Assembly: GCA_903828535.1 (NCBI GenBank)
Contig: CAIKMN010000018.1
Location: 1-45,666, forward strand
Reading direction: 5' to 3'
Source: an uncultured Curvibacter sp.
GTDB taxonomy: Bacteria > Pseudomonadota > Gammaproteobacteria > Burkholderiales > Burkholderiaceae_C
DNA length: 45,666 bases
A model generated the notes under the pieces. It did no database searches, was not told the DNA's origin, and saw only the letters and a program-made list of their open reading frames with translations. Positions 1 through 45,666 of this stretch are shown here, piece by piece. Numbering within the stretch: position 1 is the stretch's first letter; each line of letters opens with the position of its first letter. A program made the translations under genes and the position numbers.

Positions 1-41
1 TCAGCTAAGGAGTACGTTTTTCAGGGGCAAGGTCAGACCCC

Positions 42-1064
42 ATGACAACCAAACGCCCTTTTCTCAAACTCGCCGCATTGCTCTCCTTGACTTTGACCTT
101 GACCGTGTCGGGTCTGACGGCTCATGCGCAAGCGCCAATTAGCCTGCTCAACGTGTCTTATGACCCGACCCGTGAGCTGTATGTCGAGTTCAACAAGGCT
201 TTTGCCGCCCACTGGAACGCCAAAACCGGCCAAGACGTGAGCTTCAAGCAGTCGCACGGCGGCTCGGGCAAGCAAGCCCGCTCCATCATTGATGGCTTGG
301 ATGCCGACGTGGCCACACTCGCCTTGGCCGGTGACACCGACGCGCTGCACAAAAACGGCAACCTGATTCCCAAAGACTGGCAAAAGCGTTTGCCGCACAA
401 CAGCTCGCCTTACACCTCGACCATCGTGTTGGTGGTGCGTGCGGGCAACCCCAAAGGCATCAAAGACTGGGACGACCTGGTCAAGCCCGGCATCAGCGTG
501 ATCACGCCTAACCCCAAAACATCGGGCGGTGCACGCTGGAACTATTTGGCTGCTTGGGAATTTGCCAAGCGCAAATTCGGCAGTGACGACAAAGCCAAAG
601 ACTTTGTGGCCGCGCTCTACAAAAACGTGCCCGTTCTCGACACGGGTGCCCGGGGCTCGTCCATCACCTTCGCACAGCGCAACCAGGGTGATGTGTTCAT
701 CTCTTGGGAAAACGAAGCCAACTTGCTGGAAAAAGAATTCGGCAACAAGGTGGACGTGGTGTACCCCTCCATCAGCATCCTTGCCGAGCCTGCTGTGACC
801 GTGGTCGACAAAAACGTGGACCGCAAAGGCACACGCGCTGTGGCCCAGGCCTATTTGGAATACCTCTACACCGACGAAGGCCAAGACATCGCGGGCAAAA
901 ACTTTTACCGTCCGATCTCGCCCAAAGCCCAGGCCAAATACGCCAAGCAGTTCCCCAAATTGAACCTGTTCACCATCGACCAAGCCTTTGGGGGCTGGGA
1001 AAAAGCCGACAAAGCTCACTTTGCAGACGGCGGCAGCTTCGATCAGATTTACACCAAGAAGTGA
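42..1064 (+). CDS. sbp: Periplasmic sulfate/thiosulfate-binding protein (first copy)
   Basis: Substrate-binding component of a sulfate/thiosulfate ABC importer, 340 residues, the usual size for the Sbp/CysP family. An N-terminal Sec signal peptide (basic start, hydrophobic stretch to about residue 28, AHAQA cleavage region) is followed by the mature start [14 protein letters not shown]. Family hallmarks are the [18 protein letters not shown] segment, [15 protein letters not shown] and [16 protein letters not shown]. It lies directly upstream of ssuE (32-nt gap) and not next to cysTWA, which has its own binding protein at 9179. The two are clear paralogues with the same motifs. It may deliver sulfate to the CysTWA permease or, by position, belong to the sulfonate regulon. 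The family is certain; exact ligand preference is not. Confidence 0.93.
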
Positions 1065-1096
1065 TCCGTCACTGAGTCGCGCAAAAGGAAGCCGCC

Positions 1097-1687
1097 ATGT
1101 CTGTTTTATTGATCGCAGGAAGTCCGTCAGAGCGTTCGCGCACGGCGGCATTGCTGGAGGCCACAGGCCAACGGCTTGAGGATCGGGGCGTGCAAGTCAA
1201 ACGCTTGCGCGTGCGTGACCTCAACCCCCAGGCCTTGCTGCTGGCCGACTTCGGTCACCCCTCGGTGCTGGCTGCGCAAGAGCTGGTGGCGCAAGCCTCG
1301 GTGCTGGTGGTGGCCACACCGGTGTACAAGGCCGCTTACAGCGGCATCTTGAAAGTGTTTTTGGATTTGTTGCCGCAAACCGGACTCAAAGGCAAAACCG
1401 TTTTGCCACTTGCCACCGGTGGCAGCCCGCACCACATGCTGGCGCTGGATTATGCGCTGCGCCCGGTGCTGCAGTCGCTCAGCGCCAAGCACATCTTGCC
1501 GGGCATTTACGCCACCGACTCGCAAGTCGTGGTGCTGCCCGAAGGCGGCTACGAAGTGGCCGACGAAATTGGATTGCGCCTGGACGAAGCCGTCGACACC
1601 TTGGTGGTCGAGAATTTGATCCAGGGTTTGTCAAACGCCGGTCGCTTCAGGTCCGTGCCATTCTCTGAAGTGCGATGTAGCGTCTGA
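1097..1687 (+). CDS. ssuE: NADPH-dependent FMN reductase SsuE
   Basis: Flavin reductase supplying FMNH2 to the two-component alkanesulfonate monooxygenase SsuD. It has the flavodoxin-like fold of the SsuE family: AGSPSERSRT phosphate-binding loop near residue 7, TPVYKAAYSGILKVFLDLLPQ around residue 75, and HHMLALDYALRPVL around residue 115. The Tyr in that last segment corresponds to the pi-helix Tyr characteristic of SsuE. At 196 residues it is of normal length. An AAAAGGAAG ribosome-binding site precedes the ATG. It is the first dedicated ssu gene and is followed by a stem-loop and then ssuA. Confidence 0.93.
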   Translation: MSVLLIAGSPSERSRTAALLEATGQRLEDRGVQVKRLRVRDLNPQALLLADFGHPSVLAAQELVAQASVLVVATPVYKAAYSGILKVFLDLLPQTGLKGKTVLPLATGGSPHHMLALDYALRPVLQSLSAKHILPGIYATDSQVVVLPEGGYEVADEIGLRLDEAVDTLVVENLIQGLSNAGRFRSVPFSEVRCSV

Positions 1688-1695
1688 CTCACCGC

Positions 1696-1715
1696 GAACA
1701 GCGCGTTGGCTGTTC
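1696..1715 (+). promoter_or_regulatory. Stem-loop between ssuE and ssuA
   Basis: Perfect 7-bp inverted repeat GAACAGC/GCTGTTC with a 6-nt loop, followed by CTCCTTTTATT. It sits 8 nt after the ssuE stop codon. The U-run is short and interrupted, so a weak terminator or an mRNA processing/stabilising hairpin that sets ssuE versus ssuA levels are both possible. Confidence 0.4.
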
Positions 1716-1800
1716 CTCCTTTTATTACCCCCCATTTTTTTGATTCCGCATCAGCGGTCAGGGCGAAGCCTTGCCGTTTGTAACTTGAAAGAACTTGATC

Positions 1801-2775
1801 ATGACCACAACTCAACAAACTTCTCGCCGCCATTTTCTGGAAACCGCTTTGACCACGGCCAGCGGCCTCACCTTGGCGGGCGCTACGGGCTTTGCCTTGG
1901 CCCAAAAGGCTCCGCGCATTTTGCGTATTGGCCATCAAAAAGGTTGGTTGTCCATCCTCAAAGGGCGCGGCACTTTGGAAAAGCGCTTGACCCCTTTGGG
2001 CGTGAACATCAGCTGGACCGAGTTCAACGCCGGCCCGGTGCAGCTTGAAGCGCTGAATGTCGGCTCGATCGACTTTGGCGATGTGGGTGAAGCCCCGCCG
2101 ATTTTTGCGCAAGCCGCCGGCGCGCCGCTGGTCTACGCCGGCGCCACCGTGCCGCGCCCCCGGCTGGAAGCCGTGATCGTGCCCAAAGGCTCGCCGATCC
2201 AAACAGTGGCCGATTTGAAAGGCAAAAAAATCGCCTACAACAAAGGCTCGAACGTGCAGTACTTCTTGGTCAAGCTGCTGCAAAAGCACGGCCTGCAATA
2301 CAGCGACGTGCAGTCCATCTTCTTGCCGCCAGCGGACGCACGTGCCGCATTTGAAAAGGGCGCTATCGACGCTTGGATCATTTGGGACCCCTTCTTGGCC
2401 GCTGCACAAAAAACGCTGGAAGCGCGCTTGCTGGTCGATGCGTCAGGGATCGCCAACAACCGGGGCTATTACTTCACCTCGCGCGACTACGCCACGCGCA
2501 ACCCCGATGTGCTGAAGATCGCCATTGAAGAGATCAATGCCGTCGACAACTGGGCGGGCAAAAACAAACAGGCGGCAGCGGCTGAACTCTCGGCGGTCTT
2601 GGGTTTGGATAAATCGATCACCGAGTTGTACCTGAGCCGTTCAGCCTTTGGCACCGCCGTGGTGAACCGCGACATTCTGGCCGAGCAGCAGTCAATTGCC
2701 GACACGTTTTTTGAACTCAAGCTGATCCCGAAAAAAATCAATCTGCTGCACGCCGCACCGGTTGATTTGAAGTAA
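1801..2775 (+). CDS. ssuA: Aliphatic sulfonate ABC transporter, periplasmic binding protein SsuA
   Basis: Binding protein for aliphatic sulfonates, feeding the SsuBC importer. The start is placed at the ATG 6 bases inside the longest frame, giving MTTTQQTSRRHFLE; the SRRHFLE motif and following hydrophobic run look like a twin-arginine (Tat) signal, common for SsuA. The mature protein starts about RILRIGHQKGWLSILK. SsuA hallmarks are ISWTEFNAGPVQLEALNVGSIDFGDVGE, LKGKKIAYNKGSN and PPADARAAFEKGAIDAWIIWDPF. At 324 residues it is full length. A second paralogue follows after 31 nt. Confidence 0.93.
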   Translation: MTTTQQTSRRHFLETALTTASGLTLAGATGFALAQKAPRILRIGHQKGWLSILKGRGTLEKRLTPLGVNISWTEFNAGPVQLEALNVGSIDFGDVGEAPPIFAQAAGAPLVYAGATVPRPRLEAVIVPKGSPIQTVADLKGKKIAYNKGSNVQYFLVKLLQKHGLQYSDVQSIFLPPADARAAFEKGAIDAWIIWDPFLAAAQKTLEARLLVDASGIANNRGYYFTSRDYATRNPDVLKIAIEEINAVDNWAGKNKQAAAAELSAVLGLDKSITELYLSRSAFGTAVVNRDILAEQQSIADTFFELKLIPKKINLLHAAPVDLK

Positions 2776-2806
2776 TCGCTGCACGCCATTGGACTGAAGT
2801 ATCGCC

Positions 2807-3835
2807 ATGCACAACCCATCATCTCAATCAAACAACCGTCGCCAGTGGCTGAGTTTGCTCGCGACATCGGCCGCCGCCTGGGGCTTGACCGGGCCACTGG
2901 CCCTGCACAGCGCCTGGGCGCAGACTCCTGCCACCATCCAACCGCTGGCGCAATTGCGCATTGGCTACCAAAAGTCGGCGGTGAACCTGGTCATCTTGAA
3001 GCAGCAGGGCGTGTTGGAAAAACGCTTTGCGCAAACCAAGGTGAGTTGGATCGAATTTCCGGCGGGCCCGCAGTTGCTGGAGGCGCTGTCGGTCGGCAGC
3101 TTGGAATTCGGCCTGACGGGTGACTCGCCGCCGGTGTTTGCCCAAGCTGCAGGTAAAGACCTGTGGTATGTAGGCGCCGAGCCATCCAAGCCAGAGAGCT
3201 CGGCGATCTTGGTCTTGGCCGATTCGCCGATTCGCACCCTCGCCGATTTGAAAGGCCGCAAGGTTGCTTTGCAAAAAGGCTCCAGCTCGCATTACCTGTT
3301 GGTGCGCGCCTTGGACAAAGCGAACCTGAAGTGGACCGACATCCAGCCGATCTACCTGGCCCCCGCCGATGCACGCGCCGCCTTTGAAAGCAAGAGCGTC
3401 GATGCTTGGGTGATTTGGGACCCGTTTTATGCCGCTACCGAACTGGCCATCAAACCCCGCGTGATTGCCAATGGCAAAGGGTTGTCGGGCAACAGCTCGT
3501 TTTACCTGGCCTCACGCCCCTTGGTCAGCCAGCACCCTGACGTGCTCAACATCTTGTTTGATGAACTGAGCCGCGCCGATCGTTTTGTGCACGAGCACCG
3601 CGCGCAGGCCATCAAGCTGATCGCGGACTTCAGCGGGCTCGATGCCGGCGTGGTCAGCCTGTTTTTGCAGCGCCGCCCGCGTTCGCCGGTGGGCTTGCTG
3701 GGCGCCGAAGCTGTGCTGGACCAACAACTGGTGGCCGACGCCTTTGCCAAATTGGCTTTGATTCCTAAACCCATCCGTGTGTCTGAAATTGTCTGGCAAG
3801 GCCCAGGCTTGACGCGCAGCGTATTGAAACCTTAA
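2807..3835 (+). CDS. Second SsuA-like sulfonate-binding protein
   Basis: Paralogue of the preceding SsuA, 342 residues. The leader contains NRRQWLSLLATSAAAWGL, a Tat-like signal ending at SAWAQ. Conserved segments match the neighbour: LRIGYQKSAVNLVILKQQGVLEKRF, WIEFPAGPQLLEALSVGSLEFGLTGDSPP, LKGRKVALQKGSSSHYLLVRAL and APADARAAFESKSVDAWVIWDPFY. Having two divergent SsuA genes for one SsuBC pair suggests extended substrate range, for example taurine, alkanesulfonates or aryl-sulfonates; which binds what cannot be read from sequence. It lies 13 nt upstream of ssuD in the same presumed operon. Confidence 0.9.
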   Translation: MHNPSSQSNNRRQWLSLLATSAAAWGLTGPLALHSAWAQTPATIQPLAQLRIGYQKSAVNLVILKQQGVLEKRFAQTKVSWIEFPAGPQLLEALSVGSLEFGLTGDSPPVFAQAAGKDLWYVGAEPSKPESSAILVLADSPIRTLADLKGRKVALQKGSSSHYLLVRALDKANLKWTDIQPIYLAPADARAAFESKSVDAWVIWDPFYAATELAIKPRVIANGKGLSGNSSFYLASRPLVSQHPDVLNILFDELSRADRFVHEHRAQAIKLIADFSGLDAGVVSLFLQRRPRSPVGLLGAEAVLDQQLVADAFAKLALIPKPIRVSEIVWQGPGLTRSVLKP

Positions 3836-3848
3836 CAAGTGAGTTGAC

Positions 3849-4985
3849 ATGGATATTTTTTGGTTTATTCCTTTGCATGGCGATGGTCGCTATTTGGGCT
3901 CGCAGCAAGGTGCGCGCGCGGTCGATCACCATTACATGAAGCAAATCGCGCAAGCCGCAGACGCGCTGGGTTACGGCGGTGTGCTGCTGCCCACCGGTCG
4001 CTCTTGCGAAGACCCTTGGATTGCGGCGGCCAGTTTGATTGCGGTAACCGAGCGCCTGAAGTTCTTGGTGGCCCTGCGCCCCAGCACCATCTCGCCCACC
4101 GTGGCGGCCAGACAAGCCGCCACCTTTGACCGACTCAGCGGCGGGCGATTGTTGGTCAATGTGGTGGCCGGTGGCGACGCGGGTGACCTGGAAGCTGATG
4201 GCAGTTTTTTGAGCCATGACGAGCGCTATGAACATGCGCGTGAATTTCTGCACGTCTGGACGCGCTTGCTCAAAGGGGAAGAAGTCACCTACGAAGGCAA
4301 ACACATTCAGGTCAAGGGCGCTAAGCAGTTGTTTGCACCGGTGCAAAAGCCGTACCCGCCGCTGTACTTTGGCGGCTCGTCAGACCCCGCGCATGATCTG
4401 GCAGCCGAACAGGTGGAGTTGTATTTGACCTGGGGCGAGCCGCCAGCCGAGGTAGAGAAGAAGTTCAACGACGTGCGCCGCCGTGCAGAAAAACTGGGCC
4501 GCAAAGTGAAATTTGGCGTGCGCTTGCACGTCATTCCGCGCGAGACCAACGACGAAGCCTGGGCTGCTGCAGAGCGCTTGATTGCGCATCTGGACGACGA
4601 CACCATCGCCAAGGCGCAAGCCAATATGGCGGGCATGGACTCCGAGGGGCAAAAGCGTATGCGCGCACTGCACGGCGGCAACCGCGCCAAGTTAGAGATC
4701 AGCCCCAACCTGTGGGCCGGCGTGGGCCTGGTGCGCGGCGGTGCAGGCACCGCCTTGGTGGGCGATGGCGAAACCATCGCTCGCCGTTTAAAGGAATACC
4801 AAGACATTGGCGCCGAGACCTTTGTGCTGTCGGGTTACCCGCATTTGGAAGAAGCGTATCGCTTTGCCGAGTTGGTGTTTCCGCATGTTGGCATCCAAGC
4901 ACCCGGCCAAAGCAAAGTCGCACCCCAAGGTGAAACCATGGGCAATGCCTATGTGCCCCCGGTGGCCAAAGTGTCGCAAAGCTGA
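3849..4985 (+). CDS. ssuD: FMNH2-dependent alkanesulfonate monooxygenase SsuD
   Basis: Cytoplasmic bacterial-luciferase-like monooxygenase that oxidises alkanesulfonates to aldehyde plus sulfite using FMNH2 from SsuE. At 378 residues it is the typical length. It begins [23 protein letters not shown] and contains [85 protein letters not shown] and [21 protein letters not shown]. These are diagnostic of SsuD rather than other luciferase-like monooxygenases. It is spaced 8 nt from ssuC. Confidence 0.96.
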
Positions 4986-4993
4986 GGCACGCC

Positions 4994-5938
4994 ATGAGCA
5001 CCTTACTCACCCCTGCGCACGCCTTTGCCGACAAGGCGGACTTGTTTGTGGAAACCTCCGCACCGGCATCCAAGGCAGACTTTGACAACGTGGACCTCAC
5101 AGCCTTGAATACCGAATACCCCTGGGCTTTCAGCATCGACGCTTCGCCTTTTGACTGGCGCCCGTTGTTGGGCTTTGTTGCTGGCGTCGGCCAGCGCTTG
5201 CTGCCTTGGGTGGTGCCGGTGCTGTTGCTGACTTTGTGGCAACTGTCGTCGTCACTGGGATGGTTGTCGGTACGGGTTCTGCCCGCACCATCAAGCGTGC
5301 TGGACGCGGCTTGGGGCCTGGCCGAGACCGGCGAGTTGGGCAAGCATGTGCGCGTCAGTGCAGGTCGCGCCTTGCTCGGATTGGCCGTGGGCGGCAGCCT
5401 GGGGCTGGTGCTGGGCTTGCTCACGGGCTCGGTGCGCTGGCTGGAGACATTGCTCGACTCGACCATTCAGATGATCCGCAACATTCCCGCGCTGGCACTG
5501 ATCCCCTTGGTCATCTTGTGGTTCGGCATTGAAGAAAGTGCCAAGCTGTTTTTGATTTCGGTGGCAGTGTTCTTTCCGATCTACATCAACACCTTTCACG
5601 GCATACGCAACGTGGATCCGGGCTTGATTGAAATGGGCCGCACTTATGGTCTGACGCGCTGGGGCTTGTACCGTCAGATTATTTTGCCCGGTGCCACCTC
5701 TTCCATCTTAGTGGGTCTGCGGTTTTCGCTGGGTTTGATGTGGGTGATTTTGATTGTGGCCGAAACCATCTCGGCCCAAGCCGGCATAGGTTACCTGACC
5801 ATGAATGCTCGGGAATTTTTACAGACCGATGTGGTGTTGGTGGGCATCTTGCTCTACGCCATTTTGGGCAAATTGGCCGACTTGTTTGCCAAGGGCCTAG
5901 AGAAGTACTGGCTGCGTTGGCACCCAGGCTACCAGTGA
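4994..5938 (+). CDS. ssuC: Sulfonate ABC transporter permease SsuC
   Basis: Integral inner-membrane permease of the sulfonate importer. It has 314 residues, of which the first 60 or so are a hydrophilic extension that is longer than in enterobacterial SsuC. The binding-protein-dependent transport domain follows, with about six membrane segments. The EAA loop that contacts SsuB is visible as [36 protein letters not shown]. The NTADNPA-type region [19 protein letters not shown] is also typical of nitrate/sulfonate/taurine permeases. It sits between ssuD and ssuB. Confidence 0.93.
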
Positions 5939-5954
5939 ATACAGGACATACAAG

Positions 5955-6803
5955 ATGAGTACGAACCACACTGAACTGAGCCAAGCCGCACAACAGGCCG
6001 CAAGCCAAACCAAAGGCGTGCGCGTGCAGGCCCAAGGCTTGGGTAAAGCCTACGGCACACGCAACGTGCTGCAAGGCACCGAGTTGGTGATTGAGCCGGG
6101 CGAATTTGTCGCCATCGTCGGGCGCAGTGGCTGCGGCAAAAGCACCTTGTTACGTCTGGTGGCGGGCCTGGAGCCGGCTACGCAAGGGCAACTGCTGCTG
6201 GACGGCAAAGTCGTCAAAGGCCTGAGCGACAACGCCCGCATTATGTTCCAAGAGGCGCGCTTGTTGCCTTGGCGTCGTGTGCTGGACAACGTGGCATTGG
6301 GCTTGCCCGAGTCTGGCAAGGCCGCAGCCGCCAAGGTGCTGGAGCAGGTCGGTCTGGGTGACCGACTCCAAGAATGGCCGGCCCGTTTGTCGGGCGGCCA
6401 ACGCCAACGCGTGGCCCTGGCCCGCGCCCTGGTGCACAAGCCCCAACTGCTGCTTCTCGACGAACCGCTGGGAGCGCTGGATGCGCTGACCCGCATCGAA
6501 ATGCACGAGCTGATTGAAAACCTTTGGCTGGCCAACGGTTTTACCGCCTTGCTGGTCACGCACGACGTGCAAGAAGCCGTGGCCCTGGCCGACCGGGTGA
6601 TCCTGATCGAAGACGGCGTGATTGCGCTGGACGAGCGCATCCCCCTGGCGCGACCCCGCTCACGCGGCGATGCCGGCTTTGCGGCGATTGAGAAACGCAT
6701 TCTGGACCGCGTGCTGCAACGCCAAGACACACAAACCAGCGTCGACACCTCGTGGATCACCACCACGACCACCCCACTCAACGGACTGCGCTGGGCCATA
6801 TAG
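5955..6803 (+). CDS. ssuB: Sulfonate ABC transporter ATP-binding protein SsuB
   Basis: Cytoplasmic ATPase energising SsuC. Walker [10 protein letters not shown] is at about residue 55, the Q-loop in [17 protein letters not shown], the ABC signature [15 protein letters not shown] at about 145, Walker [17 protein letters not shown] at about 165, and the H-loop in [10 protein letters not shown]. The first 25 residues ([15 protein letters not shown]) are an unconserved extension. At 282 residues it is slightly longer than the E. coli protein because of that and a C-terminal tail. An AGGA site precedes the ATG; ssuF follows after 29 nt. Confidence 0.95.
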
Positions 6804-6832
6804 TTATTTAACGGACTTTCAAGGAGAATCCC

Positions 6833-7048
6833 ATGTCCATTCAAGCCATCAATGTTCGCAACCAATTCAAAGGAAAGATCAAAGAGATCATCCGCGGTGA
6901 CGTCGTCTCTGAGATCGATGTCGAAACCCCTTGGGGCATCGTCACCTCAGTCATCACCACCCGCTCGGTGGACGACCTGGCACTCAAGGTCGGCTCCGAA
7001 GTGGTCGCTTTGGTCAAGTCGACCGAAGTGTCTATTGCCAAGCTGTAA
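6833..7048 (+). CDS. ssuF: SsuF-type molybdopterin/TOBE-domain protein
   Basis: Small 71-residue protein of the Mop/TOBE family (MSIQAINVRNQFKGKIKEII at the start, GSEVVALVKSTEVSIAKL at the end). In Pseudomonas putida the ssu operon has the order ssuEADCBF, and ssuF encodes a protein of this kind needed for sulfonate and sulfate-ester use. The order here (E, A, A', D, C, B, then this gene) supports the name. Mop proteins bind molybdate or a related oxyanion as oligomers; what it binds in this context is unknown. It has a strong AAGGAG ribosome-binding site 8 nt before the ATG, suggesting high expression. Confidence 0.85.
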   Translation: MSIQAINVRNQFKGKIKEIIRGDVVSEIDVETPWGIVTSVITTRSVDDLALKVGSEVVALVKSTEVSIAKL

Positions 7049-7104
7049 AGACCCCCGAAATCAGTCTTAACGCCTGAACTTTCAGGCCCCCAGTGAAAGA
7101 AAAT

Positions 7105-8469
7105 ATGACTCAGCAACAAAAACGGCAACTGCATCTGGGGGCCTTCTTTTTCGGCGTCGGGCACCACTTGGCGGCCTGGCGCCACCCCGATGTGGACCCC
7201 ACCGCCTCCACCACCCTGCGCACCCTGCAAGACTGGGCGCGCCAAGCTGAAGCCGCGAAATTTGACGCAATTTTTTTTGCCGACAACGTCGGTATGAGCG
7301 ACGGCTCGGCCGACGTCATCAGCCGCAACGCCTTGCCTTACCCCTTTGACCCTTTGTTGTTGCTCACCGCCTTGTCCGGCGTGACCGAGCGCATCGGCCT
7401 GGTGGCCACCGTGTCCACCACCTACTTGCCGCCGTACCACCTGGCGCGCAAGTTCGCCACGCTGGACCACTTGAGCGAGGGGCGCAGCGGCTGGAATCTG
7501 GTCACCTCGGGCAGCGAGTTTGAAGCTAAAGCGTTTGGCTTGCCGCATCAGCTTGAGCATGCTGAGCGCTACAAAATTGCCCACGAATACGTGAAGATCA
7601 CGAAAGGCCTGTGGGACAGTTGGGAAGACGACGCCTTCATCCACGATAAGGCCCACAACCGATTTTTTGAGACCGACAAGCTCCACCGCGTGGCACACCA
7701 GGGCAGCAAGTTCAGCGTGCAAGGCTCTTTGCAAGCGCCACGCGCCCCGCAAGGCTACCCGGTACTGATACAAGCCGGTTCGTCCAATGACGGCCAAGAC
7801 CTGGCCGCTGCGACTGCTGAAGTGGTGTTCACCGCCCAGCAAACGGTGGAAGACGCCCGTGCGTTCTACACCTCACTCAAGTCGCGCCTGCCCGCCTATG
7901 GCCGCACAGCCGACGACCTCAAAATCATGCCCGGCATCTCGCCCTTTGTGGCCCGCAGCCAGCAAGAGGCGCAAGAGAAGTTCGAGCAACTGCAAAGCCT
8001 GATCGACCCGGTGCTGGGTCTGGGCCTGCTGTCGGCATTCTTGGGCAATGTCGATCTGTCGGGCTACAACATCAACGATGCTTTCCCGCAAGACCTGCCC
8101 GTGACCGAGGGCTGGAAGAGCCGCCAAGAACTTTTTGCCAAGTTGGCAGCCCGCGAGAACTTGTCGATTCGCCAGCTGTACGAACGCGTGGCCAGCGCCC
8201 GCGGTCACTGGACGCTGGTGGGCACCCCCGAGCACATCGCCGACCAACTGGAGCAATGGTTCAAGACCGGGGCGGCCGATGGTTTCAATGTGCTCGCGCC
8301 CACCTTGCCGCATGGCCTGAAAGACTTTGCCGAGCTGGTGATTCCTGAGCTGCAGCGGCGCGGTCTGTTCCGCACCGAATACACAGGCCGCACACTGCGC
8401 GAGCACCTGGGCCTGCGCCGCCCGGCGCATCCCATTCGAAATGACAGTCCATCAAGCAATGGGGCCTGA
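7105..8469 (+). CDS. FMNH2-dependent monooxygenase, NtaA/SnaA/DszA family
   Basis: Flavin-dependent luciferase-like monooxygenase of about 454 residues, the usual size of the NtaA/SnaA/SoxA(DszA) group. Characteristic parts are LHLGAFFFGVGHHLAAWRHPD near the start, FDAIFFADNVG, IGLVATVSTTYLPPYHLARKFATLDHLSEGRSGWNLVTS, VLIQAGSSNDGQDLAAATAEVVFTAQQ and, near the end, GTPEHIADQLEQWFKTGAADGFNVLAPTLPHGLKDFAELVIPELQRRGLFR. Being encoded just after ssuF, it probably uses FMNH2 from SsuE to cleave another organosulfur compound (sulfone, thioether or aryl sulfonate). The substrate is inferred only from the neighbourhood. The ATG at 7105 is preferred over an upstream GTG at 7093. Confidence 0.88.
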   Translation: MTQQQKRQLHLGAFFFGVGHHLAAWRHPDVDPTASTTLRTLQDWARQAEAAKFDAIFFADNVGMSDGSADVISRNALPYPFDPLLLLTALSGVTERIGLVATVSTTYLPPYHLARKFATLDHLSEGRSGWNLVTSGSEFEAKAFGLPHQLEHAERYKIAHEYVKITKGLWDSWEDDAFIHDKAHNRFFETDKLHRVAHQGSKFSVQGSLQAPRAPQGYPVLIQAGSSNDGQDLAAATAEVVFTAQQTVEDARAFYTSLKSRLPAYGRTADDLKIMPGISPFVARSQQEAQEKFEQLQSLIDPVLGLGLLSAFLGNVDLSGYNINDAFPQDLPVTEGWKSRQELFAKLAARENLSIRQLYERVASARGHWTLVGTPEHIADQLEQWFKTGAADGFNVLAPTLPHGLKDFAELVIPELQRRGLFRTEYTGRTLREHLGLRRPAHPIRNDSPSSNGA

Positions 8470-8567
8470 CGACAACTACTAATTTGTTGCGTGACTTGTG
8501 ATCAAAGTTGCCCATATATGTTTAACGACATAAACAAACAACAAATGATTCGTTTGCGAATTTTCTT
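8470..8567 (+). promoter_or_regulatory. Promoter-like AT-rich gap before the hydrolase-sbp-cysTWA genes
   Basis: This gap of about 98 nt is the largest inside the sulfur region and is clearly AT-richer than its flanks. It holds an interrupted inverted repeat GTTTA-ACGACA-TAAAC (8519-8534) and A/T runs (AAACAAACAACAAATGATTCG). The position suits the promoter of the second transcription unit, where a LysR-type sulfur regulator (CysB/Cbl type) would be expected from other bacteria. No regulator site was identified with certainty. Confidence 0.4.
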
Positions 8568-9143
8568 ATGCAACACACAATCGAGGCCATGTCTTCTCAA
8601 ACAACCCTTGTCATCGTGCCCGGCTGGCGCGATTCTGGCCCTGGCCACTGGCAAAGCCTGTGGGCTGAGTCTTTGCCGGGTGCGGTGCGAGTGGTTCAGG
8701 ACGACTGGGTTTCGCCGGTGAAAACGGCTTGGGTGGCGGCGATAGGCCGAACGATTTTGGCGCAGCCCGGCCAAGTGGTGATTGCCGCGCACAGCCTGGG
8801 CTGCATTGCCACCACGCACCTGCCCAGCGAGGTGGTCAAGCGCATTCAAGGCGCGTTGTTGGTGGCACCGGCCGACCCTGAGCGGCGCAGTGTGCTGTCT
8901 GACTTTGCGCCTGTGCCCTACCAGCCCTTGCCTTACCGCAGCATTGTGGTGGCCAGCAACAACGATCCGTTTTGCCCGATCCGTACCGCCGGTGCCTACG
9001 CGCGTTCTTGGCGCAGTGAGCTGGTGCGCTTGCAAAACGCCGGGCATATCAACATCGATTCGGGCTTTGGCCCATGGCCTTTGGGCCTTGCTTTGCTGCA
9101 GTCTCTCACGGGTGCGTTGGCCTGGACCGGTCACTCGCCTTGA
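8568..9143 (+). CDS. RBBP9/YdeN-family serine hydrolase
   Basis: Small alpha/beta hydrolase of 191 residues (184 if the second ATG at 8589 is used, which begins at the conserved part SSQTTLVIVPGWRDSGPGHWQSLW). The catalytic triad is visible: Ser in IAAHSLGC (around residue 77), Asp in ASNNDPFCP (around 142), His in NAGHINIDSGFGPWPLG (around 168). The RBBP9/YdeN family is cytoplasmic with poorly known substrates. Its position between the DszA-like monooxygenase and the sulfate importer suggests a role in organosulfur or ester processing, an inference from context only. Confidence 0.85.
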   Translation: MQHTIEAMSSQTTLVIVPGWRDSGPGHWQSLWAESLPGAVRVVQDDWVSPVKTAWVAAIGRTILAQPGQVVIAAHSLGCIATTHLPSEVVKRIQGALLVAPADPERRSVLSDFAPVPYQPLPYRSIVVASNNDPFCPIRTAGAYARSWRSELVRLQNAGHINIDSGFGPWPLGLALLQSLTGALAWTGHSP

Positions 9144-9178
9144 ACTTCTACGCCCTCACTGTCTGTATTGGAAACTGT

Positions 9179-10171
9179 ATGAAAAAACTTACTTATCTGG
9201 CTTTGGTGGCCGCACTGGCTTTGTCGGGCGCAGCCGCTGGTGCGCAAACTTTGCTCAATGCGTCCTATGACGTGGCACGCGAGTTTTACAAAGACTACAA
9301 CGCCGCGTTTGTGATTCATTACAAAAAGACCACCGGGAAAGACGTGAAGATCGACCAGGCCCATGGCGGCTCGAGCGCGCAGGCGCGTTCCGTGAACGAC
9401 GGCCTGGACGCCGATGTGGTGAGCATGAACACCACTACCGATGTGGACTTTTTGGCCAGCACCGGTGCGGTGGCCAAGGACTGGAATAAGCGCTTTGCCT
9501 TCAACGCGTCGCCCACTTCATCCACTATGTTGTTTTTGACGCGTAACGGAAACCCCAAGGGCATCAAAGACTGGGACGATTTGATCAAGCCCGGCATCAA
9601 GGTGATCGTGGTCAACCCCAAAACGGGTGGCAATGGCCGGATGGCTTATCTGGCGGCCTGGGGCTATGTGAAAAAGAAGGGCGGCTCGGACGCCGATGCG
9701 GCCGAGTTTGTGAGCAAGCTCTACAAAAACGTGCCGGTTTTGGCCAAGGGTGGGCGCGACGCGACCACCATCTTCTTGCAGCGCAATATTGGCGATGTGC
9801 TGGTGACCTTTGAGTCTGAAGTGGTCTCGGTGGACAACGAATTTGGCGCTGGCAAAGTCGATGCAGTGCACCCATCGATCAGCATCGTTGCCGAGAACCC
9901 GGTGGCGGTGGTCGAGCGCACCGTGGCCAAAAAAGGCACGGCTGTTTTGGCCAAAGCGTATCTGGACTATTTGTATTCAGACGAAGCGCAAGAGATTGCA
10001 GCCAAGCATGCTTTGCGTCCACGCAACGCGGAGGTTTTAAAGAAGTACGCTGCAACCTTCAAGCCCATCCAACTGTTCACTGTGAACGAAATTTTTGGCT
10101 CATTTGCTGAAGCACAAAAAATTCATTTCAACGACGGCGGTCAGTTTGACAAGCTGTACACCGTTCAATAA
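9179..10171 (+). CDS. sbp: Periplasmic sulfate-binding protein (second copy, with cysTWA)
   Basis: Sulfate-binding protein of 330 residues partnering the CysTWA importer encoded directly downstream. The start at 9179 gives a clean Sec signal (MKKLTYLALVAALALSGAAAGAQ). The reading frame is open further upstream to 9074, but that part overlaps the hydrolase and gives no signal peptide. Conserved segments are [77 protein letters not shown] and YLDYLYSDEAQEIAAKHALRPRN. It is a paralogue of the protein at 42-1064. The 12-nt gap to cysT indicates one transcript. Confidence 0.94.
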   Translation: MKKLTYLALVAALALSGAAAGAQTLLNASYDVAREFYKDYNAAFVIHYKKTTGKDVKIDQAHGGSSAQARSVNDGLDADVVSMNTTTDVDFLASTGAVAKDWNKRFAFNASPTSSTMLFLTRNGNPKGIKDWDDLIKPGIKVIVVNPKTGGNGRMAYLAAWGYVKKKGGSDADAAEFVSKLYKNVPVLAKGGRDATTIFLQRNIGDVLVTFESEVVSVDNEFGAGKVDAVHPSISIVAENPVAVVERTVAKKGTAVLAKAYLDYLYSDEAQEIAAKHALRPRNAEVLKKYAATFKPIQLFTVNEIFGSFAEAQKIHFNDGGQFDKLYTVQ

Positions 10172-10183
10172 CCCATTCCACTC

Positions 10184-11047
10184 ATGACCGCATTGCCCAA
10201 TGTGGCGTTCACCAAACGGAGAGCGCCAGCCAGAGTCTTGCCCGGGTTCAGCCTGACCCTGGGATTCACCATTTTTTACCTGAGCTTGATCGTGCTGATT
10301 CCTTTATCGGCGCTCGTCTTTAAAACCTTCACCCTGACCTGGGACCAGTTCTGGGCCGCCGTCACGGGCCCGCGCGTCATGGCGTCTTACCGCTTGACGT
10401 TTGGCGCGTCGTTGATCGCCGCCTTGGTGAATGTGGTGTTTGGCCTGCTGGTGGCTTGGGTGCTGGTGCGCTACGACTTCTTTGGCAAGAAAGTGGTGGA
10501 CGCCTTGGTGGACTTGCCCTTTGCCTTGCCAACGGCTGTGGCCGGCATTTCGCTCACTGCTTTGTTGGCGGGCAACGGCTGGATTGGCCAGTATTTGGAG
10601 CCACTGGGCATTCAGTTGGCCTTCAACCCCAACGGCGTGGTGATTGCGCTGATCTTCATTGGCCTGCCGTTTGTGGTGCGCACGGTGCAACCGGTGTTGG
10701 AAGACACCGAAAAAGAACTCGAAGAAGCCGCCTCCTGCTTGGGCGCCACGCGCTGGCAGACCTTCACTCGGGTGATTTTCCCGTCTATCGCACCCGCGCT
10801 GCTCACCGGTTTTGCCATGGCCTTTGCCCGCGCCATTGGTGAATACGGTTCGGTGATTTTCATTGCCGGCAACATGCCCATGGTCTCAGAGATCACACCT
10901 TTGATCATCATTGGCAAGTTGGAGCAGTACGACTACGCCGGCGCCACGGCGGTGGCCTTGGTCATGTTGGTAATCTCGTTCATGTTGTTGCTGGTGATCA
11001 ATGCCTTGCAAACTTGGCAGCGTCGCCGCACAGGAGCGTCGTCATGA
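10184..11047 (+). CDS. cysT: Sulfate ABC transporter permease CysT
   Basis: Inner-membrane permease of the sulfate/thiosulfate importer (CysT, also called CysU), 287 residues with about six membrane segments. Family signatures are [25 protein letters not shown] near the start, [29 protein letters not shown], and the EAA-type loop [51 protein letters not shown]. Its stop codon overlaps the cysW ATG (ATGA), indicating translational coupling. Confidence 0.96.
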
Positions 11048-11940
11048 CTAAGCAAACGAGTCACAAACACGTCAGCACCACAGAACCCGCTTGGGTGCGG
11101 TTCAGCCTGATCACGCTGGCGCTGACCTTCATGTTTTTGTTTTTGGTCTTGCCCCTCGCCACGGTGTTTGCAGAAGCCTTGCGCAAAGGTTTTGTGGCTT
11201 ACGTTGAGGCCCTGCAAGAGCCCGATGCCTGGTCGGCGATTCGCTTGACCTTCATCACCGCCTTGATTGCCGTGCCGCTGAACCTGGTGTTTGGCGTTGC
11301 AGCCGCATGGGCGATTGCCAAATATGAATTCACGGGCAAGGCCTTTTTGACCACCTTGGTGGACTTGCCGTTCTCGGTCTCGCCCGTGGTGGCGGGTTTG
11401 ATTTACGTGCTGATGTTTGGCGCGCAAGGCTGGTTCGGTCCCTGGTTGCAGGCGCACGACATCAAGATCGTTTTTGCGGTGCCGGGCATTGTGCTGGCCA
11501 CGGTGTTTGTGACTTTCCCATTCATCGCTCGCGAGTTGATTCCGCTGATGCAGGCGCAAGGCAGCGACGAAGAGCAGGCCGCGATTGTGCTGGGCGCCAC
11601 CGGTTGGCAAACCTTTTGGCATGTCACGCTGCCCAATATCCAATGGGGTTTGATTTATGGCGTGATCTTGTGTAACGCCCGTGCCATGGGCGAGTTTGGT
11701 GCAGTCTCGGTGGTGTCGGGCCATATTCGCGGCCAGACCAACACCATGCCTTTGCATGTGGAAATTTTGTACAACGAATACCAATCGGCCGCTGCCTTTG
11801 CGGTGGCCTCTTTGCTGGCTTTGCTGGCCGTGGTGACCTTGGTGATCAAGTCGGTGGTGGAGTGGCGCCATGCGCAAGCCATGAAAGCCGTGTCCGATTT
11901 GCCGCCAGAACGCCTAACTCCAGAAACGGCAACGGCATGA
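11044..11940 (+). CDS. cysW: Sulfate ABC transporter permease CysW
   Basis: Second permease of the sulfate/thiosulfate importer, 298 residues from the ATG at 11044, which shares four bases with the cysT stop. Motifs include [131 protein letters not shown]. This is the diagnostic CysW pattern. The C-terminal tail after the last membrane segment ([10 protein letters not shown]) is unconserved. It pairs with CysT to form the channel. Confidence 0.96.
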
Positions 11941-11974
11941 ACATCTCTCAACCGCTTACGCAGCAAGTCACATC

Positions 11975-13069
11975 ATGAGCATCGAAATTCGCAACGTGCA
12001 TAAACAGTTTGGCACTTTCACCGCCCTGAACGATGTCAGCTTGGACATCGAGTCCGGCGAGCTGGTGGCACTGCTGGGGCCCTCGGGCTGCGGCAAGACC
12101 ACCTTGCTGCGCATCATCGCGGGCCTGGAAACCGCCGACCAAGGCACGATTGGTTTCAGTGGCGAAGACACCACGCATGTGCATGTGCGCGAGCGCCAAG
12201 TGGGCTTTGTGTTTCAGCATTACGCCTTGTTCCGCCACATGACGGTGTTTGAGAATGTCGCCTTTGGCCTACGCGTCAAGCCGCGCAACCAGCGCCCACC
12301 AGAAGCCGAAATCAAACGCAAAGTGCACGAACTTTTGAGTTTGGTGCAACTCGACTGGCTGGCCGATCGTTATCCTTCGCAGTTATCGGGCGGTCAACGC
12401 CAGCGCATTGCCTTGGCCCGTGCGCTGGCCGTCGAGCCCAAAGTGCTGCTGCTGGATGAGCCTTTTGGTGCCTTGGATGCCAAGGTGCGCAAAGAGCTGC
12501 GCCGCTGGTTGCGCCGCTTGCATGACGAGTTGCATGTGACCAGCATTTTTGTGACGCACGACCAGGAAGAAGCCCTGGAAGTGGCCGACCGCGTGGTGCT
12601 GATGAACAAAGGCAATATCGAGCAGATCGGTTCGCCTCAAAATGTGTGGGACCACCCGGCCAGCCCTTTTGTGTATGGTTTTTTGGGCGATGTGAACCTG
12701 TTCCATGGCCGAGCGCACGAAGGCGAAATGCTCATCGGTGCCGACCAACACGCCATTCGTTTGGATACGCCAGAACATGGCCAAGTGCAAGACGCAAAGG
12801 CTTTTGCCTATGTGCGTCCACACGACCTGGATGTGACCCGCTACACGCCGGGTGCTGCCAACACGGGCATTGTGGCCAAACTGACTCGCGCCATCGTGGT
12901 GGGGCCTGTGGCAAGGTTGGAGCTCGAACCCGTGGAAGCTGGCATGTTTGGCCAAGACGCCATCATCGAAGCGCAGTTGTCGGCATCGCAATACCGCCAG
13001 CAAGATTTCAAGGAAGGCGAAACCTTGGTGCTGACACCGCGTAAAGCGCGAGTGTTTGTGGACGCTTGA
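11975..13069 (+). CDS. cysA: Sulfate/thiosulfate import ATP-binding protein CysA
   Basis: ATPase of the sulfate importer, 364 residues. Walker [10 protein letters not shown] is near residue 36, Q-loop [22 protein letters not shown], signature [47 protein letters not shown], and H-loop [17 protein letters not shown]. The C-terminal regulatory TOBE-like domain begins about residue 240 ([13 protein letters not shown]) and contains [24 protein letters not shown], typical of CysA. In many Burkholderiales cysA is followed by a LysR regulator; here it is followed, with no gap, by a truncated ArsR-type gene. Confidence 0.96.
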
Positions 13070-13074
13070 GCGCC

Positions 13075-13325
13075 ATGACAACGCAGGATGATGGAGATTT
13101 GGCGAGGGTTCTGAAAGACGCGGCTGAGCTTTTTGGTCTTTTGTCTGCCCCCATGCGCTTGCAAATTATCAGTGCGCTTTGTCATGGTGAAAAGAACGTA
13201 GGGCAATTGATCGAGGCTGTGAAAACGACGCAGCCGAACATGTCTCAGCACCTGAACCAACTGTATCGAAAAGGCATTTTGAGCAAGCGGCGAAAGGGTG
13301 TACAAATTTATTATGCAATTGCAGC
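13075..13325 (+). pseudogene. ArsR-family regulator, C-terminus lost
   Basis: The N-terminal 82 or so residues are a clear ArsR/SmtB winged helix: [75 protein letters not shown]. After YYAIA, homology stops near 13320 and the frame runs on to 13434 through sequence that is the antisense of an hsdM start, adding about 38 unrelated residues. The ATG at 13075 lies 5 nt after the cysA stop. It resembles regulators of sulfur oxidation of the BigR/SqrR/SoxR type; the Cys in ALCHGEK is where those have a sensing Cys, while a second one in the last helix would be lost. A DNA-binding fragment may still be made. Family certain; sulfur sensing is inference. Confidence 0.75.
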
Positions 13326-13580
13326 CAGCGGCCCCAAAATCTTCTTGTTGATTTGGTCGCCAATGTCGGTCGTTCCCTTCAACGCCACCATGTCGGCAAA
13401 ACTGGCTCCAGCAGGGATGTTGATGGGGGCGTAAGGCTGACCAGCGTACTTGTCGCTGATGTACTTCACGAACAGCAGAACCAGCACGTAATCTTTGTAC
13501 TGACTGGCATCCATGCTGCCTCTCAGTTCGTCACAGGACTGCCAGAGGGAGGAGTAAAGGTCGGATTTTTTGATTGCCAT
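13311..13580 (-). pseudogene. hsdM: Type I restriction-modification HsdM, N-terminal fragment
   Basis: An 89-residue frame that matches the conserved start of type I methyltransferase subunits: [46 protein letters not shown], then [21 protein letters not shown]. Full HsdM is around 500-800 residues; everything after about residue 86 is missing because the frame runs into the ArsR gene around 13320. No hsdS or hsdR is nearby. It is a remnant of a lost restriction island at the tRNA-His locus. Confidence 0.8.
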
Positions 13581-13791
13581 CGCAGAAAGCCTTGTCGTGG
13601 GCTATCGCCCTCAGAACGTTGATATTAAGGTGGATCAAGCCTGCGAAGTTCCAAAATCCATCTTTTTGGTTTCGATGTTTCCGCGTTGGGCGTAAACGAC
13701 ACTTTGCCTAGGCAGAGCGCCCGCCAGTGGATTAAATCAGCGCATTTAATTCGGCAACGCAGTCTGTATTCAGTCTGTAACGACCAGAAAC
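13581..13791. other. Non-coding remnant upstream of the hsdM fragment
   Basis: No credible gene. It would have held the hsdM promoter. Visible structures are a tandem CAGTCTGTA repeat (13760-13779) and a short inverted ATTAAA/TTTAAT pair around 13732-13750. It sits between the hsdM fragment and the terminator adjoining the element. Confidence 0.4.
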
Positions 13792-13821
13792 AAAAAAGCC
13801 CCGCTCTCGTGAAGCGGGGCT
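13792..13821 (-). terminator. Rho-independent terminator, probably the original tRNA-His terminator
   Basis: Nine-base-pair stem AGCCCCGCT/AGCGGGGCT with a 7-nt loop, followed on the minus strand by TTTTTTG. It lies only 17 nt beyond the left 17-bp att repeat. In an uninterrupted chromosome it would sit right after the tRNA-His 3' end; the integrated element now separates them. Confidence 0.8.
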
Positions 13822-13837
13822 AAGTTGTTGATTTATA

Positions 13838-13854
13838 TGGGGTGGCTGATGGGG
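13838..13854 (+). repeat. Left att repeat (17 bp)
   Basis: Exact copy of the 17 bp at 18663-18679 (CCA end, acceptor stem and adjoining bases of tRNA-His). The base on each side differs between copies, so the identity is exactly 17 bp. Confidence 0.85.
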
Positions 13855-13931
13855 GGGTTCTCCACCTCAACAACAACCCTTTGAATCCGTTGCAGTTCTC
13901 CTGCCAAAACCCTGTGGATCAGGCCGTTTTG

Positions 13932-13954
13932 GTGGGAACCCAAAGTGGGAACCC
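13932..13954 (+). repeat. Left paired arm-type sites
   Basis: Two direct copies of GTGGGAACCC at 13932 and 13945, 13 bp apart start to start. The same pair with the same spacing is found at the other end of the element (18587-18609). Such symmetric placement inside both ends is expected of integrase arm-binding sites. Confidence 0.65.
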
Positions 13955-13980
13955 ACTCTGGCGCTAGGGCGATTTTAGCA

Positions 13981-15024
13981 TCACTTGAACCGTGATCGGC
14001 TGGCTGGGGTGGCGGGTGCTTGGGCTGGCTGGCTTTGTGCTGCCCGTCCCCATGTGGAAGACGGGCGAAACTCAAAAGGGCTGGGGATGCCCCCATGCGC
14101 GGCCAGCCGCTGCCGCTCGGCCTCCATCATCTGCGCCCGTATCTCCTGCGCCTTGCGTTCGCTCTCGCGGGCAAGGTCGGCGATCCATATCGCCACGGCT
14201 TGGCTGAGTTCGTTCAAGATTTGTTTGATGGTCTTGGGGCTGCCGTCCTTGTTCGGCTTGCTGACGTGAATCCGCATCGCCTTGCGGATGCTGACCTTCT
14301 GCCGTGCGGTCGCTTTTTCAAGCTGCGGTTTGAAGTGGTCGTAAGCAAAGCGGGTTTTTTCTTTCGCCAGCTTTTTGTCCAGCCCCTCAATGGCGGCTTC
14401 ACCCCTGCGGATGATGCCCACCTTTGTTTCACGGTCGGCGCGTTTGGTTTCGTAGCTTCCCCCTGCGTTTTTGAGCTTCGGGCCGATCTTCGGCTCGCCC
14501 TTCATGGCGGGCACAAAGTCGGGCGCGACTTTTTGAACGTGGGTCAGGTAAAGCGCCTTGGTCTGTTTCAACCAGTCCTTGTGACTGACAAAACGATCCT
14601 TGGGGTTCTGGCGGCTGAAAAAGTCCTTCGGGGTCTTGCATTCCTTCAAACCCCGTTCGCAAAACATCAGGTGCGCGTGGGGGTTGCCGTCGCCCTTGTC
14701 ATGGATGGCGAGGCGGTAGGCGTGGCGGTCTTTCAAAAGATCGTCCGTGAAGGTCTGCGCCCATGCCGTTTTGTCGGTGGCTTCGCGCGGAATGGCAATG
14801 ATCAGGCTGCGGTAACTGCGCCCGTTGGCTCTCTCCAACTCGTCCGCTTTTTGGAAAAATTCCAAACCATCTTTGGCAACGCTGGCGGGGATATTTTTAT
14901 CAATGACGGCTTGAACTTCTGTTTTGTCGGCGTGGCGATCCAGCCCGCTGATATAGGCGGCGTGCTTGCCGCCTGCGCCTTTGCCTGCGCTGCCTGTTCG
15001 GGTTGAAACGTAATTGGTCGCCAT
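13981..15024 (-). CDS. MobA/MobL-family relaxase
   Basis: Relaxase that would nick oriT and lead DNA transfer, 347 residues from the ATG at 15024; the longer frame to 15132 adds a non-conserved arginine-rich stretch. The start MATNYVSTRTGSAGKGAGGKHAAYISG resembles MobA/MobL proteins. The His cluster for metal binding is seen as IHDKGDGNPHAHLMFCERG around residues 107-124, with the upstream SLIIAIPRE strand. After residue 250 it is a charged, coiled-coil-like tail ending in a Pro/Ala/Ser-rich part. It is shorter than RSF1010 MobA and lacks a primase domain. Divergent small genes begin 442 nt upstream, a normal arrangement around oriT. Confidence 0.85.
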   Translation of the reverse strand: MATNYVSTRTGSAGKGAGGKHAAYISGLDRHADKTEVQAVIDKNIPASVAKDGLEFFQKADELERANGRSYRSLIIAIPREATDKTAWAQTFTDDLLKDRHAYRLAIHDKGDGNPHAHLMFCERGLKECKTPKDFFSRQNPKDRFVSHKDWLKQTKALYLTHVQKVAPDFVPAMKGEPKIGPKLKNAGGSYETKRADRETKVGIIRRGEAAIEGLDKKLAKEKTRFAYDHFKPQLEKATARQKVSIRKAMRIHVSKPNKDGSPKTIKQILNELSQAVAIWIADLARESERKAQEIRAQMMEAERQRLAAHGGIPSPFEFRPSSTWGRAAQSQPAQAPATPASRSRFK

Positions 15025-15407
15025 AGAACAGATTACGGGATCAACCCCCTGTTTGGCAATGCCTGCACTTGGGGGCTTCGCGCCCCCAAACCCCCGCGAA
15101 CGCCTGCGGCGTTCCTTTCTCTTCTTGTCCAAAAAGAAAAGGAGCGTAGCGACTGAAAGCCCGCATCGCGGGCGTGTCGGGTTTTGGGGTGTCGGGGCGC
15201 AGCCCTGACCGCAAGGAACGTTTGCTCACCACGCAGTGGGGAGAAACGTGTATTGCGCTTGGGGTGAAATCCCCAAGACCCCCGCCGCCCGTCAGTCACG
15301 ACCTCTGGGAGAGATGCGGGCTGCCTTTTGAATCGCTCGCGTTCCGCTCGCTCGGAGGGTTTCACGCTCGCTGGCGCTCGCTCATTGAAGGAAAGACAAA
15401 GCGGGGA
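15025..15407. other. Candidate origin of transfer (oriT) region
   Basis: A gene-free stretch between the relaxase and the divergent small genes. It contains several strong inverted repeats: GGGGGC/GCCCCC around 15069-15085, GAACGCC-TGC-GGCGTTC at 15098-15114, and GCCCGC-ATC-GCGGGC around 15160-15174, plus a purine/pyrimidine run (TTTCTCTTCTTG) and the phased CGCTCGC repeats. Relaxase-adjacent, hairpin-rich DNA of this sort usually carries oriT. No known nic consensus was recognised. Confidence 0.5.
15334..15381 (+). repeat. Four CGCTCGC repeats in helical phase
   Basis: Direct copies of CGCTCGC start at 15334, 15345, 15365 and 15375, spacings 11, 20 and 10. All are close to whole helical turns, so the copies lie on one face of the DNA, as for iterated protein-binding sites. 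They end about 27 bp before the candidate promoter of the small mobilization genes. Confidence 0.6.
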
Positions 15408-15437
15408 TTGACATTTAAGCAGTGATCCACGTAACTG
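15408..15437 (+). promoter_or_regulatory. Candidate sigma-70 promoter of the small mobilization genes
   Basis: A perfect TTGACA at 15408-15413, then 17-18 bp, then GTAACT/TAACTG. It lies about 30 nt upstream of the first small gene, whose ribosome-binding site TTTAGGAG is at about 15450. Confidence 0.5.
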
Positions 15438-15466
15438 GATTTATCAAGGTTTAGGAGATTCAAATT

Positions 15467-15757
15467 ATGGCAACACTGGCACAAATTGAGGCACTGGAAA
15501 AACGAAAAGCAAAAATTGCACAGACGATTTCAGCAGTGAAAAAAGATTTACGCGGTGAAAAAAAGAAAGCCGAAGATCACGTAAAGCTGGCGCTGGGTGG
15601 TGCGGTGTTGGCGTTCTTTGAACATGAGAACTGCCCCCACACCATCCGCCACGTCATTTTGACGAAAGCGGATCAAGGGGTTCAAAAACAAGGCTTGGGG
15701 CGTGAAAAATTTGAAGACCTGAAAGCACGATTCAAAAAAACCGAGGAACAAAAATGA
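15467..15757 (+). CDS. Small mobilization accessory protein (TraD/MobC-like)
   Basis: A 96-residue, strongly charged protein beginning MATLAQIEALEKRKAKIAQTISAVKKDLRGEKKKAEDHVKLALGGAVLAF. The N-terminal heptad-like helix followed by a short hydrophobic GGAVLAFF segment resembles the small TraD/MobC-like proteins often encoded divergently from MobA/MobL relaxases. I do not recognise a specific family with certainty. It has a good AGGAG ribosome-binding site. The next gene overlaps its stop by ATGA, so the two are coupled. Confidence 0.6.
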   Translation: MATLAQIEALEKRKAKIAQTISAVKKDLRGEKKKAEDHVKLALGGAVLAFFEHENCPHTIRHVILTKADQGVQKQGLGREKFEDLKARFKKTEEQK

Positions 15758-15954
15758 AAACGGACGATCTAGAAAAACGAATTTTGCTTTTGGAAGAAAA
15801 AATCAAGATGCTTACGGCTGTATGCTACGGAGACACGCCAAGACTTCGGGCGAGATATGCAGAATGGTTATCAGATACGCCTTATCCCGAGTCTCAAGCA
15901 CTGAGAACTAGAAAAGAGTGGGAAGTAATGGGCAGCACCTTCTCTAATGAGTAG
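15754..15954 (+). CDS. Hypothetical protein, 66 residues, coupled to the previous gene
   Basis: ATG overlaps the preceding stop (ATGA). The product starts MKTDDLEKRILLLEEKIKMLTAVCYGDTPRLRARYAEWL: a short leucine-heptad coiled coil followed by an amphipathic part with several Trp/Tyr. No family recognised. Its position suggests an accessory role in mobilization or copy control. Codon use fits the element. Confidence 0.55.
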   Translation: MKTDDLEKRILLLEEKIKMLTAVCYGDTPRLRARYAEWLSDTPYPESQALRTRKEWEVMGSTFSNE

Positions 15955-16187
15955 CGATATTTGCCAATTTAGCAAAACTAATCGCGCTTGCTTTCCTCAT
16001 CTTTTTAAGCTCGCTAGTGTTTGCATCCTTGGCAGACCTTGCAAACCTTGACCGCTCCTATGTTGGTGGCGTGGAGCGCGGCGAACGTAACCTAACACTT
16101 TTGAACTTGCTCACGCTATCAAAAGCCTTGAATGCCCGCCCTGCACAACTCCTTGCCGTTTTCGACAACACCATCGGAAAACCCTAA
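15951..16187 (+). pseudogene. XRE-family helix-turn-helix regulator remnant
   Basis: From about 16020 to the stop at 16187 the frame reads FASLADLANLDRSYVGGVERGERNLTLLNLLTLSKALNARPAQLL, a textbook XRE/Cro helix-turn-helix. The same frame is open back to 15951 but has no ATG, and its upstream part (IFANLAKLIALAF) resembles the expected first helix only with small frame slips. An ATG at 15947 starts a different frame. This is best explained by one or two indels in a once complete regulator. A GTG at 16017 could start a 57-residue product. Confidence 0.6.
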
Positions 16188-16361
16188 ATCAGAGCAACTG
16201 GCGGGGGATTATACCTTTTAAAGGTACTTAAACGTATCATTGCGCCTGCGAGTGAGGCGAACTGTCCACGGCTGAACCTGTGGGGAACCCCGCTGCTGCC
16301 CTTTGGCATGCATGGGCGGGGTTGTCCATAGGCAGGCGAAGCCTGAGCGGTGGGCAGTGGG

Positions 16362-16835
16362 TTAGAACGCCAGTTGTTTAGCTTTTTGCCCACCCACGTT
16401 GTAAGCCTCTGTACCCTTGATTTCCTTTAGGTTTTCCTTGGCGATCAAGTGTGGATTCAAAAACAATGATCCGCTTTCTGACTTCACCAAAACGCCTGCA
16501 TTGACCAATTTGCTCAGGCTGTTAGTGACTTGCTGGCGCACCAGTTTAGCCTTGTTTGCCACGTCTTGATGGGTGAGGCTAACCACGTTGCCCTGACTGA
16601 CAAAATCCAATACCGTGAGGATCACTTTGAGGTCGGTGGTCGTGAGTTTTTTGTCCACAATAACCGACAGCAAAGACCTGTAAAACAAGATGACAAATGG
16701 CTCATTGGGCTTGATCCTAAAGTCCTTGGGATCGTGAATCACCACGGCAACGCTTTGCCCTTGCGCCATGCTGTCCTCGATCATGCTGCCCGCTAAATCG
16801 GTGGGGCATTGCCCCCCTTTTTTGTATCTACCCAT
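16362..16835 (-). CDS. RepL-like replication/winged-helix protein
   Basis: A 157-residue protein. The core FVILFYRSLLSVIVDKKLTTTDLKVILTVLDFVSQGNVVSLTHQDVANKAKLVRQQVTNSLSKLVNAGVLVKSESGSLFLNPHLIAKENLKE has the layout of RepL replication initiators: a helix pair, a winged helix (residues about 65-125) and the NPHLI end motif close to the NPxxI of that family. A role as plasmid-type initiator for the excised circle is therefore likely; a plain regulator is the alternative. A gap rich in inverted repeats lies immediately upstream. Confidence 0.65.
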   Translation of the reverse strand: MGRYKKGGQCPTDLAGSMIEDSMAQGQSVAVVIHDPKDFRIKPNEPFVILFYRSLLSVIVDKKLTTTDLKVILTVLDFVSQGNVVSLTHQDVANKAKLVRQQVTNSLSKLVNAGVLVKSESGSLFLNPHLIAKENLKEIKGTEAYNVGGQKAKQLAF

Positions 16836-17134
16836 GTTTGGCTCCTAAAAAGAAAAATGACTTTCTTTTTGAAGCAGGTAAGGCGCATTTTGTCAAGGCA
16901 GGGCAATGAAAAAATTGCCATTTGGCAATATTCCCCATGCTGAAAACCACTTGAACTGAAAACGTTTCTATGTAGGATGTTGGCAACGCCTATGTTGCCA
17001 AATTGCAATTTCTACGATGCCAAAAAGCAACGAATTCGTTGCTTGCAACCTCCGCAAACCCGCATGAACATTGAGGTTTCAAAAAACCTTCTTGCTCTTT
17101 CTTATTTTTCTTTGCAACTTTCTTTTTGTTAGCA
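16836..17134. other. Candidate replication origin/operator upstream of repL
   Basis: A gene-free, AT-rich stretch with three strong inverted repeats: ATTGCCA-TT-TGGCAAT (16914-16929), TTGGCAAC-N6-GTTGCCAA (16980-17001) and a perfect 20-bp palindrome AAGCAACGAATTCGTTGCTT (17025-17044). The first two share a TTGGCAA/TTGCCAA core. The combination next to a RepL-like gene suggests an origin and/or autoregulatory sites. Confidence 0.55.
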
Positions 17135-18586
17135 TCATTTTGATGGTCGGGTGGATACGGCTTTTATGCTGATTCGCTTTTTCCGTTCGTCCTGTAATTT
17201 CCACCGATTCAAAAACGCCCTAAACGTAGGATCACTGGCTCTGACGGTTTTCAAGTCCACGGCATAACTGACCGTGTTCAAGGTGTCGCGCAGTTCTGCC
17301 AAGCCCATGCCGTGCGTGTACACCTGAAAATGAATGTTCTGAACCTGTACGCCTTCATGCCCTGTGATCTGCATGGCGTGGGCGGGATTGGCTTTGGCAC
17401 GGTGTAACCCTGTGATGAGGGTGGATCGTGTGCTGTGAAACACTTTGAAGCGGTCTTGGATGCCTAGCTTGTCCAGCCATAGCGCAAACTGACGGGCGGC
17501 GTTTTTACCGTAACCGTTGTTGCCGTCCACCGTGTGCGGGAATAGCCGCTCTGCCCCTATACCCCTGACGTATTCCACGTAATCCCAAAAACCAAGGTCT
17601 AGCAGGGTTTGATGCATGGGCACGGTTCGCCCTACTTTGCTGGTCTTAGTGTCGGTGATTTCCATCGCGTGAACGCCGTCAATGATGCGCACGTTTTGGA
17701 TAGGTAAGCCTGCAATTTCGTTGAGCCGTGCGCCTGAGTACAGGGCAACAATGGGTATCCAGTAATGATCGGGTTTGGGCATTGCGCCCGTGTAGCCCAT
17801 GCCGTAAATCGCTTTGAGTTCGGTGTCCTCGAACGATTTCCAATGCTCTTGTTTCTTTTTTAGCTTGCCCTTGGTGCTAATCAGCAAGCCGTCAACGGGG
17901 CTTTGTTGGTGCTGGCTGTGCCCGTTGCCAATACACCAGTTAAAAAAATCGTTCAGGTAGCCAAGGCGTTTATTGATGCGGCTCGCGCCTGCGCCTTTGT
18001 TCATCTCGTGATTTTTCCATTGCACCAGCGTGGGCTTGTCGTACAGGTTGACTTCCAAGTCCCCCAGCAAGCCCTTGAACTCCTCAAACAAAAGCCCTTT
18101 TTCGTAAATCGTGCGCTTGGCGTTGTCGTGCTGCTTTTCGCGGATATACCCTGCACATGCTTCGCTGAGAGGGCTGGAACGGGCTAGAAGGCGTTTTGGG
18201 GCTACGGTGAGGGGTTGGGTAGCCCTACCCATGTTCATCGCCTGTTGCAGAGGCGGATTCACCCCGTGAATCGCTTTGTAGGCTTCGATGGCTTTCATCA
18301 TGCGATCAAAGTCTTCGGGGCTGTCCGATTTCATGATGCCTCGCGACAAGTCCAGTTCAAACTTGTGCGCGATCTCGTCAAGGCTAGGGAGTGTGGGCTT
18401 TTCGTTCATGGCGCGTTTTCGTTCAAGTGCTTCGTTGAACTGTAACGCCAGCAAACGGGCAACCGTGGGGCTGCGTGTGCCTAGGCTGTGCAGCGTCTCG
18501 CGCCGCTTGCCTGTGGGGTCTTGCCAGATGACACGGAGAGAAAAAACGCCGTGTCGGTTTTGCTTCAACCTCGGAACTCGGATCAT
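17135..18586 (-). CDS. int: Tyrosine-type site-specific integrase
   Basis: A 483-residue integrase. The N-terminal part has an arm-binding-like start (VPRLKQNRHGVFSLRVIWQDPTGKRRETLHSLGTRS), a core-binding SAM-like domain is at about 140-225, and the catalytic domain follows. Catalytic residues are visible: Arg in YSGARLNEIAGL (about 287), Lys in DTKTSKVGRTVP, His-x-x-Arg in FHSTRSTL (about 384-387), His in ITGHEG (about 409), and Tyr in FQVYTHGMG (about 423). It ends 77 bp from the tRNA-His att site, as usual for tRNA-targeting elements. The paired GTGGGAACCC sites abut its start codon, so it may repress itself. Confidence 0.93.
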   Translation of the reverse strand: MIRVPRLKQNRHGVFSLRVIWQDPTGKRRETLHSLGTRSPTVARLLALQFNEALERKRAMNEKPTLPSLDEIAHKFELDLSRGIMKSDSPEDFDRMMKAIEAYKAIHGVNPPLQQAMNMGRATQPLTVAPKRLLARSSPLSEACAGYIREKQHDNAKRTIYEKGLLFEEFKGLLGDLEVNLYDKPTLVQWKNHEMNKGAGASRINKRLGYLNDFFNWCIGNGHSQHQQSPVDGLLISTKGKLKKKQEHWKSFEDTELKAIYGMGYTGAMPKPDHYWIPIVALYSGARLNEIAGLPIQNVRIIDGVHAMEITDTKTSKVGRTVPMHQTLLDLGFWDYVEYVRGIGAERLFPHTVDGNNGYGKNAARQFALWLDKLGIQDRFKVFHSTRSTLITGLHRAKANPAHAMQITGHEGVQVQNIHFQVYTHGMGLAELRDTLNTVSYAVDLKTVRASDPTFRAFLNRWKLQDERKKRISIKAVSTRPSK

Positions 18587-18609
18587 GTGGGAACCCTAAG
18601 TGGGAACCT
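18587..18609 (+). repeat. Right paired arm-type sites, next to the int start
   Basis: GTGGGAACCC at 18587 and GTGGGAACCT at 18600, spacing 13 bp, exactly as at the left end. They touch the integrase ATG (18584-18586), so occupancy would also affect int expression. Confidence 0.65.
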
Positions 18610-18662
18610 GTCGCGAGTTTTTTGGCTGGAAAACCGTTCAAATTCAAGACCTTAGAAAAGGT

Positions 18663-18679
18663 TGGGGTGGCTGATGGGG
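18663..18679 (+). repeat. Right att repeat inside tRNA-His
   Basis: Second copy of the 17-bp repeat. It covers the encoded CCA, discriminator base, 3' acceptor strand and adjacent bases of tRNA-His, so integration leaves a complete tRNA. Confidence 0.85.
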
Positions 18680-18739
18680 CTCGAACCCACGACAACAGGA
18701 ATCACAATCCTGGACTCTACCAACTGAGCTACAGCCACC
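18663..18739 (-). tRNA. tRNA-His (GTG anticodon), integration target
   Basis: Read on the minus strand: an extra 5' G, acceptor GTGGCTG pairing with CAGCCAC, D-loop AGCTCAGTTGGTAGAG, anticodon loop TTGTGAT with GTG, T-loop GGGTTCGAGCCCC, and encoded CCA. The G-1/C73 pair is the histidine identity element. Its terminator is now displaced to 13792-13821. Confidence 0.95.
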
Positions 18740-18801
18740 GTAGAGGTAAAATTATAAACTAATTTTCGCTAAAAGCCGGCCACCTCTCGACGAACCTGGC
18801 C

Positions 18802-20748
18802 TCAATTCGGTTGGGCCTTGGCATCCTTCGCCGCTGGTTTAGGCACCTTGATTTGGGTCTTGAATTCGGTCTTCAAGAAATCATAGTAGGCCGTGGTTTC
18901 GGCGGCCGCCAAAGCTTGGGTGTATTGCTTTTGTTCTTGCGTGGCACGTTCAGCAGGCACGTCAGTGCGGGGGACGACCTTGTTGACTTTGACCACCGCG
19001 TAACCACGCGAGCCCAGATCCACACCGACCAACTCAGGGGTTTGGGGCAAGCCGCTGGCCTTGGCCAGCAAGGCCGCGTCGACCACTTTCGGGTCCAGCT
19101 TTTGGGGGTTGTCTCGGGACACGGTCGATGGGGACGACAAATGGGCAGATTCAGGCTTGGACTTCCATTCCGCCAGTTTATCGGCGCCGTCTTTACGGGC
19201 TGCATTGGCGGCCAGTTCTGACCAAACCGCACTGCGCACTTTGGCTTTGACGTCATCCAGCGGCAGGGTTCGAGCAGACTGGTATGACACGATGCGAGCC
19301 GACACCAATTGGTTGGGGGCCAACTCAACCGCTTCGGTGTTTCGTTTCTTGGCCACCGAGTCAGCACTGAACAACGCGTTCAACAATTTGGGGTTGCTCA
19401 AGGGCGATGCCGCCAAGGCTGCAGCAGATTCGCGGCTGATGTCTTTGGCCGTTTGCACCGTCAGCTTGTAACGCTCAACAACCGCCTTGAAGTTCTCAGA
19501 TTCTTCGTAAACGGAGTTGGTGAAACCTTCGGCCATTTCAGCGAATTTTTTGGTTGCTTGCTGTTGTTTGAGGTCTTTTTCAATGGCAACTCGTTGCGAT
19601 TCAAAAGGCGGGACCACGGGTGCCTTGATGTCGGTGACCAAGATAATGTGGTAGCCGAAATCGGACGCGACCAAGTCGCTGATTTCACCTTTTTTCAAGC
19701 TGAATGCTGCGTCTTCAAAAGGCTTGACCATGGCGCCGCGGCCAAAGTAGTCAAGGTCGCCGCCTTTGGCAGCTGAGCCGGGGTCTTGCGAATTTTTACG
19801 CGCCACATCCGCAAAGCTGGCAGGGTTCTTTTTAACTTGAGCCAACAAAGCGGTGGCTTCAGCCTTCACCTTTTCGCGCTCAGCGGGTGTGGCGTTGGTT
19901 GAAACCGTCAACAAAATATGGCTCGCTCGGCGTTCTTCTTTGGAAGCGTAGCGGTTTTGGTTTTGGTCGTAGTAAGACTTCAAATCGGCTTCATTCAACT
20001 GAATGGTTTTTTGGACGCTGTCCAAGTCGAGCACGACGTATTCAACATCGGCTTTTTCAGGTTGCTGAAACAGCGCAGCGTGCGCGGGGTCTTTGTAATA
20101 GGCTTCTAAATCGGCCTCAGTGGGGCTGACTCGGCCCATGTAATCTTGGGGGGGAAAGACAGCGAACTGGACTTCACGTTGTTGGAAAAAAGCGTTCAAA
20201 GACAAATCTGAAATCGCTCGGGTCGAAAAAGCGCTTTGGTTCACGCCGGCCAGAACTTGTTGGCTGGAGAGGTCTTTGCGAACTTCAATTTCAAAGCCGG
20301 CGGGGGTCAAACCCTGGGCGGCCAACAATTGGCGATACGCCTCCATGTCCAAGGTGCCGTCGGGCTTGCGCAATTGGGCCAAAGCGGGAATTTCCAACAA
20401 GGTGCGGGCCAATTTGGCGTCGGGTGTGGTGAAGTGCTTGCTCTTGGCCGCGGCAAGCAACACTTGTTCACGCACCATGCGCTCCAGAATGGCGTAGCGA
20501 ACCTCTGGGGTGTCGAGCATCTTGGGGTCGGCTTTGGGGTTTTGAGCACGCAGTCGTTGCACCTCTTTGTTGACCATGGCGTCCCATTCTGCTTGGGTAA
20601 TGGCATTGCCGTCCACTTTAGCGACGACGTCGCCTTTGTCCATGGCTTTGTTGTAGCCGCTGATACCGAACATCACAAACGACGGGATGATCAAAACAAA
20701 CAAGGCCGCCATGACCCATTTGGAATGCGTACGAATGAACTCAAACAT
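18802..20748 (-). CDS. ppiD: Periplasmic folding chaperone/peptidyl-prolyl isomerase PpiD
   Basis: Inner-membrane-anchored SurA/PpiD-type chaperone acting on newly exported proteins, 648 residues from the ATG at 20748. A single N-terminal membrane anchor (MFEFIRTHSKWVMAALFVLIIPSFVMFGI) is followed by the SurA-like N-domain (AITQAEWDAMVNKEVQR onward), a parvulin domain (RRASHILLTVSTNATPAEREK through DFGYHIILVTDIK, about residues 273-375) and a C-terminal chaperone half. The length and order are standard. It is often beside tRNA-His in Burkholderiales. Confidence 0.94.
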   Translation of the reverse strand: MFEFIRTHSKWVMAALFVLIIPSFVMFGISGYNKAMDKGDVVAKVDGNAITQAEWDAMVNKEVQRLRAQNPKADPKMLDTPEVRYAILERMVREQVLLAAAKSKHFTTPDAKLARTLLEIPALAQLRKPDGTLDMEAYRQLLAAQGLTPAGFEIEVRKDLSSQQVLAGVNQSAFSTRAISDLSLNAFFQQREVQFAVFPPQDYMGRVSPTEADLEAYYKDPAHAALFQQPEKADVEYVVLDLDSVQKTIQLNEADLKSYYDQNQNRYASKEERRASHILLTVSTNATPAEREKVKAEATALLAQVKKNPASFADVARKNSQDPGSAAKGGDLDYFGRGAMVKPFEDAAFSLKKGEISDLVASDFGYHIILVTDIKAPVVPPFESQRVAIEKDLKQQQATKKFAEMAEGFTNSVYEESENFKAVVERYKLTVQTAKDISRESAAALAASPLSNPKLLNALFSADSVAKKRNTEAVELAPNQLVSARIVSYQSARTLPLDDVKAKVRSAVWSELAANAARKDGADKLAEWKSKPESAHLSSPSTVSRDNPQKLDPKVVDAALLAKASGLPQTPELVGVDLGSRGYAVVKVNKVVPRTDVPAERATQEQKQYTQALAAAETTAYYDFLKTEFKTQIKVPKPAAKDAKAQPN

Positions 20749-20826
20749 GACCAAGATTCCCCGGAGGACCTAAAAACAAAGGCCGACCCTTTTTTAGAGA
20801 GCTGGCCTTTGGATTGTTTGAAAAAA

Positions 20827-20903
20827 TGGTCGGCGTGGCGGGATTCGAACTCGCGACCCCTTGCACCCCATGCAAGTGCGCTACCAGGCTGCGCTACACG
20901 CCG
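20827..20903 (-). tRNA. tRNA-Pro (GGG anticodon)
   Basis: Minus strand: acceptor CGGCGTG pairs with CACGCCG, discriminator A, encoded CCA; D-arm GCGCAGCCTGGTAGCGC; anticodon stem-loop CTTGC-ATGGGGT-GCAAG; T-arm GCGAG-TTCGAAT-CCCGC. One T-stem pair is an A-C mismatch. It is downstream of the MerR-type gene. Confidence 0.93.
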
Positions 20904-20935
20904 ACAAGCCTTCAATTATAGCCAGAAAACGAGGC

Positions 20936-21355
20936 CTAAATAGAAAGCTGATCAAAAAGGAGATGCCTAATTTCAGACAACTCTTTGCGAATGTCTTCGA
21001 TGTGCAGCAAGGGTCCCTTTTGGGTTGGATCAGACAACTCAATGGGCTCGAAGATGACCGTTGCCGCTGCGTGAGGCGCGCCCTCCTGCAGCTGGTTTCG
21101 CGCGCCGCTGATGGTGAAACCTTGGTCGTAGAGCAATTCACGAATGCGGCGAATCATCAGCACTTCATGGTGCTGGTAATAGCGGCGATTGCCGCGGCGC
21201 TTCATGGGGCGCAGCTGCGTGAACTCTTGTTCCCAATAACGCAGCACATGGGGCTTGACGCCGCACAAATCGCCCACTTCACCAATGGTGAAATAGCGCT
21301 TGGCCGGAATGGCGGGCAAGCCGGGTTCATTGGATTGAAGAGACTCTGATGCCAT
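20936..21355 (-). CDS. MerR-family transcriptional regulator
   Basis: A 139-residue protein with an N-terminal MerR winged helix (RYFTIGEVGDLCGVKPHVLRYWEQEFTQLRPMKRRGNRRYYQHHEVLMIRRIRELLYDQGFTISGARNQL, residues about 20-90). The rest is a short tail without a recognisable effector domain or metal-binding cysteine pattern. This is the conserved gene found after ihfA in many Proteobacteria; its target is unknown. It starts 7 nt after ihfA. Confidence 0.92.
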   Translation of the reverse strand: MASESLQSNEPGLPAIPAKRYFTIGEVGDLCGVKPHVLRYWEQEFTQLRPMKRRGNRRYYQHHEVLMIRRIRELLYDQGFTISGARNQLQEGAPHAAATVIFEPIELSDPTQKGPLLHIEDIRKELSEIRHLLFDQLSI

Positions 21356-21362
21356 GGCTCAA

Positions 21363-21701
21363 TCAGTCGGCAGTGCCTTGAATTTGTTCTTTGAGTTTTT
21401 GGCTGGCGTGAAACGTCACGACACGTCGCGCCCCAATTGGAATCAACTCGCCGGTGCGCGGGTTGCGGCCGGGCCGTGGTGCTTTGGTGCGAATTTGAAA
21501 GTTGCCAAAACCTGAAATTTTGACGTCCTCACCTTGCACCAAACGTTCAATAGCGAGGTCAAAAAAAGCGTCCACCATGTCCTTGGATTCGCGCTTGTTC
21601 AAGCCAATTTGCTCGAACAGCATGTCTGCCAATTGGGCTTTGGTTAGCGCTGGGGTTTCCAGATCGTCAACCGCCAATTGAATTTCGAAATCATCCGCCA
21701 T
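21363..21701 (-). CDS. ihfA: Integration host factor subunit alpha
   Basis: DNA-bending nucleoid protein, 112 residues, normal with a short N-terminal extension. Motifs are [81 protein letters not shown], which includes the DNA-intercalating GRNPRTGE arm. It starts 4 nt after pheT, as in the E. coli pheST-himA operon. IHF also often assists tyrosine integrases. Confidence 0.97.
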
Positions 21702-21705
21702 GGTT

Positions 21706-24198
21706 TTATGCTCGCAAACGCGCGCCGGTGCGCTCGGCCAAGTGTTTTATCACAGCTTGGACCACGGAATCAATCTGTTCGTCGGTCAACGTGGCGTCTT
21801 CACTCTGGAGAGAGAGGCGAACGGCGAAACTTTTCTCGGCCGTGTTGACGGGTCGATACACATCAAACAAGGTGACGTCACGCAGCAAGCCTTGGTGCGG
21901 TGCCTCCAAAATGGCCGCTTCAACCAAGGCGTAAGGCACGGCTTCACCCACCACCAAGGCCAAGTCACGGCTCACCGGTTGCAAACGCGAAACCGACTGG
22001 AAGGCCGCTACGCGGCGCGCCAATACGGCGTCCAATGCCAATTCAAACAAAATCGGCGACGAAGAAAAACCCCATTGCTGACGCCATTTGGGATGCAATT
22101 CACCCACGACGCCAATCGCAAAACCGTTCAATTTGATTTCAGCAGTTCGGCCTGGGTGCAAGGCCGGGTGTGTCGCGGGCACAAATGTCAACGGTCCCTT
22201 ACCGTGCGTCGACAACAAATTTTCAAGTTCGCCCTTGACGTCGAAAAAGTCAACCCCCGTTTCCTTGCCCGTCCACTGCAAGGGTGCGCGGGGCCCAAAA
22301 GCCAAACCCGCCAAGCGCATGGGCTGGTGGAAGCCGGCGACGGTGGTCAAGGAATCTTGCACCTTGTCGTCTCGCAAGAAAACACGACCCAATTCAAAGA
22401 CCCGAACCCGAGCCGCTTTGCGGTCGGTGTTGAACTTCAACACTTGCAACAAAGAGCCCATCAACGACGAGCGCATCACGCTCATTTGGCTGGCGATGGG
22501 GTTCAACAGTTGGATCGGATTTGGGTTGCCCGCCAACTCGTGTTCCCAAGCGGCCTCGACGAAACTGAAGTTGATGGTTTCTTGGTAACCCAAAGCCGCC
22601 AAAGCACGGCGCACGGCGAAAGGACTGCGTGTATTTTCTGCAGGCAGTTTGGGCGAGATGGGCGCCAAGGGTTTGGTGGTGGGCAGGTTTTCAAAACCCA
22701 CTAATCGCACCACTTCTTCAATCAAATCTTCTTCAAGGGTGATGTCAAAACGGTAACTGGGCGGCGTCACCATCAAAGTGCCAACCTCCAAGCCTTCTGC
22801 GCCAGCGGTTGAGCCTTGACCGCCCTGCTCTACCTTCAAGCCAAGACGTTGCAGCGCCTGCACGCACTGCGCTTCAGACACCGGCATGCCAATGATTTTG
22901 GCCGCACGCGCCACACGCAATGGCACGGCTTGAGCCACCGGTCTGTTGGGCTGCACATCGGTGATGGGGCCCGCCTCGCCGCCGCAAATGTCTTGCACCA
23001 ACTGGGTGATTCGCTCAATGATTTGAACGGTCGGTGCGGGATCGACACCGCGCTCAAAACGGTGCCCCGCATCGGTCGCGAAATTGAATCGACGTGAGCG
23101 CCCAGCGATCGCTTTGGGCCACCAAAAGGCCGCTTCAATGTAGATGTTTTGGGTGCCATCGGACACCGCAGTGGCGTCCCCGCCCATGATGCCCGCAAGC
23201 GATTCAACCGCTTTCGAATCGGCAATCACGCCAACGGTTTCATCGAGCGTGATGGTGTTGCCATTCAAGAGCTTCAGCGTTTCACCCGCACGGGCCCAAC
23301 GAACCTCCAATCCGGCGTCTGAACCACTCAAGCCACCCTGAATTTTATCGAGGTCAAAAATATGGGTGGGTTGGCCCGACTCAAACATCACGTAATTTGA
23401 AATGTCCACCAAGGGCGTCACAGAGCGCTGACCGCAACGCGCCAAGCGATCCACCATCCATTGAGGCGTTTTGGCTTTGGGATTCACGCCGCGCACAATG
23501 CGGCCTGAAAAACGGCCGCACAAATCAGGCGCGCTGACCTTCACGGGCAACACGTCGTTGTGCCCCGTTGTCACGGCCGCAGTCTGTAAAGGCGTTAAAG
23601 GCATCAAGGGCGTGCCAGTCAAGGCCGATAACTCCCTCGCCACGCCATAAACACTCAAGCAATGCGCCAAATTGGGCGTGAGCTTCAGCGTGAACAAGGT
23701 GTCGTCCAGGTTCAAAAAATCGCGGATGTTTTGACCCAACGGGGCGTCCAATGGCAACTCCATCAAACCACCGTGGTCTTCAGAAAGTTTCAATTCACGC
23801 GCTGAGCACAACATGCCTTCGCTTTCAACGCCGCGCAATTTACCCAGTTTGATTTTGAAGGGCTGCCCATCGTCTCCCGGTGGCAACTCGGCGCCGACCA
23901 AGGCGCAAGGAATGCGAATGCCCACACGGGCGTTGGGCGCGCCGCACACAATGTTCAACAGTTGAGGCTGACCCGCAGCGTCAGTCTGACCCACGTCGAC
24001 TTGGCAGACCCGCAAGCGATCGGCATTGGGGTGCTGCACCGCTTCTTTGATTTCGCCCACCACGATGTGGCTGAAAGGCGGGGCGACGGGTTGCAGTTCT
24101 TCCACCTCCAGACCGGCCATGGTCAAGGTGTCTGCCAACTGCTGGGTGGTCAAGGGGGGGGTGCAAAACTGGCGCAACCAAGATTCTGGGAATTGCAT
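21706..24198 (-). CDS. pheT: Phenylalanine-tRNA ligase beta subunit
   Basis: Beta subunit of the alpha2-beta2 enzyme, 830 residues (usual about 800). It has the N-terminal [11 protein letters not shown], the EMAP-like tRNA-binding domain ([19 protein letters not shown], about 38-150), B3/B4 editing domain (about 210-390), B5 domain, catalytic-like core, and C-terminal anticodon-binding FDX-ACB domain ([18 protein letters not shown] to the end). Starts 9 nt after pheS. A glycine/alanine-rich insert around [22 protein letters not shown] explains the extra length. Confidence 0.97.
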
Positions 24199-24207
24199 GG
24201 CTTTAAC

Positions 24208-25266
24208 TTATTGGAATTGCGACAGGAAGCGAACATCACCGTCAAAGAACATGCGCAAGTCGTTCACGCCGTAGCGCAACATGGTCAAGCGGTCGGGGCC
24301 CATGCCGAAGGCAAAGCCAATGTATTTTTCAGGGTCGAGGCCCATGTTGCGCACCACATTCGGATGCACTTGGCCCGAACCCGCCACTTCCAACCAACGG
24401 CCCGCCAAAGGGCCACTGGGGAACTGAATATCAATTTCCGCACTGGGTTCGGTGAAGGGGAAAAAGCTGGGTCGAAAGCGCAACACCAAGTCATCTGACT
24501 CAAAAAAGGTGCGGCAAAAATCGGTAAACACCACTTTCAAATCTTTGAAGCTCACATTCGCCCCAATCCACAGGCCTTCGCATTGATGGAACATGGGTGA
24601 GTGGGTCGCATCGCTGTCAACGCGGTAAGTGCGCCCAGGCGCGATGACCCTGATTTCAGGCATGGGCTCACCGGCATCCAGCAAGGCTTTGTAACGTTGC
24701 ACATGCTGTACGGCGTGGCGAATCTGCATCGGGCTGGTGTGTGTGCGCAACAAGTTGGGGGCTGCTTGGGAGCCCCCTTCCACGTAAAAGGTGTCGTGCA
24801 TCGAACGTGCGGGGTGGTCTTCGGGCGTGTTGAGGGCGGTGAAGTTGAACCAATCGGATTCGATTTCAGGACCTTGGGCCACATCAAAACCCATGCTGCC
24901 AAAAATGCCCTCGATGCGCTCGAGCGTCAAAGAAACAGGGTGCAAACCGCCCTGCCCCAAACTGCGACCGGGCAACGAAACATCCAGCGCCTCGGCCCTG
25001 AGTTGAGCCTCCAACTCGGCATCGGCCAGCGCCTGTCGGCGCGCATTCAGGGCGGCCTCAATGGCTTGCTTGGCTTGATTGATGACCGCACCGCGCGCCT
25101 TCTTTTCTTCCACAGGCAAGGCGGCCAAGCCCTTCATCAATTCGGTGATGCGGCCTGATTTTCCGAGGTACAGGGCCTTGGCATTTTCTAAATCGGCGGG
25201 GGTGGTGGCCTGGGCAAATCCATGCGCAGCGCTCTCAACCAAGGCATCCAACTCGTTCATAGACAT
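24208..25266 (-). CDS. pheS: Phenylalanine-tRNA ligase alpha subunit
   Basis: Catalytic alpha subunit, 352 residues. It has an N-terminal coiled coil, then class II motif 1 ([34 protein letters not shown]), motif 2 ([14 protein letters not shown] and [22 protein letters not shown]) and motif 3 ([18 protein letters not shown]). The Phe-binding loop [17 protein letters not shown] is present. The ATG is either 25266 or 25260. A terminator-like hairpin lies just upstream and could be an attenuator. Confidence 0.97.
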
Positions 25267-25288
25267 TTATCTTTGCAGCTTCAACAAT

Positions 25289-25324
25289 GAAAAAGGGCCT
25301 TTGCTGAACTTAGCGAGGGCCCTT
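25289..25324 (-). promoter_or_regulatory. Terminator-like hairpin (possible attenuator) ahead of pheS
   Basis: Stem AAGGGCC/GGCCCTT (25318-25324 with 25293-25299), loop 18 nt, followed on the minus strand by a TTTTTC run. It sits between rplT and pheS. In E. coli pheST is attenuated. A short candidate leader frame (MPCFSEWG) precedes the hairpin but holds only one Phe codon, so simple partial termination is as likely. Confidence 0.55.
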
Positions 25325-25374
25325 GTTTCTGGACTTCAGCCCCACTCCGAAAAGCAGGGCATCACCGTGATCAA

Positions 25375-25734
25375 TCAAGCAGCCAACTTGGCCTTGACTT
25401 GTTCCACGATGCTGCCAAAAGCAGCTTTGTCGTGCACGGCCAAATCGGCCAGCATCTTGCGGTCGATTTCGATGGCGGCTTTTTTCAGGCCATTGGCAAA
25501 TTGGCTGTAAGTCAGACCCAACTCACGAGAGGCCGCATTGATACGGGCGATCCACAATTGGCGGAACACACGCTTCTTGGTACGGCGGTCGCGATAGGCA
25601 TACTGACCGGCCTTCATCACCGCCTGTTTGGCGATGCGGAAGACATTACCGCGGCGACCACGGAAACCTTTGGCCAGGGCCAATACTTTTTTATGACGGG
25701 CTCGGGCCGTCACACCACGTTTAACGCGAGGCAT
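25375..25734 (-). CDS. rplT: 50S ribosomal protein L20
   Basis: 119 residues, all conserved: [67 protein letters not shown]. Ribosome assembly protein and, in E. coli, translational repressor of its own operon. Ribosome-binding site TAGGAG is 7 nt before ATG. Confidence 0.98.
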
Positions 25735-25756
25735 AGTTTTCTCCTAATTCGTCCGT

Positions 25757-25960
25757 TCAGATGCCAGTGCCTGGCAGCATTTGTGCCATGTGACCCATGT
25801 TGGTCTCATGCACGCCGACAGCCCCACGCAGGTGGCGCTTGTTCTTGGTGGTCTTCTTGGTCAAGATGTGACGCTTGAAGGCTTGGCCGCGTTTAACGGT
25901 GCCACCGGGACGAACGCGAAAACGCTTTTTAGCGCTGCTCTTGGTCTTCATTTTGGGCAT
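25757..25960 (-). CDS. rpmI: 50S ribosomal protein L35
   Basis: 67 residues, beginning [20 protein letters not shown] and containing [17 protein letters not shown], the L35 hallmark. The AAAGGAG ribosome-binding site is strong. It lies in the conserved order infC-rpmI-rplT with a hairpin-forming sequence upstream. Confidence 0.97.
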
Positions 25961-25994
25961 TTTGATGCTCCTTTAATTTGTGCTCGTGAGGCGT

Positions 25995-26011
25995 CTGTCA
26001 ACAATTGACAG
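25995..26011 (-). promoter_or_regulatory. Hairpin/-35-like element in the infC-rpmI gap
   Basis: Inverted repeat CTGTCAA-CAA-TTGACAG. On the minus strand it includes TTGACA about 17 nt before an AATTAA box, so it may be an rpmI promoter. As RNA it would form a 7-bp stem upstream of rpmI, where E. coli L20 represses translation. Both readings are open. Confidence 0.4.
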
Positions 26012-26039
26012 CCTTGATGGCCCCGAGACACTTTTTTGC

Positions 26040-26633
26040 TCAGGCGGCGACGGGCGCTGCCTCAACAACTTGCTTGGCCGAACCGGGCTTTTTACGTCCC
26101 GGCGCGATCATCATCACCATCTGGCGCCCTTCCAACTTGGGAAACTGCTCCACAACAATGCTGTCGGCCAACTCATCACGAATTCGGTTCAACAAGTCCA
26201 GACCCAACTCTTGGTGGGTGATCTCACGTCCCCGAAATCGCAAGGTAATCTTGCATTTATCGCCATCGTCCAAAAAGCGCCGAATGTTGCGCATCTTGAT
26301 GTTGTAGTCGCCGTCATCGGTTCCGGGTCGGAACTTGATTTCTTTGACTTCAATCACCTTTTGCTTCGACTTCGCTTCCGCGGCCTTCTTTTGCTCTTGG
26401 TATTTGAACTTGCCGTAGTCCATCAAACGACAGACTGGGGGCACTGCCGTAGCGGCAATTTCAACCAGATCCACATCCAACTCACCCGCCATGCGCAGGG
26501 CGTCAGCCAAGCTGACAATGCCCAAGGGCTCATTTTCAGGGCCGGAGAGGCGAACCTCAGGGGCCATGATTTCACGGTTCAGTCGGTGCTTGCGCTCTTC
26601 CCGCTGGCGGCGGTCACGAAATTCAGTAGCGAT
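26040..26633 (-). CDS. infC: Translation initiation factor IF-3 with AUC start codon
   Basis: Prevents subunit joining and proofreads start codons. The first in-frame ATG (26567) would remove a conserved N-terminus; extending 22 codons gives [22 protein letters not shown], starting at an ATC (26631-26633) with AAGGAT 8 nt upstream. IF-3 is known to limit initiation at non-standard codons such as AUU/AUC, and E. coli infC starts with AUU for autoregulation; the same logic fits. The N-domain ([46 protein letters not shown]) and C-domain ([43 protein letters not shown]) are complete, giving 197 residues plus a short Ala-rich tail. Confidence 0.93.
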
Positions 26634-26725
26634 GGCTCATATCCTTAAAAAATCTCTGTCTTATAGACAGCAAAACCGCACGCGGCGGCGCACACCAAAG
26701 CGTTCTCTCAGTCAATCGATAGAAA

Positions 26726-28633
26726 TCAAGCTTTACGAGCGATGTCCGCGGCAATCAGTTCAAAGAACGCTTGGAGGGACATCACACCGAGGTCTTTGTT
26801 GCCCCGGGCGCGCACTGCGACGGTACCGGCCTCTTTTTCTTTGTCGCCTGCGACCAGAATAAAAGGCACCTTTTGCATCGAATGCTCGCGTATTTTATAC
26901 GTAATTTTCTCGTTTCGGAGATCTGTCTCCACCCTAAGCCCTTGATTTCGCAGAGTTTTGGCAATTTCGCCACAGTATTCAGCCTGAGAATCGGTAATAT
27001 TGAGCACCGAAACCTGCACAGGAGCCAGCCAAGTGGGCAAGGCGCCACCGTGTTCTTCGATCAAAATCCCAATGAAGCGCTCCAAGCTGCCGACGATGGC
27101 ACGGTGCAACATGATGGGCCGATGTCGGGCACCGTCTTCGCCCACATACTCAGCGTCCAAGCGCTCGGGCAAGTTGGGGTCGACCTGAATCGTGCCGCAT
27201 TGCCACTGCCGACCCAAGGCGTCTTTCAAGGTGTATTCGATCTTGGGGCCATAAAAAGCGCCCTCGCCAGGCAAGTATTCAAACTCACATCCGGCCGCGC
27301 GAAGGCCTTCGGCCAAGGCGTTCTCAGCACGGTCCCAGCTTTCTTCGGTGCCAATGCGCTTTTCAGGACGCGTCGACAACTTGTAGATGATGTGGTTGAA
27401 ACCAAAGTCTTTGTAGACCTTTTTCAGCAACGTGGTGAAGGCCACGACTTCACTTTGAATTTGGTCTTCGGTGCAAAAGATGTGGCCATCGTCTTGCACA
27501 AAGCCACGCACCCGCATGATGCCATGCAAACCGCCGCTGGGCTCGTTTCGGTGGCATTGACCAAACTCGCCAAAGCGCAACGGCAGGTCTCGGTAGCTCT
27601 TCACGCCTTGGTTAAAAATCAAGATGTGGCCCGGGCAGTTCATGGGCTTCAAAGCGTAGTCACGCTTTTCGCTTTCCGTCGTGAACATGTTCTCACGGTA
27701 CTTGTCCCAGTGGCCGGTTTTTTCCCACAAAGACTTGTCGATGATCTGCGGGCCCTTGACCTCTTGATAGCCGTTGTCTTGATAAACCCGGCGCATGTAC
27801 TGCTCCACGCCTTGCCAAACCGTCCAGCCCTTGGGGTGCCAAAAAACCAAGCCGGGGGCGTGCTCGTCGATGTGAAACAAATCGAGCTCTTTGCCTAACT
27901 TGCGGTGGTCGCGCTTTTCAGCTTCTTCAAGCTGAGTCAGGTATTGCTGCAATTCGTCTTTGCTGGCCCACGCGGTGCCGTAAACGCGTTGAAGCATTTC
28001 ATTGCGATGGTCACCGCGCCAATAAGCGCCGGCCACCTTCATCAATTTGAAGTACTTTAACTTGCCGGTGCTCGGCACGTGGGGGCCACGGCACAAGTCT
28101 TCAAAAGCGCCTTCGCGGTACAGCGACACCGCCTGATCGGCCGGGATGCTGGCAATGATTTCGGCTTTGTAATGCTCGCCGATGCCTTTGAAATACGACA
28201 CCGCTTCGTCGCGTGGCAAAACGCGGCGCACAACGGGTTCGTCTTTGGCGGCCAACTCGCTCATGCGTTTTTCGATGGCCGTCAAATCTTCTGGCGTGAA
28301 GGGGCGCGAGTACGAAAAGTCGTAATAAAACCCGTTTTCAATGACGGGGCCAATCGTTACTTGGGCTTCAGGAAAAAGGTCTTTCACCGCGTACGCCAAC
28401 AAATGGGCTGTTGAGTGACGAATGACCTCCAATCCATCTGCGTCTTTGGCCGTGATGATGGCCAAACGGGCGTTTTCATTCAAGGTGTAGCTGGTGTCCA
28501 CCACTTGCCCATCGACCTTGCCAGCCAATGCGGCTTTGGCCAAACCAGCGCCTATGCTGGCGGCCACTTCGGCCACGGTGACCGGGCCAGGAAATTCGCG
28601 TTGAGAACCGTCGGGTAAGGTAATTTGAATCAT
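26726..28633 (-). CDS. thrS: Threonine-tRNA ligase
   Basis: 635 residues starting at ATG 28633 ([14 protein letters not shown]); the longer frame upstream is not conserved. Order: TGS domain (1-62), editing domain with [12 protein letters not shown] and later CRGPH, class II core with [54 protein letters not shown], motif 3 in [21 protein letters not shown], and C-terminal anticodon-binding domain. This is the first gene of the thrS-infC-rpmI-rplT-pheST-ihfA run. Confidence 0.97.
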
Positions 28634-28658
28634 GTCGATTGAATCAAGAAGCAAAATA

Positions 28659-28685
28659 AAAAAGCGCGGAACTGCCGCGCTTTTT
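28659..28685 (-). terminator. Terminator between aceA and thrS
   Basis: 11-bp stem AAAAAGCGCGG/CCGCGCTTTTT, loop AACTG, with A/T runs on both sides. It should end the aceA transcript before thrS. Confidence 0.85.
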
Positions 28686-28779
28686 AAAGGGGGTGGGCTG
28701 ATTAACCCAAGATTTTATCAGGGGCCACCCACCACCCAAGTTCTCGATTTCGCTCTGGTTCTGGTTTTGGTTCTGGTTT

Positions 28780-30111
28780 TCAGTGGAACTGTTCTTCTTC
28801 GGTCGAACCGGTCAGGGCCTTCACAGAAGATGAGCCGCCTTGAATGACCGTGGTCACGTCGTCGAAATACCCTGCGCCCACTTCTTGTTGGTGAGACACA
28901 AAGGTATAGCCTTCTTCACGGGCTGCGAATTCGGGCTCTTGCACCATGTTGACATAGTGCTTCATGCCTTCACCAGCAGCGTAGTTTTTGGCGAACTTGA
29001 AGCTGTTGTACCAGTTGATGTGGATACCAGCCAAAGTGATGAACTGGAACTTGTAGCCAAGAGCCGACAGGTCTTCTTGGAACGAGGCGATTTGCGAATC
29101 GTTGAGGTTCTTCTTCCAGTTGAACGAAGGCGAGCAGTTGTAAGACAACAACTTGCCGGGGTTGGCCGCCAACACAGCTTGTGCGAATTCACGCGCAAAG
29201 CCAATGTCAGGCACGCCGGTTTCGCACCACACCAAGTCGGCGTAGGGGGCATAAGCCACGCCACGGCTGATGGCTTGCTCCAAACCATTCTTGACGCGGT
29301 AAAAGCCTTCTTGCGTGCGTTCGCCAGTCAAGAAAGGCTGGTCGTTGGCGTCGTGGTTCGAGGTGATCAGGTTGGCGGCTTCGGCATCGGTACGGGCCAA
29401 GATGATGGTGGGCACGCCCATGACGTCGGCGGCGAATCGCGCTGAAATCAGCTTTTCGCAGGCTTCTTGTGTAGGCACCAAAACTTTACCGCCCATGTGG
29501 CCGCATTTTTTCACGGCGGCCAATTGGTCTTCGAAGTGAACGCCAGCAGCGCCCGCGCTGATCATGTTCTTCATCAACTCAAAGGCGTTTAAAACACCAC
29601 CAAAACCAGCTTCAGCGTCGGCGACGATGGGCAAGAAGTAGTCGATGAATTGGGCGTCGGAGGGGTTGATGCCACGTGACCATTGAATTTCGTCAGCGCG
29701 CTTGAAGGTGTTGTTGATGCGACGAACCATGGTGGGCACCGAGTCATAAGCGTAGAGCGACTGGTCGGGGTACATGGTTTCTGAGGTGTTGCCGTCAGCG
29801 GCGACTTGCCATCCAGACAGGTAAACCGCTTCCAGGCCGGCCTTGGCTTGCTGCATGGCTTGACCCGCGCTGATGGCGCCGAATGCGTTCACATAGCCCT
29901 TGTTGGCGCTGCCGTTGATTTTGTCCCACAACTTGGCGGCACCACGTTGGGCCAAGGTGTTTTCAATTTGCACGCTGCCACGCAAACGCACGACGTCAGC
30001 AGCGTTGTAACCGCGCTTCACACCCTTCCAACGGGGGTTGTGCGCCCAGTCGTTTTCGAGGGCGGCAATTTGTTGTTCGCGGCTGAGTTGTTCAGTCAAG
30101 GATTGAGGCAT
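28780..30111 (-). CDS. aceA: Isocitrate lyase
   Basis: Glyoxylate-shunt enzyme splitting isocitrate into succinate and glyoxylate, 443 residues from the ATG at 30111 ([22 protein letters not shown]). Catalytic motif [11 protein letters not shown] is at about residue 205; also [22 protein letters not shown] and [14 protein letters not shown]. The upstream frame to 30198 lies in the palindromic promoter region and is not conserved. No malate synthase is in the window. The 3' end is followed by TTCTGGTTTT direct repeats (28751-28780). Confidence 0.97.
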
Positions 30112-30175
30112 GGTGTTCACTCCGTTTGGGTTAAGAAAAAACAAAATAAAGATCAACAGGGACAAGTGAACTGTA

Positions 30176-30219
30176 GTCTTATATAAGACACAAAACAAGA
30201 CTTATGTCTTATATAAGAG
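30176..30219 (-). promoter_or_regulatory. Tandem palindromic operators upstream of aceA
   Basis: GTCTTATATAAGAC at 30176-30189 is a perfect 14-bp palindrome. GTCTTATATAAGAG at 30206-30219 repeats it with one change, 30 bp away. Between them AAGAC-TTAT-GTCTT (30197-30210) forms another inverted repeat. They lie 65-108 bp before the aceA ATG, where a regulator or RNA polymerase would bind. The regulator is not identifiable here. Confidence 0.6.
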
Positions 30220-30284
30220 TTTTTTTATTTTGTTTAAATTCAATCACTTAGATACTTAATTCCGCATTAAGAAATTAATTTGAT

Positions 30285-30340
30285 CATTGTGAAAATTCAA
30301 AAGGAGATTGCAAGTCGATATTTTTCACAATGCGAAAAAT
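30285..30340. promoter_or_regulatory. Second inverted pair, upstream of the aceA operators
   Basis: CATTGTGAAAATT at 30285-30297 and, on the other strand, CATTGTGAAAAAT at 30320-30332. The second is also part of ATTTTTC-N7-GAAAAAT (30320-30340). This looks like a site pair for a distinct regulator, for example one sensing acyl-CoA or acetate; unproven. Confidence 0.45.
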
Positions 30341-30355
30341 AGAACTCACCATGAA

Positions 30356-30387
30356 AAAAGCCACTGGGCGAGGCACCAGTGGCTTTT
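30356..30387 (-). terminator. Terminator after the nitroreductase gene
   Basis: 12-bp stem AAAAGCCACTGG/CCAGTGGCTTTT with an 8-nt loop, 25 nt beyond the nitroreductase stop. A/T at both stem bases allows it to act in both directions. Confidence 0.85.
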
Positions 30388-30411
30388 CAGTCATTCAAAA
30401 AAAAGGCCGTT

Positions 30412-31047
30412 TTACTGGACCTCAATCGCCCAATCGGCGGTGGCGCGGCGAACTTTGGGCAATTTTTCTAGCCAATCTTTGCCAGTTTCGCGGTAACCCA
30501 AGGGCAACAAAATCACGCTGCGCAGGCCCCTGGCACTCAAACCCAAGATCTCGTCGACCTTGGCGGGGTCAAAGCCTTCCATGGGCGTGGCGTCAACGCC
30601 TTCAGCGGCGGCGGCAATCATGGCCGTACCCAAGCCAATGTAGGCTTGGCGCGCAGCGTGCTCATGGTTTTTTTGAGCATCGCGGGCCAACGAGCTGTCG
30701 ATCAAACGATCGCGGTAAGCGATGGACGCCTCCGTTTCGCCACCGCGCTCTTTGGCCATCAAATTGAACATGCTCATGATGCGTTCGCGGGTGTAGTTGT
30801 CCCATGCAGCAAACACCAACACATGCGATCCTTCGGTCACTTGGGCTTGGTTGTAAGCAGCGGCTTGAAGTTTTTGGCGCACTTCAGGGTTCGTCACCAC
30901 CAAAACATCGTAGGGCTGCAAGCCGCTCGAGCTGGCGCTCAAACGGGTGGCTTCCACAATGCGGTCGACCTTGTCTTGCGGCACGGCTTTGCTGGGATCC
31001 ATTTTCTTGGTAGCGTAGCGCCATTTCATCAAGTCAATCAAATTCAT
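30412..31047 (-). CDS. NAD(P)H-dependent nitroreductase-family oxidoreductase
   Basis: A 211-residue FMN-dependent nitroreductase-fold enzyme. FMN-binding elements are the N-terminal KWRYATKKMDP, RLSASSSGLQPYDVLVV (about residues 34-51), and C-terminal GLSARGLRSVILLPLGYRETGKDWLEKLPKVRR. Closest in style to NfnB/YodC-like proteins that reduce quinones, nitro compounds or flavins. It is monocistronic, with a terminator after it. Substrate not predictable. Confidence 0.92.
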   Translation of the reverse strand: MNLIDLMKWRYATKKMDPSKAVPQDKVDRIVEATRLSASSSGLQPYDVLVVTNPEVRQKLQAAAYNQAQVTEGSHVLVFAAWDNYTRERIMSMFNLMAKERGGETEASIAYRDRLIDSSLARDAQKNHEHAARQAYIGLGTAMIAAAAEGVDATPMEGFDPAKVDEILGLSARGLRSVILLPLGYRETGKDWLEKLPKVRRATADWAIEVQ

Positions 31048-31177
31048 GTTTTTTCCGGGAAGTTAAAGAAATCAGTGCTTATTATTGCTGCTTGGCAAAA
31101 TGGGGGCGCTGACCCGCTCGAATAACCTTAATTAGCCCCACGAACTTCCTGCCACCTTGACTGATTTGACTTTTTTC

Positions 31178-31699
31178 ATGGTCGCAGCTTACGCAGCGCT
31201 GCTGCTGCTGACCCTGGTGTTCAAAGGCCCCGTGTTGAAAGGGCCTTGGTTGTTTTTGTTGCGCTCATTTTTCCCCAACTGGAAGTTTTTTCACGCCGTG
31301 GGCCGCGTGCCGCACCTGCATGTTCGGGGTTTTGTAGGCGGCCAGGCACCCAATACGGGCTGGACAGATTGGCAACCCGTCTATCCGCGACGCGCCAGAA
31401 GCCAACTTGACTTGTTCCTCAACGCCAAAACCAATTTATTGCTGTCCCAGCAAAATTTGGTCGACCATTTCTGGGCCGACTTGGTCGATTTGCCCGACGG
31501 CGCCGACGCCCGTCAATTGGTCTCCTTCGCCATGGTTGACCGGCTGGCGTTGAACACCACCTTGACCTGTTGGCCAGAGGCGACCCAAAGGCAATTCGAG
31601 TTGCGCATGGTGCTTTCGGACCCCAAGGACACGCTTGGAAATAACCCTTTTGAATCGGAAACCATGCTGACCACGCCGGTGTTGCCATGCCAACGTTGA
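31178..31699 (+). CDS. Hypothetical membrane-anchored protein
   Basis: About 173 residues from the ATG at 31178 (a TTG at 31157 would add seven). An N-terminal hydrophobic segment (VAAYAALLLLTLVFKGPVL) is followed by a soluble part with PHLHVRGFVGGQAPNTGWTDWQPVYPRRARSQLDLFLNAKTNLLLSQQNLVDHF. No family recognised. It overlaps the HTTM-like gene by 13 nt, so the two are probably co-translated and may work together. Confidence 0.75.
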   Translation: MVAAYAALLLLTLVFKGPVLKGPWLFLLRSFFPNWKFFHAVGRVPHLHVRGFVGGQAPNTGWTDWQPVYPRRARSQLDLFLNAKTNLLLSQQNLVDHFWADLVDLPDGADARQLVSFAMVDRLALNTTLTCWPEATQRQFELRMVLSDPKDTLGNNPFESETMLTTPVLPCQR

Positions 31700-32619
31700 A
31701 CATTCAAACCGGAAACCTGCAAGCCGCCGATCTGCCGGGGTTCACCCCCCTCATGGCCATGGCTTTGACGATCCTTTTTACATTGAGTTGGTTAATTCAA
31801 ACCGCAGAATTTGCTCAAATTTTTCGAATGCTTTCCCGCAACGCCGCCGCTAAGCCAATGGCGACAGGTTTGCAACAACCGCTTGATTGGTGGGACTGGT
31901 CTTTGCAGCGAGCCGATATTCCCAACCCCACTTGGCGCCGGTGGGCCGATGCGCTCTACAGCCCCTCCGGCATGCGCTGGCAACTGTGGCTGCGCGCTGG
32001 GAGTGGTTTGGCGCTGCCCTGGCTGGTCTACCTGAGCTTCCATTGGGGACTTCCCATCGCCACTGCCTTGTTTGTAGACGTTGGACTGCTGCTTGCCTTG
32101 CACCTCCTCATGCTGATTCGATGGCGTGGCGCGTTCAATGGCGGCAGCGACTTCATGACATTGATGGTCTTGATGGGCTTGTTCATCGCGGTTGGCGTCA
32201 ACCTCTTTAGTGCCCCGAACCCCAATCCAACCCTCGGCTGGCGGGCTGGCTTTGCGTTCATCGCACTGCAAGCCATCAGCTCGTATTTTTTGTCTGGAAG
32301 CGTCAAGCTGCTGCGCCCAGAATGGCGCAACGGCCACGCCTTGACCATTTTCTTGAACGAAGCCGTTCGCGGCCCGCTTCCTTCCGGCCATTGGTCAAGG
32401 CAAGCTGGGCTGGCGAGGGGGGCTTCTTGGGCTTTCATTCTCTGGGAATGCGCTTTTCCGCTGGCCTTGTTTCAAGCCGAATGGGCGTTGTCGTTTTGCC
32501 TCGTGGCGGCGGTGTTCCACTTTTTGGTATTCTGGTTTTTCGGATTGAACCGTTTTTTCTGGGCCTGGTTGGCCACATTTCCTGCCATCATCTGGTGTGC
32601 CGCCGCACACTGGAATTAA
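31687..32619 (+). CDS. HTTM-like multi-pass membrane protein
   Basis: A 310-residue polytopic membrane protein with about seven or eight hydrophobic segments. The segment YFLSGSVKLLRPEWRNGHALTIFLNEAVRGP (around residues 197-228) resembles the HTTM (gamma-carboxylase-like) family signature, in which a Lys and a Trp-x-x-Gly pattern recur. Other parts such as LDWWDWSLQRADIPNPTWRRW are not familiar. It probably partners the preceding gene product. The carboxylase activity of the eukaryotic relatives cannot be assumed. Confidence 0.7.
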   Translation: MPTLNIQTGNLQAADLPGFTPLMAMALTILFTLSWLIQTAEFAQIFRMLSRNAAAKPMATGLQQPLDWWDWSLQRADIPNPTWRRWADALYSPSGMRWQLWLRAGSGLALPWLVYLSFHWGLPIATALFVDVGLLLALHLLMLIRWRGAFNGGSDFMTLMVLMGLFIAVGVNLFSAPNPNPTLGWRAGFAFIALQAISSYFLSGSVKLLRPEWRNGHALTIFLNEAVRGPLPSGHWSRQAGLARGASWAFILWECAFPLALFQAEWALSFCLVAAVFHFLVFWFFGLNRFFWAWLATFPAIIWCAAAHWN

Positions 32620-32640
32620 CCTTCACCGACCTCATTCACC

Positions 32641-33615
32641 ATGCTCGACGCTCAAGCCCAAGCCCTCTTAGACCTCTTGACCAGCCGCAATGTGGCGCCT
32701 TTTTATTCATTGGCCGCGGCCTCGGCGCGTCAGCTTTACCGCGAACGCCGTGGTTTAACCCAGCCCGATGCCGAAGAAGTTGAACACATTGAGCACCACA
32801 GCCTCGATGTGCCGGCCAACTCAGAAACCGCCGCTGCTCGGATTCAATTGCGCGAATACAAGCCCAAAGGATTGGCATCGATTCAAGCCCCCTCGCCGGC
32901 CTTGGTTTATTACCACGGCGGTGGTTGGACCATTGGTGACCTAGAAACCCACGATGTGCTTTGCCGCAGTCTCGCCAATCGCTCGGGTTGCGTGGTCTTT
33001 GCGGTGGACTATCGCCTTGGCCCAGAACACAAATTTCCCGCCGCTTTTCATGACGCCGTGGCCGCCTTTGAATGGGTGTCTCAACAAGCGGGCAGGTTGG
33101 GCATCGACCCCAAACGCATCGCCGTGGGCGGCGACAGCGCGGGCGGCAATTTGGCCGCCGCGGTGAGTCTGGCCTTGCGCCAGGCCACTCAAGCCGACAG
33201 CACAAAAAACAGCCCCGCCTACCAACTCCTCATTTACCCAGCCACCGACCTGCGCGCCGTGGCCCCTTCACACACCACCAACGGCTCGGGCTTTTTGCTC
33301 GACAACTTAACCATTCAATGGTTCACCCAAAATTACTTGGCCAAACCCGAAGACGCCAACGATTGGCGTGCCTCGCCTGCGTTGGTCACCGCTTTCAATG
33401 GCTTGCCCCCCGCCTTGGTGTTGACCGCCGGCTACGACCCCTTGCGAGACGAAGGCCGTGAATACGCCGACGCCCTCACGCGCGCCGGGGTGGCGTGTGA
33501 GTACATTTGCTTTGAGCGTCAAATTCACGGCTTCATCACAATGGGGAGGATCTTGCGCGAATCTCACACCGCCATTGACCTCTGTGCTGCGGCCCTGCGC
33601 CGGGCTTTGGCTTGA
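32641..33615 (+). CDS. Alpha/beta hydrolase, hormone-sensitive-lipase (family IV) esterase
   Basis: A 324-residue esterase. Oxyanion-hole motif YYHGGGWTIGDLETHD is near residue 93, nucleophile Ser in VGGDSAGGNLAAA near 165, acid Asp in LVLTAGYDPLRDEG near 265, and His in RQIHGFITMG near 297. No signal peptide, so cytoplasmic. This family hydrolyses short-chain acyl esters. It is 21 nt after the HTTM-like gene and overlaps the next gene's TTG alternative start. Confidence 0.93.
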   Translation: MLDAQAQALLDLLTSRNVAPFYSLAAASARQLYRERRGLTQPDAEEVEHIEHHSLDVPANSETAAARIQLREYKPKGLASIQAPSPALVYYHGGGWTIGDLETHDVLCRSLANRSGCVVFAVDYRLGPEHKFPAAFHDAVAAFEWVSQQAGRLGIDPKRIAVGGDSAGGNLAAAVSLALRQATQADSTKNSPAYQLLIYPATDLRAVAPSHTTNGSGFLLDNLTIQWFTQNYLAKPEDANDWRASPALVTAFNGLPPALVLTAGYDPLRDEGREYADALTRAGVACEYICFERQIHGFITMGRILRESHTAIDLCAAALRRALA

Positions 33616-33617
33616 AA

Positions 33618-33944
33618 ATGATCTTCCAGTCTGTTTCTTCAATCGCCCTGGCTTTTGCCTTGGCCTTGACCACTTTTAATGTGGCCCACGCACAACTGGC
33701 CGCAGTCGGCCCCACCATCACCGTGGTGGGCCAACAACCCCCGCCGCCGATTGTTGAAATGAAGCGCAATCACACGCCCGGACAAGTCTGGATTCCGGGC
33801 TTTTGGAACTGGAACGGCAAAGCCTTCATTTGGCAAGCCGGCCACTTTGACCACGAGCGACGCGGCCAAATTTATGTGCCCACCACCTGGCAATCCGTTG
33901 GGAATGGCTGGGCCATGGTCCCCGGGCATTGGGTAGCCCAGTAA
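33618..33944 (+). CDS. YXWGXW-type repeat secreted protein
   Basis: A 108-residue protein with a Sec signal (MIFQSVSSIALAFALALTTFNVAHAQ) and a short mature part rich in Trp/aromatic motifs: VWIPGFWNWNGKAFIWQAGHF and WAMVPGHWVAQ. These are the WxPGxW-style repeats of the YXWGXW family, found in small periplasmic or outer-membrane proteins of unknown function. The ATG is preceded by a TTG at 33612 that overlaps the esterase stop; the ATG is preferred. Confidence 0.85.
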   Translation: MIFQSVSSIALAFALALTTFNVAHAQLAAVGPTITVVGQQPPPPIVEMKRNHTPGQVWIPGFWNWNGKAFIWQAGHFDHERRGQIYVPTTWQSVGNGWAMVPGHWVAQ

Positions 33945-33989
33945 AAAAGCCAGTAAAAAAGGCGACTTAAAGTGGGGATTGAGGGCGGT

Positions 33990-35465
33990 TTATGGAACCC
34001 GCCCGTAGGTGTCGTCAAAGCGGACGATGTCGTCCTCACCTAAATAGGAGCCCGACTGCACCTCAATCAACTCCAAAGGCACGCGGCCTGGGTTGGATAA
34101 CCGGTGGGTGACGCCCAGCGGAATGTAGGTGCTCTGGTTTTCGCTCAACAACAGCACTTGGTCGCCATTGGTGATTTCTGCCGTGCCTTTAACCACAATC
34201 CAATGCTCGGCGCGGTGGTGGTGCATTTGCAAACTGAGCGACGCACCGGGTTTCACCATGATGCGCTTCACCTGAAACCGGGCGCCCATGTCGATGCTGT
34301 CGTACCAACCCCATGGGCGGTGCACTTTGCGGTGCAGGGTCTGTTCGCCGCGCTTTTGTTCATTCAGCAAATTCACAATTTGCTTGACTTCTTGGCTCTT
34401 GCTTCGAGCCGACACCAACACCGCATCGGGCGTTTCGACCACCACGACATCGTCCAAACCCACGACGCTCACCAAGCGTGACGTGGCGTGCACCAAGGTG
34501 TTGCGGCTGTCTTTGATGATCGCGTCACCACGGAAGGCGTTGCCATCGGCGTCTTTTTCGGCCACTTGCCAAACCGCCTCCCAAGCGCCCAAATCGTTCC
34601 AGCCGGCATCCAAGGGCACCATGGCCAAGGGAATGTCGGCCAAGTCGGTTTTGCCTGGAATTTTTTCCATCACGGCATAGTCAATGGATTCTGAGGGCAC
34701 CGCGGCAAATTCGGCTTTGCCGGGTCGTACAAAAGTGGCGCTGGTGCTGTTGTCGACGGCACGGGCCTCAAAGGCCGCTTGGGTCGCGGTCAAAATATCC
34801 GGGCGGGTGCGCTCAAGGGCTTTCAGCCAAACACTGGCCTTCAACACGAACATGCCGCTGTTCCAAAAGTAGCCGCCATCGGCCAAATATTGAGCCGCCG
34901 TTTCGGCGTTGGGCTTTTCGACGAACTGGGCCACGTTCCAAATGCCCTCATTGGCCTTGGCAACATGGGCGTGGATGTAGCCATAACCCGTCTCAGGCCG
35001 GTCAGGCGTAATGCCCAAAATCACCAAAGCGCCCTGCTCTGCTTGTCTCACTGCGGTTTGCAAAGCCGCTTGAAAAGCAGGCTCGTTCGTCACGGTTTGG
35101 TCGGCAGGCGTGACCACCAACACGGGGTCTTGGCCGTCGGCTGTGGCTTGCAATGCCGCCAAGGTCAAGGCGGGGGCGGTGTTTCGCCCCATCGGCTCGA
35201 GCAACAAGGCGCTCAAGGGCAAGCCGGTTTCGCGCAATTGGTCCACCACCAAAAAGCGGTGCTCATCGTTGCCGACCACCAAGGTGGGCTGAACCTGAAT
35301 GTCGGGGGCTGTTAAACCATTCAAACGACGCACCGCTTGCTGAAACAAGCTGTGCTCGCCAGAAAAGACCAAAAACTGCTTAGGGAAACCAGCGCGGGAG
35401 AGCGGCCACAAACGAGTGCCGCTGCCACCAGCCATGACAATGGGCAAAATGGAAATGGATTTCAT
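33990..35465 (-). CDS. manC: Mannose-1-phosphate guanylyltransferase / mannose-6-phosphate isomerase
   Basis: Bifunctional enzyme giving GDP-mannose (and fructose-6-P/mannose-6-P interconversion), 491 residues. N-terminal nucleotidyltransferase: PIVMAGGSGTRLWPLSRAGFPKQFL, with LVVTPADQTV and FVEKPNAETAAQYLADGGYFWNSGMFV. C-terminal type II isomerase cupin: HRPWGWYDSIDMGARFQVKRIMVKPGASLSLQMHHHRAEHWIVVKGTAEITNGD. It overlaps the upstream TPR-glycosyltransferase gene by 4 nt (ATGA), so the two are translationally coupled. GDP-mannose feeds glycans and, after two more steps not encoded here, GDP-fucose. Confidence 0.96.
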   Translation of the reverse strand: MKSISILPIVMAGGSGTRLWPLSRAGFPKQFLVFSGEHSLFQQAVRRLNGLTAPDIQVQPTLVVGNDEHRFLVVDQLRETGLPLSALLLEPMGRNTAPALTLAALQATADGQDPVLVVTPADQTVTNEPAFQAALQTAVRQAEQGALVILGITPDRPETGYGYIHAHVAKANEGIWNVAQFVEKPNAETAAQYLADGGYFWNSGMFVLKASVWLKALERTRPDILTATQAAFEARAVDNSTSATFVRPGKAEFAAVPSESIDYAVMEKIPGKTDLADIPLAMVPLDAGWNDLGAWEAVWQVAEKDADGNAFRGDAIIKDSRNTLVHATSRLVSVVGLDDVVVVETPDAVLVSARSKSQEVKQIVNLLNEQKRGEQTLHRKVHRPWGWYDSIDMGARFQVKRIMVKPGASLSLQMHHHRAEHWIVVKGTAEITNGDQVLLLSENQSTYIPLGVTHRLSNPGRVPLELIEVQSGSYLGEDDIVRFDDTYGRVP

Positions 35466-37534
35466 GGACCCATTATTTCACGGCGTGATCGCAATTCCTC
35501 GGCCATTTCTTCAAAAACCGTGTCCCAATCGTTCCAACGCGTTTGACGGAACAAACGGTGGTTTGGGTACCAGGGGCTGTCGGTGCGGCCCAACAACCAA
35601 CGCCAATCGGGCACATGAGACAAAGCCACCCAGGTGGGCCTGCCCAAAGCACCTGCCAAATGGGCCAAGGCGCTGTCGCTGGTAATGACCAAGTCCAAGG
35701 ACATCATGACGGCGGCAGAATCCATGAAGGCCCCAGCGCCCACATCGAAGTCGGGGCCAAGGTCTTCGACCTCCATGCCCTCTGGCAATTGGGCCAGTTG
35801 CTCGGAACCAGCCCCTTTTTGCAAACTGATCAAACGAACGCCTTTAATTTGGGCGAATTTCTCAAACTGCGCGAGATTGAATGAGCGCCCCCGGTCCAAA
35901 GGGCCCAGGCTACCTTGCCAAGCGATGCCGATTTTGAAGCCTTCAAAGCCGATGCGCTTTTGCCAAAGGTCCACTCGTTGAGGGTCGGCTTTGAGGTAGG
36001 GTTCAGACGTCGCGGCGTTGTCGAGGCGGGTACCCAAAACGCCCGGCAAACTCAACAAGGCACAGTGAAAATCCGTCTCAGGCAAAGGCCCTTTGCCTTT
36101 CGCACGCCAAGACTTGACGCCTGAAAGACCACCCAAAACACCTTGCAGAACAGAGGGCACTTCAAACACCACGGCGGCGCCGCGTTTGGCCACTTGGGGC
36201 ACGTAGCGGGCGAATTGAAGCGCGTCGCCCAAGCCTTGTTCGGCTTGAACCAAGATTGACTTTCCCGCAATGTCCTCTTGGCCCGTCCAGCGCTTAGAGC
36301 CATTGGGGGTGAAGTGTCCGGCACTCTCAGCGCGGCGTTTGCGCGCTTCGTAATGCGTCCAACCCGCCTCCATTTGGCCTTGTTGCAACAAAGCCAAAGC
36401 CAAATTGAACTCAATCTCCGCCGACGTCGGCGCCAATTGATAAGCCCTTTGCTGGTGGGCCATGCCTTGTTCGTGCGAGCCCAATTCCCGCAGCACTTGG
36501 CCTAAATTCGAGTGAACTTGGGCGTTGTCGGGTGACAACACCAAAGCCGAGTGGTAGCTGTCCCTCGACTCCTCGAGCCGCCACAGCGCCCGCAAGGCAT
36601 TGCCACGGTTCAAATGGACCTCGGAGCGCTGAGGCCCCGCGCCGATGGCAGCGTCAAAATCGGCCAGGGCGAGTTCAAATTTCTGTTGGGCACCGTAAGC
36701 CATGCCCCGATTGCTCAGCACGCGCCAAGTTTGGCCAGCCAACCCGCACTCCAAAGCACGGGTGTAGCAATTCACCGCCGAATCAAAAGCCTTTAGCTCC
36801 TGCATGACTACGCCCAAATTAAAATAGGCATCGCCGTAGTGGGGAGAAGCAGCCAACGCTTTTTGGTAACACGTCACCGCTTGGTCAAACGCCCTTAAGT
36901 CACGGTGCAGGTTGCCCAAATTGCTTAAAACCAAGGGCCAATCGGGCCGGTGTTTCAAAGCCTGCTCGTAGCCAGTGCGTGCGCGCTCAAAGTCACCCTG
37001 CAAATGCCAAACCAGCGCCCGATTGGCCTGGGCATGAAATTGATTGGCATCGATCAGTGTCGCCACGTCATAAGCTTCACCGGCCTCCACGTTTCGCCCC
37101 AAGGCCAACAAGGCGTCACCTCGACGTGTGTGCGTTTCGGGGTCAATCGGGCGGTAATCACTTAGCACCTCAAAACACATCAAGGCACTGGCGTGGTTGC
37201 CCAGTTGGCTGAAAACTTGGCCCAAATTGGCATAGGCGGAAGGCTCATTCGGGCGCAACTCCAAGGCACGCTGGTACCAACTCAGGGCATCAAAAGCGTT
37301 GCCTTCTTGCAGAGCCAGACTGCCCATCAATTGGGCCGCACCAAAGTCATTCGGCTCTAGGGATAAGGCGTGCAAACACAGAGAGCGAGATGCACTCAAA
37401 TTGCCCTTGCGCCATAGAAGAATCGCATCTGCCACCAGATCGGCCTGCGCCCGCTCCGCTGCATCCAGATCTGACCGGATGCCGGGGCCCATTTCTGGGC
37501 TTTGTTCGCGTTTAGATGAAGAATGGTTTTGCAC
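35462..37534 (-). CDS. TPR-repeat protein with glycosyltransferase (GT9/OGT-like) C-terminus
   Basis: A 690-residue protein. Residues about 30-400 are tetratricopeptide repeats (units like AIDADxxxPxxxxAxxNLGxxxxxLG; e.g. PNEPSAYANLGQVFSQLGNHASALMCFE, PHYGDAYFNLGVVMQELKAFDSAVNCYTRAL). The rest is glycosyltransferase-like: GLGDALQFARYVPQVAKRGAAVVFEV, IGIAWQGSLGPLDRGRSFNL and DLVITSDSALAHLAGALGRPTWVALSHVPDWRWLLGR. This is the TPR-plus-transferase layout of bacterial protein or polysaccharide glycosyltransferases. No signal or membrane segment, so cytoplasmic. The divergent partner is a Ser/Thr/Asn-rich repeat protein. Substrate unproven. Confidence 0.85.
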   Translation of the reverse strand: MQNHSSSKREQSPEMGPGIRSDLDAAERAQADLVADAILLWRKGNLSASRSLCLHALSLEPNDFGAAQLMGSLALQEGNAFDALSWYQRALELRPNEPSAYANLGQVFSQLGNHASALMCFEVLSDYRPIDPETHTRRGDALLALGRNVEAGEAYDVATLIDANQFHAQANRALVWHLQGDFERARTGYEQALKHRPDWPLVLSNLGNLHRDLRAFDQAVTCYQKALAASPHYGDAYFNLGVVMQELKAFDSAVNCYTRALECGLAGQTWRVLSNRGMAYGAQQKFELALADFDAAIGAGPQRSEVHLNRGNALRALWRLEESRDSYHSALVLSPDNAQVHSNLGQVLRELGSHEQGMAHQQRAYQLAPTSAEIEFNLALALLQQGQMEAGWTHYEARKRRAESAGHFTPNGSKRWTGQEDIAGKSILVQAEQGLGDALQFARYVPQVAKRGAAVVFEVPSVLQGVLGGLSGVKSWRAKGKGPLPETDFHCALLSLPGVLGTRLDNAATSEPYLKADPQRVDLWQKRIGFEGFKIGIAWQGSLGPLDRGRSFNLAQFEKFAQIKGVRLISLQKGAGSEQLAQLPEGMEVEDLGPDFDVGAGAFMDSAAVMMSLDLVITSDSALAHLAGALGRPTWVALSHVPDWRWLLGRTDSPWYPNHRLFRQTRWNDWDTVFEEMAEELRSRREIMGP

Positions 37535-37560
37535 TTGAAATCTCTTTTCCGTGCACTTTG

Positions 37561-37616
37561 AATCGGTTTGATTGCCAAATACTTAAGTACTCAAGTAATG
37601 GCCAATCGGACCGATT
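37561..37616. promoter_or_regulatory. Long imperfect palindrome between the TPR-transferase and repeat-protein genes
   Basis: Left arm AATCGGTTTGATTG-CCA (37561-37577) and right arm TGGCCAATCGGACCGATT (37599-37616) are complementary except two mismatches and one gap. The centre contains TACTTAAGTA. It fills most of the 92-nt divergent gap and may be a shared operator for both genes. Confidence 0.6.
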
Positions 37617-37626
37617 AATAGGGGCA

Positions 37627-40600
37627 ATGACAATTCTCAGCGTCACCGCCGCTTCAACCAACTATTACGCCACGGCGCCCTCGGGTCCGGTCAGTGTGGC
37701 TCAAGCGTTGTCCCAACTGGCTGCCAACCCCAGACTCAAACTGGGCATTTCGGACAGCACCCAGAACATTCAAAACAACATAGACCTGCTGAACCAATAC
37801 CGCAACAACCTGACGGCATTGGCTCAGACAGACGCATCCACCCATTTGTCTTTAACCGCGAGCACCTTCAATATGGTATCGGGGCTGTTGCACAAAATCA
37901 GCACCAATTACCAAGTTGACGTCACTGCAGCCGGCACAGCCAGTGCCGCTAGTTTGAACAGCAATACCCATGTCAGCAGTTACACCGTCAGCGACATCAG
38001 CACCAACATTGCGAGCCAAATTGCCACGTTAAACAACAGCAAACTGACCAGCATCAGCTTGCTGGATTCTCAGAACTTGGTGAAATTGACGGCCACACAG
38101 TTCGCAGCCAACAGCAGCGTTATTGGCAAAATGACAGGTTCCAATGGTTTCAATGTCAGTGCCGCCACGGTGGCTCAAGCCTTGACCTATGCAGGGAACA
38201 GCCAAGTAAAGGCTGTATCGATCTCAGATTCGGTCAGTAACATTGACGCCGGTCTCGATCAAATCAATGCCCTCGGGGTCAAACTGAATCAAATCAAAGG
38301 CTCAGATTCCAGTCGTTATGAAATGACGGCCGCTCAATTCCAGGCTGATAGCTTGGCCATTGGCAAGCTTTATAAAGGTTATCAATTAACGATTGACAAT
38401 GCCAGCGTGGCAGAGTCTTCCAACATTGCGGCCAATAAAAGTGTGGTGGCCTTGAGCGTGGTGGACAACGCTGCCAATCTGTCCAGCCGAATGGCTTTTT
38501 TGAATAGTTTGGGGACCAAGCTTCAAAAAATCGACTTCAGCGGTGTTGATGCCAACGATGCAACCACGACGCAATTGACGCTCACCAGCGCTCAGTATTA
38601 CGCCAGCAGTGCCACGCTTGCCAAAATCAGTGCGACACCTGCGTTTACCTTCGCCATTCAGGGTGCCAGCGCTTTGGATGCCGAAGCCTTTAAAACCATC
38701 GACGCCATCACCTCCATTTCCGTGGCGGACACCGGCAAAAATTTGTCCAGTGCATGGGGTCAGTTGAAGGTCAATGACAAAGTCGGCAGCATTGCCGAAA
38801 CTGGAAAATCCACACCCTTGAGCGTCAGCTACAACGACCTGATTGATTCAAGCAACCATCAGCTCACCACTTCAGCAGCCACGTTCCTCGGCAAATTTGC
38901 TTCAGGCTACAGCCTCAATGTGAGTGACGTTCCGGTGGGACAAGCCACCAGTCTGTTGAACTATTTACCCAACATTCAGTCTATTTCGGTCACAGGCAAC
39001 TCTGCCGATGTCACCGCCCAGTTGCCAGCCTTGGCCAGCATGGGAAAGACTTTGCAAGCCATTCAGCTGTCCAACCCCAGCACACCCATGGGCATGAGTG
39101 TGGGTGATTGGTCAAAAAATATCGGTGTGCTGGCCAAAATTCAAGGTGGTTATGGGTTGACCCTGAGCAACGTTTCCGCTGGCAATGCCGCCAAGTTCGT
39201 CTTAGATCCCCACGTGCGCTCTGTCTCCGTCAGCGATACCAGCGCTGCCATTGCAGCCAATTTGGACAGCCTGAACTCGATGGGCAGCCAGCTGACTGCT
39301 TTAACCCAGACCGACACCACCCCACTGTCCATCACTGGACAACAATGGGCCAATGACCAAACCGCTTTGGCTTTACTCGGCTCTGGTGCTCAACTGGCCG
39401 TTAAAAATGCAACTGCCTCACAAGTCACGGCACTCGCCAGCGACGCCACCGTGAAATCGGCCACTGTCAGTGACACGGGCGCCAACATTGCCTCGAACCT
39501 CAGCAGTATCCAAACCGCGGTGACAACCTCCGGGGCGCCTTCCATCACCATCAAGCAATCAGATAAAACCGCCATTGCTTTGACAGCAACTCAGTACGCA
39601 AGTGACGCAGCTGCACTGAGCGCAATTTCAAACCCCTACACCCTTAATGTGTCAGGTGTATCGGCCAGTACAGCGACGACAGTGGCACAAAATGCCCATG
39701 TCGTGGCCATGACCGTCAACAGTTCTGCTTCAGACTTGGCAACGCATCTGGCTGAATTCAATGGCATTGGCGACAAACTCACCAGCATCAACCAAACGGA
39801 CCCGGCCAACAATGTGAGTTTGACGGCTTCCCAATGGACCAACAACCAAAGCGCCCTGTCCAAAGTGAGCAACGGCAGTAAATATGCGTTGTCTGAGGTC
39901 ACTGCAACTCAAGCCGCCTCTCTTGCTCAAGACAGCAGAATCAAGTCGATGGTGGTCTCTGATACGGGTGCCCAGATATCAGCCAATTTAGACAAGCTCC
40001 AATTGGTGGGGCAGCAACTGCAAAACATCCACCAAAGCGATACAAGCAATATATCGATCAGCATGGCGCAATACGCCAACGATGCTGGCGCAATTGCCAA
40101 GCTCGGTGCTGCATCTACCTTGCAAATCACGGGTGCCACTGCGATTCAAGCCCTTGCAATCAACGACTCGAAAGTCAGCGCCATTCAAATTGCCGATACG
40201 AGTGCGAACATTTCAGCCAAATTGGACGCCCTTCAAACACTTCAGGGCGGTGGCTTACTCAGCGGAATCACGCTAACAGGCTCGCCACAGCCTTTGAACT
40301 TAAAAAATGCACAGTTGACGAGCGACGTGGACGCATTGGCCTTAATACAAAATGGCTTTAAAGCCAACATTACCGATGCCGGCATCGCTGATGTTCATAC
40401 TTTAGGTGCTAATTCCAATGTGGCCAGCATGGCCGTGACGCTCACCCCGGACGATTTAGGCAACGACGTCAAACTGGGCTATTTAAAAACAGCCAATAGC
40501 AAAATCACGGGCATCCAGTTTGCAACAGGCACGAGCGCCAACCCCACCTTGAGTCTGTCCGCCGCCCAATGGACCACCAACCAAGTGGTCTTTGGCAAAT

Positions 40601-41862
40601 TGGCTTCCAACTTCAAAGTGGCCTTGACCGGTGTATCGGCAACTTCTGCGCAATCTCTTGCGCAAGATACTCGAGTGAACAGTTTGGACATCGTCGACAC
40701 GGCAAGTGGTATTCAAAACAACCTCACCAGCTTGGCAAGCTTGGGGACAAAACTGTCCTCCATTTCACCCATCACTTCGGGTGACAATTTAGCGTTGACT
40801 TTGACAACAGGTCAATATGCTGCCGCGGGCTCTGTCTTTACAGCCCTCAGCCATGGCACAGGCACATACAGCCTCAGCATTACCAACGCCAATGCGGACC
40901 AAGCTCAGGCGATGACCGCAGACACGAGGGTCAATAACATTTCTGTGAAAGACACGGCTGCCAATATCGTTAACCATTTGGCAGATTTAACCGCCAATTC
41001 TGCGGTGAGCCATATCCAATTGACCGACCCCAACACCGCCCTGAACTTGACGGGAACACAATATGCTTCTACAAGCGTTCAAACCACCTTGGGCTTGATC
41101 GTCGGCGGCTATTCTTTGAACATTAGCAATGCCACGGTGGCCAACTCTACTGACCTGCAAAGCAATAGCCATGTCGTGGCCTTTAGCCTGTCGGACAGCA
41201 CCACTCATATCGATGCACAACTCTCCGCCCTGGCCAACATGAGCAAATTGGGTGACATCAACATCAGCCAAAACAACGGCCTGATCACGGTCACTCAAGC
41301 ACAAGTCAACACGGATCCGAGCATTTTGGCCCAATTGCAAGGCCCTTATGGATTGAAGGTCAGCGGGGCCAGCATCGCTGATCTGGCCGACACGTTACAA
41401 CTTCCTAACCTCAGCTCGGTGACGATTACCGATACAGCCGCCCATGTGTCCGCCAACTTTGATCAGTTGGTTCAATTGGGAAGTACAGTGGCCGGCATCA
41501 GCATCAGCGACTCGAGCACACCAATTGCTTTGAGCGAGACTCAATACCAGCAAGGCGGCAGCACATTAGCAAGCATTCAAAACTATTCTGTTGCCATTCT
41601 GAACGCTACCGCACAGGACGCCAATAATCTGGCCACAGACGCCAGCGTGGCATCTGTCAGTGTGGCCGATACCGCCGCCAGCATCCTCAGCAATCTGAGC
41701 GACCTTAACACCTTGGCCGCCCAAACCAACAGCAAGTTGGATTCAATTTCAATCAGCGACAACCAGCCATTGTTGATGACGCAGGCCGATCAAACCTCAT
41801 ACCAAGCAGCGCTTGATTTGATTCAAGGGCCTTTTAACTTGGTCATTTTGCCAGCGGCTTGA
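37627..41862 (+). CDS. Giant cysteine-free repeat protein (about 17 units of about 80 residues)
   Basis: A 1411-residue protein from the ATG at 37627; the earlier in-frame ATG overlaps the divergent gene and is not used. It contains no cysteine and is rich in Ala, Ser, Thr, Asn and Asp. From about residue 36 to the end there are about 17 degenerate repeats, each reading roughly SVSDT-x-x-NI-x3-LD-x-L, then LT-x-I-x-Q-T-D, then LTATQYA-x-D-x2-AL-x-KI, then GY-x-LNVS-x-A-x-A, ending x-x-D-x-x-V. No N-terminal signal peptide and no RTX nonapeptides. This is the build of a secreted surface layer, adhesin or matrix protein, probably exported by an unmapped type I system. Function unknown; see findings. 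Confidence 0.85.
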   Translation: MTILSVTAASTNYYATAPSGPVSVAQALSQLAANPRLKLGISDSTQNIQNNIDLLNQYRNNLTALAQTDASTHLSLTASTFNMVSGLLHKISTNYQVDVTAAGTASAASLNSNTHVSSYTVSDISTNIASQIATLNNSKLTSISLLDSQNLVKLTATQFAANSSVIGKMTGSNGFNVSAATVAQALTYAGNSQVKAVSISDSVSNIDAGLDQINALGVKLNQIKGSDSSRYEMTAAQFQADSLAIGKLYKGYQLTIDNASVAESSNIAANKSVVALSVVDNAANLSSRMAFLNSLGTKLQKIDFSGVDANDATTTQLTLTSAQYYASSATLAKISATPAFTFAIQGASALDAEAFKTIDAITSISVADTGKNLSSAWGQLKVNDKVGSIAETGKSTPLSVSYNDLIDSSNHQLTTSAATFLGKFASGYSLNVSDVPVGQATSLLNYLPNIQSISVTGNSADVTAQLPALASMGKTLQAIQLSNPSTPMGMSVGDWSKNIGVLAKIQGGYGLTLSNVSAGNAAKFVLDPHVRSVSVSDTSAAIAANLDSLNSMGSQLTALTQTDTTPLSITGQQWANDQTALALLGSGAQLAVKNATASQVTALASDATVKSATVSDTGANIASNLSSIQTAVTTSGAPSITIKQSDKTAIALTATQYASDAAALSAISNPYTLNVSGVSASTATTVAQNAHVVAMTVNSSASDLATHLAEFNGIGDKLTSINQTDPANNVSLTASQWTNNQSALSKVSNGSKYALSEVTATQAASLAQDSRIKSMVVSDTGAQISANLDKLQLVGQQLQNIHQSDTSNISISMAQYANDAGAIAKLGAASTLQITGATAIQALAINDSKVSAIQIADTSANISAKLDALQTLQGGGLLSGITLTGSPQPLNLKNAQLTSDVDALALIQNGFKANITDAGIADVHTLGANSNVASMAVTLTPDDLGNDVKLGYLKTANSKITGIQFATGTSANPTLSLSAAQWTTNQVVFGKLASNFKVALTGVSATSAQSLAQDTRVNSLDIVDTASGIQNNLTSLASLGTKLSSISPITSGDNLALTLTTGQYAAAGSVFTALSHGTGTYSLSITNANADQAQAMTADTRVNNISVKDTAANIVNHLADLTANSAVSHIQLTDPNTALNLTGTQYASTSVQTTLGLIVGGYSLNISNATVANSTDLQSNSHVVAFSLSDSTTHIDAQLSALANMSKLGDINISQNNGLITVTQAQVNTDPSILAQLQGPYGLKVSGASIADLADTLQLPNLSSVTITDTAAHVSANFDQLVQLGSTVAGISISDSSTPIALSETQYQQGGSTLASIQNYSVAILNATAQDANNLATDASVASVSVADTAASILSNLSDLNTLAAQTNSKLDSISISDNQPLLMTQADQTSYQAALDLIQGPFNLVILPAA

Positions 41863-42071
41863 TACATGAGGATGAGAATGACTTCCCAGTCTTCGCTCCA
41901 TTGTTGGTTATTTTGAATTAAAAAATAGGCTGAAATTTCCCTAAATCAACAATACCAGTACCAGTACACGATAAACTTAGCATCATTCTTGAGGACCTGG
42001 ACCGTCAGCATGTGGTGTTAGACAGCCGCTGAAGTGTCACGCAAATTGCCCCCCAACAATTTGGAGAAAAC
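41863..42071 (+). other. Intergenic gap before the glycosyltransferases
   Basis: Gene-free, AT-rich in the first half, with a small CCAGTACCAGTAC direct repeat (about 41950). It probably holds the promoter for the three glycosyltransferase genes. A TTTGGAGAAAA ribosome-binding site ends it. No clear terminator for the giant gene. Confidence 0.4.
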
Positions 42072-43241
42072 TTGAATAATCAAGATATTGAAAGACAACT
42101 TGCCGAAGCAATTAAAGACCATCAGCAGGGTCGATGGTCAGAAGCAGCTAAGAACTATCAGCGTGTCATTGACGCCGACGCCACTCATTCGGTGGCGTTG
42201 AACAACTACTCGCTACTACTGACTGATGAAGATGCTGTACTGCTATTGACCCGCGCTCTTGACGCAAACCCCGATTACACAGATGCACTTGTGAACTTAG
42301 GCGTCAGATATTTAAATTTAGGGCATATCGAAGAAGCACAAAAGATTGCTGAACGGGCCTATGATTCAGCACCCATGGATCAAAAGGTAGAACAACTCAA
42401 AGCGAGTTTAAAAATATTATTAGCCCAAAAAACAGAAGAGCAGATCAATTATTGGCCTGACTTCTCGGTCCTAATTCCCACACATAAGCGTCCAGTTCTA
42501 CTAGCAAGGGCTTTGCAATCCATCAAGCAGCAGGTAAGTACTGCCACACTTGAGATTATTGTGGTGTCAGACCACATCGACGAAAAAACCGATCAGACAT
42601 GTCATGCATGGCTTGACTCGACTGACACCTACATTCGGCGATCTGGACCACCAGGACCATCAGCGAGTAGAAACTTGGCTCTAAAAATGGCTAAAGGTAG
42701 ATTCATTCTTTTTTTAGACGACGACGATGCGTGGCATCCTAACTTTATTGAACAGCTTAATAGATGTGAAACTCTAAGAAAAGGATCCCCAATCTATTTT
42801 AATTGCTCTGTACTAAAAGAGAACAGAGGTCAACAAGAGCCCGTTCTATTAAGCGAGAAATTAGTTAACAATCAAGGCAGGTTGACACATGAAGTCTTCG
42901 TGAAAAATCAATTATCCAATTCAACATTGGCATTCCCGAGAGAGATTTTAAGTAATATTCAATTCGATACTCATATGAAAGCCTACGAGGATTGGGAGTT
43001 CTTACTTTCCGTATGTGAAAGGAAATTTCCCACCTACGAGCCAATTTTAGGGCCCAAAATTCATGAGGTTGACGACTCTACAACCGATCGAAGAGGAAGC
43101 CAAGAAAACGCAAACAACGAAAATGCAGTTTTAGACTATTTGTATGTTTACAAAAAACACCCGGTCAATGCCCCGATAAGAACACTTAGGCAAAAACTAT
43201 TGGAATCTGCAGGCTTCAATTCTTTAAATTCATACTTATAA
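42072..43241 (+). CDS. TPR plus GT2-family glycosyltransferase (TTG start)
   Basis: A 389-residue protein that starts at a TTG with GGAG 5 nt upstream. The first 120 residues are tetratricopeptide-like (QDIERQLAEAIKDHQQGRWSEAAKNYQRVIDADATHSVALNNYSLLL). The GT2 domain follows: FSVLIPTHKRPVLLARALQSIKQQ, then the acceptor motif RFILFLDDDDAWHPNF with the divalent-metal DDD. It transfers a sugar from a nucleotide donor, identity unknown. It shares the TPR/GT build of the divergent gene at 35462-37534. Confidence 0.85.
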   Translation: MNNQDIERQLAEAIKDHQQGRWSEAAKNYQRVIDADATHSVALNNYSLLLTDEDAVLLLTRALDANPDYTDALVNLGVRYLNLGHIEEAQKIAERAYDSAPMDQKVEQLKASLKILLAQKTEEQINYWPDFSVLIPTHKRPVLLARALQSIKQQVSTATLEIIVVSDHIDEKTDQTCHAWLDSTDTYIRRSGPPGPSASRNLALKMAKGRFILFLDDDDAWHPNFIEQLNRCETLRKGSPIYFNCSVLKENRGQQEPVLLSEKLVNNQGRLTHEVFVKNQLSNSTLAFPREILSNIQFDTHMKAYEDWEFLLSVCERKFPTYEPILGPKIHEVDDSTTDRRGSQENANNENAVLDYLYVYKKHPVNAPIRTLRQKLLESAGFNSLNSYL

Positions 43242-43256
43242 GTTCAAAAAAATCAG

Positions 43257-44144
43257 ATGCCAAAAATAACATTTGTTATTCCAGCCAAAAATGCACAGAA
43301 AACATTGGCAGAAACACTTACAAGCTTAGTTTCTCAAACATTTAAAGATTTTAATGTAATTATTGTAGATGATGGATCTACAGACCAAACTGCGCTAATT
43401 GCACAAACGTTTCAAGAAAAATTACCCATAAAAATTATTAGTCACCCTGAATCTGAAGGGGTGGCTAAATCTATCAATGATGGAATTATGCGTTCTGACT
43501 CTGAGTTTGTTGCAAGATTAGATGCCGATGACACAGCGCATCCTTTACGACTTCAGAAACAACTTGATTTTTTCGAATCAAATCAAAAAATAGGAATCTG
43601 TGGAAGTCAGATGAATGTATTTTCAGATGATGGACTCACTCACTATGTACTTTCACATCCAACAAGCAGTGCTTCAATTAAAACAGCATTAATCCAGCGT
43701 TGTGTGCTTGCCCACCCTTCCCTTTTAATCCGTAGAAGCGTTTTTGAAATAGCAGGTCTTTATGATGTTAATTTTGACTATGCTGAAGACTATGATTTAT
43801 GGTGCCGGGCAAGTTTACTAGGGATACAATTTGCAAATATAAACGAACAGCTAACAAACTATAGAATACACAGCGGACAAGTTTCTAACCAAAAGTCTCA
43901 ATTACAACAGGTCAGAGATTTAGCAATCAAAAAAAAATATATTAGTGCCTTCTTAGACGGTGATGACCCAGAAGAACTCCCCAAGTTCTTATCCTTAACC
44001 AATCAATATGAAAACAAAATAACTTCCCTCAATGCCTATCTAAAATGCGGAAAAAATATTTTACAATTGGCTAAAAATATTCCAGATACCGAAGAATACC
44101 ATCGAATTATCTTCGGCTCACTCATTCGACATCTTAATCAATAG
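43257..44144 (+). CDS. GT2-family glycosyltransferase
   Basis: A 295-residue GT-A-fold transferase: PKITFVIPAKNAQKTLAETLTSLVSQTFKDFNVIIVDDGSTDQTA near the start, ARLDADDTAHPLRLQKQLDFF with the DXD metal motif (about 85), then HPSLLIRRSVFEIAGLYDVNFDYAEDYDLWCRA, a typical GT2 acceptor region. No membrane segment. AT-rich and with codon use clearly different from the core genes, suggesting acquisition. It starts 15 nt after the previous stop. Confidence 0.9.
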   Translation: MPKITFVIPAKNAQKTLAETLTSLVSQTFKDFNVIIVDDGSTDQTALIAQTFQEKLPIKIISHPESEGVAKSINDGIMRSDSEFVARLDADDTAHPLRLQKQLDFFESNQKIGICGSQMNVFSDDGLTHYVLSHPTSSASIKTALIQRCVLAHPSLLIRRSVFEIAGLYDVNFDYAEDYDLWCRASLLGIQFANINEQLTNYRIHSGQVSNQKSQLQQVRDLAIKKKYISAFLDGDDPEELPKFLSLTNQYENKITSLNAYLKCGKNILQLAKNIPDTEEYHRIIFGSLIRHLNQ

Positions 44145-44169
44145 CAATTTATTATTTCCAAAATAAAAA

Positions 44170-44862
44170 ATGATAATTAATTACCTAAAAGGCGGAATAG
44201 GAAATCAGATTTTTCAACACGCCTTAGCAAAAAGTCTAAGCCTAAGACTAAATAGAGAATTATTCACTGAAATTAGCTATTACCAGCATGACCCCTATGG
44301 ATTTAAATCTAAAATCCAAAATATAGACCCCGACATCAAATTCATCAATATAAGAGACATTGACAAGACGGGTGCATACCTATTAAAAGAAGGGCAAATA
44401 TCAAAATTAAATGAAATAAAGCACCTCCCGGATTCAATAAAAATATTAATTTTAGAAGGCTATTGGCAAGGCGAAGAGTATTTCGACAAGAAAATAGCAA
44501 TAGATTTCATCGAAAATATAAAGAAATATTCAACAAACCTTGAAAACAACAATGAAATTGCCAATAAAATCAACACATCCGATTCTCCGATAGCTCTTCA
44601 TATCCGAAGAAGAGACTATGGACACATGGGTTTATGCAAAACAAGCTATTATTCTGCGGCAATTGATTTCCTAAAATCGCTTAATTCAAACTCAGAATTG
44701 TTTGTTTTTTCAGATGAGCCCAATTACACACGGCATTTACTGGAAAGTCGAAATTTAAGCTTTACTCTAATTGATACCGGGGATGACTCAGTTGATTTAT
44801 ACCTGATGTCAAGATGCAAAAATTTTGTCATCTCTAATTCTCCCGAGTTCGACACCAAGTGA
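44170..44862 (+). pseudogene. Alpha-1,2-fucosyltransferase (GT11), 3' end lost to IS insertion
   Basis: About 224 native residues of a GT11 fucosyltransferase: start MIINYLKGGIGNQIFQHALAKSLSLRL, donor-binding motif ALHIRRRDYGHMG (about residue 142), then ELFVFSDEPNYTR. The protein reads CKNFVISNS and then changes to PEFDTK and a stop; normal GT11 continue with a serine/tryptophan-rich segment after NS and are about 60-70 residues longer. The break is at about 44842, where the IS begins. Uses GDP-fucose as donor. Probably inactive. Confidence 0.85.
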
Positions 44863-45666
44863 CGCAAGTTGTTGATTCATATAGGTCGCCCTATTTTTTT
44901 ACCACTACAACAGGCTCAGTTGCTCGTTTTTGATCGGCTTGTTGACTTTCAATGCGTTGAACACTTGCGCTTGTGCGTCGCTGATGGTGCTGACTCCTTC
45001 CATCGGCTCGGCCTGGTTGATACGCACCTTGTGGCGCTGTATCTTTCTCAAATGGGCCAATGCCCTCTCTGGGCTCAAATCACTCTTGGCTTGTTTCAGC
45101 CTTTGACGCATCACCCTGTAGACAATCAACGCCATGAAGCAAATTTGCGCGTGCGCCCGGATTCTGTCGGGCAGCCGGTGGTAAACCGGTGCAATCTCTA
45201 TCTCGGACTTCAAAACCCTGAAGCCTCGCTCAATATCGGCCAGCGCCTTGTAGCGCTGCACAATTTCTGCGGGCGTCAAGTCCGCCACGTTGGTCACCAG
45301 CATCAGCTTGCCGTCCATCAACTGCGCCTGCGCCAAGGCGGCCTCATCTACCGCGTACGAGAACAAATCGCTTTTGAGGTCCACCTTGAGGATGTTCGCC
45401 AAACGAGCTTCTTTGACCGCGTGGTACAGCCGCGCCTTGGCGCCGCTGTCCGAGAGTTTGCGCCCCTTGGCGCTTTGCCCAGCATCCTGGCCATCGAGCT
45501 TGCCCGCCCAGTGGGCCGCCTGCTCTTCCAGTGCTTTGATCTTGTCACGGCGCAGCTGGCTTTGCTCTTGGGCACGCTGCGGGTGGTGCGCCACGATCAG
45601 TCGGCGCTCTTTCCAGCGGGTTTCTTCAACGACCTCTTCTTGCGCCCCTGCAGCCTTGGCTTGCAA
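44842..45666. mobile_element. Insertion sequence of the IS1634 type, left part in window
   Basis: The element begins where the GT11 reading frame breaks and continues past the window edge. Only its transposase 3' end is present. Terminal inverted repeats cannot be assigned without the other end. Confidence 0.75.
44905..45666 (-). CDS. IS1634-like transposase, C-terminal part (incomplete)
   Basis: At least 253 residues, cut off by the window end. The fragment includes KALADIERGFRVLKSEIEIAPVYHRLPDRIRAHAQICFMALIVYRVMRQRLK, the catalytic Glu region and signature of IS1634/IS4-type DDE transposases, and an N-terminal charged part (LRRDKIKALEEQAAHW). Ends ...EQLSLL. GC and codon use differ from the glycosyltransferases it adjoins. 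Confidence 0.9.
   Translation of the reverse strand: MQAKAAGAQEEVVEETRWKERRLIVAHHPQRAQEQSQLRRDKIKALEEQAAHWAGKLDGQDAGQSAKGRKLSDSGAKARLYHAVKEARLANILKVDLKSDLFSYAVDEAALAQAQLMDGKLMLVTNVADLTPAEIVQRYKALADIERGFRVLKSEIEIAPVYHRLPDRIRAHAQICFMALIVYRVMRQRLKQAKSDLSPERALAHLRKIQRHKVRINQAEPMEGVSTISDAQAQVFNALKVNKPIKNEQLSLL

Follow-up and report, generated by a model that had tools for sequence, protein, structure and literature searches.

Two back-to-back sigma28 (FliA)-type promoter sites, missed in the first reading of this DNA, tie the gene for a very large, cysteine-free repeat protein and that for a divergent TPR-glycosyltransferase to the flagellar regulon, a link that is well supported at the sequence level. 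With its late-flagellar-type promoter lying back to back with that of the sugar-transferase, the repeat protein is probably produced at the same time as the flagellum, through which it may be exported after receiving a sugar coat. Our overall reading, to which we give a probability of roughly one half, is that of a late-flagellar protein that would be O-glycosylated in the cytoplasm by the FlmG-like TPR-transferase and then exported by the flagellar route.

Divergent sigma28-type sites between the two genes

The repeat gene (37627..41862, + strand) and the TPR-glycosyltransferase gene (35462..37534, − strand) are separated by a 92-bp gap that holds both sites, i.e., TCAAGTAA-N11-ACCGATTA (37591..37617, + strand), which ends 9 nt before the ATG of the repeat gene, and TTAAGTAT-N11-ACCGATTC (37560..37586, − strand), which ends 25 nt before the GTG of the transferase gene. 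Among the 91,278 positions on both strands of the window (the whole stretch of DNA analyzed, 45.7 kb), the transferase site ranked first and the repeat-gene site second with a three-site matrix, the third site of the window following close behind (13.2 versus 14.3). This matrix consisted of three flagellar control promoters that the E. coli consensus had picked out by itself, two of them from G1076, the genome of one of the tested loci. The same pair ranked 1 and 2 in the window with a seven-site matrix, four members of which (fliS twice, flgM, and flaG) had been found with a pattern partly shaped on the repeat-gene sites. One search pattern for the window pair was composed after both sites were known, and the bare E. 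coli consensus did not single them out, each scoring 11 of 16 and sharing rank 7 in a group of 26 ties. The host genome (G000) encodes FliA (TIGR02479, 230 bits versus a cut-off of 189.6; G000:C17:6482-7231) as well as FlhA and two flagellins; one of its two fliC genes has no convincing sigma28-type site. Co-regulation of the repeat gene and the TPR-transferase gene in the cell is, judging from these sequence features, very likely.

The start codon of the repeat gene was placed at ATG 37627, with the stop codon ending at 41862 (ORF list). This start was preferred because the orthologues in G1076, G1077, and G1158 align from its Met and because the promoter site falls between it and ATG 37516, which opens the longest frame (1,448 aa). 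The latter start was dropped, as the extension overlaps the divergent gene and contains both promoter sites. Compared with genome G008, the repeat gene has a dN/dS of 0.12 and, as judged by this ratio, is under purifying selection; its dS is 0.53, yet the 111 bp upstream of the ATG differ at only 2 places. The dN/dS of the TPR-glycosyltransferase gene versus G008 is 0.075.

Recurrence of the site and its gene neighborhoods

A sigma28-type site lies at −36, −35, −36, and −34 from the ATG in all four independent pure-array loci, with the −10 box ending 7 to 9 nt ahead of the ATG; in one of them, L052, position −67 fits a 12-base version better. When the E. coli consensus is used by itself, the upstream scores of these loci are only weakly unusual, the shares of 60-bp windows that reach them being 0.012, 0.047, 0.070, and 0.0017. 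None of 17 other repeat-bearing ORFs reached a score of 10 (highest, 8.2) in a scan that ran from 150 nt upstream of each open frame to 250 nt into it and would miss starts further inside; three of these frames (L041, L044, and L054) begin off the locus, and L027 and L049, with frames opening right at the end of the locus, were excluded. Among the sequences scanned, the site was confined to the pure-array subfamily of the window protein, in contrast to the RTX, NF038122, and DUF4214 carriers of the unit. In four genomes, the pattern TCAAGT-N14-CCGAT gave 18 matches, whereas its reverse gave 1. Of the 18, 11 precede fliS (3), flgM, fliD, fliC, flaG, repeat genes (3), and another repetitive protein.

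Two of the other three pure-array loci are near flagellar genes. The G1076 orthologue shares its contig with flhA, flagellins, and fliF/G/I/J and is flanked by a divergent TPR-GT41 gene, although no TPR-transferase site scoring 13 or more was found in that genome, and L052 is preceded by a FliK-like ORF. Around the G1158 gene no TPR-transferase was seen by eye, and pilus-like genes adjoin.

In the window itself, the TPR-glycosyltransferase gene is accompanied by one for a mannose-1-phosphate guanylyltransferase/mannose-6-phosphate isomerase for GDP-mannose supply (33990..35465, − strand; TIGR01479, 645 bits, above cut-off). The divergent TPR-transferase and the three downstream transferases recognized in the earlier note were borne out by Pfam, which identifies the latter as a TPR plus family 2 glycosyltransferase (42072..43241), a family 2 glycosyltransferase (43257..44144), and a family 11 (fucosyl-type) glycosyltransferase (44170..44862; E 1e-8, no NCBIfam match), all on the + strand. 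Such neighbors were dropped as decisive evidence on their own, since the sugar genes downstream of the repeat gene are not alike in G000 and G008. This dissimilarity, together with the ManC and glycosyltransferase genes around the repeat gene, would fit a surface or S-layer-like glycoprotein encoded in a variable surface-glycan island, with no flagellar tie and a promoter pair arisen by chance. We regard this as very unlikely, given that the two top sites of the window both fall in one gap and that the site position is repeated in four loci with different neighbors.

The repeat protein and the relatives of its unit

The protein comprises 1,411 aa, with 17 units of about 80 aa starting from about residue 41, and contains 24.2% Ser+Thr, 0.5% Glu, 0.6% Arg, and no Cys. 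The approximately 17 repeats of about 80 residues described in the earlier note were recovered by a profile from the protein's own units, which found 17 stretches across residues 41 to 1410 (each 57 to 85 bits in the last round) and none in 200 shuffled copies; the scores are descriptive, since the protein supplied the training set of the profile. The autocorrelation peak was at lag 242 (z 5.9), equivalent to three units, followed by lags 79 (z 4.6), 245 (4.3), 51 (3.6), and 80 (3.4), with lag 26 weaker (2.6). The structure check proposed in the same note, AlphaFold2 modeling carried out on four units, gave a predicted alpha/beta solenoid (pLDDT 95.3). The modeled unit order (strand-helix-helix-strand-strand-helix-helix-strand-helix) is a little richer than the strand/helix order originally proposed. 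Also upheld was the absence of Cys; inspection showed no signal peptide, and Pfam gave no RTX match (no PF00353 nonapeptide match at E up to 1). The Cys-free composition is weak evidence, since the FliF and FliG frames likewise lack Cys.

No Pfam or NCBIfam model, S-layer families included, matched the protein at its cut-off, and searches of PHROG and of PDB sequences gave no match; a four-unit profile against the PDB returned nothing beyond two antibody chains (E 0.3). An annotated family covering the whole length was looked for in Pfam, NCBIfam, and PHROG and none was found; likewise, nothing in the analysis placed the protein in the cytoplasm or on the surface. The protein thus looks undescribed as regards the curated libraries searched, as first suggested, but its unit does recur elsewhere among the proteobacteria, in proteins of the RTX, metalloprotease, and DUF4214 kinds, with profile homology in L025, L027, L037, L041 to L043, L047, and L050. 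The RTX, NF038122, and DUF4214 proteins sharing the homologous unit carry added RTX, protease, or DUF4214 domains, whereas in the window protein nothing but an N-terminal leader accompanies the array. This leader, of about 20 residues ahead of the solenoid (37627..37686, + strand), has no charged residue, and its residues 1 to 14 are predicted to be disordered (pLDDT <50; AlphaFold2, three-sequence alignment). Its NYY motif is conserved in the window, G008, L051, and L052 and absent in G1158. The leader is a possible export signal.

Putative glycosylation and export

The divergent transferase has TPRs in about residues 1 to 400 and a GT9-like (GT-B) domain behind them (PF01075 at residues 565 to 634, 23.9 bits; cut-off, 22). 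By domain layout, a TPR N-terminal and a GT-B-type C-terminal transferase domain (~290 residues), it can be likened to Caulobacter FlmG, which is described as a cytoplasmic O-glycosylation enzyme that binds and modifies flagellins (PMC7591256). FlmG belongs to a flagellar-regulon system, where the window transferase is placed by its promoter, and the candidate substrate here likewise shows no signal peptide on inspection, although it would be a repeat solenoid instead of flagellin. The window transferase could instead have the true FlmG role and modify flagellin, the repeat protein then being a co-expressed partner, e.g., a cytoplasmic scaffold, neither substrate nor exported. That the export signal of the repeat protein is a candidate only would agree with this, as would the action of FlmG on flagellins. 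We nevertheless consider it distinctly unlikely, as relatives of the unit form part of RTX proteins and of proteins of the secreted-protease type. The very low Glu and Arg, the 24% Ser+Thr, and the lack of Cys are likewise atypical of cytoplasmic scaffolds.

In the late-flagellar reading, the repeat gene would be a late (sigma28/FliA) flagellar gene, turned on together with the TPR-glycosyltransferase gene from the paired FliA promoters after completion of the hook. While still in the cytoplasm, the Ser/Thr-rich protein would be bound by the FlmG-like TPR arm and O-glycosylated by the GT-B domain, for which we see the odds as even. With its disordered, uncharged N terminus and no Cys, the protein would then leave unfolded via the flagellar type III apparatus, a step to which we give a similarly balanced chance. 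Outside the cell it would refold into a long alpha/beta solenoid and might, more tentatively, serve on or beside the filament as a decoration, adhesin, or shield.

Flagellar timing could also be combined with a separate route, that is, a large adhesin leaving through an ABC (type I) exporter, the route proposed for FrhA of Vibrio cholerae. FrhA is reported to be expressed in class 4 of the flagellar hierarchy, which includes FliA, and to have Calx-beta and cadherin repeats and a secretion that is not well understood (PMC6890996). Both proteins are very large and repetitive, and relatives of the window unit occur in RTX-type proteins; moreover, 10 of the 13 genomes examined have a type I adaptor (TIGR01843) above cut-off. 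However, G000 (99.99% complete) and G008 have neither such an adaptor above cut-off (best, 42 bits) nor a C39 match, the 42-bit match of G000 being by eye an EmrA-like frame beside an MFS frame, and the repeat protein has no counterpart in Pfam or NCBIfam to the Calx-beta/cadherin domains of FrhA or to RTX. Type I export thus seems unlikely.

Should flagellar export and glycosylation hold true, some freshwater Burkholderiales flagella would export large glycosylated solenoids besides flagellins, FlmG-like transferases would act on substrates beyond flagellin, and a repeat family missing from the searched curated libraries would gain a name; the short list of promoter pair, transferase, and substrate could be tested in one motile strain. 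More doubtful is a new class of flagellar accessory, in which a giant Cys-free solenoid with a nearly leaderless mRNA would be the dedicated substrate of a FliA-controlled TPR-glycosyltransferase and be exported to coat or extend the filament. A change of export system would then have taken place within one and the same module, as its relatives elsewhere belong to proteins that leave the cell by other routes.

The closest known systems also include the leucine-rich-repeat and TIM-barrel alpha/beta folds and the ALTTAQ repeat proteins (PF20080). The latter have, by eye, a similar helix-starting LTxxQ motif but shorter repeats, and the window protein has no PF20080 match. A Cys-free ALTTAQ protein adjoining the G1076 flagellins carries its own sigma28-type site.

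A cysteine-free array and the distribution of its unit

The repeat gene (ATG at 37627 to a stop ending at 41862, forward strand) encodes a protein of 1,411 aa with no Cys, 24.2% Ser plus Thr, 0.5% Glu, and 0.6% Arg. A profile trained on its own units resolved 17 of them over residues 41 to 1410 and none in 200 shuffles of the protein; with the composition count, this confirms the Cys-free protein of about 17 units described in the earlier note. No Pfam or NCBIfam model exceeded its own cutoff, and a protein query of the host genome at E values up to 1 matched the repeat-gene place only. G008, which belongs to the same genus, carries a homolog that is 88.7% identical, with a dN/dS of 0.12 over 1,412 codons and of ≤0.151 in 200-codon blocks.

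The unit recurs elsewhere; the protein is not an orphan. Whole-protein searches matched 3 of 100 relatives; at E values up to 1e-6 the unit profile matched 2 of 300 genomes of the order, 7 of 398 of the phylum, and 1 of 369 of the class (the host genome alone), and a separate four-unit profile matched 6 of 399 of the family, all counts including the host genome. A DNA pattern for DT[AS]AN[IV]xxNLDxL led to 14 loci in named records, including those of Limnohabitans, Polynucleobacter rarus, Bradyrhizobium macuxiense, Methylococcales, Acetobacteraceae, and other Burkholderiales, and the unit profile confirmed all 14. Among nine unit-bearing proteins scanned for domains, RTX repeats exceeded the Pfam cutoff in three (a fourth fell just under it), an NF038122 metalloprotease was found in three, and a matrixin/serralysin-like protease, a choice-of-anchor L domain, and DUF4214 together with Calx-beta in one each. 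Judged by these RTX, protease, and anchor-type companions, the unit appears to be a module that exported proteins carry.

Five proteins, all Cys-free, are pure arrays (repeat units and an N-terminal leader alone): those of the window, G008, G1076 (locus L051; 17 units, 1,426 aa), G1077 (L052; 879 aa, cut by the contig end), and G1158 (L118; 14 units, 1,175 aa). With the window and G008 taken as one locus, these represent four independent loci, 31 to 39% identical.

Putative late-flagellar promoters

The repeat gene is preceded by TCAAGTAA-N11-ACCGATTA, a putative sigma28 (FliA)-type site ending 9 nt from the ATG. Control promoters, located with the Escherichia coli consensus, were TCAAGTTT-N11-TCCGATTC (fliC) and TCAAGTTA-N11-TCCGATAA (fliD) in G1076 and TTAAGTTT-N11-GTCGATTC before one of the two fliC genes of the host genome; the same consensus search gave no convincing site for the second. 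Across four genomes, TCAAGT-N14-CCGAT matched at 18 places (4, 3, 9, and 2) and its reversed form at 0, 0, 1, and 0. Seven of the 18 are unassigned, and 11 precede fliS (three), flgM, fliD, fliC, flaG, a repeat gene (three), or a further repetitive protein judged by eye; Pfam confirmed FlgM, FliD, FliC, FlaG, and the FliS of G1076 and the host genome, the G008 fliS being named by likeness to the latter.

On a seven-site matrix, four sites of which came from a pattern shaped partly on repeat-gene sites, the window scored 16.1 (position −36 from the ATG), G1076 19.6 (−35), G1077 10.8 (−36), and G1158 11.2 (−34). Among 60-bp windows, the site's own included, the fractions scoring at least as high were 0.0008, 0.0007, 0.007, and 0.0004, respectively. 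With a matrix of the three flagellar controls only, they were 0.0007 (window), 0.0005 (G1076), and 0.0004 (G1158), and 0 of 584 for G1077, where the stride missed the site. Support from the bare E. coli consensus was weak (0.012, 0.047, 0.070, and 0.0017, in the former order). Seventeen other repeat-bearing ORFs reached at best 8.2 on the seven-site matrix (about 400 bp each), and L048, a relative in an RTX genome, scored −1.2.

In all four independent loci, just 7 to 9 nt separate the −10 box end from the ATG (37617 to 37627 in the window), which would leave the mRNA almost without a leader. In the flagellar control genes the distance is 32 to 88 nt; the exception is a single fliS frame of G1076, which was read from a TTG further upstream.

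The best site of the whole window lies on the opposite strand, TTAAGTAT-N11-ACCGATTC (37586 to 37560), 25 nt before the GTG at 37534 of the divergent TPR-transferase (35462 to 37534, reverse strand). The repeat-gene site ranks second, ahead of the third-ranked by 16.1 versus 11.9 (seven-site matrix) and 14.3 versus 13.2 (three-site matrix). TYAAGT-N14-CCGATT matches only these paired sites in the window, even with one mismatch; shuffled windows held two exact matches in 0 of 100 cases and two with one mismatch in 6 of 100. The 111 bp upstream of the repeat-gene ATG differ from G008 at two positions, the synonymous divergence of the gene being 0.53. In G1076 the divergent neighbor is a TPR-GT41 gene, before which no site scoring 13 or more was seen.

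Flagellar context and proposed glycosylation and export

The host genome encodes FliA, FlhA, and FliS on contig C17, with an FlhF-like frame under its cutoff and, by eye, MotA/B, FlhG, and FliK; contig C14 carries two flagellins and FlaG and, by eye, frames for fliD, flgL, flgK, and fliF-J. FlhA was present in six of eight genomes asked and was not found in G056 (86% complete) or G1079. In G1076 the repeat gene shares its contig with flhA, flagellins, fliF, fliG, fliI, and fliJ, the end of fliJ lying 5.6 kb away; in L052 it follows a FliK-like ORF (E 2.5e-5; 24.4 bits, under Pfam's 29.8). TIGR01843 exceeded its cutoff in 10 of 13 genomes asked, the host genome, G008, and G1079 being those in which it did not.

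Promoter, context, and gene content together make it likely that the pure-array protein belongs to the late flagellar regulon. The layout of the TPR-transferase is that of FlmG, whose TPR domain binds flagellins, the enzyme glycosylating these within the cytoplasm (PMC7591256). The simplest joint account of promoter, context, and FlmG-like transferase would be that the repeat protein is a glycosylated late-flagellar export substrate. Non-flagellar proteins exit via the flagellar apparatus in some bacteria, according to a review (PMC8306008). FrhA, a large adhesin that presumably leaves by a different route, has flagellar timing as well (PMC6890996), so flagellar export of the repeat protein is a candidate step. 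The earlier reading is widened: as judged from sequence, the window protein would belong to an unnamed family of solenoid repeats, be tied to the flagellum, and have its own TPR-transferase as partner.

Other repetitive or long proteins were seen in these genomes. Between flagellin genes of G1076 lies a 495-residue, Cys-free ALTTAQ-repeat protein (L066, 4210 to 5694; PF20080, 63.4 bits) with its own sigma28-type site, TCAAGTTT-N11-ACCGAATC, and in L097 another repetitive protein likewise has a sigma28-type site. An FlgK-like frame, named by eye, on C14 of the host genome (L122, 15052 to 18486) is Cys-free and, at 1,143 residues, unusually long for FlgK. The G1158 repeat gene adjoins frames resembling, by eye, MSHA-type IV pilus assembly genes (L118, 6417 to 15199).

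Sugar genes and mobile elements

The sugar genes 3′ of the repeat gene do not overlap between the sister genomes: GT2, GT2, and GT11 in the window (42072 to 44862) versus UDP-galactopyranose mutase and DUF4422 in G008 (L040), a difference resembling exchanged glycan islands. Directly behind the GT11 gene, a DDE transposase frame (44905 to 45666; PF01609, 25.4 bits) continues beyond the end of the window. A small mobilizable element (13838 to 18679) with a MobA/MobL relaxase (13981 to 15132) and an integrase (17135 to 18586) sits at the 3′ end of tRNA-His (18663 to 18738), all three genes being on the reverse strand, and a perfect 17-bp direct repeat (13838 to 13854 and 18663 to 18679) looks like its attachment sites.
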